64,000 nt of DNA from positions 1-64,000 of the forward strand of contig JBBHKE010000985.1 in the NCBI GenBank assembly GCA_037447655.1, in the 5' to 3' direction. This document shows, piece after piece, positions 1 through 64,000 of this stretch. This stretch comes from Zygnema cylindricum. Lineage: Eukaryota; Streptophyta; Zygnematophyceae; Zygnematales; Zygnemataceae. Under the pieces are notes generated by a model that was given only the letters and a program-made list of their open reading frames with translations, did no database searches and was not told where the DNA came from. Positions within the stretch are counted from its first letter, which is position 1; each line of letters starts with the position of its first letter. The position numbers and the translations under genes were made by a program.

Positions 1-150
1 ATGGAGACACGTGGGAATACCACAAAATTGCTGACATGGCGGAGAAGTAAGATTTGGATTGCCAGCTGTCATTCGATGAGGCTGTCCGAGACAAACTTTG
101 CTTAACAACATGGAATGTCTCCCTGAGAAAAAGACAAAAAAATGGGAAAA
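1..150 (+). pseudogene. possible coding remnant at the window edge
   Basis: In frame 3 the first bases read GDTWEYHKIADMAEK, then a TAA, then DLDCQLSFDEAVRDK and a few more residues before the sequence turns purine-rich. The TAA overlaps a possible splice donor (GTAAGA), so this could be an exon end or a coding remnant with one stop. I do not recognise the family. Only composition supports it, and the gene would extend beyond the window. Confidence 0.2.
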
Positions 151-870
151 AGACAAAATTATGAGAAAAGACAATAGTATGGGGAGAAGACCAAAACTAG
201 ATGGAAAATGACAAGAATACAAAGCAGAATAGACAAAAATGGAGCGAACGAGAAGGCAGAGAAATAGAGTGAAAAAGACAAAAAAACAAAAAAAAAAGGG
301 AAAAAAACTAGTGGAAAAGACAATAAAAATGGAGCCAAAAGACCGCAATAACAGCAAAAAAAGAGGTTAAAAATAACAAAATAGTAACAGTCGGAACAAC
401 ATGGTTTTATATACTCCCATAAAATTAAAACTCCATAAAATTAAAACTAAGGAAGAAAAAAAAAACAAAAAGTAAGATTTGTCAAGCAAAACTGGTGAAA
501 CATAGAAAGTCTCCTTTTGGAATATATGAACTCAATTGGATATTTTCACTTTTTTAATTTTCTTTTAGAGACATAACATGAATTTCAAATTTGAAACTTT
601 TCAATGTTTCCAATGTCCAACTTTTACAAAAAAAAAAGGGAAATCGGAAAATATAATATGAAAAACAGATAACGGAGAAAGGAAGACAGACAACTGAAAA
701 CGGAAGATTGAAATTAGGAAACAGAAACCGAAAACGGAAACCAACTGAAAACTGAAAACTGAAAACGGGAAAAAGGAAATGGGGAGTGTAAACTGGAAAA
801 CTAAAGACCGTAAAACGGAAAATAGCAACCATAAAACAGAAAACAGAAACTGTAAAACTGAAAACGGAAA
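120..870. repeat. A/G-rich low-complexity DNA with a GAAAAC-type short repeat
   Basis: This stretch is almost all A and G on the plus strand. From about 640 to 870 it becomes an imperfect array of short units such as GAAAACG and GAAAACT. It lies just downstream of the last recognised exon of the minus-strand CCCH-PARP gene, so it is probably intron or 3' flank of that gene. No further PARP exon was seen in it. Confidence 0.6.
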
Positions 871-876
871 ACTAAC

Positions 877-2470
877 CTTTTGCATTTGGATCAGTATACA
901 CATCAGCTTTGCTCGAATGTTCGGTGAAATAAATCGCTTTTCCAAAAAGTTTATTAGGATTTGAAGCTTCGACATTTAATCCTCCGTCGATTATTTGGTT
1001 TTGAATTAGATTGTGTTTTGTTCCATGAAACAAAAAAGTTTCATAAGATTCGAGTTCTTCGATAAAATCTTTAGGCAAATGTTTTCGAGTCGCACATCCG
1101 GTAATTAACGGATCAAGTTGTAACTTCTCTTTTCCGATCGATTTTACGGTTTCTTCGTATTGTTTTTTAAGAGTAGGATTCACAATGTAATATACCCGTG
1201 TTACCGTAAAGCCTCTGCAAAAAGAAATGTAAGAAAAAAAAAGTATCGTGTGAAAATTGTGTGAAAATGGACGTGATTTTTTTTTTTTAAAGTATCCATT
1301 TGATTGGAAAAAAATTGGAAGGGGATGTACTTTTTCTTTTTTTTTGGTGAATTCTTCACAATTGTTAAGAAACAGGATTGTAATACCTTCTTTTTCCATT
1401 TCCTAGCTCGAGTTTTTGCAATTTGGATGCACAAAAAAGAAAAAGAAATGGGTGGTAAAATGTACTGTCTACAGTACTAATTGGGTACCAAAAGGGTTAC
1501 CAAATAGGATACTACATGTATACTTAATGGGTATTAAACAACATATTATGGTAAATGCATCTATAAATGGGTAATAAATGGGAATAAATGTGACCTGTGA
1601 GTTAGTCCCGGGGCATCGGCTCCTTTTCCGATATAACTCGAAATGCATGTATTTGTCAAAAGAGTTTGAAAAGGGGCAATATCTGTCCAAGATATCACAA
1701 TAAGACAAAATGTTAGCGACAAAAAAACCCAAAACATTATAACTTAAACCACAAAAACCAAAATTTGAATTCTTCCAAATGTGAAAACCTCAACTATCAA
1801 TAAACCAAAGTCCAAACAAGCCAAAAGAAAAAAAAGAAAGAAAAAATAAAAAGGATTGAATTAATTTCCTAGCTTGAAAGTAATCAATTCTACTTTCTTT
1901 GTTTGCATTCAATTTCATAAGATTCGATCAAACTTTACCTTCAATTTGAACCAAATTTGCGCCCGGATGCCGATATTTACATCGATGTTTGTATCGACAT
2001 TCGTCTCCGTACCGACAACTTGTCTTTGGTGTTGAAAAAATTCGAACTTCTAATGATGGGTCGTGCCAAAAAGGACATAATTCGCTAAATTGACAGCTCG
2101 AAGATTGTTTTGGACAAGGTGGAGGATGAGAATATTTGCAAATTTCTCGATTTTTGCAATTTTCTTGACCGTATTTGCATATTGGAGGATGAAATAATAA
2201 ACATTTTCCCTCCAAACTTTCTAAACAAAACGGCGCTTTTTCGCAAATTTGAGGTCGATGCCACAAATTGCAACTGGGAATTGTACAATTAAGAAATTTT
2301 TTACATGAATTGGGATGTGAATATGTACATTTTATGTTTGTACAAGAATTTGAATCTTCACATTTTGTAAAATGGGCAAAAGGGCAAGTTTCTCGATTTT
2401 CGCAAGTTTTATTGTTTTTTCGACAATGAATTTTATCGTGAGAAAATTGAATAATATTATTGTTTGCCAT
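877..2470 (-). CDS. CCCH zinc-finger array fused to a PARP catalytic domain (3' end missing)
   Basis: The first exon (2470 to 1939) starts at MANNNIIQFSHDKIHC and holds seven CCCH fingers of CX5-6 C X4-7 C X3 H spacing, for example CKYGQENCKNREICKYSH. A donor GTAAAG follows. A probable middle exon (1682 to 1595) is suggested only by phase and has a weak donor. The third exon (1214 to 877) follows a TTTGCAG acceptor and encodes the N-terminal half of a PARP domain: LFHGTK carries the catalytic His, and FGKAIYFTEHSSKADVY carries the catalytic Tyr, with Ala where GxG-Y-F usually has Gly. It ends at donor GTTAGT. CCCH-PARP fusions in animals (PARP7, 12 and 13 types) bind RNA and transfer ADP-ribose, so a similar role is inferred. 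The exon with the third catalytic residue was not found, so the gene is partial or broken. Confidence 0.72.
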
Positions 2471-4303
2471 ATAGTGGACCTTTTTTGAGTTTGATTTTAT
2501 AGATTTGTTTAAAAGGTTTAAGTTACTTTTCTTTTCCCCTTTGTATAAAAAATTACACAAAATTACACAAAAGTACAATATTCGTTATCAGTTTGGTTAT
2601 TACTTTTTTAATAGTGTTGTTTTCTTTTATCTTTTTATGAAAGATATGAAAGACAGATAAAGAAGAAAAAAAAATTATCCTAAAATTTACTCCAATTGCT
2701 TAGCATCTTTGAATTTCTGTTCAGCATAAAAGACAAAATAGAAGAAACATAAGCTGAGTTTCATACATATTCTCCTTTATGTCTAAGGGCTATTTTTAAT
2801 AAAAACTCCAGTATTTTCCTAAGTATAATTTTTTATTATTAATCTCCAAAATCTACCAAATAGATTCTTGCATGCATTTGCATGCAAACAAAAAAAAAAA
2901 AAAGACATTTTAACATGGAACTGTTTCAATTTTTTTTTAATACTTTTTCTTTCTTGTTTTCATCCGAAATAGATTCTTTCTTGCATGCAATTGCATGCAT
3001 ATAAAAACTAAGACGAGAAATGTTTTATTGTTTTTATACTGCGTGGATAATTTGTTCTTATGGCGTTGATTTCTTTTTTGTGTCGTTTCCACTTTATTTA
3101 GCGTGGCTTTTAATAATGTGACAAAAATGACAAAACTCTTGTTTCTGGTCCAGAATGTGCCACGTAGGCTCCGTTTTGTCGTCACGTGAAAATGTACCAA
3201 AACTTATGAATGTCGAGTCACTATTCGTAATATCCACACTAATTTTTGTGATTTTTTTCACATTTATAATAGGAGAGTTTGAGACTTTTCAGAATTTTGG
3301 AGGTAGACCCCAAAGGTAAAAAATGTCTTTTTGGGTATTTTTAAAAATACTTTGAATTGAAACACATCTCATCTTAAGTTCTTTCTTCTGTGTCAAAATT
3401 TTCCATCTTTTTTTTTTTCTTTCTTTCTTATTTCTTTTTCCCTCTCTTTTCTTTTTTCTTTTCTTTCTTTTTTCCTTTTTCTATGGATCTGTTCCCATCA
3501 AGAACATCTGAAACTACACTTCTCCATTTCACAAAATTCATCCAAGGACCAACGTAAAACAGAACAAACCTGCTACATTTTTTTTTTTTTTTGTAAAAAT
3601 CGTTCCAATTGGGTTATCTGCACGCCGATATTCGTATTTGTCTTCTGAAACGTCCAAAATTATGCCTCCATAATCTACAATGTTCCCATCGATCTCGGAG
3701 AATGCCCATGCCACCACCATTTTGTGGGAACGCAATAACCAAGGATCGAACTAATTGCAAAATGGTCATCCTCCAAATTAAACACTCAGAATGTACGCAT
3801 ACATCCACCAAGTATCACTGTAATTCTGCCTGAAATTAAACCATTCCATAAAATATGGTGACCAATGTCACAAAAAACACGTGTTCTACCATCATCCCGA
3901 GAATCCTTCCCAGATCAAAGGTGGAGTTAGCGTTTTGGAGTCGAGTTAGGTTCAGGGTTAGGTTTGTTTAAGTTTGATACAGAGTTGGGTTTGGGCACAC
4001 ATTCAAGCTTTACATATTTAGAATTTTAGACATTTTATACTAAATCATTGATTATACAAATTGGAGAATATTTTTTCTCAATTTTCCTGAATTTTCTTCA
4101 ACATGTGATTCAATAGCCGTTGATGTCTTTTTCGAGATTGTTGGAAAAAAAAGGAAAAAAAAGAAACTGTTTTGATAGATACGAGTCTCAAAGTGACGGG
4201 GGTCTTCTTTTCCAACAAAAAATAGTGAGAGTACAACTGTTTTGTTTTTGTTAGCTTCTTTGGATATTTTACTCATTCATTTTTTGTTTCCTTTCAAATG
4301 CAG
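2471..4303. other. intergenic region between two divergent PARP-family genes
   Basis: This stretch separates the 5' ends of the minus-strand CCCH-PARP gene and the plus-strand PARP gene, so both promoters should lie here. It is AT-rich, with a T/C run at about 3400-3480. I found no CCCH finger on the plus strand that would belong to the downstream gene. A 65-codon minus frame at 3538-3735 could not be assigned. Confidence 0.45.
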
Positions 4304-6073
4304 ATATTTCTATGTTTGACAAAATGCTCAAAGCCGGTAATAGCGCTTTTGGATTAGGGTAAAGTTTTTCAATTTCCCAATTTTCATTTTCCATTTTCAA
4401 TTCTTAATGGATATTGGTATAAAGGGATATATCTCATAGTGAAGGTGATTAATAAATACAAACAGCAACTGTTTATGTATATCAAAAACTCATTCAACAC
4501 ACAAAAAAATAAAAAATTACTGTACTTCACACTAAGTTTAGATCTGGATAGAGAAAGTAATCGGCAAAGTTTAAAGTAGTGCGCACTTATTAATATCAAA
4601 TTGATGGAGATGTTTACAGTGTTACGATTCTTTTTATTTTTTCCTACTTCAATCTCAATTCTCAATTCCCAATCACTCTCGACTAAAAACTGAATTATTT
4701 GTACGACCTCTAAAAACAGAACTATTTCGACTATCTTAATCTAAGTTTGGGACATATTTCAAGAATTTGACAGTTTTTTTCGTTTGTTTTTTCCAAATTG
4801 TAAATCGACAGAAAATTTCAAATTGACGATGTTTACGCGATTTACAACGATTCATTGGCAAAGAATTATTATTCGAACATTGAAAATATGCATAAAGGAT
4901 GTGACAAAAATTGTTCACGTGTGATTAAAACAGTTACGAAAACTTTCGAGTTTTTGAACATAACAAAATTAAATGTTCATGAAGCCCTTTTGTTTCACGG
5001 AACTTCCTCTACAAATGTCCACGGGATAATAAATAACGGTTTCGATATTGGAAAAGCTCGAGGAGGAAGTTTCGGAAGAGGAATGTATTTTGCGGAATAT
5101 TCAAAAAAGTCCGACGGATACACAAGTATCGACTCAAAAGGCAAGTTTTCTTCGGTAAACCGTAATTACTTAGCATTTGTTGTTGTTTACAGCCACCAAA
5201 GTAATGTTTGTATTCAACATAGGCATTCTCGTAAAGGAAAAATAGTTTGGATTGTTTTGTTTCCAAGTCTATTTAGTCCTAAAATTGTTGTCGATAGTTA
5301 CGAATGATTTTTACTTGAGGGAAAGTTTTACGTAGAATTCATGGTTTACAACAATTAAAATCTATCGATAATGTTTTAGTGTATTTTCTTTTGATTTTTT
5401 TTTTTGTTTTTTAATTTGGTTTACTAAAGAGATGGCTTACTTATGGTTTCGAAACTTTTTTGAGGTTTTTTCAGGGAAAAAAGTGATGTTTATCGCCCGA
5501 GTCTATTTAGGACACAGTTGCGTTCAACAGAACTGTACACATAGAAATTGTGATTCGTACATGTTTGATGTAAGTAATTTTGTCCTTTTCAGACAAGACA
5601 GGGATGATAAGGTTAAATAATAAGGATTGTATGTAAAGCTTTTGGTTTTTTTTTTCTTAACCTTTTAAGTTTTCTGTAAATCTTTCATCTTGAGATCGTT
5701 TTATTTTTCTCTTTAAATATGTTTTTTGAGAGTAGCTTCCATTTATGATACTAAATTTCTAGTTGGTTTATTCTACAAACTCAACTCTCATTGAAATAAA
5801 CTCTCTTGGAGAGGGAGAGGGAGAGGGAGAGGGAGGGGGGGAGAGAGGGAGGAGAGGAGGGGAGGGGAGGGAGAAAGAGGTGGAGGAGCGGATTCATATT
5901 TTAGGAAAGATTGTGCATTTTGTATTTTTTCTTTTTTCCCCTAATCGATTCCCTCTTTTTTTTTTGCTACTTTTTTTTATTAGGGCGGCCTCGTCCAATA
6001 TCGCGAATTTGTGCTCTACAAGAATCGCTTCTGTTTGCCTTTGTTTCTCATGTACTATAAAAATGGTGCTTGA
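4304..6073 (+). CDS. PARP catalytic-domain protein, four exons, complete C-terminus
   Basis: Proposed exons are 4304-4358, 4812-5140, 5475-5569 and 5984-6073, all in consistent phase, ending at a TGA. The second exon has LLFHGTS (catalytic His) and SFGRGMYFAEYSKKSDGY (catalytic Tyr). The third reads KKVMFIARVYLGHSC, the usual beta-strand after that loop. The last reads YREFVLYKNRFCLPLFLMYY, which places Glu at the third catalytic position, so the H-Y-E triad of polymer-forming PARPs is present. The 5140/5141 junction is AAAG followed by GCAAGT, a GC-AG intron; the minus-strand paralogue has GTTAGT at the equivalent site. The short first exon is inferred from phase and splice sites only, and no CCCH exon was found upstream. 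Introns are 334 and 414 nt. Domain identity is strong; the 5' end is uncertain. Confidence 0.72.
5806..5885. repeat. purine-only GAGGGAGA tract in an intron
   Basis: About 80 bases contain only G and A apart from a base or two. They lie in the last intron of the plus-strand PARP gene and are a small version of the kilobase purine tracts at the far end of the window. Confidence 0.8.
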
Positions 6074-6234
6074 CGTTTTCGTACTTTTTACTACTTGTAC
6101 CTTTTGTAATTTTTGGAACTTTTTTAGCCTTTTGTATTGAGAATATACAATGTCCTTACCGATATCCAATAATATGAAAATTTTATATATTGCACTTCAT
6201 AGAATATTTTTATGGGTTTTGTCCACTGTTGTGT

Positions 6235-6240
6235 AATAAA
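6235..6240 (+). terminator. AATAAA polyadenylation signal
   Basis: An AATAAA lies about 160 nt beyond the TGA of the plus-strand PARP gene, a plausible distance for a 3' UTR. Position and motif are the only evidence. Confidence 0.4.
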
Positions 6241-7054
6241 TGGACTAGAAATGTTGTGTGTTTTTTTTACGATGTTTATCGCCCTCCACATTATTTTGCC
6301 AAATTTTAATATCGAGATTGAAATCCAAGTATGCCATTGTTGATTCTTTACTGACGTAAGTATTTAAATTTGAAGTATAGTACTACACATATATATGTAA
6401 AAACATAGGCATTAAAAGCAAACATTAGTCAAAAAAGCCACACTAAATTGGTATTAATGCATTCTACAACTTAAGATTTCCACTATTAGAAACTATTCGA
6501 TCGAACTAATTGGTATATCGTTGTTTGCATGAGAGTTGTTAGCAAGTTTGTACTTGTATTATCGAAGCTAATAGATATAGATCTCAAATTAAATGAATTC
6601 TACAAAAAAAAAGAGCGACGGTAAATGTGATCCTTGTTAGACCTGTTTTGTTTTAAGGTTTTATGATGTAGTGGAGACTTGTGTATTTAAAGATTGGGAA
6701 ACATAGAGACTACGAGCCAGGGAAGAAATGGATATATCCAGGTACATCTTTTACTGAAGATCTTCTTTCAACCCAGATGATTCTCGTTTTTCTAAGGAGG
6801 GGATGGTAAAGCAGTCGATATATGAAATAAAAATATGAACTAAAAAATAAATATTTCAGAGGGGAATCAAGGGGATCGTCGAAAAATCCCAGTAGGCACC
6901 TTTCAGCCGTGGAAACTTTTCAACGCCCATTGAATTACGAAATTATGTAAGAATTAGAAAAGAAGTTGAAAAGAAATAATGAGAAATTGATTGTCGCTGA
7001 TCCATAGGCACTTCCCCTCAAGGAGACACACAACACTAAAAGATTTTGGATAAT
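6241..7054. other. intergenic, no feature recognised
   Basis: AT-rich sequence without splice-bounded coding frames or clear repeats. Only the inverted 11-bp copy of the hAT end at 7028-7038 stands out. Confidence 0.5.
7028..7038. repeat. 11-bp inverted copy of the hAT terminus
   Basis: ACACAACACTA, the exact complement of the first 11 bases of the hAT element, lies 24 bp outside it in head-to-head orientation. It may be the scar of another copy, or chance. Confidence 0.45.
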
Positions 7055-7062
7055 CTATTTTC

Positions 7063-8328
7063 TAGTGTTGTGTATCGGTAAGGATTTGCCGATAACCGAT
7101 ATGGGCCTTTTTTCGGGTAGCCGATAATTGATATATTGGTACGATAATATCGTTATCGGCGTTATCGCCGATAAATAACCGATGTTTACCGGTTATTATC
7201 GGTGATAACACCGATATCGATAATTATTGGCGATATCTGTACGGACCGAACAGATGAATGTACGGCCTGTACACTCAGCTGTACGTGTTATTCCCCAGAC
7301 GCGCCGCGGACCCCCTTCCCCCTGATTTCGGTAAAAAATCACGATATTTCCTTCATTAATTCTAATTTAAGGGTGTTTTACTTGGTTTTACACCCTCCCA
7401 TACCCGTCCAGAATGTCCTTTTGACTGTTATATTTTTTTTGCAAGGTTAGTTTCTCCCTCATATCACTTCCATTGTTTGTCTACATTGGGTTTTTTTAAG
7501 TTGAAATTTGGACGATTATGAGCTATTCAAAATTCAAAATCTGAAAATTATAAAATTCTTAACCTATCAAATATCAATCTCCAGAAATCTTAAATTTCAG
7601 ATTTCTCAAAATCCAATTACCGCATTGTCAATGTTTTAAAACTCCAAAATCACCCAATTCAAAATCTCAAAATTGTAAATTTTTAGCATATTTGCATTCA
7701 TCTTTAATTTTTTCTAAGTTCTCTAATTCTTTGATATTTTGAATCTCTTCTACCTCCTCATCATAAAATGTCTGTGTCCCATCCTCCTCTCCTCCTACAA
7801 TGTTGCCTTCTTTTTCTTGATAATTCATCACAATGAATAAATATATATTTTTACTATTTTATAAAAAAATATTTTTTCCTCAAATAAGTGCCCCTGAATC
7901 GTCAAAAGATGGTGGCAGCAGGCTGCAGTAAATGGCGGCAGTCTGACAGATGTGCTCGTTTGATCTGTTTGTCTGTACGTGTGTTTTTCGAAAAAGTTTG
8001 ATTTAAAAATTTACAATGTAATTTAATTTGTTTGTTTCAATACTATAGTTTAGAACTATAAAGTATTGTTTTAAATATATTTTATGTGCTACGTTGTCCG
8101 TAATAGATTTTAGTTAAACAGATACGGAACAGTATACGCCATACCACGCTATTTAAAGTAAATAATATAATACAGTATGTTATATATGCATACTATATTT
8201 TTTAAAAGTTATCGCCGATTTGGAATTTGTTGGTCTCTGACCGATATCGGGACCTCTGACCGTTCGATAACCGATAACTATCGGTATCTGTACTATCGCA
8301 ACAAGTTTTTAACCGATATACAACACTA
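7063..8328. mobile_element. non-autonomous hAT-type DNA transposon
   Basis: The element starts TAGTGTTGTGTATCGGT and ends with the complement of TAGTGTTGTATATCGGT, a 17-bp terminal inverted repeat with one mismatch. It is flanked by exact 8-bp direct repeats CTATTTTC at 7055-7062 and 8329-8336. An 8-bp target duplication with ends close to C/TAGTGTTG is characteristic of the hAT superfamily. Sub-terminal regions are rich in repeated CGATA-type words on both strands, as expected of transposase binding sites. The 1266-bp body has no transposase-like frame, so it would need a transposase supplied by another copy. The intact target duplication suggests a fairly recent insertion. Confidence 0.88.
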
Positions 8329-8593
8329 CTATTTTCACCACCAAGAACAAAGAAAACTATTGCCAAGAATGAAGAAAAGCTATTTAAATTGACCGTCGAA
8401 AGTAGGCTTTAATATTGCCCATTCTTGTGACTGTGACTATAAAGTTCACGTCCTACACCATGAATCGTTGTAGGAATCGTCATTGGTATTGGTACCACAA
8501 TCTGTACCGGTTTCTTTTAACCCCTCACATAAAATAGCATTAATAGCATTGATGGTTTTTTTTTATTACCGCTACATCGCACATCGCTACATC

Positions 8594-8787
8594 GCCCATC
8601 GTTATTAGAGTTAATTACACTAATTCAGTCTCGACTATTTCTGGCCAAAAATCACAAGATAGTGTTAACAAGGATATTTAAGGACCTGGACTACAATCTG
8701 CCACATCATCTTGCACTAAATTAGGATTATTAATTCTAATTTCACGTTAACACCAATAAATCCTTAACACTAATAACGATGGATGGT
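8594..8787. mobile_element. MITE with CTAATAACGAT-type inverted ends
   Basis: The left end contains CCCATCGTTATTAGAGTTAA and the right end TTAACACTAATAACGATGG, forming an inverted repeat. The interior, when reverse-complemented, matches the element at 26006-26218 (a shared stretch around GTGGCAGATT and GTCCTTAAAT). It has no coding capacity. The right end runs directly into the adjacent minisatellite. Confidence 0.65.
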
Positions 8788-9003
8788 ATATAAACGCTAA
8801 TAACGATGAACGGTATATAAACGCTAATAACGATGGGCGGTATATTACCGCTAATAACGATGGGCGGTATATTACCGCTAATAACGATGGGGGGTATATT
8901 AACGCTAATAACGATGGGCGATATATTAACGCTAATAACGATGGGCGATATATTAACGCTAATAACAATGGGCGGTATATTAACGCTAATAACGATGGGC
9001 AGT
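8766..9003. repeat. 27-bp minisatellite, about nine copies
   Basis: The unit is close to GCTAATAACGATGGGCGG followed by TATATTAAC. Because 27 is a multiple of three, it produces repetitive open frames on both strands, which I do not regard as genes. The unit contains CTAATAACGATG, the end sequence of the MITE family found here, and the first unit is the right end of the MITE at 8594-8787. Confidence 0.9.
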
Positions 9004-9406
9004 TTACTCTCTCACTTACCCCTAAAAAAACTTGTCAACACAGCATGCATTTGCGAAAAAAAAAGGATATCTCATCAATTTATAAACTCATTGCTCAGTA
9101 TGACAATTCCGAGAGAATCACAGACGACGTAACTGAGGAATATGTATACATGTGAGCTTCCATCAGTCCTTAACATTTTTCTTATCACATTTTGTTTTCT
9201 ATGAAATAAAAGATTCACTTCCTGGAGTCAGACAACCTACTGTACTTGATGTCATAACACCAACTGTTCACAATCATTGTGAATTTAAACGTTTTTTTCC
9301 TCTCACCTCCCGGCATTTGATGCCTTTCCAAAAAAATCCCTACCTCTTGGTAAAACCTCAATGACATTTTCAACCCAAACACATTTTCTTCCTTATTCAC
9401 AGTCTC
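9004..9406. other. 3' flank of the MA3 gene, no feature recognised
   Basis: AT-rich spacer between the minisatellite and the stop codon of the minus-strand MA3 gene. It probably includes that gene's 3' UTR, but I see no clear polyadenylation signal. Confidence 0.4.
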
Positions 9407-12400
9407 CTAGCTCTTCAATTCAACTTTTTCAGCTTCTTCTTTTTCAACTTTTCCTTGTTCTTTTTCATCGTGGTTTACTTTTCCATTTCCCTCGACCGGT
9501 GGTGTTTCTTTGTGAGGAAACCAGCAATCTTTTTTGGCTCGTTCTACATAAGCAGTAAACCTTTGTCTCGCGTCCGGTATATCCAATTCAAGGTCAGAAA
9601 GAGCTTCTTCGACTCGAAAAAATCCTTTAACCATTTGACTGGTACTGATTAAACTCTCATTTGCACATTCTTGCAGCAACTCCAAAGGTCGCTCAGTTTG
9701 TTTCTCCATGGCCATCACTAATGCCTTTTTCACAATCTGCATAGGTTTGTCCTCACAACAAGTCAACATAAAATAACTTAGTTTTTTGGCAGTTTCTTGG
9801 CTGTTTTTCGGGTTCGAGCTTTGTTTTGACTAAGATTATATGTAACGGGTATGGAAACATTTTATGTAGTTAGCTCGTGGTACAGATCCTCAATACCATA
9901 CATGTGCAGACACTAATACTATGGACTGTACATTCTTCATCTGTATAGGTTTGACCGTCAATACCATATATTTTTCAAATTTGCCAAGGTCACAATTTTT
10001 TACAATTCCCAAAAATGATCGTTTTATGGTTTGTGAAGGTCTGATCTCACCATCTGGTTTTGTCCGGCTCAAAAACGAGCTATGTAAATGTTCTGACCGT
10101 TTTGGGTCGAGCCCACATTGAAAAAAACCGAGAAAACCTAAAAATCCTCATCTATAACACTGAAGCCCATTCACAGGTACATGGATATTACAAATTACAT
10201 CACAAAGTTCACAGTCATTAGTGACATAAGTGTCTAAAGTCTTTTTTAAATTAAAAAAATCCTTAAGCAATCCTAAGAGAACATACCTCATGGTGAAAAA
10301 ATGGCAGATCCAGGTCCCGTATGCACTGGCAAGCCTCGCCAAGCTCTCCTCCTGCCTGAAACTCCTCGAGAAGTCTCACAATTTTCTCTTTTGCGTCATC
10401 AACTGTCCTTCCACCCCCTCCTCCCCAACATCGTAAAATCCTTTCTCCTGCATGGCGAGCTTCGAGCATCGATTGTGCAGCATGAACTACTTCTCCAGCG
10501 AGACTTCCTGCTTTAAAGGCTTCCCGGGCCCAAGTCAAAAAAAGAGGAGCAAGAATATCATCGACCACTGCTCTCGCTATGAATAGGGCAAGCTCATTGG
10601 CCGCAAGAGGAATGTCTAATGCGAGATCTTCTACCGAGTTTAGCAAATTAGTGAAGGCAGCCTCAATTTGATCCGATGGGAGAACTTCTGGATAAAGTGC
10701 CGAAAGAAGTCCAGACGCCATTTCCTTTTCACGATGTTTACGGTCCATTGCCAGAGTTATCAATTTCTTCACGAAAAGGTGGAGCAAGTCTGGAAAAGCG
10801 AGCTCCTCTAAACTATGGGAAACTTCTTCAGTATCCCCACTTTCAAAAAACTCCTGGACTATCTCAACAGATTTGTGCTTATAATTCTGTAAGGTTTTTG
10901 CTTCCCCAGGTTCCTCTGTTTCTTCACCATTGGCCAATTCTTCTGTTACAGTTTTCGCAAATGATTTTTCGAGCCAGCCTTCAGCTGTGGCTCTTGCCGT
11001 ATAGGCTTGAAGAAGATCCTTTGCATTAGGAATATCGAGAGTAAGATCATCAATTAAATCAACAAGTCTACCAAAACCCTTTGTCATCTGGCTACTGGAA
11101 ACAAGCCCCTCTTCTGCTGTCTCCTTCAAAAGTTCCAACAGACGATTTTCCCCACTGTTTCGCTCCTCCATGGCCCGAGTCAGTGCATTCTTCACGACCT
11201 GGTACAAAAAGAAATAAATAATGTCTGATCAAAGAAATGAACAATGTACAAAAAAAGAAATGAACAATGTACAAAAAATGAACAATGCAGGAAAACCTCA
11301 TCCCAACCTATACAGTGCTTTCTTGCAGCCCATCCGATACTTCACTTTCTTAGAACAAATTGTCCTAAGAAACCCACTACTTTTGACACGGCATTGTTGC
11401 CTTTAAGTGTGTACACTGTCAGACTAGCAATTCCAAGGCTTGAGAGTGCAATGACATATTCAACCGCCTGTGAAAATTACATGTGCTTCCAGCAGAAGCA
11501 GAACCACTAGAACCAGTACCAGAATGTGCTTATGAGCACATTCTAGTTCTGGAATTTCATATAGTTTCTGCAGCACATTCTGGCTCTTAAAATTCATGAA
11601 GAACTAGACCTCGTAAATTAAGCGGCATATGTTGGTTCTAGGATCTCATGAGTTTTTGACAGCACATTCTGGTTCCAGGAGTAAATCAAGTTTGGGTTCC
11701 AGAACCAGAACCAGAGCCAGACCTTTCGGCAGCAGAGTCTGGTTCTGGTTCTGTCATAAGATTTCGGCAATATTCTGGTTTCGACACTTTCTCAAAAACA
11801 CATACCTCATGATGGTAGAAAGGCATGTTCAGCTCACGAATACAACGGCAAGCCTCTGCTGTGTCCCCACTGACTACATACTCCTTTAATAACTCCACAA
11901 TTTTGGCTTTAGCTCCGGCAACAGTTGCCTGCCCTGTCCCTCCCCAAGCTCTCTCCACTCTCTCCGCGTGATGAGGAGTTGCCAAATGGGCTTCTGCCAT
12001 ATGAATCACTTGGGTACCTTTTGAATCCTCAGGTAAATTTTTCTTTGTTTTCGATAAAAATGCGGGAGGCAAAATATCATCGACTACAGCTCGCGCTAGA
12101 AACAACGCGACAACGTCGGCGGCATTTGGGCAATCCAGTTCCAAGTCATCTACAGACTCGATAAGACGAAGGAAACCTTTCGACATTTGTTCCGGTTCAA
12201 TAACCGCAACATAAAGTGCTGACAGAAGTGACGCCGCCATCTCCTTTTCGCGGTCGTGACGGTCGAGAGAGAGAGAAACAAGTTTCTTGACAATGTGATG
12301 ATGGTAACTGGACGAGCCCAAATCAGTAAAATCTGCGGCAGCTGCTGGTATATCACCGGAAGTGAAGTATTCTTCCGAAACAGAGACAACTCTTGCCTTG

Positions 12401-13862
12401 TAATCTTCTAAGGATTCTGCTAATGGGGCTCCAAACAATTGGTAAGAGTCCTGTGGAGATAAGAACACATGCAAAGAGTGTACATTTGTCAATTTAAGAA
12501 TTAAACCCAAAGAGCATAAATTTGTGAATTAAACCCAAAGAGCATAAGTTTGTCAAATTTTCCTCAGGAACCTGCAAAAGGCCACTCTCCCTTCTTAGAA
12601 AGCTTCAACAGTACAGTGAAAAGTGGCACTTGCTGTAAAGGAAATCTCTAAGGCCCAACCAAAAACCTGAACATTTCAAGATCCCATTTAAAAAACCAGC
12701 AAATCAGATGTGAAGATAGTAATTATTCAGGCAACAACTTACCCCTCCATCATCATAATTTGGGTCTCTTGGATCGGAATTATCATAATCTGTGTAGGGA
12801 ATAAGGGGATTTCCCCAGGTACCTTTACCTCCTGAGCCTCCTGCTGAGACAAAAACAGAAAACCAATGGAGTGCATATACAAAACGTGAGCTCTCAGTAA
12901 TGTAAAAAATACAAAACAGTATTGCTGGACAGCGCATTGGTTTAAACTCACTTTGCTAAGTACTTCCCATTCCTCTCTCAATATTTCATATTTTACAACA
13001 GTGGTACTAAACAGCAGATGGTTTAAAAACAAAGTTCTAAAACACGTTTCGACCTCGTGCTGGATTCAAATGGTGATGTCAAAACAGACAGTTTTGAGAT
13101 TTTTTTTTTTTAACTCGTGCTGGATTCGGATATTCATGTCAAGACAGGCACTTGAGGTTTTGATAATCGCTTCTGAAACAGAGCAAGAGGTCAATACAAT
13201 TATTTTAACATAGATTTCTTACCCAACATGACAGATAAATATTAATATCAAATTGCTGACCTGGAGGGCCCACCCTCCTGTCACAGAAAACAATCTTTCA
13301 AAGACTGCTGTGATAAAGAACATGAACACATGGTTGAACTCATTACTAACAAGAAAACCTGGGTAGCTTCCAGGTCAGAGGAAATGGACCAATGGAAATT
13401 GAATCGATCTAGAAAGTGGACTGCATTTGATTGCTCATAACCAAAAAACCTTCACAAAATCAGCTGCATGACTTCCTTCTATTTCTTCTTCTTTATAGCT
13501 TGGTTTCCCAATGCAACTTTTCGAAATGAGCTAAATGAATTCCTTCTTCGTCTCCTTCTCCTTCTTCATTCCAGCTTGTTGGCCAAAACAACTTTACAAA
13601 ATCAGCTTAATGAATTAAAATCTCCTTTTTTACCTTTCTTCGGACGGCCATTTCTTGACGCATGTGACTTTCGTTCTTGCTTTGGATTAATGACATGATG
13701 ATGTTTGGCAAAAACGGGAGCGTGTTTGGTTCCGTGTTCAATACGAGGCCGTGTCGTTGTTTCTTTCACAGGCTCGCGCTCCTGAGCCACAGCATCGAAA
13801 ACCTCGCGTTGATGTTCCGTCAAAAAACCTCCTTCCTCTCCTTCTTCGACAACTCCTGACAT
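9407..13862 (-). CDS. MA3-domain translation regulator (PDCD4 / plant MRF family), intact five-exon gene
   Basis: Exons in transcript order are 13862-13634, 12840-12743, 12450-11806, 11198-10287 and 9736-9407. Phases agree throughout and give 737 residues, close to plant MRF proteins. The N-terminus has GFLTEHQREVFDAVAQ and GRPKKG, then GGSGGKGTWGNPLIP, the usual MRF head. Four MA3 domains follow: one within exon 3, a second across exons 3/4, a third within exon 4 and a fourth across exons 4/5. MA3 domains bind eIF4A; plant MRFs act in translation control downstream of TOR. The tail is Lys/Glu-rich and ends VELKS. Introns are 793, 292, 607 and 550 nt with GT-AG ends. Exon 2 has a tandem CAGCAG acceptor, so one residue may vary. 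The introns inside domains 2 and 4 both cut after HHE with donor GTATGT, a mark of internal duplication. Confidence 0.92.
11480..11760. repeat. imperfect CCAGAA/GGTTCTGG short repeats in an intron
   Basis: Intron 3 of the MA3 gene holds scattered short repeats of CCAGAAC and its complement GTTCTGG, giving a locally self-complementary sequence. No open product is implied; plus-strand frames here are side products. Confidence 0.55.
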
Positions 13863-16800
13863 GATTCTGATGCTGTTGCTGCTGGCCTACACCTCTCCCA
13901 CTCTTTCTCCACCTCTCCTCTCCCTTTCTCTCGTCTCTCCTGCTGGTATCCTCTCCTCTCCTCTCGTCTCGTCTCTCTCCTGAGGAGTGGAGGTAAGTGG
14001 CTCTCTGCTAGTGGCCTTGGTTTCCCTCAAATTTCTGAAAAAGCCAGACATGCAAAAGAATTTCATGAATTTTTGATCCAATTGCAATGTGGAAAAACTT
14101 CCACCATGTTTCATCTATAAATAAAGCTCAATTAAATTTTAGCCATATAGAATTAATTCAGGAATGACAAATCTCCAGCAATTGAATTGACGGTAATAGC
14201 CCTGATTGTTGTTTTCTTGACGCTACTTCTTTAAAAAGTCCAAAATCAGCCACATCAAACGAAAATGAACTAAAATTAAAAACACTAACCCAATGCCACT
14301 AATTTCTTCACTCTAATAGTGATTCATGGCGTAGTTTCTTTGTTGCATAAAACATGGCACATGGATAATGGAAATAACTTTAACTGAGACAAGAATCTAT
14401 AGCAACTGCAACAAACATTTAGGTAAGGGGTTTTTTCATTTTCTTGACAAGGTGATAATGAAGAGTTATGGTACAAGCAAAAAAAGAAATAAAATCCAAA
14501 GAAGGGCAGCAAATAGTGTTAGAAAAATACTTGACTTCCAAATTGTAATAGTTGCTAAAATATTATCATTAGCTTTTAACTCAATATTTGCAAAGAGTGG
14601 CGTGACACATGTTGGACTCAAATTTTGTGGATTGGCAAATACTAGGAAAAAAAGGGAAAACTTCCGCCAAATTTCCGGTGCTCTAACATCCAAACAAGCA
14701 TTTCTTTTCACCACAAGAAAAAAAAACTCATTCGGCAGTTACATCTTACTCCTATTGAAATAACTTTACAACAATAAGTCAAGATAGCAGGTGAAAATCA
14801 TTGCAGGTAAAGAGTAGAAGTGCAATTGTTAAAAAAAGAAAAAATGAAACCTTGAACCCTTACTCCTTTATAATAATTTGAAACAAAAAATACCTCAAAA
14901 AACTCTCTAACTCAGCAAGCAAACAATGTAAACCAAAAAATGCACAAATGACAAATTATCGATGAAAGAAATTTCGTCAGTCTCTCCCTCCTCTCTCTCT
15001 CTCTCCCCTCTGGTATTATTTTGGTCTCTCTCCCTCCCTCTGCTTTTGCTAAAGTTATAAAAGTGTGCTCTTGTAATGTGGTACGGACATACAAATTCTC
15101 AAAGAATGTGCTGATGATAAACTTTGGTAGAATACAAAAATAAAACAATCGAACTAGCAAAGAAAATAACATTTTTAAAGTTCTTTCACTTCCCTTCATA
15201 TTCTCTTAGGCATGCATCATAAAGAAAGTAAAAACGCCAAAATAAGTCGTAACTGTCAAACAATAACTTCTTTCACTCTTCTTCATGTTCTATTACACAC
15301 ACACATCATGTAGAAGGTAAAAATACGCCGTAAAACTTTTTTGGCTATTGGTGTCAGCAGTACAATATCTAAAAAAACATCCATATTATCACAGGGAGCT
15401 CAGGTACAATATGGCTAAAAATTTCGTGAAACTCAGCAAAATTGATAAATTAGCAAACAAAATTATTTTAAAACTGTGAAACAAAAGAGAAATAGTAGCA
15501 ATGCGTGCAAATAGTCATAAACGCAGAAAACATTATACAGACACACATTTTAGGAATCACATTGCTGGAAGAGCAATGCTGAAGATTCTGAAGCAACAAA
15601 ACATTTCCAAATTTGGCTTTTATTTGTCTTCGGCAAAGCAGATTTAACAATTTAAATACTTTGAATAGTTAGTGCTTTCAGCAAAAGACAAGCATATGAA
15701 AAAATACTGCAGTTTCTTTGTTAACTGTATTAGACTGACTCGTCAAAGAGATGTGAAAAAAAAAAAGACAAAACAGAAAGCTTGGAAAGAGAGTACGAAC
15801 AGAGGAAAGTTGCAGCTGGATTTTAAAAGAAGTCAGAAAGCATGTGAACAGAGAGAAAATATTTTTTTTTATAAAATAACATCTTCATTTACTAACCTTT
15901 TCGTTTTTTTGTTTACAGGAATAGTAAAAGTTACAGAGATGCTTGTATATTTGCTTGGCAGAGAGAGTATTTTAACTGAGTTTAGAAGAGAGAGCAAAGT
16001 GAGACGTATTGTCACTTTCAGTTAACAGCAACTGTAAGTACAAATCGTACAGCTCAATCTAGAAAGACTAATTAGATCACAAGTACCGTACATAAAGATA
16101 ACGGACGGTCTCGATTACGTCCGTGAGATATGGAGGTAACTGGGCCGTGGATCGCTGATCTCGATTGTTGTTTAATTGCTAATTGAACATCGAACGACAA
16201 CAGTACGACAAGGACCTCAGCAATTCGAGCTTCACAACAGTATACCGTCAATCGTTATTAGAGTAAAGGAATAAATAGCGTATAAAAAAAAATTAAATAG
16301 CGATTGGCGGCGTACAGCACGGTACGATGTCGTACATGAGTTGAAGTTCGGGGAAAAAAACATTGCGGCAAGGATGCGTCGTTTAGTGGTAAAGAGGCTA
16401 AAGCCGTATCCAGAGGCAATTAGATAACGTAAAAACGCTAGTTTAGAAGCTTTTAAGCGTTTTTAATCACGTCTTCACGTTTATTCCTTACATCATGTAA
16501 GAAATGAAGACTGCGCTTTTGTAAATTTAGTAAGTGCATGATGACGCAAAACCGTGAATAAGACGTCATCTCGACGGAACAAAGATTCTTTGGAAATCGT
16601 CACAAAAAAAAATGTAGTCGACACTATTTAGGATACACGATCTACCGTACTCCTGCTGGCATCCACATGTGCTGAGGTGGCTTAAGAATGCCATTTGCCT
16701 TGTCAGATTTCTTGGCGACACGTAGACAATGTATGCTGACGCTGAAAAATCTCGTCTCCCTACTGGAGCTGAATCTATGACGCAGATCGTACGCTGAACA

Positions 16801-18217
16801 CGTGTTCGATAAAGGATATTTTGGAAAAAATGCTGATGGATTGTTGGACACCTTACAGAATCGCATTACGTGCGATAGTTTTTGTTATCACGGATTACGT
16901 ACTTTACTCCACCACCCGGGTTTGAATCAGGCGAAACGTGCGGAACCAAACGGAATCGAATCGAACTAAATTAAATCCTTGAGGGCTTTTAACAAAACCA
17001 GATTTTTTTTTCTTTTTTTTGTTCGCATACCGTAAAAGCCACCTGGCGGACGTAGAAAAAATTCCCGTTGTCGTTTCCGAAGTGTTCAATATATGGTACG
17101 GCAATGTACTGTAGTTTGTACAATCAAGTTCAATTTATGAAGAAAAAAAAACCCGACATGACCAGTAGAAAAATGTTTTCCAACAAAAAAATGAAAAATA
17201 CAACAAAAAATGGAATTGTGAATAATAAGGAATTGGAAAAAACATAATCGGAAAATGAGGAAGTTTGGAGATATTCTGTTTATTCTCGAAACTGGCTTAA
17301 CAACAAAATGTCAAATTATCACATTAAACTTGAATGGAAAATGTTTATAAATTTCCCATTTAAGCCAAAGTGTGGATTACAAGAAAAGCAATATTATGAA
17401 GGCTTTGACTTTGTAGACTTTGTCAATTTCAGCATTTTTTATATTCCAATAAAAATAAATAAATATTGGAGCACCGCAATCCACAGTAATTCTACTCACA
17501 CAAACATCTCTCTTCCAAAATGGGAGAAAAACAAAGAACAAAAAAAAAAAAAAAAAAAACTACCAAAAAACAGTAATAAGAAAAAACCAACAACATTAAG
17601 CAGAATGTGACATGTCCGCTTCCATAAAGAGTAAAGAGTTTAAAGACGAAAATGTTATTTTCCATTATTTTTCCTCCAATATTTACATTACAACTTGTTG
17701 GGACTTTCATATTGCACTATATGTACATCCATCACAAAACGACAAAAAAATGAAAACTAGTTGAGAACAAATCAAAATCAAAATGCAATGCTTTCAAATT
17801 TATGAAATTGACTATTTAAAAGTTTGTTATTTTTTCCCAAAAATACTGCTATGCAAAAATTCTATATTACAAAAACAAATCTCTACTACATGCCCTATAT
17901 CCACGGTGCATCTTTTTTATTATTTCTTTCTTTTTTATTTATTTTTGTTTATTTCCCTTCTTGTTTAATGTTCAAGTTTAAAAAAAACGTCAACTCCTCA
18001 ACTTTCAGTTCCATGTCCTCGCATCAAGTTTCCTTAAATCTGCAACTGAGACAAAAACAATTAAAAATAAATATGAATAAAAGTAATTACGGAAAAGTAT
18101 TCGGGAATCATTCAAAACAATTATGAGTTCAAAAATTCAAAGGCACATCAAATGTAACATTTTTATTTTTAAACTAACCTTTCCTAAGACTTCAAAAGTA
18201 GATACCAAGAATCTTAC
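13863..18217. other. long intergenic region upstream of the MA3 gene
   Basis: Directly upstream of the MA3 start is a purine-rich stretch on the minus strand (13890-14010), probably 5' UTR or promoter. The rest is AT-rich. A plus-strand frame at 14368-14763 and others to 16025 lack recognisable domains. From about 16.0 kb the composition shifts to sequence rich in GTAC and CGTAC words. No RNA gene was seen. Confidence 0.4.
16243..16313. mobile_element. short MITE-like inverted repeat
   Basis: ACCGTCAATCGTTATTAG on the left and AAATAGCGATTGGCGGCGTA on the right resemble the two ends of the MITE family at 26-31 kb, separated by only about 35 bp. It is probably a deleted copy. Confidence 0.4.
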
Positions 18218-18771
18218 CTCAAATTATCAAATACATCCCGTTTAGTGCGAATAGAAACCTTTAGATTTTCCACTCCCATTTTCATGTCTTCGTTTCGGAG
18301 AGCCGTCCCGATTTCGGAAGGGAAGAAGATCGCGTTCGGAAAACCGTTCATTTTTAGATCGACGGTCGAGATCGACATGCATGTAATTGCATTTAAGCGA
18401 TCCTTGCAACCAATCCCGTTTCGACAAATCGGCGGGTGCCAAAATGAACACGTGGACGATTTCTTTTTACAATCGGGACCGTCGGGACAAGCCGGCGGAC
18501 GATGCCATAAATCACATTTTTTTAGGCATTTGGGACCGTCCAAACAAACGGCTGGATGAGTGTATTGACAATCGCGTAAGTTTTTACAATCTGGTCCACT
18601 TGTACAATTTTCGAAATGTGAAAATGGGCACACTATTTTTAGAGTTCCATGGGAACAAGGAATAGTGTAGTCGTCGGCATACGATTTTCGGTACGAAGAG
18701 TTAGGGTTTTCTTTTGATTTTAATTCCATAGTTGAGAAAAGAAAGCGATGAGCTTTTGAATTTGATTCCAT
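18218..18771 (-). pseudogene. CCCH zinc-finger array gene with a frameshifted last finger
   Basis: The frame starts MESNSKAHRFLFSTMELKS (an inner ATG at 18729 is equally likely) and holds CCCH fingers such as CTSGPDCKNLRDCQYTH, CLDGPKCLKKCDLWH and CPDGPDCKKKSSTCSFWH. The next finger starts CRNGIGCKD but then reads RLNAITCMSIS. In the neighbouring frame the same bases give LKCNYMHVDLDRR, which would complete the finger, so one base appears to be missing near 18393. The original frame stays open to a good donor (GAG followed by GTAAGA) at 18217, so a transcript could still be spliced. The gene is a paralogue of the CCCH part of the gene at 877-2470 and lies head-to-head with the gene at 19902. 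No PARP exon was found downstream. A short duplication of GTTGAGAAAAGAAAGCGA type surrounds the two candidate starts. Confidence 0.65.
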
Positions 18772-18898
18772 GGTGGAGAAAAGAAAGCGAGGAGATAAAA
18801 GGAGAAAGAAAGAATGGCGTTGGAGTGTATGGAGTATGTCACTTTAGGCGAAGGATTTTTTATTTTAAATCATAATGAGAGGTTTTGAAGTGTTTGCG

Positions 18899-19008
<110 letters not shown>

Positions 19009-19901
19009 AAATATTAGCAGATGCAATGTGAAAAAAAAGCGCTTATATGAAGAAATGCAAGATTAGATATTTTTGGTAGTTTCCAATGGTTACTTGTAGG
19101 AGCTGTGACGTGACACATCCTGAAAGAGAAATGACTTGACACCGGAGCTTTTCCAAAAAACCCTAATGTAAAGAAGTACACGTGGACAACTGAGGTACGG
19201 TCACTTTCATGTAGCCGAGCAAAAATATAACTTCTATCTTAGCCGTCCATTCTTCAACAGGATTTATTTGCCTTTTGTCCTTTAAGGGAACTGAAAAACA
19301 TGCCACGTGTCCACATCGTCGTTTGCTTTGCAATTTTTGCTTCATTCTGAAAGCTTGTATTTCGTATGAATTAGGCCCCATAGAATTTGGTGTTTGTCTT
19401 ACAAAATTTTGAAAAAGTATGTTTTGCATGCCAAAAGATTGTACTTTACCAGTCAGAAGAAGATATAAACGCTACACGTGTGAAGGATGTTTTCGAATCT
19501 AAGCCGTCTATTTTCTCATATGCACTATACGGGTTAACAATTTCTTTGAATATAAGCCGCCGATTCTCTTACATGACATTGTCCACATCGAAGCGGTCCA
19601 TTTTCGTATGTTGTAAAACTTGCAAAAATTTTCTGAAAATGTTTGCATGTAAGTGCATGCAATGTTTCCCCTTCGGCAACTCCCCAACAAAACATACTAA
19701 TCACAAAATATTGAAACAAAAATAAAACAAAGATTTAGAATGAAATGTATGAAGAAAATACAGTTGTTGTGGTTACTGCTCTCTTGCACATCTTAGGGGT
19801 TTCTAGGAGGAAAGAGAGGATAAAGGTAAGGAGACAATTGTCCAAACTTAAAAAGAAAGAGAGGGAGAGGGAGAGAGACAAAAAGAGAGATTCCTAAAGC
19901 A

Positions 19902-20317
19902 ATGGCTTCCGATACGCCAAAATTTAAAGATTTCACACAACATTGTGTGCATTACAAAAATTGTCGCGACAGCACAAATTGCCCATATGCACACTTTGGC
20001 CCTTGCAAATATGGAGCTGATTGTAACAAGAAAAGGTGTAAATATTCCCATCCTCCCACATGTGATTTTGGTCTAAATTGTACCTTACGCAATTGTACGG
20101 ACTGGCATAGACCCAATTTGTGCCGTTTCGTGCCCAATTGCAAAAACCCAAAAGAGGACACGTGTCCCTTTTGGCATCCTCCTATATGCAAGTACGGAAA
20201 AACATGTATTAAAGGCGAATTTTGTAAATATTCGCATCCTCCGATTTGTCGATACGGAAATAAATGCAGACATAGAGGAAAATGTACTGATTACCATAAA
20301 TCCAATTTGGATGAATT
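19902..20317 (+). CDS. CCCH zinc-finger array gene truncated by an LTR insertion
   Basis: The frame starts MASDTPKFKDFTQHC and encodes six tandem CCCH fingers: CVHYKNCRDSTNCPYAH, CKYGADCNKKRCKYSH, CDFGLNCTLRNCTDWH, CRFVPNCKNPKEDTCPFWH, CKYGKTCIKGEFCKYSH and CRYGNKCRHRGKCTDYH. After NLDEF the frame runs into TGTTGG, the start of a copia LTR, and ends within it at a stop near 20366. The native 3' part, which might have carried PARP exons as in the paralogue at 877-2470, is not visible on the far side of the element. Arrays of this type usually bind RNA. Purine-rich sequence (19855-19895) precedes the start. Confidence 0.75.
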
Positions 20318-20778
20318 TGTTGGTTTTTGGTGCGATTCTGGGCGATTCTCCGATACACCGATTTGATTCGTATCGTTTGTGTTTTATACGTGAATCGGTT
20401 TGCTTAGTATAGGCGATATTTTCGGGAGGGGAATTGTAGCGGGATTTTGTCAGTTTTTCGGTTTGCAGTTTTTTTTTCAGAACATGCAGCTGTCCCCCAC
20501 GTCTTCTTGTGCGGTGGACATTTTACACGTGGCAGATTATGATTGGACCGCCACTTAGTGAGTGTGTTAGCTTTAGACTATTTAGTCGTGTGCTTAGAAA
20601 AAGACAATTATCATTCACAGAACAGAAAAGACAGAACAGGAATTCAGCTTTATTAATAGGGACAATTTGTCCAAATTTGTCTTACATCAATTGTACTTCT
20701 ATTCTTATAATGTGAAGTAACAAATCTGTCTGAAGCTTCTGTGTTTGTCCTATCTCTACCCACTCTAAATTCTGATCA
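20318..20778 (+). repeat. 5' LTR of the deleted copia element
   Basis: Aligns with 21707-22173 over its length with scattered substitutions and small gaps. It interrupts the CCCH reading frame. Confidence 0.85.
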
Positions 20779-20810
20779 AAGTCCACGACTGGTTACTTGT
20801 GTAAGATTGG

Positions 20811-21300
20811 AGATGGAAGCGTGAGTTGGGCGAGGAAGCTCCAAAAAACAGTGGCACTCTCCACCATGGAGGCGGAATACATGGCCGCAGCCGCAACTTT
20901 AAAAGAATTCCTTTGGATGAGAGCATTTCTAAATGAGATATGATTCTTGCAATCTGAGAGGACTAAAATTTTCACAGACAGCCAGAGCTGCTTGGCATTG
21001 ATTAAGAATCCTATAAATCATCCTAAGTCTAAACACATTTCTATGAGATATCCTTTTGTTAGAAATGAAATAGTAGCGGAAGCAGTGGAGTTTGCCTACA
21101 CTCCTGATAAAGAGAATGCAGCTGATATGCTAACTAAAGTTGTAGGAAAAGATAAACTTCTGCTTTGTGCAGGAAAGGCAGGCTTGACTGATTTTTTTAC
21201 ATGCAAAGAAAAGACTAAGGGGGAAATTCCTAAGGAGATTTTTATTCCTAAGGAAATCAAGAAACAAAAGATAAGTGATTCCCTCGAAAAATCCGCCTGA
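20811..21300 (+). pseudogene. copia RNase H remnant
   Basis: The frame reads GDGSVSWARKLQKTVALST then MEAEYMAAAATLKEFLWMR, the copia RNase H signature with Glu of the active site. A TGA near 20940 interrupts it, and it resumes with TKIFTDSQSCLALIKN, containing a catalytic Asp, and NAADMLTKVV at the end. RNase H removes the RNA strand during reverse transcription. The loss of most of pol and the internal stop make it inactive. Confidence 0.8.
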
Positions 21301-21706
21301 AGTACTCTCGGAGTACTATTCCCTACCCTGTTACCTCGGCAAGACCAAACAGGTTTAAACAAATGCAACTGGCGCTCGGAGTTCCGAACGTCTACAGTCA
21401 ATGAACATGTATACGCGGCGCCCTCGGTTACTCAGAATCTTCAACTTACGACTGACAAGTGGACAGTTAAGAGGTACACGGTCCTGTATGATTCCGTGGT
21501 CCGCCAGTGGAGCGACATCTGTTCATTTTTAAACGGTCTTGTAAGAACCATTCTACGGAACGTACATATACGATTTCGCCAAATGTACGGTTCGTTTTTA
21601 ATCACGTCATCAAAATTTGCCGAAAGTGACCTCGTGATATTTCAAGGAAGGTTTATGGTGAACCAAAGTCTGTGAGTACGGAAATCACCGCAAAATCGAG
21701 TGGGAG

Positions 21707-22173
21707 TGTTGGTTTATTTTTGTACGATTCTGGGCGATTCTCCGATACACCCATTTGATTCATATCGTTTGTGTTTTATACGTGAATCGGTTTGCTTAGT
21801 ATAGGCGATATTTTTGGGAGGGGAATTCTAGCGAGATTTTGTCAATTTTTCAGTTTGCAGTTTTTTTTCTTAGAACATGCAGCTGTCCCCCACGTCTTAT
21901 TGTGCGGTGGACATTTTACACGTGGCAGATTATGATTGGACCGCCACTTAGTGAGTGTGTTAGCTTTAGACTATTTAGTCGTGTGCTTAGAAAAAGACAA
22001 TTACCATTCCCAGAACAAAAAAGACAGAACAGGAATCCAGCTTTATTAATAGGGACAATTTGTCCAAATTTGTCTTACATCAATTGTACTTCTATTCTTA
22101 TAATGGGAAGTAACAAATCTGTCTGAAGCTTCTCTGTGTTTGTCCTATCTCTACCCACTCTAAATTTTGATCA
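21707..22173 (+). repeat. 3' LTR of the deleted copia element
   Basis: Partner of the LTR at 20318-20778, preceded by a polypurine tract. Differences between the two copies could date the insertion once aligned. Confidence 0.85.
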
Positions 22174-22372
22174 AACTGCCTGGTGACTTATTCTATCTAA
22201 GCCTTGTGTTATTCTGCTCCGGAGTCGGAAATCTGTGGCGCTCAAATTTATCTTTGTCGCTCGTAATGGTCGACCCTGCGTATCACTTGGAAATCTACCC
22301 AACGAATTATCGCACGTCAAAATCCAGCTAGCGACGGCAGAGAAACAATAACGCGACTCCAGTCTGAAAAAT

Positions 22373-22623
22373 AGCCACCCGGGTGGCTCTTTTTCATTAT
22401 ATCGGAAGGTATAAAATTCTAAGGTACGGAAGTCGTCCGAAACGAGTTTCCATATTTTTCCGAGTACTAAGGGCTGACTACAAGCACCTTTCAACTAAAG
22501 GAAGTACTCCGTAAAGGGGACCGACCGGCGGGAAGATTCGCCGAAAGGAACAAGCTGGAAGATTCGCCGAAAGAAACAAGCTACCCGGGTGGCTCTTTTC
22601 TAAAAATAGCCACCCGGGTGGCT
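22373..22623. repeat. 16-bp palindrome AGCCACCCGGGTGGCT in three places
   Basis: Perfect copies lie at 22373-22388 and 22608-22623; 22579-22594 has one mismatch. A 26-bp direct repeat (GGAAGATTCGCCGAAAG and following) lies twice at about 22532-22583 between them. The function is unknown: protein-binding sites or transposon sub-terminal repeats are both possible. Confidence 0.8.
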
Positions 22624-25600
22624 CCGGACCCCTTCAACGGCCGTTGCATTCCCGAGCCGCAACACCCGCATATAATGTCGCACGGGTACTGTAGATGCCT
22701 ACAATCATCGCTATTTTGTAAACGACATTAATTGTCGCAATTTTTGTAGTCGTCTATAACTGTCACAAGAAACACCCACGTTTACATCCGTTACAGTTTA
22801 AAGTAATGGTTTCATAAAGTCAAAGCGTAACGCTTTTAAAGTAATACCTAAAGTCTAAGCCTAAAACACAAAGGAGCATGACTTAGTTTCGGTTACAAGA
22901 GAATGTGCCTTTATTTTGAACTGTGATATTTTCCATTCGATTATTTGACTTAAGGTGAGGCTACATAGGGAAGTCCCTGTAATTGTAAGGAAAATAATAT
23001 TAATGTAATACAGAGGCCTCGGTTACATCGCGTATCGCTTGTAAATAAGGAGTGAACCTCCATCAAGCCAAAAGTGAGATTCATTACTGGAAAAAGTGTA
23101 TTTTCGTTCAGGTCCAAGTCATTTTCGTACCTTGCCGTAAAATATATATATATATAAATATATAATTTATAAAAAACATGTTGACGGGAGATTCATTAAT
23201 ATTCTCCAAGCTTTTTGGCAAAACCTTCCACCGTCCTATTTTGAATTTTCAACGCAAACGTCCTTTCTATCTAGTTTCTGGCGAGTCTCCTCAACTGTCA
23301 TCGGGAGGAGACTTGCCAGGTACTAGACGTGTCTATTGGTCCACTTGGTAACAAAAAGGTATCATCCATGGCGGACGAGCGATGACGACCTCACAATTGC
23401 CAAAGGCCACGTGCCTTCATACAAGACAAATTTGAAAGCGACGAGAAAATCTCTACTGGAGGATATCTTTGTGACAACACTTCTCTTTCGTGGAAAGGAC
23501 CATACGTATAAAACAAAACGGCAAACGATAAAGTACAAATTTTCATTTTGAAAAGGATTTCCAAGCAGTTGATACAACGAAATGACAAGAACGTACAAAT
23601 TGTACATTCGCGTAGCGCTCATATATATTTTAATCTGCGTTCGTCCGTACATTCCCTTCTAGATTTTGTGCTTGTCAAATCTTTCATTATTTCGGGCGTG
23701 GTGAACAAGATCTTACGTGGATCCAATCGCAATCCAACACGTAATCATTTTCTTCCTCGCTGGCAAGAACTGATGGAGAAGTGATACAAATATTACTGCC
23801 AGTAAACGTGGTCGTATGATTACTGGCAACGCTTGATGGAGGTGCACCCTAAGTATTTATATACGTGGTTTAATTTGAGTGGTTCCACTTAGGTTCAAGA
23901 TCCAATCTTTAAAATCATTAAAGATTTCAAAACCGACTAATTTTGTTTCAAAATCTGTACATGTGTATTATGTACGTATGCTTTCGCAATTTAAATTGAT
24001 ATTTCAAAACGTGAAAACGACAAAAATATCTCGCTTTTACATGAAGCTTTAAAGAACGCAAAAACCGTACTTCTTTATGAAAGAAGGCAAAAACCGTACT
24101 TTTTTTTCGGCAAAGATTTTTAGTCACCTTGCCCGAAGGCACGTGACTTTGGCGACGTAGTAGTTCATCGTCGCACATGACAACCGTCCAGGTGTAAAGA
24201 TCGTAACGATTTTGTGATGATGCACTCCCCTCTGTGAGATGAGTGCACCATTACAGAGCCTTCGTGGATGAAGACAAAGTATAATAAGACGGGCAATGTT
24301 CTCTCCCGGACTCTTGGAGAATCATAATCGGATCTTTTGTAATGTTGTTTTAAAAAAACTCACGATAAAATAGTACGCCATAGTACGGTCAGATACAAAA
24401 TTTTGTAATATACCTCACTTTTCATCTGACGTAACTACACCCTTAATACAACGATGTCTCATTCGTACGGATTTTTACATTTTTACGAAATTTCGTTATT
24501 TTTTTTAGATTTTAAATCTTTCGCCAAATGCGTATACTTTTCGTACTGATAAAACGTACGATTATTATGTACGGAAATTTCAAAAAAGAGACGTTTTATT
24601 TCCGCACACAAAGTTTTAAAGAAATATGTACGGTTCATCATTACAACAAAACCGCCATTGAATCCGTCATTGAAAGCTAGATTGAAGCCACACATCAAGC
24701 TTCCACGAACCTCTTCACAGGCAGTCATGTCAACGCCTCGAGGAGCAAAGTGGGAGCAAGTGAAAGCTTCAAAAGGATATGATGTTTTTTTTTTCAATTA
24801 TGATTTTGTCATTATCCAATTTGAAATACAAAAATGGTGATTTTTTGCTTCAATTTTGAATTTATCATTATTAAATGTTGACATACACAAATGTTTTTTT
24901 TTTTAATTGTGATTTTTTCATTATTCAATTTTGACTTTAAAAAATGGTTATTTTTTACTTCAAGTGTAAATTTGTGAATGGTGACATGTTGTAATAAGGA
25001 CAAGCGTCGGCATGGCGCTGACAGGTTGTCGGCGCTGCCTCGGCGTTGGCGACGAGCCCAGCGCCAAGGCAGTCTGATCGCTAGCGACGTGATATTCTAA
25101 TCGCTGGTTGCAGGTTCAGCATCCAGCGAATCGTCGTTGGTTTTTGATTAAAGTGTCATTGTATTTTTCGTTATCGATTAAATGTTTTAATATTTTTTAA
25201 TTTTTATTTTTAGTATGGAGTCATAGTTGGTCAAAGCATTTTATGATTTTTGAACTTTGTTTCATGCGCATATTCGTATTTTTTTTGGCGTTTCATGCGT
25301 GTGTTTCATTCGCATGAGACATCTATGCCTTAATACAAACAGGTTGAATGCGGCCATCGAATATTATTCTACAATTTCAAAAAAAGATTCGTACATTCTG
25401 GAATATACGAATTAGTCATGTCGTATAGGCATATACGATTGTACGAATTACCCTTTGGATCCCATCGATACGAATTCCTTTGATGAGAGAAACTGTCGCC
25501 AACCTGGAATACCACATTAGAAAGGATTATCGTCGCAGAGCTATAGTTATCGCGCTGACGTATCGTAACACAACGAACTCATGGTGTGCCCCCATGTGTT

Positions 25601-26005
25601 CAAGTAAGGGTTATATTCCGTCGTTTCACAAAAAATAGGACTTCCAACGAGAAAACATTACGCCGTACGAAAAATGGGCAAAAACACAAGTACATTTTGC
25701 ATCATCTTGGAACTTGAAAGGTACTGCAAGTTTGCGTTTTTATCATCGCGACCAATTTCCAGCTCATCATCACACTTGCATTGGAATCAAATCGCGACCT
25801 GATTTTAATTAAAATACTACCCTATTGACGAATAGAAAACTTGGATTGCACGTGTCAAACGGTTGCGAATTTTTTTCGCAGTTTGGAGAGTACACAAAAA
25901 AAAGGTTGTTTGTCCGTTTGCAAACAATTCGGACAAACAATGGCAGTAAGAGAAAGCCCGACGTCTTCAATGTCACGTTGAACATTCAATGTCACTTTCC
26001 ACTAC
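22624..26005. other. non-coding region, no gene recognised
   Basis: Short frames here have no recognisable domains. The stretch is rich in GTAC, CGTAC and TACGG words. A GC-rich patch at 25000-25090 has repeated GGCGCTG/CAGCGCC words. It may be old, decayed transposon sequence. Confidence 0.4.
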
Positions 26006-26218
26006 AGTACAGTACACCTTGAATCGTTATTAGCATATAGAATTTGTTAGTGTAAAGAAAAAATTAGCGTCATTTATTCTAATTTAGTGCCAAGAGACGT
26101 GGCAGATTTTGGTCCACGTCCTTAAATCGTGTAGTTTATTCTATTTAAGATATCAATGTCAAAATTTTGGGGTGACGATATAGAGTACATAAGGCTAATA
26201 ACAATTCACGGTGAACTA
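26006..26218. mobile_element. MITE with CACCGTGAATCGTTATTAG-type ends
   Basis: Left end CACCTTGAATCGTTATTAG and right end CTAATAACAATTCACGGTG form an inverted repeat of about 19 bp with two mismatches. The interior matches the reverse complement of the element at 8594-8787. No coding capacity. Confidence 0.7.
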
Positions 26219-26726
26219 TACAACCCATTTGTAGACGTAGGCAATTTGATTATGATGTCCACGTGTAGGCATCTACAAGTGTCAAGAGCTCCTAGGCGTC
26301 GACAAATGTCCGCAGTATGCCAGGAGCTCGTTGTATAGTACAAATGTCCGTTGTTTGTCGAGAGATGGTTGGTATCTACAAATGTATGCAATTTGTTTGC
26401 TTTACAAGTGTCGCAAGATATTAGCGATGTCTACAATTGTCACATATTCGAAGTAATGAACACGCAAGTAACGATTGACATAGGCACACTTTGAAAAGTA
26501 CATCGTAAAATCTGCGCTAAAATCCAATTTAACGTTTCAAATTTTCGGTTACATGGGGACACGCCCTTACATAGCGTTAAAACTAAAATCGTTACTTGCA
26601 TCTGTGACAATTTTATTTGTGACAATGCATGTGAGTTTCTAAGCTTGGCGATGATGCAAATTTGTATTCTTACTTTTTCACTTAATTTGTACGGTTGTGA
26701 ACAAACTGGTATACTACTGAATAAAA

Positions 26727-26854
26727 CCTATACTTTGGCACATAGGAAGATGCCCTTACGAAGTCATTTTGGATAAAAGACTGAAGATTACCTATACTTT
26801 GGCACATAGGAAGACGCCCTTACGAAGTCATTTTGGATAAAAGATTGAAGATTA
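26727..26854. repeat. 64-bp tandem duplication
   Basis: Two nearly identical 64-bp copies starting CCTATACTTTGGCACATAGG are directly adjacent, differing at only a few bases. The event is recent or the sequence is conserved. Confidence 0.9.
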
Positions 26855-27107
26855 ACAAATTGATAAACTGGCACACGTGGCAGTAAGTCGAACAAGCGAT
26901 GTCGCTAAAATTGTGGTGCATTCAAAATGACGTAAAATACTAAAATGTACTATGGTTTCCATACATTTTTTGTGAAGTGTAAAATTTTACCATTTCAAGC
27001 TCACTTTGAAGTAAAACGACATATGAACGTTTAACACACGTTCACATAGCAATATCGAGCAAGCCAACCAACCAGCGTTGATAGCCCAGACTCATTTTGG
27101 CTGACCG

Positions 27108-27640
27108 CTACACCGCAAATCGTTATTAGTGTCAAAACTCTAATTTGGGTTCTTAGAATTTTGATTTTTTTCCTTAAGTAGGATACATGATTTTAATGCT
27201 TCTTTGACGTTAATTAGGTACCGTACAAAATAGCGTAAAGAACGAAAGTACAATAATATCTAAGTAGTGTGGTGTATAGTCGATGTCGGACCGTACATAA
27301 ATGTACTTTTTCAAGTGAAAATTTTACAAAAAATAAATTAAATCAGACGCTCACGTATAGGAACGTGCGCTCAAAAAACGCGATTAGTGTGACACGTAAA
27401 TTAAGTCTGACATGTACGGATGTTTAAATTTCATGACAGCGTACGATTTCTAATATTTTGTTTGGATACATATATTAATGTATATAATTGTAAAGCAAAT
27501 TTTGTTATTCCAAATTAGCATTAACGCCGAAACTAGAATACACCTTTTTTTTTAATTTCAAATTCTTAAGTAGCATCAATTACGGTAAATATTCTTCAAC
27601 ACTACTTAAAATTTGACACTAATAACGATTCGCGGTGTAC
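27108..27640. mobile_element. MITE copy X (533 bp) in a tandem nest
   Basis: Left end CTACACCGCAAATCGTTATT and right end AATAACGATTCGCGGTGTAC are inverted repeats extending to about 28 bp, continuing into TTTGACACT. The interior is AT-rich and non-coding. A second copy at 28235-28706 matches most of its length. Confidence 0.75.
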
Positions 27641-27646
27641 AGTGCA

Positions 27647-27915
27647 GTACACCGTAATACGTTATTAGGGTTAATGCTTTTTTTTTTTTTTTTGCCATTT
27701 AAAACATCTCTTTCCTGTACACGCATGTCAAGCTACAGATCTGACGGCTGCGACTGAAAGCTAAGATTCACACCTCCCGATCGGCTGCGATTGAAAGCTA
27801 AGATTCACACCTCTCGATTGGCGGTCTTTGCTAAGAAAGAGGACAAGTGTGTATGGAGGAAAGTTGTTTTAATTGGCGAAAAATTTGTTAACCCTAATAG
27901 CGATACACGGTGTAC
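27647..27915. mobile_element. MITE copy Y (269 bp)
   Basis: Starts GTACACCGTAATACGTTATT and ends AATAGCGATACACGGTGTAC, only 6 bp after copy X. The interior resembles copies Z (27970-28192) and W (31378-31600), but with an extra tandem duplication around GGCTGCGAYTGAAAGCTAAG, which explains its greater length. Confidence 0.75.
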
Positions 27916-27969
27916 TGTACTGTCGGACACACTTTGGCCGACTACTACAATTCTGTACTGTTCAGCGGT

Positions 27970-28192
27970 GTACACCGTCAATCGCTATTAGTGTTACTGT
28001 TTTTTTCGTCTCTTTAAACATCCTTTCCCCGTACACGCATGTCTGTTTTTGGATCTGACGATTTCGATTGAAATGCAAGATTCTCAACTTCCGATTGACG
28101 GTCTCAAATTGAAAATCGGACAAGAGTGTACGGAAAAAATATGTTTTAAGTGGGCCAAAAAAACATTAACACTAAAAGCGATACACGGTATG
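27970..28192. mobile_element. MITE copy Z (223 bp)
   Basis: Starts GTACACCGTCAATCGCTATT and ends near AAAAGCGATACACGGTATGC. The interior has the same order of landmarks as copy W at 31378-31600, and the two have the same length. Confidence 0.75.
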
Positions 28193-28234
28193 CTGTACCG
28201 CCAGATTTCAACGTCCGGACACACTTTCCTGACC

Positions 28235-28706
28235 GCTTCACCGCGAAGTGTTATTAGTGTCAAAATCACTAATTTAGGTTATTAAAATTTTGTTTTTTTT
28301 CCTCAAATATGATACATAATTTCAATTTATCCTTGACGTTAATTAAGGTACCCTACAAAATAGCGTAAAGAATGAAAGTACAATAAGATCAAAATAGTGT
28401 GGTGTACGATTGTTAACAGACCGTACATAAATGTACCTTTTCAAATGAAAATTTTACAAAAAATGAATTAAATCAGACGCGCACGCATAGGAACGTGCGC
28501 TCAAAAAACGAGATTAGTATTGCACATAAATTAGTCTGGCATGTACGGATATATAAATTACACGAAGGCGTACAATTTCTAATAGTTTGTACGGATACAT
28601 TTATTAATGTTTATAATCATACGACAAATATTCCATTTTTACAGTTCCAAATTAGTATTAACGCCAAAATTAGAATACACTTTTTTTTTAAATTTCAAAT
28701 TCTTTG
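28235..28706. mobile_element. MITE copy X-prime, truncated at its right end
   Basis: Begins CTTCACCGCGAAGTGTTATT and follows copy X (27108-27640) for about 470 bp, including AGGAACGTGCGCTCAAAAAA. The right terminal repeat is missing. Spacers before copies Z and X-prime also resemble each other, so a larger segment was duplicated. Confidence 0.7.
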
Positions 28707-29519
28707 GGTGAAGTTCCATTAGGACATTATGTAATTGTACGACCAACATTAAAGAATGTTACAATATGAACGACGTTCCATTGTGTAGAGTCTGTAATCC
28801 ACGTGTTAGCAAAACTATGGTGCCACGTAGCTCTAGATTTGATATAAAAAATTGTCAAGGATTTTCACTCCGACAAAAAATCTTCATTTGCGTACCATGT
28901 ACGTGCGTCTTAGGTCATCGTTCAACGCAACTTTTGTACTTGTCTTATACCACCTCATTTTTTTAAGGTTTCTGTTTTTACCCGTGACGAATTGTTTTTA
29001 CCAGTGACGAATGAGCGTTATATCAAATAGCTAACTGTATTGCTATCAGTTTTGGTGTTTCCGACAAAATATATCAGGTTTTTGGATATGTGGGCGATTA
29101 TATATTTGTAGGATTTGTCAACATTCCAGGCTACACAAAAAACAAATTCTCTTAAGGATTAGAAAAGTCTAAGGTTGAGCTTGTGACCTATTGTGAACCA
29201 ACAATTTTTCAGAAATTTGGCTAATCCACATGTCGACATGTACATGTGACTAGATGAGCATTATTTTAACATTTCATTTAGAAACAGTAGTTTGATGGTT
29301 GCCAAAGTATTTCTCTTATCAACAAATTGACAATCTCAGGTCGATTATTGGCTAAACTGCTCAACATGTGAGTTCGGAAAATTCCGAAAAGATGGGATTG
29401 TGATGGATTCCATGAATATTTTATTGTTGGATGTGGACTAACTGTACCTTCTCAACAGAGTGGCACAAAGCGCTTAACTTATTTTCAAGTACAGTTAATA
29501 TTTAGTTGTTGGTGTTGAA
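28707..29519. other. non-coding region
   Basis: AT-rich, with no clear repeats or coding exons recognised. Confidence 0.4.
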
Positions 29520-29579
29520 TATGCCAAGAATTGCTATTAGGGTTAGTGAAAATATTGCAACGCGGGTTTGTTGTCTCTC

Positions 29580-29790
29580 CTCCCACTTCCTCAACCTCTG
29601 CCTCTCCCTCCCCCTCTCTCTCTCTATTTACAGTGGCAGTGGATGTGAGTCCATGGACATCTCCGAGCTCCGGACCATTTTTAGTAATTCCCTCCCTTTC
29701 CTTCAATGCCTGGTCGGCGGAAAACAACCGTAATGTACAAGAAACTCGTATTCGCCTATACAATTGCAATTCTTCATCTTTTTTCTCCTG
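29580..29790 (+). other. unassigned exon-like segment
   Basis: A strong pyrimidine tract ending TTTACAG at about 29631 is followed by an open frame containing AWSAENNRNVQETRIRLYNC. The acceptor and the compositional change suggest an exon. I cannot name the family, and no matching donor or neighbours were settled. Confidence 0.2.
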
Positions 29791-30484
29791 TTTTGACAAT
29801 ACTTTATTATTTATTTTTATGCAATCACATGTTTAAATTTTCTCCCTTATGTTGACATTTCCTTTGTTATAACTTATGTAAAATTGAAGTGTTTGGACTT
29901 TTTTTCCATTTTTTGGATTTCTTTTGTTACAGGATTTTCTCAATTGCAATGCATGTTTATTGTTTTCTTATGTTGGCATTTCCTTTGATAATGGTTTAAC
30001 ATTTCTTTTGTACTGATTATACACATTTCAGAATATTTATTTCTTATGTTGACATTCCTTTGCATTCACTAATACACAACTTTTACATTTGAATTTTTAA
30101 TACTTATGATGACATTTCTTTATTATTAGTTGTTAACGATTGTAATTCTGATCTTTTACCTCTTGTTTGTGAACTAATTTTAATTTTAAATAGCATGTGT
30201 CCCGTTTATGTATATTTTTCATCAACATTCTATATTTTTGACAACTTCTGTTTTTCTTTTTTTCGATATGATAGTTTTGGTTCTTCTTAGACAACATTGT
30301 GTTGTGAAAGTTCTATTTATAGTTCTTACATTTTCTCTCGACAACCTTTTTTGATTTTTTGACATTCCTGTTTGAGAGCGTTTTTTATTCTTCTGTTTCG
30401 TATTTTTTTGGGTGTTTGTGATGAATACTGTCCATTTTTTCTTCTTTTTTTGAAGTTTTTTTTTTGGCTTCTCTTCGTTGGACA

Positions 30485-30683
30485 GATCCCAATGGTTTTG
30501 ATATCAATGTCGGAAGACTTGGGAGCGTCGTGTTGGTTTTTGGCGACATTGAAGGATATCAAAGTGGACGATCTTATGCGATTCCGATCACATCGTGGAG
30601 GTCATCACGGCATGTACGCAATTGTGTTACGAAAAGTACGGTCGACCGCTAGACTAGATTTCATTTCCTTGCACTTAGATTAG
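30485..30683 (+). other. candidate exon with Agenet/Tudor-like sequence
   Basis: After a TGGACAG acceptor the frame reads MVLISMSEDLGASCWFLATL then KDIKVDDLMRFRSHRGGHHG, ending at TAG. The pattern V-x-V/I-x-S-E-D-x-G-x-x-x-x-W-F-x-A is that of plant Agenet domains, which bind modified histones. The match is short and upstream exons were not identified. The overlapping frame from 30464 is less convincing. Confidence 0.28.
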
Positions 30684-31137
30684 TGTTTGATGTGTGTTTA
30701 GCGGTGGAAAACATTTCGGGTGGCACTATATCATTGGACCACATTGAGGCATGCCATTACTGCAGATCATTCCCATAGATTATAAAGGCAATACATGGCA
30801 TTTTACTCAAGCAAGCAGGATCATAGAAAAGGAAGTAAATCAGCTCAATAGGAATTAAATTGTCTCACAATTGTAATTTACTATTCGGGTTCACATAGGC
30901 TTTCGCCTTGTGGGCCCTTGACTATAAAGTGGCTACAAAGCTGATTTGAGACTATCCTTCTATCTTCCGCCTTGTGTCCTTTTTCTATCTCTTTTCTTTC
31001 TTCCTATCCTTCACTCTTGCGTAGTCTACCTTTCGTGGCTTATTCTGTTTGGTCCACATAATCATCTGTGCCTTGTCCACCGGTTCGTGGCTGCGGGAAT
31101 TCCTTCTATCGCTCGAATGGCGGACCCAGGTTTTTCA

Positions 31138-31312
31138 AAGCGAGCACGAGAGGGAAAAGGAGAGAGGGAGAGAGAGAGGGAGAGCGTGAGCGAGGAAAGG
31201 GAGGGGGAGAGGGAGGGAGAGAGAGAGGGAGGGTGGAAGAGGGAGAGAGGGAGAGGGAGAGGGAGAGAGGTAAAAGGAGAGGGAGAGGGAGAAGGAGAGC
31301 TTGGAAACGTTT
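31138..31312. repeat. purine-only GAGAGGGAGA tract
   Basis: About 170 bases of nearly pure G and A. Arg/Glu-rich open frames across it result from the repeat and are not taken as genes. Confidence 0.85.
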
Positions 31313-31377
31313 TTTAACATTACTAGTAGTCAAGTAATTTCGTTAGCTGCACCCTAAGTATTGAGTAGACTTATAAG

Positions 31378-31600
31378 CTACACCGTGTATCGCTATTAGT
31401 GTTAACATTTTTTTCGCCACTTAAAACAACTTTTCTCCTTGTACACTTCTCGAATTGTGGATCTGAAGGCTGCGATTGAAATCTAAGATTCTCATCTTCC
31501 AATTGGCGGTCTCAGTGTGAAAAAAGGACAAGTGTGTAGAGAGAGAAAATGTTTTAAATGGAGTAAAAAATATTAACACTAATAGCGATACATGGTGTAC
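31378..31600. mobile_element. MITE copy W (223 bp)
   Basis: Starts CTACACCGTGTATCGCTATT and ends AATAGCGATACATGGTGTAC, an inverted repeat of about 25 bp with few mismatches. The interior matches copies Y and Z. It is the cleanest isolated copy. Confidence 0.8.
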
Positions 31601-32703
31601 TGTAAGTCTGTAACATTCTAGCAATCATAGAGAAATGGTGAGTTATTTTTTTTTTTGTATAAAGGAAAAGCTTCGGCGTAATATCTTTGTGTAGCGGCTG
31701 ATGAAATTTGTTAATTTGTTAATTTTTTTACGTGTGAACGCTTTTGCTTTGGTGATTTTTTTTGTTAGGTTGTGATTTTTGCAAGCAATCCTAAGTTAGT
31801 TGTGTACTTATTAAAAGTTGAAGCAAACTGGTTTACATCGAAACATATGGTTACCTTTTTTGAGCATTATTGTTTGTAGATTACTCGTAGGAAAATGCTT
31901 TCAGTTTCTGGTTCTGCAAACATAAACTTCAAATTTTTCTTCTTACTCTGTTATTTGCATTTTAGGTAGAAATAGGTGAAGTCATTTAATGTTTAAATCA
32001 ATATGTTGTTTACTTTGAAGGAAAATGATCAGAAATTCGAAGAAAAAATGTTTTTTTTTTGTTTTTTAATCCCCTTTCCTATTTTATGGATGAAAATTTC
32101 CTGGCGAAAATCAACGCTCGAGAAAAAATTTTCAATGAAAAAGTAAAACTCTCTTAAATTTTGGTTCCAGTGTGATGGGAAAGAATGAGATATGCATTTA
32201 CATGTGATGACTGTATTTTCATGAAGAAGAATTTACCAAAAAAAAAAAGCACGGCGGCAAACTATTTGGGTACATCGGCACAAAAAAAGAAAGGCGAAAA
32301 CGGAACGGAAAAAAAATACCTATGTTCTCATTGTCCTGAAAAATCAGATACTTCAGTTGATTTCTTCAGTTGATTTTTCAATTTGAAGATGCAATCAACA
32401 TTCTACGGAAAAATAAGATTCTCTTCAGTTGAGCTTTCAATTTGAAGATGCATTAAGCAGTTGAATTGGGAATTGGGAATTTGCACTTAGCTAGTTCGTA
32501 TTTTTTACTTTTGTATATACCCGACCTTATATGGGAGTAGGGGTATTTCCTACCGTACAATAGTAAAGTATAATTCAAAGTGAAAACATCTACGTGACAG
32601 TATGGCGAATCAAAAAACCTGCATTTACACATTAATTGCAATTCGATACCTTAGCATTTTAATGCCTTAACAACTCAATTTTTTATTCTATTTAAGTACT
32701 TTG
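31601..32703. other. non-coding region
   Basis: AT-rich. Frames such as the Lys-rich one at 32185-32373 show no domain. A repeated CTTCAGTTGATTTTTCAATT-type phrase occurs twice near 32355-32460. Confidence 0.4.
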
Positions 32704-33155
32704 TGTTAGGATCGATACACACAAGGATAGAAGAAAGATAGAATATGAAGCGGAAGCAAGAAGCAGTAAGAAGAGAGCACTCCAGCAAAAGACAAATATA
32801 TTTCACCGGAATTTTTCCCCTCTTACAAAAGATAAAAAATTTGCAAAACGACTAAGTCCTAAATACTCCAAACTCAAACAAACAAAGTACTAAGGATTGC
32901 ACGACGTACAAAAGTACACGCGCGAACCAATCATCCAAAAGTACACACGAACAAACATACTATACGCGGTACTATACAAATCTAATGAAACGTCGTACTA
33001 ACTTAAAGTACTAATGTACTTCGCACGCAAAACCAAAACCGAAACCAGACTATAATTATACTAACACGAAACGCCAAACAAAAACACACGCGAACTACAT
33101 AATACATATTACGGCGCTCAACAAACTGAGACGCCGTTTCACAAAGAATCTAACA
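32704..33155 (-). repeat. 3' LTR of the copia element
   Basis: Begins TGTTAGGATCGATACACACA on the plus strand and ends CACAAAGAATCTAACA. It is 452 bp, shorter than its partner because it lacks the internal-sequence insert. Confidence 0.9.
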
Positions 33156-33182
33156 ATCCCCCTCTCTTTGTGAAACCCCCTC

Positions 33183-34747
33183 TCAAACTGAAAACAACCC
33201 TAGTTTAGGTCTACCCCGTAAAAGTACGTCGTAGACCGCCGCCTTAGTCAACATATCTGCGGCCTCCTCCAAAGTTGACACGTATAGGAATTCGATTTCC
33301 TTCGCAGCCACCAAATTTGGTACGAAGTGCCACTGTATCCGGATATGTTTTGTTCGCTTGTGGAAGACCGGATTTTTCACAAGCGACATCGAGCTCATGC
33401 TGTCAGTAAAAATCTGCAGATAGCCAATCACAATCCCCAACTCACCAAGCATCTTTTTGATCCACACAGATGCTTTTGACGTATGACACGCCGACATATA
33501 TTCGGCCTCAGTAGAGCTTAGCGCAACCGTAGGTTGGAGCCGCGAACTCCAAGAAATTGCCGCGCCGCCCAAAACAAATGCGTACCTTGACGTGGACTTT
33601 CCACTATCGAAATCTCCTCCCCATCAGCGTTGTAGTAAGCGATACACTGCAAGGGGTCTCGTTTGGATTTATACACCAAGCCAAACTCAATCGTACCAAC
33701 CAAATAGCGAAATGTTCGTTTCACTGCATCCCAATGATTCTTTTTCGCAGCGTTGCAGTAACGACTGACAAGTGACACCGCCGCCGCAATATCCGGACGC
33801 GTGCCTACGCTTAGGTACATTAAACTACCTATTGCCTCACGATATGGAACAGATACATTTTCTTCCTCTTCGTACTTTCTATGTTGTACTTTTGGATCTA
33901 ATGGCGTCAGGACAAGTTTCGCGCCAATCATACCAAATCTAGTCAAGACCTCTCTACAGTACTGAGCTTGACTTAATTTAATTACACTCTCGTTGGACCT
34001 TATGACTTCTATCCCTAAGATGTACCTTACTTCTCCAAGATCTGTAACTTTAAAATGTATACTTAGGTATTCTTTTAACTTATTAATAACAGACAACGTG
34101 TCACTAATCATTAAGAAGTCATCGACATACACAGAAAAAATAATTTGGTCCTTTCCCTCTCCTTTCACGTAAACTCCGGAATCCGAAATTGTACGAACAA
34201 AGCCATAATTAGTAAGTACCTTATGCAGACGAAGGTACCAAGTCCTTGGCGCTTGTTTTAATCCGTACAAGGATTTTCGCAGCCGCCATACCTTTCCTTC
34301 TTTTGAAGGCACACCCTCGGGCACCTTCATGTAAACCTCCTCTTCTAATTCTCCATTTAAATAGGCTATATCTACGTTGATTTGATGTATATGCTTATTC
34401 CCCGCGGCCGCAATAGCAATTATCATTCTCAAAGAATCAAATTTAACAACCGGTGCATAAGTTTCCGAATAATCAACCCCCTCTATTTGTTGAAAGCCTT
34501 TACACACCAATCTAGCCTTATATTTTACTATCTCCCCCGTAGCACCTGTTTTTGTTTTAAATATCCATTTAGCATCAATCGCCTTCTTCCCCTCCGGTAA
34601 ACTCACCTCTTCAAAAGTTTTATTATCAATAATGGATTTTAATTCTCTCTCCCACGCCGGTTTCCACTTATCCTCCCAATCCATAGAACTCCGTGCCTCG
34701 GCGTAAGATTGGGGATCACCGGGCATATTCTCGGTTAATGATTGCTA
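33183..34747 (-). pseudogene. copia reverse transcriptase and RNase H
   Basis: The frame from about 34726 has WKPAWERELKSIIDNKTFEE, KWIFKTK and YKARLVCKGF, then FSVYVDDFLMISD with the YVDD catalytic motif intact, and later GSLMYLSVGTRPDIAAAVSL. A TAG at 34745-34747 separates it from the integrase part in the same frame. RNase H starts after YYNADGE, but a one-base shift near 33590 moves SWSSRLQPTVALSSTEAEYM and QIFTDSMSSMSLVKN into another frame. These enzymes copy element RNA into DNA; the shift and stop prevent a full product. Confidence 0.9.
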
Positions 34748-36600
34748 CAAAATAAATGCCTCCTTCGAGGCCGCCGAGATAAAATAATTGGAATTTTCGA
34801 TATTTCCCCCTTTGCGATCAAATGATAACCGATCCAGTTTCTTCCCCTTTGTCTCACGTTGACTCCTTCTTAATGGGATGTCGTTTTCTTTCTTATTTGC
34901 GGATTTGTCGATTTAGGTTTCTTCCTCGTGTGGAGAAGCACTCGGAGATTTAGAACTTATAGATCGGTGAGTGTCCGAAGACATTCGAGATTTTGCACTT
35001 CGGATCCCGTCAAAATTAATTGATTTCGGATAAGTGTCAGAATTAGCTTTCTTAATTAATTCCGGATAAGTGTCGGAATTAGCTTTCCCCCTCTTAATAT
35101 TGACGATTGGATCCGCCTCATTTTCGGAATCCGAATCATCAAGATGAGGAAAAAAGAGAGTCTCATTCACTTCAAGAAAATCATGATTAGAAGAGAATTT
35201 TTCGGAACGAGAAATAGCAACTTTGAGATCCTCATGGAAATTCACATTACGACTCTCTTCAATGACATGACGAATCGGATCATAAATCCGGTATAAGCTC
35301 CCTTTGGAGCTATACCCTACAAAAATTCCCGACCAACTACGAGAAGAAAATTTACCTCGTCGTTTGACCGATTCGATGTACACCGTCGCACGGCACCCCC
35401 AAATCCGTAAATGATGTAACGAGGGTTTGCGACCATACCATAACTCGTGAGGAGTTTTATTGCCCGAAATGGAGGTAAGTCGACGATTACAAATATAATT
35501 AGCCGTTAAGATTGCATCTACCCATAAATACTCCTTCCTTCCCGATCCGTGAATCATCGAGCGCACAATTTCTTGAAGTGTGCGATTTTTGCGCTCAGCG
35601 ATTCCATTCGATTCCGGTGAGTAAGATGCCGTAAATTCTTGTCGGATCCCCCATTTCTTGCAGTAAGAGTCAAACGCCTTAAACTCCCCGCCATTATCCG
35701 ATCGAACCGCTTTTAATTTTCGCTCACATTGTCGCTCAGCCATCACATGCCACTCCTCAAATATAGTGGAAGCGTCGGGTTTATTTTTAAGAAGATATAC
35801 CTATGTAAATCTGAAATAATCGTCAACAATAACCATGATGTATTTGTTCCCCCCCAAACTTTCAGGTTTGACGTCACCGCAGAGATCCACATGTACTTTT
35901 TCAAGTGGGTGTGTCGCTTGAAAATTTGTGTCCTTAGTGGGATGCGATTTTCGGATTTGACGACCTTGAGTGCAACCGGTATAGCCGTTGACTTTTTCAC
36001 CCGACGTCAGATCTAAGCCGCGCGTGCAACCGACTTTGATCATGCGTTTTAAATTCTGTTCTGACGTATGACACATGCGATGGTGCCATAACGTCAAATC
36101 TCCCTTGATTTCGACGATCTGACTTATGATGCCGTAACCATTGCGTTTGAATTTCGGTTGCCTCCACAAAAGACGACTATGAAATGCGTCAAAAACTTTG
36201 CCTTCGCCAATCGTAATTCCATCAGATCTCACGATCTTGATCGTTGAATCACATAAAGCGTACACACTTGCGCCAGTTCGTTGGATTTGCGGTACACTCA
36301 AAAGATTTGCATATCCTCCCGGAATATATAGTACGTTGAAAAGCTGTATTTTGATTATTCGCTCAGATCCATTTGGATCTAGCGTAATTAGATCAAGTCG
36401 CACGATACCAAGTGTACCAACCGAAAGCACTTGGCCACTTGCGACCGTAATCTTCTTTGGAATTGTCAAGTTGCGCATTTCGTCAAATAATGTTGCGTCA
36501 CTACAGACGTGATGCGAAGCGCCTGAGTGAACAATCCATTCTTTGTCGCTTTGCGAATCAAGTGACGTCGAATCGTATGTAACACTCAAAATTGAAAAAA
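34748..36600 (-). pseudogene. copia protease and integrase
   Basis: Protease reads DKEWIVHSGASHHVCSDATL; the usual Asp of D-S-G is His, so it should be catalytically dead. The pre-integrase zinc site has LWHHRMCH but YTGC where CxxC is expected. The integrase core follows with VHVDLCGDV and IVDDYFRFT, then a TAG at 35801-35803 in place of the Trp normally found there, and the same frame resumes with LKAVRSDNGGEF and SPESNGIAERKNRTLQEIVR, including the catalytic Glu region. A TAA ends the segment at 34913. Integrase would insert the DNA copy into the host genome. Confidence 0.88.
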
Positions 36601-36611
36601 TAGTAGTTTCG

Positions 36612-38083
36612 TCATCGTTCCCCTCGTTTCGTTCTCCTTCTCCAACGAAGTGGCCATGGCCGCCGAATCGGCCTCCACGTCCACCTCGTCCCCTCCACCA
36701 AATCGGCCACCGCCACGTCCTCCGAATTTGCCCCGCCTCCACAGCGGACGCCACCGCCATCGAATTTCGCGTAGCACTGCGGGCTAATGTTCCCCCATTT
36801 CTTGCAATAATGACATTGCTTCTCTTTATCCGGACATGAGGAGGACATATGGCCGGCCTTATTACACCGATAGCATGTAACAATGGACTTGTCTTGGAAA
36901 GGAGGTTGACCGGGAAAGTTTCCCCTCCTTTCGGTGCTTCTCCCCCTTCCCCTAGAACTGCCTCCTCTTCCCCTTCCTCCTCTTCCCCCACGGAGGAAAT
37001 TTAGATCCGCGGGTTCTTGAGCGGATACGTTCAGAGATCCACCCGAAGCCGAAGCTTTAGGAGGACCTCCGCGGTTTCTCTCGGTGGTCTTGAGGTAATT
37101 GACAATGAACTCATAAGTTGAATTTGTTTGTGCCCAAAGTATTTCTTTGAGATAAGTAAGATTGTCGGGTAAGGCGTTGATGAGGCCGATCACTTTGTCT
37201 TCCTCGATAATAATCCGACCGTTATTCGAGAATTGCTCCACAATAATATTGTATCGCTTGATCGCATCATCGATCGATTCGTTAGACTTTATCTTAAATT
37301 GGATAAAGTCCGTGTAGGCATATTGCCCCTTCTCAAATTGGCCTTCGAGTGCCTTCCAACACTCATGCGCCGTATCTTGGGTGAGGAAATGATCATGCAC
37401 CGAAGCGGTGCAAGATTGCATGAGGCCGGTGATGGCCGCAAGATTTTTCTTCTTCCAAAGGCGACGAGCCTTCGGATCGTTGATCGACATCTTTTCTTCT
37501 CCATTCACGATCTTCCAAAGGTGACGGAGAATGAGTTGCGCCTTGATATATTTCTTCCATATTTGGTAGTTAGATCCGTTAAAGAGAACGATCTTCCCCG
37601 GCATAGAAGGGATCGGTAACTCGTCATCGGATTCATATTCAAGATCCGAGTCGTTCTCGATCACAAACTTCCCCTTTCGGAGAGCCTCCCTCAAAATATC
37701 GTCATCCTCGACCCCTCCATCCGAAGGCATTTCTAAAGTATTCAAGATCGGATCCTCCTCCTCCACTTTAACTTTCCCTTTCGATTGGCATCTGTGATCC
37801 GTTGATCTACAAGAGTAAGAAAGCGTCAAACAACTTATTGAGACAGTCTTCGGTCAATACCACCCCTTCTTGTTTCTCTTTCTCCTCTTTTGGAAGTGGC
37901 TTTGGAGGGAGAGCCCTTTTCAAAAGTCGTCTCTCCTCCGAAGCCGAAATCTTTCACACTCTGATCTGGAGATGAATCAGCCAGATCCGGTAGATCCGGT
38001 AGATCCGGATTAGGAGCCGCAATAGGAGAAGGTGTGGATGAGGACTTCTTCTTCTTTCCCCCCATGGCGGCAAGACTTGCCAC
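36612..38083 (-). pseudogene. copia gag with zinc knuckles
   Basis: The N-terminus MASLAAMGGKKKK starts just after the primer site and hits a stop at 37835. Gag continues in another frame with KIVLFNGSNYQIWKKYIKAQ, the gag fold, and EILWAQTNSTYEFIVNYLK. An Arg/Gly-rich stretch precedes CYRCNKAGHMSSSC, a good CCHC knuckle, and CHYCKKWGNISPQC, in which Asn replaces the zinc-binding His. Gag packages element RNA. The frame is broken at least twice. Confidence 0.88.
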
Positions 38084-38124
38084 CTTGAGATCTCTTAAAG
38101 GAGCAAACTAGCTCCGATACCACT

Positions 38125-38617
38125 TGATAGGATCGATACACACAAGGATAGAAAGAAGACAAGATGTAATGCGGAAGCAAAAGATAGCAAGAGGAAGACA
38201 CTCCAACAAAAGACAAATATATCTTACCAGAAGTTTTCCACTTACAAAAGATTAGTTTTCCCCCAAACGACTAAGTCCTAAATACTCTCTCTCACGAAAT
38301 TATAAGTACAACAAATCGTATGTAGTACCAAAAGAACACTGACGCACCAATCAAATAGTAGCACCTACGAAACTTCATAAAGTACGCGGTACTACAGGAA
38401 ACAACTATACCGCAAACGTCGTGAGTGTCCGAAGACATTCCAGATTTTGCACTTCGGATCCCGTCAAAATTAATTGATTCCGGATAAGTGTCGGAATTAG
38501 CTTTCTTAATTAATTCCGGATAAGTGTCGGAATTGCCAAACAAAATCACACGCGAACTATAAAATACATATTACGGCGCTCAACAAACTGAGACGCCGTT
38601 TCACAAAGAATCTAACA
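38125..38617 (-). repeat. 5' LTR of the copia element, carrying an internal-sequence insert
   Basis: 493 bp, aligned with 32704-33155 at both ends. Its middle (about 38422-38534) instead matches the element's own interior at about 34967-35080, including the tandem CCGGATAAGTGTCGGAATT. Confidence 0.9.
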
Positions 38618-40200
38618 GGATGCGGTGGGAGAGACGGGTAGAGGGTAGAGTGTGGAGGGAGGGGGAGGAGATAGTGGAATATGGATGAGGGAGAGGGAGA
38701 GGGAGTGGAAGAGGGAGAAGGATAAAAAGCGGTAGAGAAATAGCGAGACGGAGAGGGAGAGGCGGTGGGATAGGGAAACGGGGAATTCGGAGGAGGGTGA
38801 GAGGGTGAGATGCAGAGCGATAAAGAGGAAGCCGGTGAGGTACAGGGTGGGAAGGAGAGAAAGAGTGGACATGATTGAGTGGGTAAGGGAGGGAAACTGA
38901 AAAGGTAAGAGGCGGGGATTCAGCGAATATGTGAGACAGGGAGAGGCTGAGAGTGGAATAGGGGGAGAGGCGGCGAGGAGCTTAGGTAAGGAGAGAGAGG
39001 CGGAAGGCGAGGGTGATGGCAAGGGAGTTGGAGAGGAAGAGAGCGGGTGAGAGTGGGAGACGGGGATGGAAGGCAAGGGGTTGGGAAGAGGGGAAGAGAT
39101 GGTAAGAGTGGGAGGAGATGTGGTGGAGATAGGGGGGAGAGGTAGAGGAAACGAAAGGGGTAGAAGGAGAACTGGATACGGACAGATTGACGAGGTGGGA
39201 GAGGATGAGGAGAGGGGGATGCGGAGGGAGATGAAGGATTCAAGGTTGAGGGATAGAGAATTAGATACAGCAAAATAGTGGTAGGGGGGGAGACGGCGTG
39301 AGGGGAAAAGGTTAAGAGCTGGAGAGGATGGAGGGTAAGATGAGGATAAGGGGATAGGGTAAATTTAGAGAGGCGAGAGAAAAGACAGGTGAGGGATGGA
39401 AAAGAGGGGGGAAATAGAGAGATGGAGGCGTGGAAAGAGGGGGATAGGGGAGAGATTGGGATGCGATAAGGAAAAGACTGGAAAAGAGGATAGAGGGGAG
39501 GAAAGGGAGGAAACGGGACAAGGAGAGGGTGGGGATTGAGAGCGAGTGAGAGAGAGAAAGGTAGTTGGAGAGGTAGTGGAAGAGGGAAAAGGGAGAGAGA
39601 GAGGGAAAGAGGAAATGGGATTGGGAGTGGGGGAGAGGTGGAGAGGCGGAGAGAGTGAGATGGCGAGGGAATGGAAAAGGGAAAAGAGAGCATATGAGTG
39701 GGGATGGAGGGCGAGAGTGCGGTAGGGGAAGAGAGGGAGGTTTAGAGGAAGGGGGAGATGAAGTCGGCGATAAAGGGAAATTAGGAGGTAGGGAGAGGGA
39801 GGGAGACAGTGAAGGGGGAGGGCCGAGGGAGAGGGAGAGGGAGAGGGAGGGAAGAGTGGTAGATGAGAGGGAGTGAGAGGAAGGAAGAGGTTGAAAAGGG
39901 TAACAGGCGAGGGGGCGGGAGAGTGGGAGGGGGGGGATTGGGGGAGGGGGGGATGGAGGGAGGGGGGGAGCGGTAGAATTGGAGGGGGGTAGATAGTTAG
40001 AGGGGAAAGAGGGAGAGGATGAGTGGACGAGGGCGAGAGTGGGAGTGGGGAAGAGGAGAGAGGGAGAGATAGAGAGGGCTAAGCGGAAAGAGGTGGAGGC
40101 CGAGAGGGAGTCTGAGTGAGATGGAAAAAGGGAGAGAGGAAGAGATGGAGAGGAAGAAATGGGTAGAGGGGTAGATGGGTAGAGGGCGTAGGTGGAGCGG
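38618..40200. repeat. 1.6-kb purine-only tract
   Basis: Nearly all G and A on the plus strand, built of GAGAGGGA-like words without a fixed period. It starts exactly at the copia LTR end. Long Ser/Pro/Leu or Arg/Glu frames across it follow from composition. It is the reverse complement in character of the pyrimidine tracts at 46-50 kb and 60-64 kb. Confidence 0.9.
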
Positions 40201-41500
40201 GGGCTAATTAGTAAATAGTTGAGAATATTTGATTATTATTCTTAATACTTACTAAATATTACTTAATAAATAATAATTAATAGTTAATCGTATTTACTTA
40301 ATAATAAATATTGAATATCCAATCTTTAATATATAATACTCTAAAATTTATAGTCATTAAAAACAGTTAATGCATTAAAAAATTATTATTTTGTAACTTA
40401 CAATCACCAATGAAAATTTCATACTTAATACTTAGTATTTAATATTTAGTAGTTAATAATCAATGTTTGATAATTGTTAATTAAGGCTCTAAAAGTCATA
40501 ATTAATAGTTGTCAGTTAATACTTTTAATTAAAATTTAATACTTAAAACTTTTAAATATTTTTTGCTTCAAATTATGTACTTTTTATGTAAATGTTAACA
40601 ATTCATGCCAAACTCTTTATACTTAATACTTCAAAATTGATATTTAGCGCTTAATAATTAATTACTAATAATATTATCTAAATAAATAAATAATAATCAG
40701 TAATTAATAATCAAGAACTAATATTAATAATTAATCATGAATGAATAATAATCTTAAAATACGTAAGACAATAATAACAATAATGATAAAATTAATAAAT
40801 AATAATAATAATACAACAATAACAATAATATCAATTATAATTTTAACAAGAAAATTATGAATAAATGTTACTAAGATACTAATAGTAATAAATAATAAAA
40901 TGTATTCCTACATTAGTTATTATCCATAAAAATACCAATAAAAGCAGTAAATTGTCACAAAAACATAATTGAGTTATAATTGTAAATAATTATGATATTA
41001 ATACAAATACTAATAAAATATACATTAAATATAACAAATAATAATAAATAACAATAACAATTGTAAATAATAAAAATATGAAAAATAATAGTAATATTAC
41101 AATAATCATAAACTAAAAGGTAATGATAACAATTGTAAATAAATGCTAAAAAATAATGTATAGTTTAATTCTAAAATTTCAAGTAATAAGTAATAATAAA
41201 CATCATCTTAATAATGAAAAAACAAATAACGATAAAATTATTATGAAGAAAAAAAAAATAAAATAATAATAATAAAATAAAAAATAATTGTAAAAGTATA
41301 AATAAGTATTTCTGAAAGAAAATAAATAATAATGGTCTACAAATCATCGTGTTAAATTACCAAAAAAATATAATCTCAAATTTTTGGAAAATTCCTTCAT
41401 TTTTTATAAAATTAATCCTAAAAAATTATTATTTTTTTTATTTTTTTTGCGTTTACTTATATATATATATTTGTTTCTAAGTACTTTGTTGTTTTATTTT
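40201..41500. repeat. 1.3-kb AT-rich triplet tract
   Basis: Built of TAA/TTA/AAT words. Together with the purine tract to its left it mirrors the AT-tract to pyrimidine-tract order seen in the LRR introns, in reverse orientation. No LRR core was found beyond its right end. Confidence 0.85.
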
Positions 41501-41682
41501 TTTTCCATGACCAGACCAAGAGGTGGTGCGTTCCCTAGATGGCCTGCTGGTTGATGCGTCCTAGAAGAAAGACTGAGGAGGGCGGAATTCCGATGCTCTC
41601 CGAGGTTGATTCTGTTCCCACTGTGAGGAACTACTCTCCAAGGAACTACTCAAGATTTCCACCACCCTTCCCACTGGTTGAA

Positions 41683-42348
41683 TTACCCGCGCTCCATCTG
41701 TCCGGCCACCCTTTGAACCAACTCCTTTTTCACCTTCAACTCATGGAGATCATACAGGGCAAGGAGTTTCTTACGACCACGACGACGAGGATCCGCCAAC
41801 ACCGCAGGGTCTATCTGAATTTCAGCCCTAGGAATCTTAGATTGAGTATAAAGTCCAACCTTGGGAAGATGGCCAGAGACTAGCTCCCTATGGGCCAACC
41901 TCTTTTGTTGGGAAGTCGGGGACACTTTCCTCTTCTCCTCGGCTTGGGCCCGGGCAGCCTTGGCCAAGGATGGGAACTGTTCACGTGTGAGGACGAGAGG
42001 AGGCGGAGGAACGATTTCCTCGGCTGGTCCCTTGGGTGGAGACTCAAACATGGAAGCCGCTTGGACTGATTCCTCGCGTTTGGGAGAACCCCTCCCAAGT
42101 GTGAATACCTCTTGACTACCTTTCTCCTCGGGCGTGAGACCTGAGGTTCCTGTATACTGAGATTCTCCTCCCCCCGTCGGATGATGGCAGCTAAAAAGAG
42201 GCAGCAAAATATAATGAAAATACTTACTCCCTTCCACAAAGAGAGATCCAAAAGTCAAAGCTCTATCTCCTCTAATCCAAGTAGACAGTTGGCTTTTCAG
42301 TACTGTGGGATCCACTAGAAGTCGGCCAAATGTGTCCTCAAAACCCAC
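41683..42348 (-). CDS. unassigned open frame, probably from a mobile element
   Basis: A 221-codon frame reads MGFEDTFGRLLVDPTVLKSQ early, has an acidic and Pro-rich middle (PPPPLVLTREQFPSLAKAAR) and a basic end (RRRGRKKLLALYDLHELKVK). Codon structure looks more protein-like than the surroundings. The sequence inside at about 42187-42223 has GTAAGT and TTTTTAG ends but would make a 37-nt intron, too short for plants. I do not recognise a family. Gag-like or LINE ORF1-like origin is a guess based on nearby retroelement debris. Confidence 0.3.
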   Translation of the reverse strand: MGFEDTFGRLLVDPTVLKSQLSTWIRGDRALTFGSLFVEGSKYFHYILLPLFSCHHPTGGGESQYTGTSGLTPEEKGSQEVFTLGRGSPKREESVQAASMFESPPKGPAEEIVPPPPLVLTREQFPSLAKAARAQAEEKRKVSPTSQQKRLAHRELVSGHLPKVGLYTQSKIPRAEIQIDPAVLADPRRRGRKKLLALYDLHELKVKKELVQRVAGQMERG

Positions 42349-43578
42349 TTATCTGGTACAAAAGATTCTAGCAATCTCTTCCGGCGGGAACGCTTACGAG
42401 GCCAAAAAGGACTACCAAGAGGACCAAATAAACTTCCACGCAAAAATAACGAAAATAAAAAGAATTGGTTGTTTCAAATTTAACAATATCACCTTGCCCC
42501 ATAAAATGGAATAAAAGATAAAATTAATAATGATATCAAATGCAAGCTCAATACACCCCTAAAGCCAAGCTGACACAAGGAGAAGACGAAATATCTCCTA
42601 GTGGCACCGAAGTCAAGTACGATCCTCTTTCACAACTCGGTTTCCGCAGATCGAAACCGACTGGACTCTTCTCAATTTTAATTGCAAAAAGTCAAGATCG
42701 CCCAAAAGGATTGATAGTGCCCACTACTCGCCCGAACTATGATTTCCAAACAAGTCAAATCAAAACCAATATGGCAATAGAGTCAAACGCTCAAGCATGA
42801 CAAAGATTCTCCAAAAGAAGGTTTGTTTGGAATTATATGAGGGTTTTCATCTAAGACAGTACTAAAAAGCAATCTGTCTCCTTTCACCCCAAGTGCCTTA
42901 TACAACCAAGTTTGTCCACTTTCCGGTCCAAAAATCACAGAAATGCAAGTAACCAATCAGCGAAAAGCAAATGCAATCGAACTCACATAAGACAAACTAA
43001 GCCGTAATATTCTTAAAGCAAAGAGTTATACTTCTACCTACTTGTAGGTTCGCAGCAAAAAGTCAATATTTGTTCAATTCTGATAAGACAAAGTATTGAA
43101 AATGACTCGTAAATACCTGACTTTGACTTGATATAATTAATGGACGAAGAGTCAGTTGGACCGGAACTAAATTCCTAACTAAATTCCTAGTGACATAAGA
43201 CAGCCAAATCTAAATGAATATCCGAAAAATTATGTGGCGTTCCACAATGTACTCCCTACAGTGACCGGTGGCAACTGGTCGCATGTAACATAAATTATGA
43301 TATTTGAAGCGGAATAACTTTGTTGTCCGGTCTCCGTTAGGCGCGAAATAAAGTGCTTTCCGTTCAGTTTAATAAATCCCATAATCTTGTCGGGTTTAGT
43401 GTACTCCATCCTCCTTGCTCTGATGACAATACAGGTACAAAGAGGCCCAAAGATATTGGATAAATAAAGGTGTGCCGAAAAGGCACACAAGCTTGACAAT
43501 ATAGGTAGCCGTCCTACAGGATATGGAGGTCTTAGAAATCAAGAAAATGAAAATTAAAATCCCCATTTTGAAAATTTT
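42349..43578. other. non-coding stretch with retroelement debris
   Basis: No intact frame. Short frames at 42540-42800 and 43230-43608 lack domains. It lies between an unassigned open frame and gag fragments, so it is probably decayed mobile DNA. Confidence 0.35.
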
Positions 43579-43735
43579 ACATGCTTTCAGTGTAAGCAAT
43601 GCGGCCACGGACCTTCCACATGTTCGAACAAAGACAAGTTATGTAACTATTGTGGGGAATTAAACCACTTCTCTACGCATTGTCTCACTATACTCAATGG
43701 TGGTGACGGCGGTCGAGGTGCCCGTCAAGGTTGAC
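43579..43735 (+). pseudogene. retroelement gag fragment with two CCHC zinc knuckles
   Basis: The plus strand reads CFQCKQCGHGPSTC, then CNYCGELNHFSTHC, both CX2CX4HX4C with every zinc ligand present, and then a Gly/Arg-rich stretch (GGDGGRGARQG) before a stop. This is the nucleic-acid-binding end of a copia-type gag. No flanking gag or pol in frame was found. Confidence 0.75.
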
Positions 43736-43934
43736 GTGGCAGCGATCGAAGTGGTGGATGAGGTGCTAGCCAAAAGAGACGCGATGGCGGCCATGGAAAT
43801 TTCTTTCCAAATTATGAAGTAGAAAGAGGATGTTGGATTGGCACGTAAAGCCGGTCCAATACGGGGTAGAATATGGAATGTCCCTACTCGAGCCGCCCGT
43901 AATAAATTGGTATAGACCCGCCAGTCTCTACATC

Positions 43935-44075
43935 GAGATGGTGGCACAGTGATAGTGCGTTTGCAGTTGAAGTGAAAGGTTCAAAGTTCGAACTCTGGCC
44001 GGCTCAATTTTCCCAAGTGTGGGACATGATGAATCGTGGATTTCAAGGAAATCTAACATGGTAGGTGCAGTGGTA
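43935..44075 (+). mobile_element. tRNA-derived SINE-like element
   Basis: TGGCACAGTGAT at 43942 resembles the internal A box and GTTCGAACTCT at 43986 the B box of a tRNA promoter, followed by a non-tRNA body. The tRNA cloverleaf is not complete, so a SINE head is likelier than a tRNA gene. Confidence 0.45.
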
Positions 44076-44569
44076 GCACACTGTCTTACCGGCAACACTA
44101 ACCACTAATAGAGTTGCGGCAACACTAACCACTAATAGAGTTGCGGCTGAGCTTGCTTTGAGGAGCACGAATCCCTATGGTAGGACGTGCTCATATTTCC
44201 CCTATGGTGGGGACTGTGGCCAATCAGAATGGATATGAGGCTGGTTGGTTGAATTGCAAGAGGGAAATCGGTTATTGTGTGGAAGGAAAAGAAATGAGGT
44301 GGATAATATCTTTGCTCGGATTTATGAAAAGTGGGATGCTAAATAAAACGTATGATCAACTAGATGGAATGGTTACTTCAGCTCATTCAATGGGCCTTTC
44401 TAAATATGAGGGTGTTGTCTTAAAGTTTTATAAAAGGAAAAGGAAAAGGAAGAGGAAAAGGAAAAGTGGAAGGGAATGTTTGTTTATTTGTTTGTAAGAA
44501 GTAAAAGGAAATGGACAAGAAAATAAGGGGAGTGTTGATATTTGAGTATTTTATAGGTCTTTATTTAAG

Positions 44570-44830
44570 ATAGCAAAAAAACTGAGGCACTCTGCCTCTG
44601 ACTCCCTTCTCTAAGCCCCCACACTCTTTGTAGGCACTAAAGGCTGGAGAGGGAGCTAGAGCCATGGCTGCCTAAGCTCTCTAAAGAGACAAGAGTAGGT
44701 AATGGTATGTTTACTAAAATGGTATTTGACGGACCCAGGATTTGATTCTGGTACCTACCGTCCGTCACACAACCCGTTGCAGTTAGCTTTATCCGTTGAA
44801 TATAAGACTAGTGACAGGACATGCAAGGTT
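44570..44830 (-). mobile_element. tRNA-derived SINE-like element, minus strand
   Basis: Read on the minus strand, AAAGCTAACTGCAACGGG and GAATCAAATCCTGGG give degraded A- and B-box regions, followed by a body containing GGCAGCCATGGCTCTAGC. That phrase resembles GGACAGCCATGGCTCAGCC in the element at 51190, so the two may be one family. Confidence 0.4.
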
Positions 44831-45299
44831 TGACAATTATATAAACATGTACGCGGAGACGAATTCATTTAACGACGCGAATAGATTCTTAGTACATAGA
44901 TACAATTTTGAGTAGTACGGTTTACGGTACTTCGCAAAACTAATACCATACATTTGTGTTGACAGCGAAACAAATACCACGCACATACTTTCGACGGGTA
45001 GAATTGAATGTTAGATTTAATCGACGGCCGTGTTGCAAGCCGAGATTTGAAATGGCCGCCATAGCGTTTCCTCGCGCCGCCACTCCAGATGTCACGTGGT
45101 AATGCGCTAGAGGATTGCAGAATTTCCGGAACGCAAGATAACAAGTTTGGATATGACAGTTGTCACCTGTATGGTCCTGTCGTACAGTTGCTGTACAGAA
45201 AGTACTCATGCGCCTGTACTTTTCTCTACAGTACAGTCCTTTGATTGGCGCTGTTCTTTAGTAGAAGGGGTTTAGAGAGGGAATAGGACTTAAATTTTT

Positions 45300-46089
45300 T
45301 GGGTAGATAGCCGCCTCTCCCAGAGAGCATCTTCTATAAAAGGCTAACTTTGGCCAGCTATATCTATCAACTCAGTTGATCAAATTGAGTGATTTTTTTT
45401 GCTGCGGACTCAAGGGAGTCTAGGCTACACAGGGATGTGTTGGTCGGAGTGTTTTCCAGCCAAGGTGGCTGCATTTTTAAGGGAAAGTCAAAGTGGGGAA
45501 TGTTATCCAAAATGCATAATCTAACTTTGCATTCTGTAGTGGAATTGAGCACACAAAAAGTCTTATTTCACAGGGGTGAAGTTTTATTGGGGTCGTGATT
45601 GTTAACGGGTGAATCATTTGTGTTTTTATTTACTTGGAGTTGGCACTAACTAGATAACCTTCCTTTGACCTGCAAATTCTAAGGGGAGAATGGACCCTAT
45701 AGAATTACAAGTAATGGGCCCACCATCTAGGGTGCCTATGTTTGATGGAACAGACTTCACTTATTGGGATTTCACGATTGGAGGGATTGCTTTTTGAAAA
45801 GCACTTATGGGGATTAGTTTCGGGGCAAGTGAGGTATCGGCCACCGGGCTTTGTAGGAACTCACTATGGAGAATCATTTGGGGCTTTCAACAAAACCAAC
45901 CAGAGTAAGGATGGAACGGAAGGTGAAGGGAAAATCATTACCATGGAATGGGGAATAGGGGAGAAGGATAAAGGGACACCAATGGTGAGGGGAGCTAGGC
46001 TCTTGGCTACGGTTCCACTTGTGGGGGTTATAACTAAACAAAAAACTGAAGAAAATGATAGAAAATTTGGGTATATAAAATCACTATAG
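45300..46089 (+). pseudogene. copia gag N-terminus with a possible LTR promoter
   Basis: From 45690 the frame reads MDPIELQVMGPPSRVPMFDG then TDFTYWDFTI, stops, and continues one base off with GLLFEKHLWGLVSGQV. This is the start of a copia gag. Upstream, CTATAAAAGG near 45330 looks like a TATA box, as in an LTR, but the LTR borders and the primer site could not be fixed. The rest (to 46089) is degraded. Confidence 0.6.
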
Positions 46090-46242
46090 CAAAACATCTG
46101 ATACTTAGATATGTGTCTAAGTCCATAGCTATCACTCTTTTAAATCTAACGAAGTCTTCGAAAATCTAGGAAACACGAATTCAGATTTATAAGAGTGAGA
46201 CTATACAGAGGTTGCAGTTAGTTAAACAGGAAATCAAGGCCT

Positions 46243-47425
46243 ATGTTTATATGTCTCTATCCCTCTCCCTTGCCCACACCCTCCCCACCTCTCTCTCTTC
46301 CCCTCCCTCTTTGCCCCCTCTCGTCCCTCTCTCATCCTCGTCTCTCTTTATCTCTTTATCTCTCTCTGCATCTCACTCTCCCTCTCTTCGCCTTTCCCCA
46401 TCGAACTACCCAGCCATTCCTGCTCAAAAAACCCTTCCCCTCTCTTTTTATCGCCCTCTCCACCACACCCTGTCTGCGCCTCTCCCTTTTTCCTTTTAAT
46501 TTCAACACCCTCTCCTTCTCCCACTCTACCTCTTTAGCCCTTTTCTACTTTTCACTCACCCTCGCCATCGCCCTATCCCTCTCCTACCACCTCCACTTCT
46601 TCCTCCCGCTCTTCCCTCCATATCTACATTTCCCTCTCCCACTCTCTCTCTCTCCCACCTCTCCCAAATCCCGTCATTCCTACCTCTTTCCCTCACCTTC
46701 CATCTACTTCCCCTCCTCCTTCCTCTCACCCACCATCCCCCTAACTCTTTTCCTCTCCCTCTTCCTCTCTATCCTCTCCCTATCCCGATCCTTATCCAAA
46801 TCCCTCTCCTCCCATCCCTCCCACCCAATTCCCCCCTCCACACACTTCCTCCTCCACTTCACACTCCCCTCTCTCCCTCTCTCCCTCTTCACCTCTCCCT
46901 CTCTCTCCCTATCTCTCCTCTTCCCTCATATATATCCATGTCTCTCTCCCCTTGGTCCACCCTATTTCCCTCTGTCTCTTTTCCCCCCTCCTCCTTCTCC
47001 CTCCCTGCCTTTCTCTCCATCTCACCCCCACTCTCCTTGTCTCCCTTTCTTACTCTTCCCCCCTCTCTTCCTCTTCATGCCTCGTCCACCCTCTCCGTCT
47101 CTCCCTCTCTCCACCCCTATCACTTCCTTTCCTCTCCCCCGCCCCCTCACCCACTCCCCTTTCTCTTAGACTCCCTCGTCCGTCTCCTCCACCATCTCCC
47201 TCTCCCACTTCCAATCTCCTCTACAGGACCTTATACATACCCCTCTCTCTCTTTCCTTTTCTCTTTCCCACTCCAACCCCCAATCCAAATCCCTCCCTTT
47301 CCCATTTTATCCCTTCGCCCTTCCTCCATCTCTCTCCCTCTCCCCTTTTCCCCATTTCCCACTCTGCCCCTCTTTTTTTCCCTCTCTCCCAATATCCCCT
47401 CCCCCGCCGTCTACCCCTATCATTA
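46243..47425. repeat. 1.2-kb pyrimidine-only tract
   Basis: CTCTCCC-type words with almost no purines. On the minus (sense) strand of the LRR gene it is a purine tract downstream of LRR exon A. Long Ser/Pro/Leu frames are products of composition. Confidence 0.9.
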
Positions 47426-47485
47426 AGAACCATTTTCATTTATACTATTTTTTATGAGTTAGAGCCAGAGTTTAATATGTCTTAC

Positions 47486-47557
47486 AAGCTTTCGAGGGAT
47501 GTAAGTTGATTGATGGATGATGGGATGTTTCCACTCAACTGGTTTTCATTAAGACTT
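47486..47557 (-). CDS. LRR exon A
   Basis: Encodes NQLSGNIPSSINQLTSLES, then TT before donor GTAAGAC. At the position where the other four exons have an AG acceptor this one has AT. AAG three bases further in would give a 69-nt exon, still in phase but one residue shorter. Confidence 0.75.
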
Positions 47558-50500
47558 ATGTGACAACAAAAATCCATAAAACCATTAATTTTTCTTTTTT
47601 TAAGTAATTACAAATGCCATGGGAAGAAAATCATTACTTCCCTACCAAGTAAACTTTGGTCATTCATGCTAATAATGGCTGAAACTAGACTGAAAAAAAA
47701 TAGCGGTAAAATAATTATCTGAATACTTCACAATATTCAGAGACACAATCACATTTTTTTATGTGCATCCCCTTTCCTCCATCCATTTAACCTGTTCTCG
47801 CCTTCCTTTTCTCTATTTCCTTTCCCTTTTTTCCCTCTCCCCCACTTTGCCAAAATTTATCACTTCTTTTTCATTTTATCTCCGTAACCCTCTAAAATGG
47901 AAAATCATTAAAATTTCAATAATGAAATTTCAATAGACAGAAACTAAAAATAAATAGCATTATAGAAAGAAACTATTCAAGAATAAAAAAAAACCAGATC
48001 GTAAATTCTATGCTAAAAATTTAAAATAATAGTAATTTTATAATTGATAGTTTACTAGTGGTAATTATAGGCCATGTTTTCGGATTTATTTATTGATATT
48101 TTTATAATTAGATATTTTAAATTTCATACTTTTTACCGTCAATTATTTTCTATTTATTTTGTCATAATTATGATTTTGATTATAATGAATTATTAATTGA
48201 AATTTTATTATTACACCATTAAAAAGCTTAATTTTCTATTTATTTATTATTATATGTATATATGCTTTTTATTGTAAATTTTATGCTTTACTATTATTAA
48301 TTATATTCTTGTGTGTATTATTTATTATAATTGTTTATATAATCATTACAATCATCGTTATAATTATTGTTATGCCTATCATTATTATTTATAACATTGT
48401 TGTTATGATCATTATTACTATTTTTATAATTGTTGTTATTATTATTATTTTAATTTTTATTATGATTGTTATATTTTTTCTTATTTTCTTATGATCATTA
48501 TATTTATAAACATTTAAATTATTAAAAAAAATAAAAATAGTTGAATACAAATTTATATTTATTACTTATTACTTAGTATTTATTGCTTGTTGATTATTCA
48601 CTAATCATTATGTTTTATTCATTACAAAATATTATAACATACATAACAAATAAATAATAACATTATAATATGTAAAATAACTAGAGGGAAAGTCAAACTC
48701 TCGTGCATGCAAGGTTTTCAATACATATTTATTAGACTGACAATCCCCTCTCCTCCTCTGCCTCTGTTCCTTTTAAACCTTCTCCCTCTCCCTCTCTTTT
48801 TCCCTTCTCTCCCCCACTCCTTTTTTCCCTAACCCCCCTCTCCTACCTCATTTTCCACTGTCCCTCTCTCCCTCTCCTCTTCTCTCCCTCTCTCCAACTA
48901 TCCATATCTCCCTCTATCCAAATCTCACTCTCCCTCTCCCTCTCTTTCGCCCTCATCTTTGTTCTCGGTCTCACCCTAACCATCGCGCCCACCCTGTCCC
49001 TCTCCCTTTCCCTATCCCTTTTTCTCTCCCTATCCTTCTCCCTCTCTTTTTGCCTCTCCTGCTCCCTCTCCCTCTCCCTTTTCCACTCCAACTCTATCCC
49101 AGGCCACTGCCCTCACCATCGACCTTGCCTGAAACCTCTGCTCACCCTCCCCCTCCCCGTCCTACACACCCTCCAACTTCCACTCCCCGTCCCGATTCTA
49201 CTTCCTATCACCCTCCATCCCCACCTAGCCCTCCCTCCTCTCCTCTTAAATCTCCCTCTACCCCTCCCTCAACATATGTTCCCCTCTCCACCTCGAAATC
49301 CCTTTACCCCGCAAGTTTCGTCTCCCTTTTTTCCACTCTGCCCCTCCCCCTCTATCTTCCCACCTTCTACCTCTAATTATTTCTCCCTCCCTCTCCTCCT
49401 CTTACCCACCCCCTCCCTCGCCACATATCCTTCTCCCTCTCCTTTTAACTCTCTTTATCTCCCTCTCTGCCTTTATCCCTCTCTTTCTCCCTCTCCTTAT
49501 TACTCCACCCTCTCCCGCTATCCTCTTATCTTTCAGTCTCCCATCCCTCTCCCACTCTTCCCCGCTCTCCCTTTGTCCCTCACTCCCTCCCTATTCCGTC
49601 TCTCCGTCTCTCCTTTCTCTGCCCCATCTTCATCCTAATTCCACATTTTTCCCAATATCTCCCCTCTCTCCCCTCCTGCCCCTCTCCCTCTCTCCCTTCA
49701 TTTCTGCCCTTCTCCACTCCCCCCCTCTGGCCCCTCGATCCCCTATTTCCTCTCATTCCCCTTCTCCCTCCCCTCTCCCACTCTTCCACTCTCCCACTCT
49801 CCCCTTCTCCCGTTATCTTCTCCCTTTCCTTTTCTCTCTTGCCCATTTTTCCCTTATAAATCTCCCTTTTCCTCACCATTACCCTCTCCCTCTCCCGCCT
49901 CCTCCATCTCCCCATCCCGCTCTACCCCCCCTATTCTCGTTTCCCTTTCCTCCTCCCCTTCTCTCCCCCCTCTACCACTTTCTTTCAATCCCAGCTCTTT
50001 ACCCTCTTCCTTCATCCTCTCTCTATCCTCCCTCCCTCCCTCCCTCCCCCTCCCCCTCTTTTCCTCCTCTCCTTTCTCCCCCTCCCCCTCCCCCTCTTCC
50101 ACCCTTTACTCATCCTCTCCTGATCCAGCTCCTTGCAATCCCTCTCCCCCTCACCCTCCTCCATCTCCCTCTCCACTCTTTGCTTTCGCAATCCCCCTCT
50201 CCCCCTCTCCCCCTCTTCCACTCTCCCCCTATCCCCCTCTCTCTCCCCCTCTTCCCTTATTTCTCAACATCTTTCTCTCCCTTGGGCCCACCCACTTTCC
50301 CTCTCCCTCTCCCCCTCTCATATTCTCCCTCTCCCCCTCTCCCTTTCTCCATCTCACCTCCAACTCTCCTTGTCTCCCTCTCCTTCTCTTCCCCTTTCTC
50401 TCACTCTCCCCACCTCCACCCTCTCCCTCACTCCCTGTTTTCACGCTTATCACGTCAACTCCTCTCGCCCTTTCCCTTCCCTACTCCCCCTTCCCTTCGA

Positions 50501-53500
50501 TCTTCCCCTCCCTCTCCTCCAACTTCTCCCTCTCCCTCTCTCCCATTCCTGTCTGACCTTATCCATATGCCTCTTTCACTTTCCTTTCTCTTTCCTACTC
50601 AAATTCCCAATCCACATCCCTCCCTTTCCCACTTTCCTTTTTCACTCTCCCCCTCTCCCTTCCCCTTATTTTTATCTCTCTCTACCTTCCCTTTTTTCCC
50701 TCTCCCTATTTCCCTTTTTCCCACGCTCCCCCTCTCTCTTTTTTTCTCTCCCAATATCCCCTCCCCCTTTTTACCCCTCTCATGACAAACCAATTACATT
50801 TAGACCACTTTTGAAGCTTTAGATACATAGTGTCATGTGTCTTACAAGGTTTCGAGGGATGTCAGTTGACCAATGGACGATGGGATGCTTCCACTCAATT
50901 GGTTGCTACGTAGAATTCTGTGAGAACGGGAGTTTCAACTCCATCATTCCCCACCTTCCGCAAGTGCCTCCAAGTTATTTTGAGTTATTAGCCAAAAAAT
51001 AATATATTCGATATTAAATGTCCTCCGTCAAAAACAAATGTCCGATTCATTTGTTTTCGTGCGAGATAATTTTCGCACTATATAATACTTGTTTCCATGT
51101 TCGTTCGTTTGCAATTTCCGTTAATCAAATTCATAGACGTAACATTGTTTAAATATAAATCAAACCTAATGTATCCTAACAGACTTCTACGACAGACTGG
51201 TTAGAGCTAACGGCTAGGCCGCGCTTTACCGGTCGAAGGTTCGAGTCCTGCCGGACTCAACCTTTTGTTGAGAGTGACATAAGTCACTCTTTAGCCCTGC
51301 CTGCTTAAGCTAGGACAGCCATGGCTCAGCCACCTTCTCTATCCCTCAATGACTACGACAATTATGGTGAGAAGCGAGAGGAGGCGGAGGCAGGCTGTCC
51401 ACCTTTTTCTATTTGTACTAAATTCGGACCTAGAAAATACCATATAAAACTAATAATTTCAACACTACGTTTCTTAGGGTACGTCCCCATGTATTAAAGT
51501 ATCTACTTTTCTATTGCCCTAAAATTTAGGGAACTTTGACATAAACTTTAGCCGTACGAGGAAATCATTTTTACCAAAGTAGAGTGAACGTCAATTCATA
51601 CTTTGGATGTACGGCGTGTTTGTTGTCATGTGAATGCATTTTGGCGTTTTCCCCTTTTCGACCCCCGGGCAAGAGAATCCAGCGCAAAAAAAAACTTCAT
51701 CCCGAATCACCTCAAAGGGGTGATTTTAGTTCAAGTATCGCCCAAAAAGCGAATGAAAAATGACCCATGCATGCGCCACAAGAGTGGGAAAATTTTAGGA
51801 TGAAGGAGAGTCCTCGCTATTTTTCTCCGTGTCCGTCACGCGGATGTACGGAAAAAAAATCTGCAGGGGTCTCGGACCTTCACTTTCATTGATGGGGTCT
51901 TTTGCAAAATTTTGCGCCGTCGTCGCCTCTCCCCTCTCCCTCTCACACTATCGCTTTTATCTCACACTATTTAGAATGAGACCCAACAATATTGGTATAA
52001 AATGAAAGATTTTTGAAAAATATTATTTTTAACAATTTTTAGGTTTTATTTTTTTGGCAAGTCGAGTGAAAAAAGAAGAAATAACAGTCGGGGGCGACCG
52101 GGTGCTTTGCCCTTTGGTTGCCAAGGGCCTGTCGTTTTTGTACACGCGGACCAATCGGGGCGTCACAATTTGTCGTTGGAGTAACACGTACTTCTTCACG
52201 TATGAATCCATTTCTGGAAGAGTACGGATACAGTGATCACGACAGCGTGGTGTTATGTGATACGATCGCACGCGCAAAAATAAAATGTACGATTCTGTAC
52301 GTTACTCTACCGGTATTGATAACACGATATTTTGCATGTCAAATTTCTCTAGCCAATTATAGATTTGCAATAGATATTGTCAGTTAGTTGATAGATATTT
52401 TCTCGCCCATCAAACTTCGTGGGGCTACGATTTTTGTACAGCTGAGATTGCTGAATCCAAGGACAAATCTGGTACAACGATATGGACATTGATCCATTTT
52501 GACCGTCGATGGTAAAATACTTTCAGCAGTTCATTTTGCAGGTACTGAATGGTACCATTCATTATTTGTACTGTACTATATTCCCCGCGCGTCCTGCGAA
52601 TAGAGTACCGTATAGAGAAGTGCAAAACGTTTCTACATTTGAGATCGGCGGTTGTGGATTGTCTTGTGAACAGCTCCCCTTGTCTCGTCATTGCAGCGCA
52701 ACTCTGGTTCTCTTCCAGTTAACCACTACCTATGTCTCCCTTTCCCTTTTTTTTTCTTTCCCTCCCTCTCTCTCCCTCCTTCCCTCTCTCCCCCATTTTT
52801 TCCTTCCCTCTTTCTCACCTTCCTTCTCTCCCTTTTCCCCTTATTAATTCTAGATATTTTGAACATTCAATAGATGAGAGGGAGAGGGAGTGGGAGAGGG
52901 AGAGGGTGAGGGAGAGGGAGAGGCAAAAGCAAAGCTTAGGGTTTGAGTTGCAAAGGTCGGAACAAGGGGAGATACATCGCCATATACAAGGGGAGATACA
53001 TCGCCATATACAGAATTATAATAAATCTATTACATACAGAATTATGATATATCTATAATATACAAAATTATAATATATCTATTATATACAGAATTATAAT
53101 ATATATATAATAAACAAAATTATGATATATATATTATATACAAAATTATAATAGATATATATTACATATATATTATATATATATATATTATGTATATTAT
53201 ATATATATGTATATATATATATATATATCTATATGTATATATATAATATACATATAATAATTGGGGAAGACATACACTTAATATTTGGTGGTTTTCTGAT
53301 TTTTTTGGGTGGTGAGTTTGACTTTCAGGTTGTTGTCGAAAAGTCTCCAGTGGTTTGGAATCAAATGATGACGAGAGCAGAATGACCAAAGCAAGGTAGG
53401 TTTGCAAACATGAATAAAGTACATTATTATTATTGTTGTTGTTATTGTTGTTGTTGTTGTTGTGTTTTTTGTTATTGTTATTGTTGTTGTTGTTGTTGTT

Positions 53501-56500
53501 GTTGTTATTGTTATTGTTATTGTTATTGTTATTGTTATTGTTTTTGTTATTGTTAATGTTATTCATAAGTAATTAGTGTCATTCTCAATTAGTTTTCAAT
53601 GATCAAAATGTTCATTTCGGATCTTTTGCCTAGAGATCTGTGGATTTTAGGGTTTAGGGTTTAGAGTTTGTCATTTTTGCCATTTTTGTTGGTGACGTAA
53701 CGTAGATCTTGTTGTCTTCTTTTCTGAAAGGATCTTTAGGGCATGTTAGGGCGATGGCTTGACAATTTTTTTTTTTCCCCACCGGATTATAAACTAACGT
53801 AAAAAATGCAAAAACTTTGTGATTGTGTCGACCATTTTCGTGGCGCTTCATGATATGGCAGTTGTCTTATGTTGATGTTACGTAAAAAGAGCCTTCAGAC
53901 GGAGAGAGTCTCGACATGATATGTCATAACATGTCATGTCACGGCATGTCATGGCATTTCACGTCATGTTACGTCATGTCACGATATGTCATGTCATATC
54001 ACGTCACGTTACGTTACATCATATGTGTATATTTGAAGTTAATGTGAGGGCGCAAGGGATAGTTAAGACTCAAATAGTGTAAACCACAATCCTCCACAAA
54101 CAACAATTTATACATTTTTTGTTGTAGTTATTGTAAACATGTATTTCATTCCTTTTTATTTTTATGTTTAATTTTGGGGTTTATTTGTCCTTTCTTTTTT
54201 AAACGTTGTTAAGGGGTTTATCCGAATCTGAATTGGGTTTTTTTTGCTTTTCACGATAAAATTTTAAAGATATTGTGGGCTTTGGATATTATGTTGCACC
54301 AGAGGTAAGCTTTTACTTCAATTGTTTTTTTTTCAAAATAGACACGAAGCTAATTTGTACTATGAGTATTCAAATATCGAAATGAGCCTCCTTGTGGAGT
54401 TTTGGATTGAGAGTGATGACTTAATTTGTGTACATATTATCATCTTAGCGCAGGTACTACCTCGTAAGTATGGCTCAAAAGCAAAGGAATAGAGCAGCGG
54501 TGTCATTTTTTATATTATACTCTGTGGTGTGCCCTCTTTTGGGCCGGTGAGTTAACCAATCTTTCCGTCTGTCACTCTGTCTGGCCATCCGGTTTGGCTA
54601 GTCATCACGTATATTTTGTTAGAAATACTGGGTGAATCGGCGGATCGGCCAAATTCACGTTTGGCTCAGTTCGCGTTAAGTTATGTTTGTTCAGTTCGCG
54701 TCGGCGGTTAAGTTGTTGGTACGTTTTGTTTCGTTTGAATTACTTGTACTGTACCGTAACATTTACTTCATGTCGTTTGGTACGGTATGGGCGTCAGTTC
54801 GTTTATTGTGCAAAACCGTGGTACCATACTTTGGTTCAGTGCACGTTTAAGTTCTGCGTCACTTCTGTTTACGCGCTGAAGGTTCTATTGCGCGTGAGTG
54901 AAATACGTGTACTTGAAGTCTAAATGAGTTAGTACCGTGAGAAGGAGAAATCGTCCGTGTAAGTTTTCGTGTAGTTAGTGGAAGAAGTCGTGCAGACTAA
55001 GTCTTCCTTTGAGCCCTTATTTACGAAGAAGTATGAGTCAAGAATTATTATGCTTCTGTAGTAGAAGATGCATCAGAGTTAAGTGAGAGTGAGTGTAAGG
55101 AAGTCAGTGAGAGTAAGTGGAGAAGTGAGAGTAAGTGAGTGAGTGAGAAGAAGAGATGTGAGTGAGTAAGAAGAGTGAGAGCAAAAGTGAGAGTTGTGTA
55201 AAGGAAAAGGAAAATCTTTCGGCTGAATAAAAGTATATTTGGTCGATGATCCGAGAGATGTGAGCGGATCGATCCGATGGATTATCTTGCCGCCGTGATT
55301 TGATCCTTCGATCCGATCCTTTTGCTCCTCCCTCCCTTTTTCCAGCTTTCCTGACGGATTTGCTTCCTTTCCTTTCCGATTGCAGATTTGATTAAGATTT
55401 TGATCTGTTCCCCCGAACTATTCCAGCGGATTTTGATCTCCTCGATTTCCTCTGTTTTGATCCTCGATTCTCGCCTGATCGATCCATTTCCTCTCAATCT
55501 CTCCCCTCTCGCCCTCTCACCCCATCTCCCTCTTCCCTCCCCTTCCTACTCCCTCTCTCCCACACCCGCGCCTCCATCCCTTCTTCAACCATCAAGATAC
55601 GTAAATATCCATAATTAGGTTGTCTTTAGTAACACTCTAAGTAACAATAAAAGTACAAATTAAAAAGTTGTGCTTTTGACAAAATTCAAAATTAATTATA
55701 TTTCGAACTACTTTTGCAACAAACTATTGTCATTTACACCACTTCCTCTAGTGAATCAAATATACGGTGAACTGTTTTCTACAACAAGCCAATTTTATTT
55801 AGCCCAATTTTGATACGCAACACAACCATAGAGTAATGTGTCTTACAATTCTCGAAGGGATGTCAATTGACTGATGGACGATGGAATGGTTCCACTCAAT
55901 TGGTTGTAAGATAACCGTCTGCAACAATACGCATACGAAAAATCAATCACAAAAAATAATTGAAAAAAAAGCACATACTAAGGGGAAAACTAGTTCACAA
56001 TTTTCAAAAACACTATTGAATTTGTTTATATGCACCCCGTCTACCTCCTCTTCCTTCCTCCCTCCTCTTTATTTCTCCCCTTTGTGTAGCTTTGCCAAAA
56101 TTTGTCACTTATTTTTTTCAATTCAAAAGAAAATCAGCTACATTTTATAATTAATTTCTAAAAAAAAAAATACAAGTTTATAACAAAAGACTACAGCCAT
56201 AAAAAAAATACTTTATGGCAATGTAAAATTTGAAAAAAAGAATGTCGTTCTTTTCCTTTGATTGAAATTGAAAGGTTTTCCTAAATATTTTATTCATGAT
56301 AATGACTAACGATTAGTTTTGGTTGTTAACATAAGATTATCGTGTTTGTGCTAATAGACCATTTTTACTAAATATCATTAAAAATGACTTAATTATATTT
56401 TTATAATTAATTATTTATGTTTTTTTATTTTTATTCTTAATTATTTATTTTGTCATTATTATAATTATATATATTATAACTTATAACTCGAATAATTTTT

Positions 56501-59500
56501 TTTTTTTTTTTTTTAAATAATTTCTATTATTATTGTTATTACTATTATTATTATCGTAATAATTACTATCACTATTATAATGATTTTATTTTCTATTATT
56601 GTTATTATTATTGTTATCATTATTTATATAACTAATATTTTTATTATTACTTGATTACGTTTATTAATATTGATATTATTATTATTTTATTTTTTTATAT
56701 TAGTAATTATTGTAATAGTTATTGTTATTTTTATTAATATTGTTATAACTATTACTGTTATTGCGATTATCATTAGCATTATTTTACTTATTTTATTTTT
56801 ATATTATTCCTATTATTATTTCAATGAATATTATTATTATTATTATTATTGATGTTAATTAATTATATTTATTAGTGTTGATATTATTATTATCTATTTT
56901 TCTTAATTGTTATTTATTGATAGTTAATTTATATTTTGTGATTATTACAATTTAATAATCATTAATTACTATCAATAATTAGTGTAACTTATTAGTTATT
57001 AGTTATTACTTGTTAATCATCAAACGCGTTTTGTTAAATTTTGATTGTTTTTTTTCTTTAAATAAGTATTAATTATTGAGTGTTAATCATTTAATATTAA
57101 ATATTACGTATTCAATAAGGGACGGGGAGAGGGCGGGGAAAGAAAAGGTAAGGACGACAAGGGGGGAACGGTGGAAAGAGGGAGAGAGGAGGGGGGTAGA
57201 GGGGATGACAAAAGAGGGCGGGAGAGAGAGGGGGAGCGAGGAAAAGAGGGAAAGGGGGAGAGTGGGGAGGCGTTGTAGAATGGGGAATAAAGAGAGAGGG
57301 AGGGGGAGAAAGGGCGAAAGAGAATGGTCGGGTGATAGGAAGATAGAGAAGGAGAAATAAAAGTAGAGGAGGGGGAGGAAGGAGTGGAAAAGGGGAAAGG
57401 AGGGGGGTAAATGGCTGGCGAAGGGAGGAGGGGAAGGGTGAGGGGGAGGGGGGCAGGAGTGGGGCAGGGACGAGGAGGGAGTGTGAGAGGGACGGAGGGT
57501 GATGGCAGGAGGGTCGAGCGGGAGGGGAAAGTGTGAGATGGAAAGGTGGGTACGGGGGGGGGAGGGGAAGGAGAGGAGAGGGGGATAGGGGTAGAAATGG
57601 AAAGGTTGGCAGGGGGAGGGCTGGAGGAGGAGAGAATAATCGGAGGAAAGAAAGAGAAAAAAAGGAGTGTTGGGAGAGAACGAGGAGAGAGGGTGTACAG
57701 AGTGGTGAGAGAGGAGTTAGGAGCGGCGGTATATTGGGTGTAGGGGAGCAAGACGTGGAAGGTGAGAGATAGGGAAAGGTAGAGGAAGACTAATGGGAGG
57801 GTGGTAAGGAAAGGGAGAAAGGAAAAGAGGGGGAGAAGGAATGAGGGGCAGAATGGAGAGGTAGGGGGGGTATGGAGAAAGAGATATAGAGGGAGAGGGT
57901 GAGGGAGATGGAGAGAGATAAGGGCAAGTGAAAGGCCAGAGGGTAGAGGAGGGAAGGAGCGGAAAGATGGTGGGTGAGGGGAAAAGAGGAAGAGAGGGAT
58001 GCCGAGTAAGAGGGGGAGGGTGACGAGGCGGGCAGGGGGGGTATAAAAATCGAGAGAGAGAGGGGGAGAGGAGGAGAGGGAAAGAGTGGGAGGGGGCGAG
58101 AGAAGGGGAGGAGGAGAGGGGGGGAAATGGATTTGGGGAGAGGCGAATAGGGAGAGGGTGAGAGCGAGAGTTGGAGGTGGAGAAGGCGAGATAAGGAGAG
58201 GGTCAGAGGAGGAGAGGGGAAGGGGCAGAGAGGGCGAGAGATTGAGAGAGAGGGAAAGGGATAGAGGGGGAAAGTGCGAGAAGGTTAGTGGTATAGAGGG
58301 AGGGAGAAGGGGATATGGTAGAAGGGGGAGAGGTTAGGGACGAGGGAGTAGGAGAGGTGTAGAGGGGGGGGGGAGGATAGATGAAGAAGGAGATGGGGGA
58401 ATAGAGAGAGGGGAGAAGTGGGAGAAAAAGAAAGAGGTGAGGGAGATGAAAGAGGGGGTGACTTAAATAGCGAGGAGAGGGGATATTGCGATAGGAGGAG
58501 AGGGTGAATAAAGAGAGAGTCTAGAGATAATAGATATAGAAAAGAGTATTAGATAGATTATTGGGGGAGAGGGATATAGAGAGAGAAGGGAAAGAGGTAA
58601 GGGAGGAAGTGGGAGAGGGAGAGGAATAGAGAAAAGGCGAAATGGAGAGGGAGAGAGGGAGAAAGGGATGCGCGGTAATAGAGAGGGGGATATCTGGAAG
58701 GGGGAGGAGGATGGGATGGGTAGATTGTGAGTGGGGATATTCAGAGAGGGGAGAGGAAGAGAGGGAGAGAGGGAGAGGAAGGGCGAGTGAAGGGGAAAAG
58801 GGAGCAGGTGAGGACGAGCGGGAACGGAACGCCTTAGGGGTACAGAGAAAGAGGGGAAGAGATAGAGGAATTGGAAAAATAAGAGAGGGTAGGTCAGATG
58901 TGGTGAGCGAGAGGGAGAGAGAGAGGTAATGGGCGAGGCAAATGGAGGGGGAGACAGAGAGGAGGAAAGGGAGACGAACACAGAAGGGGAGGGATAATGT
59001 AAGGTGGAAAAGAGGGGAAAAGAAAATAGTAGGGTAAGGGGGGTAGGGAGGTTCGGAGGGGGGAAAGAGGGCAGGAGAGGAAAAGGGAGAGTGAAAGGGA
59101 GGAGAGAGACAAGGAGAGGGAGTGGTAGACGGAGAGAGAGGGCGTGGTAGAGGGTGGGAACGGGTGGCGGGGGTAGAGGGGAGTCAGAAAAAGGAAGCGG
59201 GGGAGTAGTCTAGAGGGCAAGTGGGGGAAAGGGGGAAAGGGGGAAAGGAGAAGAGCGATATAGATGGAGCGAGGGAGATATGTAATGGTAGGAGGGAAAG
59301 GGTGAGGAGAAGGGAGGAGGAAGTGGGGGTAGAGGGAGTGTGGGAGAACGGGAGAGGGGAAGAGAGAAGAGGAGGAATATGGGAAAGGGGGAGATGTGGG
59401 GAGAGGGGAATAGAGGGAACGATGGAGGAGAGGGTGGAGGGGCGTGTAGGGAGGTAGAGAGGGCGAGAAAGGAAGATGGAGGGTGGGAAGAGAGGGGAGA

Positions 59501-61391
59501 GATAAAAATATGGAAAAAAGGACTCTAACCCTCTCTCATTACCTTCCTCGCGCTCTCTCTAACACACGCCCGCGACCTCACCCAAACCCGCTTAAAACCT
59601 CTTCCTCAAGTTCCCATCTCTCTCTCTCTTTCCTCTCTTTTGTCCTCTACCTCTGTCTCAACCTTTTTTCCCTCTCTCTTGCTGTCCCCTCTCTCCTCTC
59701 TCTCCCCTTTCCCTCCTCTCTCTCTCTCCCCTTTTACCCGTCAGAGCCTCTCCGACACTCGCCCTCTCCTCCTCGCGTCCCTCTAACCCCCTCGTTCTTT
59801 TTTCCCATTGCCCTTGCCCTTCTCACCCACTTGCCTCTCCTCCACCCCCGGGTCCTTTTCCACCATCAAGTCACGAAAACTTATATATTTAGATTGTTTG
59901 CATAAAAATTGTAGAATAAAATTTGTTTTATTTTTATAAACTTCAAAATTAGCTCATAGATCTCTGTGGCGAACTATTTTTTGACAGTAAATCATTCCAT
60001 TTAGTCCAGTTTTGATGCTCAACACAATCAGTGTCATGTCTCTTACAAGATTTGGAGGGATGTCAGTTGAACGATGGACGAGGGAATGCTTCCACTCAAC
60101 TCGTTGTCAGATAGCAATCTGTGAAGAAACAGACATTCGCAAAACCAATCAGAAAAAAAAACATATATATATATATATATCAAGGGAAAAAAAAAACAAT
60201 ATATTAATTTTAATGTCACTAGTGTATTTCTTTATACGCACTCCCCTTCCCCTTTCCCTCCTCCCACCATGTTTTTTGGACAATTTGTCACTTATTTTGT
60301 AAATAAAATATAAATTCGACATATATAAGTTAATACATAGATCTAAATTAGCAGTAGTAAAAGTTTATAACAAGGAATTACCTCCAAAAAGCCTATAGAG
60401 TAAAGGTCAACCAAAAAAAATTACAAAACAAAATCTTATGATTAAGGTTTACCAAATATTAACCTCCCCCCCCTCTTACCCTCCTCCAGTACCCCCCCCG
60501 GCCCCGACCGCTATCGCCCCATGCCCTTCTTTCCCCTCCCCCTCTCTCGCACCCTCCGCCTTCACCTCCCTCGTACCTCCCCCACCTCTCTCTCCAGCTA
60601 CCACGCCATCACTCTTTCCTTCTTTCTCTGTCTCTCCCTCTTTACCCCCTTTTTTCTTTCCCACTTTTCCTTTCCCACTTTTCCTTTCCCCTCCCTTTTT
60701 CTCTTTCCTTATCACACCTTTCACCGTCCTATTTTTTCTCGTCTCTTTCTCTCATTTTTTTCTCTCCCCTTATCCTCCTCTCCCCCTCTCCCCTTCTAAC
60801 CCTCGACCCTTCTTCCCCTCGCTCACTCTCCCGCTCTCCCTCTCTCATCTTGTGTTCCACCCCTTCTCCCCCCTTCCCTATCTCACCGTCCACTCTCTCC
60901 ACCTCTCTATTCTCTCTCTCCCACTTCCGCTCTCTCCCACACCCCTCTACGCCCCCGTCCCTACCTCACGCCCGTCCCCTCTTCCCCTTCTCTCTCTCTG
61001 GCCCTTTCCCCCTCCACAGCCCCCTCTCCCTTGTCCTCTTTATCTTCCTCTCTTCTACTCTCTCTTTCTCCCCCTCTCTCAGTCTCCTCTTTTTACTCTT
61101 CCCCCTCCTCCCCCTCCCCCTCCTCTCTCTCTCTCTACCACGTCCTCCCCCTCAGATTGTCTTTTATAAATGTTAAAATATAAGTAAAATTCAAAATGAG
61201 AATGATTTTATTTTAACAAACTTCAAAATTACTTGTGTGTTGAACACTTTTTTGCAAAATTTTTTTTTTATTTGGACCACTTTTTATGCGTAACACAACC
61301 GTAGTGTCATGTGTCTCACAATTCTTGGAGGGATGTCAGTTGACCGATAGACGATGGAATGCTTCCACTCATCTGGTTGTAATTGAGAACT
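47486..61391 (-). CDS. split LRR gene: five single-repeat 72-nt exons in giant introns (partial)
   Basis: Five conserved cores each encode one extracellular plant-type LRR on the minus strand. In transcript order they are 61391-61320, 60118-60047, 55918-55847, 50917-50846 and 47557-47486. Every exon starts with A and ends TT, so joining gives TTA (Leu), keeps phase 2 and yields an uninterrupted LxxLxLxxNxLSGxIPxxIxxLTSL array. Donors are GTAAG in four and GTGAG in one. Four acceptors are AG; exon A has AT there, with AAG three bases downstream. LRRs of this class form ligand-binding ectodomains of plant receptor kinases and receptor-like proteins, and one-repeat 72-nt exons are known in such genes. 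Introns are 1.2, 4.1, 4.9 and 3.3 kb, filled with purine/pyrimidine and AT tracts. Differences among exons fall mostly at third codon positions or variable LRR sites. No start, signal peptide, transmembrane, kinase or stop exon was found, so the product is partial or the array is a relic. Confidence 0.82.
47890..48700. repeat. AT-rich triplet tract
   Basis: TTA/ATT/AAT words in the intron between LRR exons B and A. The boundary with the core is marked by GCCAAAATTTATCACTTC, which recurs next to exons C and D. Confidence 0.85.
48740..50780. repeat. 2.0-kb pyrimidine-only tract
   Basis: CTCTCCC words with very few purines, ending in CCCAATATCCCCTCCCCC, a phrase also found at the end of the 46.2-47.4 kb tract. 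This shows that tract ends were duplicated along with the LRR cores. Confidence 0.9.
50846..50917 (-). CDS. LRR exon B
   Basis: Follows acceptor TCTCACAG, encodes ILRSNQLSGSIPSSIGQLTS then LET, and ends TT before GTAAGAC. Exactly 72 nt. The repeat matches the plant consensus at every conserved site. Confidence 0.88.
51190..51420 (+). mobile_element. tRNA-derived SINE-like element
   Basis: A box TGGTTAGAGCTA (51198) and B box GGTTCGAGTCC (51238-51248) have near-canonical sequence and spacing, followed by CCTGCCGGACTC and a non-tRNA body containing GGACAGCCATGGCTCAGCC. The acceptor stem does not close, so I call it a SINE and not a tRNA gene. It lies in the LRR intron between exons C and B. 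Confidence 0.6.
51421..52960. other. intronic non-coding region
   Basis: GTAC-word-rich DNA like that at 16-31 kb, then a pyrimidine patch at 52735-52840 and a purine patch at 52873-52925. No exon recognised. Confidence 0.4.
52966..53266. repeat. tandem repeats: 25-bp duplication, then AT-rich units of about 26 bp
   Basis: AAGGGGAGATACATCGCCAT is repeated twice at about 52966-53012. It runs into imperfect units of about 26 bp (ATATACAGAATTATAATATA type) to about 53160, and then into TA-rich simple sequence. Confidence 0.85.
53421..53566. repeat. (TTG/TTA)n triplet microsatellite
   Basis: GTT and ATT triplets alternate for about 145 bp, giving a poly-Asn frame on the minus strand. That frame is a repeat product, not a gene. 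Confidence 0.9.
53646..53666 (+). repeat. short TTTAGGG telomere-type run
   Basis: Two perfect TTTAGGG units and one TTTAGAG. TTTAGGG is the plant-type telomere repeat. Three units are too few to prove telomeric origin. Confidence 0.45.
53918..54015. repeat. CATGTCA/ACGTCA degenerate array
   Basis: About a dozen partial copies of CATGTCA, CACGTCA, CATGGCA and related words, spaced roughly 8 to 10 bp apart. Each unit is nearly self-complementary. Confidence 0.7.
54263..54546 (+). pseudogene. calcium-dependent protein kinase fragment, nonsense-mutated
   Basis: An exon ending at 54304 reads NFKDIVGFGYYVAPE before donor GTAAGC, the activation segment of a CDPK-type kinase. After an intron ending GCGCAG, the exon 54454-54546 reads VLPRKYGSKAKE, a TAG, then SSGVIFYIILCGVPSFGP before donor GTGAGT, matching the CDPK stretch that normally has ADIWSAGV. 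The TAG at 54490-54492 replaces the Trp, and the conserved Asp two residues earlier is lost. CDPKs are plant and protist calcium-activated Ser/Thr kinases. Other exons were not found. The fragment lies antisense in the intron between LRR exons C and B. Confidence 0.65.
54547..55480. other. non-coding region with GTGAGT-rich repeats
   Basis: From 54617 (TGTTAGAAATACTGGG) it has some LTR-like features and includes AATAAA near 55226. 55081-55190 is dominated by GTGAGAGTAAGTG words, and 55255-55480 by repeats of GATCCGAT. No protein domain was seen. A solo LTR is possible but its borders are unproven. Confidence 0.35.
55847..55918 (-). CDS. LRR exon C
   Basis: Follows acceptor GTTGCAG, encodes RLSYNQLSGTIPSSISQLTS then LRE, and ends TT before GTAAGAC. 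Exactly 72 nt. Confidence 0.88.
56150..57110. repeat. AT-rich triplet tract
   Basis: TTA/ATT/TTG triplet DNA in the intron between LRR exons D and C. Hydrophobic Ile/Val frames here are repeat products. Confidence 0.85.
57115..59520. repeat. 2.4-kb purine-only tract, inverted relative to its neighbours
   Basis: GAGGGAGA words with almost no pyrimidines on the plus strand, whereas the other tracts of this gene region are pyrimidine on that strand. The switch to pyrimidine at about 59520 is abrupt. Confidence 0.9.
59525..59870. repeat. pyrimidine-rich tract
   Basis: CTCTCTC words running up to the conserved core of LRR exon D. It ends with CCACCATCAAGTCACG, like the end of the 55.5-55.6 kb tract before exon C (CAACCATCAAGATACG). 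Confidence 0.85.
60047..60118 (-). CDS. LRR exon D
   Basis: Follows acceptor CTTCACAG, encodes LLSDNELSGSIPSSIVQLTS then LQI, and ends TT before GTAAGAG. Exactly 72 nt. Confidence 0.88.
60460..61155. repeat. pyrimidine-only tract
   Basis: CTCCCC words filling most of the short intron between LRR exons E and D. A 243-codon Ser/Pro/Leu frame across it is a composition product. Confidence 0.9.
61320..61391 (-). CDS. LRR exon E
   Basis: Follows acceptor ATCAAAG, encodes VLNYNQMSGSIPSSIGQLTS then LQE, and ends TT before GTGAGAC. Exactly 72 nt. The donor change from GTAAG to GTGAG keeps a functional donor consensus. It is the first exon of the array found in this window. Confidence 0.86.
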
Positions 61392-61579
61392 CTTTGATAA
61401 TAGACATCCACAAAACAAATCATAAAAATTAAAAATTGAAAACAAAAAAAATATCAAAGGACAAAAACCTATAGTTTACATTTTTCAAAAACACTAAGGC
61501 ATTTGTTTACATGCAAATTTTGTCCCCCTTCTGTTTAACCTTCAACCCCGACCCTTTATTTTCAAAAAAATGAAGGTCA

Positions 61580-63110
61580 ATTTAAAATAATTAAATTACT
61601 ATATATTAAAATGACAATTTTTATTTTTTAAATTAGATCTTTATGTTTTACCGGTGTTCTTTAGAGACCGTTTTTATTTTACATCATTAGGAATTACTTA
61701 ACGGTTTTTCTTATAATTGATTATTATTTTTTCAATGATTTTTTGTAATTAATAATTCACTTTTATCATCGTTGCAATTATATTATTGTTAATCATTTCT
61801 TCAAAATTTACATTCATACTTTTAAAAACATTTTATATATTTTTTTATTATAATTATTAATATTACTATATTTTACTACGATCATCATTGTTATTTATTT
61901 TATTAATATATACTATCACTATTTGAATTATTGTCGTTGTAAGTATTGAAAAATAGTGTTTAACATTATTACTATGAGTAACTATTATTCATATTATTAT
62001 TATTTTTGTTATTATCACTAATATTTTTATTATTAATATTCATATTAATTTTACTATTAATATTATTATTATTATCATTATTGTTATTCATAATACTAGT
62101 TTATTATTAATATTATTATGTTTCTTTTTATTGTTATTTTTATTGTTATTATTGAAATTTCTATTATTATTTTTGTTTCTATTATTATTATTTTGGTTGT
62201 TGTTATTATTGTGATTTTTGTTGTTATTATGATTCTCGTTTTTTTTTCGATTGTTGTTATTCTGGTGATTGTCGTTATCGTTGTGATTGATGTTATTACT
62301 ATAAGTATTGTTGAGAATACGATTGTTGTTATTGTTATGATTGGTGTGATTGTTGTTATTGTAGTGATTGTTGTTTTTGCATTAATTGTTGTTATTGTTA
62401 TTTTTGTTGTTATTTTTGTTCTACATGTTTTATTTATTATTGTTGCTATTACAGTTGTAGTTGTCGTTATTAATATTGTTGTTATTATTGTGATTATTGT
62501 TATTATTGTTATTATTATTATTGTTATTATTACTACTATTAAAGTATTGATTATTGATTATTGCGTATTAAGTGTTAATAATTATGTCACGGTTATTAAT
62601 CATTAATTACAAAATAGCACAGATTAAGTATTAAGTTTTAAATATCAAGTTGTTTATCAAGCATCAAGTAGTAATTAATTAATATAAAACATTGACTGTA
62701 GATTATTAAGTATTATTTATGAATCATTAATTAATAATAATTAAGTATTTAGTATTAAGTATTAAGTATGGAGGATTAAGTATTGAGTTTAACTTTTAAT
62801 ACGTATGAATTGTTCGATATTGATAACAAACTTTCAAGTATTTACCACTAATTATTGAAAATTAAGTAATGAGTATTAACTTCAAATTTGAATTAGAAAA
62901 TTTTAATTACTTAGTATTAAATAATAAGTATTATGTTTTCATTTTTAATTATTAATCATCAGATATTAAGTATTAGATATTTTATTTTAATTATTGCTTA
63001 TTAATCATTAAGCATTAACTACTGATTATTATTAAATATCAAGTAATAAGTCTTAAATATTACGACTAAAGTATTAATTACTAAGTTTAAATTCTTAAAT
63101 ATTAAATAAA
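61580..63110. repeat. 1.5-kb AT-rich triplet tract
   Basis: GTT/ATT triplet DNA upstream of exon E on the sense (minus) strand. Its right half has recurring TTAAGTATT/TAATTATT words like those at 40201-41500 in the reverse orientation. Confidence 0.85.
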
Positions 63111-63114
63111 TAAT

Positions 63115-64000
63115 TTCTCCTCTCTTTCTCTCACTCTCTCTCTCTCTCTCTCCATCTTTTTCCCCATCTCTCTCCATCTCTCCCTCACCCTCTCTCTACC
63201 TTCCTCTTCAGTACCCCTCACTCTTCCCCCCCATCACTCCCTCTACTCATCTCCCCCTCACCTCTAACACTCACCCTCAACACTTCTCCTCTTCCCACCT
63301 TCCAGCCCCCGCCTCACTTTTCCTCTTCCCCTCCCCCTCCCCTCCTCTCCCTCGCCCACTCTCTCCCTCTCTCTCCCGCTCTCTCTTTCTTTTCCTTTCC
63401 CGCTCTCTCCTTCTCTCCCTCTCCCCCTCGCCGCCTTTCTGCCTCTCCACGACGTCTTTTCTCAACCTCTCCTACTCTCCTTTCGTCTCTCCCTCTCCCT
63501 TCCTCCATCCCTCTCTCACCCTCTTTTTTCTCCCTCTCCCCCTTTCCTCCAGTCCCTCTCTCCCCCTCGCCACTTCTCCTTCATGATCCTTCTCCACCTC
63601 CCCACGTTCCCCCCGCCCCAACTCCCCATGCCCCTCTCTCTCCCCCACCTCCAATCTCCTCCCCTCCACCTCTTCCCTCACTCTCTATTCCTTTCCTCAC
63701 CCTCTTCCCCTCTCTTTTCCCATCTCTCCTCTATCCCCTCTCTACTTCTTCCTTGTTACCAGTTTCCCTTTTCCTCTCTACTCCCTCTCACCTCTCGTTC
63801 TCCCTCCCCTCTATCCTCCATCTCTCCTCTCTCATTCTCCATCTCTCACCATCTCCCCTGTCCCCCTTTCTCCCTGACTCCACCTAACCGTCTCCCCCTC
63901 ACCCCCTCTCCACCTTCCTCCCCCCAATGACATACCACTTTCACCCTCCCCCCCCCCCTCACTCCTTTTTGCCCCCTCCACACCTCTCTCTCTCCCCCTC
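63115..64000. repeat. pyrimidine-only tract running off the window
   Basis: CTCTCCC words to the window end. By the pattern of the other units a further LRR core could follow just beyond the window. Confidence 0.9.

Follow-up and report, generated by a model that had tools for sequence, protein, structure and literature searches.

Five one-repeat exons of a candidate plant-type LRR receptor gene, one of them apparently copied together with its purine tract

Short leucine-rich repeat (LRR) cores set among kilobases of simple sequence raise the question of whether they are exons of one gene and, if so, how that gene came to be built. In the window, by which we mean the whole 64,000-nt stretch of DNA analysed, five such cores had been described on the minus strand in an earlier note, each with a single LRR, and all of them are found: E1 (61391-61320), with VLNYNQMSGSIPSSIGQLTSLQE plus split Leu codons; E2 (60118-60047), with LLSDNELSGSIPSSIVQLTSLQI; E3 (55918-55847), with RLSYNQLSGTIPSSISQLTSLRE; E4 (50917-50846), with ILRSNQLSGSIPSSIGQLTSLET; and E5 (47557-47486), with SLNENQLSGNIPSSINQLTSLES. 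Each encodes one LRR of the plant type, 24 residues long and with the SGxIP signature, and ends at a phase-2 GT donor, which reads TT/GTAAG in E2 to E5 and TT/GTGAG in E1 (the slash marks the exon boundary). Counted back from the donor, an acceptor AG stands at exactly 72 nt in E1 (AAG/A) and in E2, E3 and E4 (CAG/A), and these four are 72-nt exons of phase 2/2 with a phase-2 intron at the first Leu of xxLxLxx at both ends. E5 shares this intron position on its donor side only: its donor is intact, the acceptor at 47557 reads CAT, with AT where AG is expected, and other AGs in frame, sought from 60 nt upstream to 15 nt inside, would give a 69-nt exon or an open 108-nt exon. At canonical joins TT and A rebuild the split Leu codon and the joined frame is intact, as had been claimed together with the form of the donors and the 72-nt spacing in four of the five cores. 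No exon has an in-frame indel or stop, although the absence of stops is weak evidence, none being present in 17% of neutral simulations either. The read across the donor is TTG-TAA or TTG-TGA in every exon, and an ORF finder, as had also been said, therefore halts there. Genes of this kind, with 72-nt exons that end in a stop of their own frame and lie 1.2-4.9 kb apart, can be missed by ORF-based annotation.

Two sets of controls rule out a chance origin of the cores, which the earlier note had likewise called negligible. A degenerate pattern derived from the five cores themselves has 5 sites in the window when as many as 3 mismatches are allowed, against a mean of 0.01 and a maximum of 1 in 100 shuffles. 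With a 24-residue LRR profile built from 445 repeats of 120 database matches, the exons score 40.3 (E1), 41.8 (E2), 38.5 (E3), 47.6 (E4) and 40.2 (E5), and five block-shuffled windows peak at 12.9. The scan for further cores that had been proposed added none in the whole window, where nothing besides E1-E5 exceeds a profile score of 10. Exact-pattern scans of viral and prokaryote contig collections gave 0 matches, a result of little weight, as collections of this make-up may lack even the window's own records.

The exons also look protein-coding, to judge by the pattern of substitution among them. We define the exposed face as the five xxLxLxx positions, in place of an earlier 6-codon definition partly chosen from the data. 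Among the five exons dN/dS is 0.17 in the scaffold, whereas dN exceeds dS in the face, whose five positions hold 78 of the 109 non-synonymous pair differences. The scaffold has 7 changes against a neutral mean of 23.4, and the face 18 against 7.2; in 20,000 simulations none gave as few of the former or as many of the latter. The sample behind these figures is small (five exons of 23 codons), with face pN near saturation (0.66), and in most LRR proteins the repeats differ from one another at face residues anyway (median 0.86 across 84 homologues). The pattern suggests that the scaffold has been kept by selection and that the exposed concave face is diverse.

E1-E5 are a coding segment of a plant-type LRR domain. 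Their joined translation of 119 residues matches Pfam LRR_1 (6e-20), and the best solved structures by sequence are the plant receptor ectodomains GSO1, FLS2 and PEPR1, which is the outcome that a comparison of the joined repeats with plant receptors had been expected to give. This kind of LRR is not exclusive to plants, since the database matches listed for the repeats include bacteria, chytrids (fungi) and the foraminifer Reticulomyxa. The product would presumably be receptor-like and sit at the cell surface. Neither a kinase domain nor a ROC or COR domain was found by Pfam in the 20 ORFs of the window that were searched, a set with 10 of the 24 listed stop-to-stop ORFs of 41300-46300; the gene is incomplete in the window. 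Its 3' end could be made up of short exons or be situated elsewhere, and upstream of E1, probably beyond 64000, one would expect a signal peptide and an N-terminal cysteine cap.

The lineage of the source can be approached through an MA3 gene in the same window, with GT-AG introns 607 and 550 nt long. Among the best 120 of its 129 matches, every relative with an organism name is from a flowering plant, at an identity of at most 60% across the aligned part, and one EukProt protein, presumably from Spirogloea by its label, matches at 68% over half the query. Because the length limit in the relative search removes full-length relatives, no streptophyte lineage is excluded by this result. The MA3 gene appears to place the genome with plants, and the source is probably a streptophyte.

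How far the cores lie in simple-sequence DNA, as had been proposed, differs from intron to intron. Intron 1 (60119..61319, 1.2 kb) has a purine tract on the gene strand at about 60581-61160 (purine fraction 0.88), with coverage of 31.5% by purine or pyrimidine (R/Y) tracts and 3.6% by AT tracts. Intron 2 (55919..60046, 4.1 kb) has gene-strand pyrimidine tracts at 57121-58710 and 58941-59520 and an AT-rich part at 56081-57120 (R/Y 22.3%, AT 19.6%), and intron 4 (47558..50845, 3.3 kb) has purine tracts at 49321-50780 and 48741-49100, then an AT-rich part at 47891-48700 (R/Y 30.1%, AT 20.7%). Intron 3 (50918..55846, 4.9 kb; R/Y 1.4%, AT 5.8%) is mostly ordinary and includes an AT/TTATTG microsatellite zone (52991-53610). 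All four are on the minus strand. By the thresholds used, tracts thus make up 35-51% of introns 1, 2 and 4 but only about 7% of intron 3, and the cores themselves sit in ordinary sequence between tracts and not, as had been described, inside them. Given the length and largely ordinary sequence of intron 3, E1-E3 and E4-E5 could be two genes. Around and 5' of E1 is an AT-rich zone (61161..63130), which spans E1 because pieces with gaps of under 200 nt were joined, and also 5' of E1 is a tract that is purine on the gene strand (63111..63880, minus strand). This order, purine and then AT, matches that before E5, so that there may be another exon past 64000. A mobile element as carrier of the exon finds no clear sign in the inverted repeats of 50600-56200, which number 67 pairs; the 25 listed are all AT- or purine-rich.

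Alignments among the exons bear on how the array grew. By blastn at 1e-4, alignments span the exon in 7 of the 10 pairs: E1/E3 (77% over 252 columns), E1/E2 (73% over 276), E2/E4 (80% over 131), E1/E4 (79% over 131), E3/E4 (80% over 124), E2/E5 (81% over 80) and E4/E5. At this threshold none runs through the exon in E1/E5, E2/E3 and E3/E5. In E4/E5 the likeness extends to a unit of exon plus downstream purine tract, at 49771..50927 for E4 and 46454..47567 for E5 (both minus strand), the two being 70.5% identical over 1186 aligned columns (E 9.6e-144). Aligned alone, the E4 and E5 purine tracts give z = 23, against at most 2.1 in the 20 other tract pairs; the idea that all purine tracts are copies of a single tract is not supported, as homology is seen only for E4/E5 among the 21 pairs. 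Over the first 70 nt of the introns, E1/E5 and E2/E5 show a likeness of 0.63 versus 0.61 in shuffles. On the strength of these alignments, the five exons are paralogues, and E4 and E5 appear to have been copied with more than 1 kb that included the purine tract. The locus would then be a clear record of an LRR gene lengthening, in which the copying took in an exon and a kilobase of simple sequence from its intron.

The layout of one LRR in a 72-nt phase-2 exon is already known and is usual in plants. According to PMC3050792, rice LRR kinases with many LRR exons have mostly 72-nt one-LRR exons, their phase-2 introns split the first Leu of xxLxLxx, and exon duplication is proposed as the origin. 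Exon size, phase and intron position here are those of these rice genes. Unlike them, this locus has introns of 1.2-4.9 kb with long purine, pyrimidine and AT tracts (a difference for which the lengths themselves were not compared), and the kinase part is not seen in the 20 ORFs searched. Brown-algal ROCO genes, which Zambounis 2012 is said to have been the first to describe, share the 72-nt phase-2 LRR exons with this locus; they differ in lineage, the MA3 gene being plant-like, and no ROC-COR domain is seen in the 20 ORFs searched here. For those genes PMC11378527 reports 72-bp phase-2 one-LRR exons, exon shuffling and alternative splicing, suggests LRR-only loci as a reservoir, a role that the earlier note had also put forward for the exons here, and describes similar-sized phase-2 LRR exons from exon duplication in vertebrate gonadotrophin receptors, which are animal receptors, unlike the plant-type locus here. 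LRR genes of the ciliate Tetrahymena have, according to PMC6564038, uniform 90-bp phase-2 exons multiplied by ectopic recombination, whereas the exons here are 72 nt; PMC5296948, in its accessible part, gives no information on exon size. The earlier view of an unusual receptor-like gene therefore holds for the plant-type LRR segment but not for exon size, phase or intron position, which are known from rice (PMC3050792), the exon size and phase also from brown algae (PMC11378527). Less usual here are the tract-rich introns and the clean exon-plus-tract duplication, and tract-filled LRR introns in a streptophyte were not met among the listed titles and abstract openings of open-licence papers.

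We favor with good confidence the hypothesis that E1-E5 are five consecutive LRR-domain exons of one plant-type LRR receptor gene (a kinase or a receptor protein), probably from a streptophyte, which would lie on the minus strand and run past the window edge. Each exon would act as a symmetric cassette, 72 nt long and of phase 2, that carries one 24-residue LRR; tandem duplication of an exon with its intron, clearest for E4/E5 with the purine tract, would have enlarged the array, and the introns would have lengthened through growth of simple-sequence tracts and through insertions, while selection kept the scaffold and diversity built up among the exposed residues of the concave side. The presumed route of copying is unequal crossing-over, either between introns or between tracts, and all five exons would share one transcript. 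An array in decay, that is, a pseudogene or an exon cluster split from a once-working LRR gene and recognisable since it was copied under selection, would account for the missing acceptor AG of E5, the lack of a kinase domain in the 20 ORFs searched and the long tracts and other sequence in the introns, and the missing stops are not significant alone. We nevertheless consider decay unlikely, given that acceptor, donor, phase and frame are kept in four of the five exons, that scaffold dN/dS is low and that in-frame indels and stops are absent from all five. The smallest chance of all goes to the idea that the exons come not from a surface receptor but from some other class of LRR gene that follows the same exon rule, a ROCO GTPase for instance: brown-algal ROCO genes do have such exons (PMC11378527) and LRRs of this type are also found outside plants, but plant receptor ectodomains come first among the solved-structure matches, the MA3 gene points to plants and the 20 ORFs searched hold no ROC or COR domain.

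It has also to be considered whether the locus is combinatorial, with exons that can be skipped in any combination and tracts of opposite polarity in introns 1, 2 and 4 that would pair in the pre-mRNA, loop exons out and so yield LRR arrays of varied length. The symmetric exon phases fit such a model, as does the tract polarity, which on the gene strand switches from purine (intron 1) to pyrimidine (intron 2) and back to purine (intron 4), and like exons of brown-algal ROCO genes are reported to be alternatively spliced (PMC11378527). The best predicted duplexes between 200-nt windows reach -222 and -245 kcal/mol, against -13 for tracts of the same polarity. However, tracts shuffled at equal composition and scanned in identical steps come to between -198 and -213 in 5 shuffles and between -220 and -233 in 2; as shuffled tracts pair nearly as strongly, most of the pairing reflects composition, and this control leaves little room for sequence-specific tract pairing. 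We regard combinatorial skipping as very improbable. If true, plants would join brown algae, for which a diversification of receptors by way of exons has been proposed. A broader version, to which we give a slim but slightly better chance, is a streptophyte cassette locus in which the scaffolds are nearly identical, the ligand faces fully diversified, and kilobase tracts would promote both unequal crossing-over, with new exons in the germ line, and pre-mRNA pairing, with exon skipping, and so generate a family of receptor ectodomains.

Two minor features of the window remain. ARAGORN predicts an antisense tRNA-Ser over E3, which we treat as false: it is the complement of a coding exon, and Rfam at gathering thresholds is empty in the window. 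A Copia ORF has its best match at 66%, with Closterium at 48%.

Five minus-strand exons of 72 nt, E1 (61391–61320), E2 (60118–60047), E3 (55918–55847), E4 (50917–50846) and E5 (47557–47486) in gene order, each encode one plant-type LRR, read in the phase with one leading and two trailing bases. All five cores are present as the earlier note had stated: every exon ends in TT before a donor, GTAAG in four and GTGAG in one, and an AG precedes four of them at 72 nt (AAG for E1; CAG for E2, E3 and E4), with CAT at the acceptor position of E5. Unspliced read-through gives TTG-TAA or TTG-TGA across the donor in all five, and therefore each exon is self-closing for an ORF finder, as had been claimed. 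ARAGORN predicts a tRNA-Ser(CGA) at 55822–55908 on the plus strand, antisense over E3, which is probably false.

The claim that a chance origin is negligible is borne out by two tests. A degenerate 24-base pattern, derived from the five cores themselves, occurs at five sites in the window with no more than three mismatches, against a mean of 0.01 and a maximum of 1 in 100 shuffles. With an LRR profile built on 445 repeats from 120 LRR database matches, E1–E5 score 38.5–47.6 and five block-shuffled windows reach at most 12.9; across the window this profile finds no core besides E1–E5 above 10. Among Pfam families, LRR_1 (6e-20), LRR_4, LRR_14 and LRR_8 match the joined translation. The closest solved structures by sequence are the plant receptor ectodomains GSO1, FLS2 and PEPR1 (60 of 363 matches listed). 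The protein-database matches are a mix of plants, bacteria, chytrids and others (120 of 1374 listed), headed by a metagenome LRR protein (60% identity, 89% query coverage, E 1.7e-47), so the lineage of the genome cannot be read from the repeats by themselves. That search was confined to proteins of 0.55–1.75 times the query length, so full-length receptors fell outside it. No kinase was found by Pfam in the 20 window ORFs searched.

This anatomy is of a known kind, given precedents in rice and brown algae. In a rice LRR-kinase survey (PMC3050792), LRR-domain introns likewise interrupt the first Leu codon of xxLxLxx, in phase 2; most short LRR pieces in genes of complex structure are 72 nt with one repeat each (the wording says intron, where exon must be meant); exon duplication and shuffling is the origin proposed there. 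The same survey counts 35 single-exon genes, and thus the 72-nt layout is not universal among plant LRR genes. Brown-algal ROCO genes are reported also to have 72-bp phase-2 LRR exons, with alternative splicing, and LRR-only loci are described as a possible reservoir (PMC11378527). A further study reports RLKs in most charophytes, with about 435 in Chara braunii, and traces kinase-associated LRRs to the earliest streptophytes (PMC10868138). The added interest of the present locus lies in its tract-rich introns and its preserved exon-plus-tract duplication.

By sequence comparison, E1–E5 are paralogues, and the paralogy includes parts of their introns. Blastn at a cut-off of 1e-4, with the alignment required to run through the exon, succeeds for seven of the ten pairs: E1/E3 (77% over 252 columns), E1/E2 (73% over 276), E2/E4 (80% over 131), E1/E4 (79% over 131), E3/E4 (80% over 124), E2/E5 (81% over 80) and E4/E5 (70.5% over 1186). 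At this cut-off E1/E5 and E2/E3 give no alignment and E3/E5 merely a short match outside the exon; ungapped exon identity is 71–81% across all ten pairs. The first 70 nt of the introns are 63–78% identical between copies against 58–63% in shuffled flanks, and most pairs exceed the shuffles, although E1/E5 and E2/E5 do not. By eye, the aligned 3' flanks are of one type in E1–E3 and another in E4–E5. In the 70 nt upstream there is weak likeness among E1–E3 and none for E4 or E5; a tRNA-like stretch (GGACTCGAACC...) at 51180–51300 (minus strand) in intron 3, close to E4, seen by eye without an ARAGORN call and perhaps a SINE, might help explain the differing 5' flank of E4. Two plant-type telomere-like CCCTAAA units also lie inside intron 3 (53640–53670, minus strand; by eye).

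The purine tracts downstream of E4 and E5 align, tract against tract, 23 standard deviations above block-shuffled controls, and 20 other tract pairs reach at most 2.1. On this likeness the two tracts are copies of each other, and a single duplication therefore took exon, flank and tract along together; the remaining tracts either had separate origins or have lost all likeness. Purine/pyrimidine and AT tracts make up 13% and 15% of 38–64 kb against 0.6% and 0.4% of 1–38 kb by the same thresholds, a density some twenty- to forty-fold higher for degenerate tracts in 38000–64000, and thus belong to the LRR half of the window. The claim of tract-filled introns fits introns 1 (60119–61319, 35%), 2 (55919–60046, 42%) and 4 (47558–50845, 51%) but not intron 3 (50918–55846, 7%). 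On the gene strand the tracts are purine in introns 1 and 4 and pyrimidine in intron 2; predicted RNA pairing between opposite tracts would be strong (−222 and −245 kcal/mol in the best windows), but tracts shuffled at constant composition come to −198 to −213 and −220 to −233. The order of tracts ahead of E5, purine and then AT, is seen again ahead of E1, where it reaches near the window edge and hints at another exon past 64000. Another tract pair (39501–41520) has no LRR core beside it by the profile.

Overall dN/dS among E1–E5, whose pairs are mutually non-independent, is 0.58 (dS 0.42, dN 0.24). The x positions of xxLxLxx face the ligand, and we separated these five codons (the face) from all others (the scaffold). 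Taking class dN over total dS, the scaffold gives 0.17 (bootstrap 0.04–0.53); face dN is 1.59, near saturation (pN 0.66), and in the bootstrap exceeds total dS by a factor of 1.7 to 21.6. Of 108.7 non-synonymous pair differences, 77.7 fall in the face, a number matched by only 2 of 33,649 five-codon sets. In 20,000 neutral simulations started from the majority consensus, which is not a true ancestor, scaffold changes never fell as low as the observed 7 (mean 23.4) and face changes never rose to the observed 18 (mean 7.2). Since 17% of neutral runs were stop-free, the absence of stops is by itself little proof. Of 120 homologues, 84 have four or more repeats; in these the median face difference between repeats is 0.86 against 0.90 here (four units with full context), and the median scaffold difference is 0.42 against 0.12, with 3 of 84 as low. 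Scaffold uniformity, not face diversity, sets E1–E5 apart.

Exons, phases, paralogy and selection pattern are direct observations; the five exons are probably joined in a single transcript, its product is probably a surface receptor, and unequal crossing-over is a candidate route of exon copying. The E5 acceptor is what most weakens the view that the five exons are all alike. From 60 nt upstream to 15 nt inside its start there are two in-frame AGs, one 3 nt inside, giving a 69-nt exon that loses one xxLxLxx strand residue; the other, 36 nt upstream, would make an open exon of 108 nt; E5 may thus be shortened, lengthened, skipped or dying.

Elsewhere in the window, an MA3-domain (PDCD4-like) gene (9407–12510, minus strand), interrupted by two GT-AG introns (607 and 550 nt), was used both to check splice signals and to mark the lineage; its organism-named relatives are all flowering plants (120 of 129 matches listed), which puts the genome in the plant lineage, probably among streptophytes. 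Two PARP catalytic ORFs (872–1399, minus; 4855–5307, plus) and three CCCH zinc-finger ORFs (1928–2578, minus; 18214–18771, minus; 19902–20366, plus), identified by Pfam except the second CCCH ORF, which was recognized by eye and has no Pfam match, look like a small local CCCH/PARP gene family, to our knowledge unusual in a plant genome. A Copia-type retrotransposon of several ORFs (33183–37829, minus strand; gag, integrase and reverse transcriptase by Pfam) has a top protein match of 66% identity, and the matches next to it by score have 47–48%. A 27-nt unit is repeated 8.8 times at 92% match at 8764–9000.
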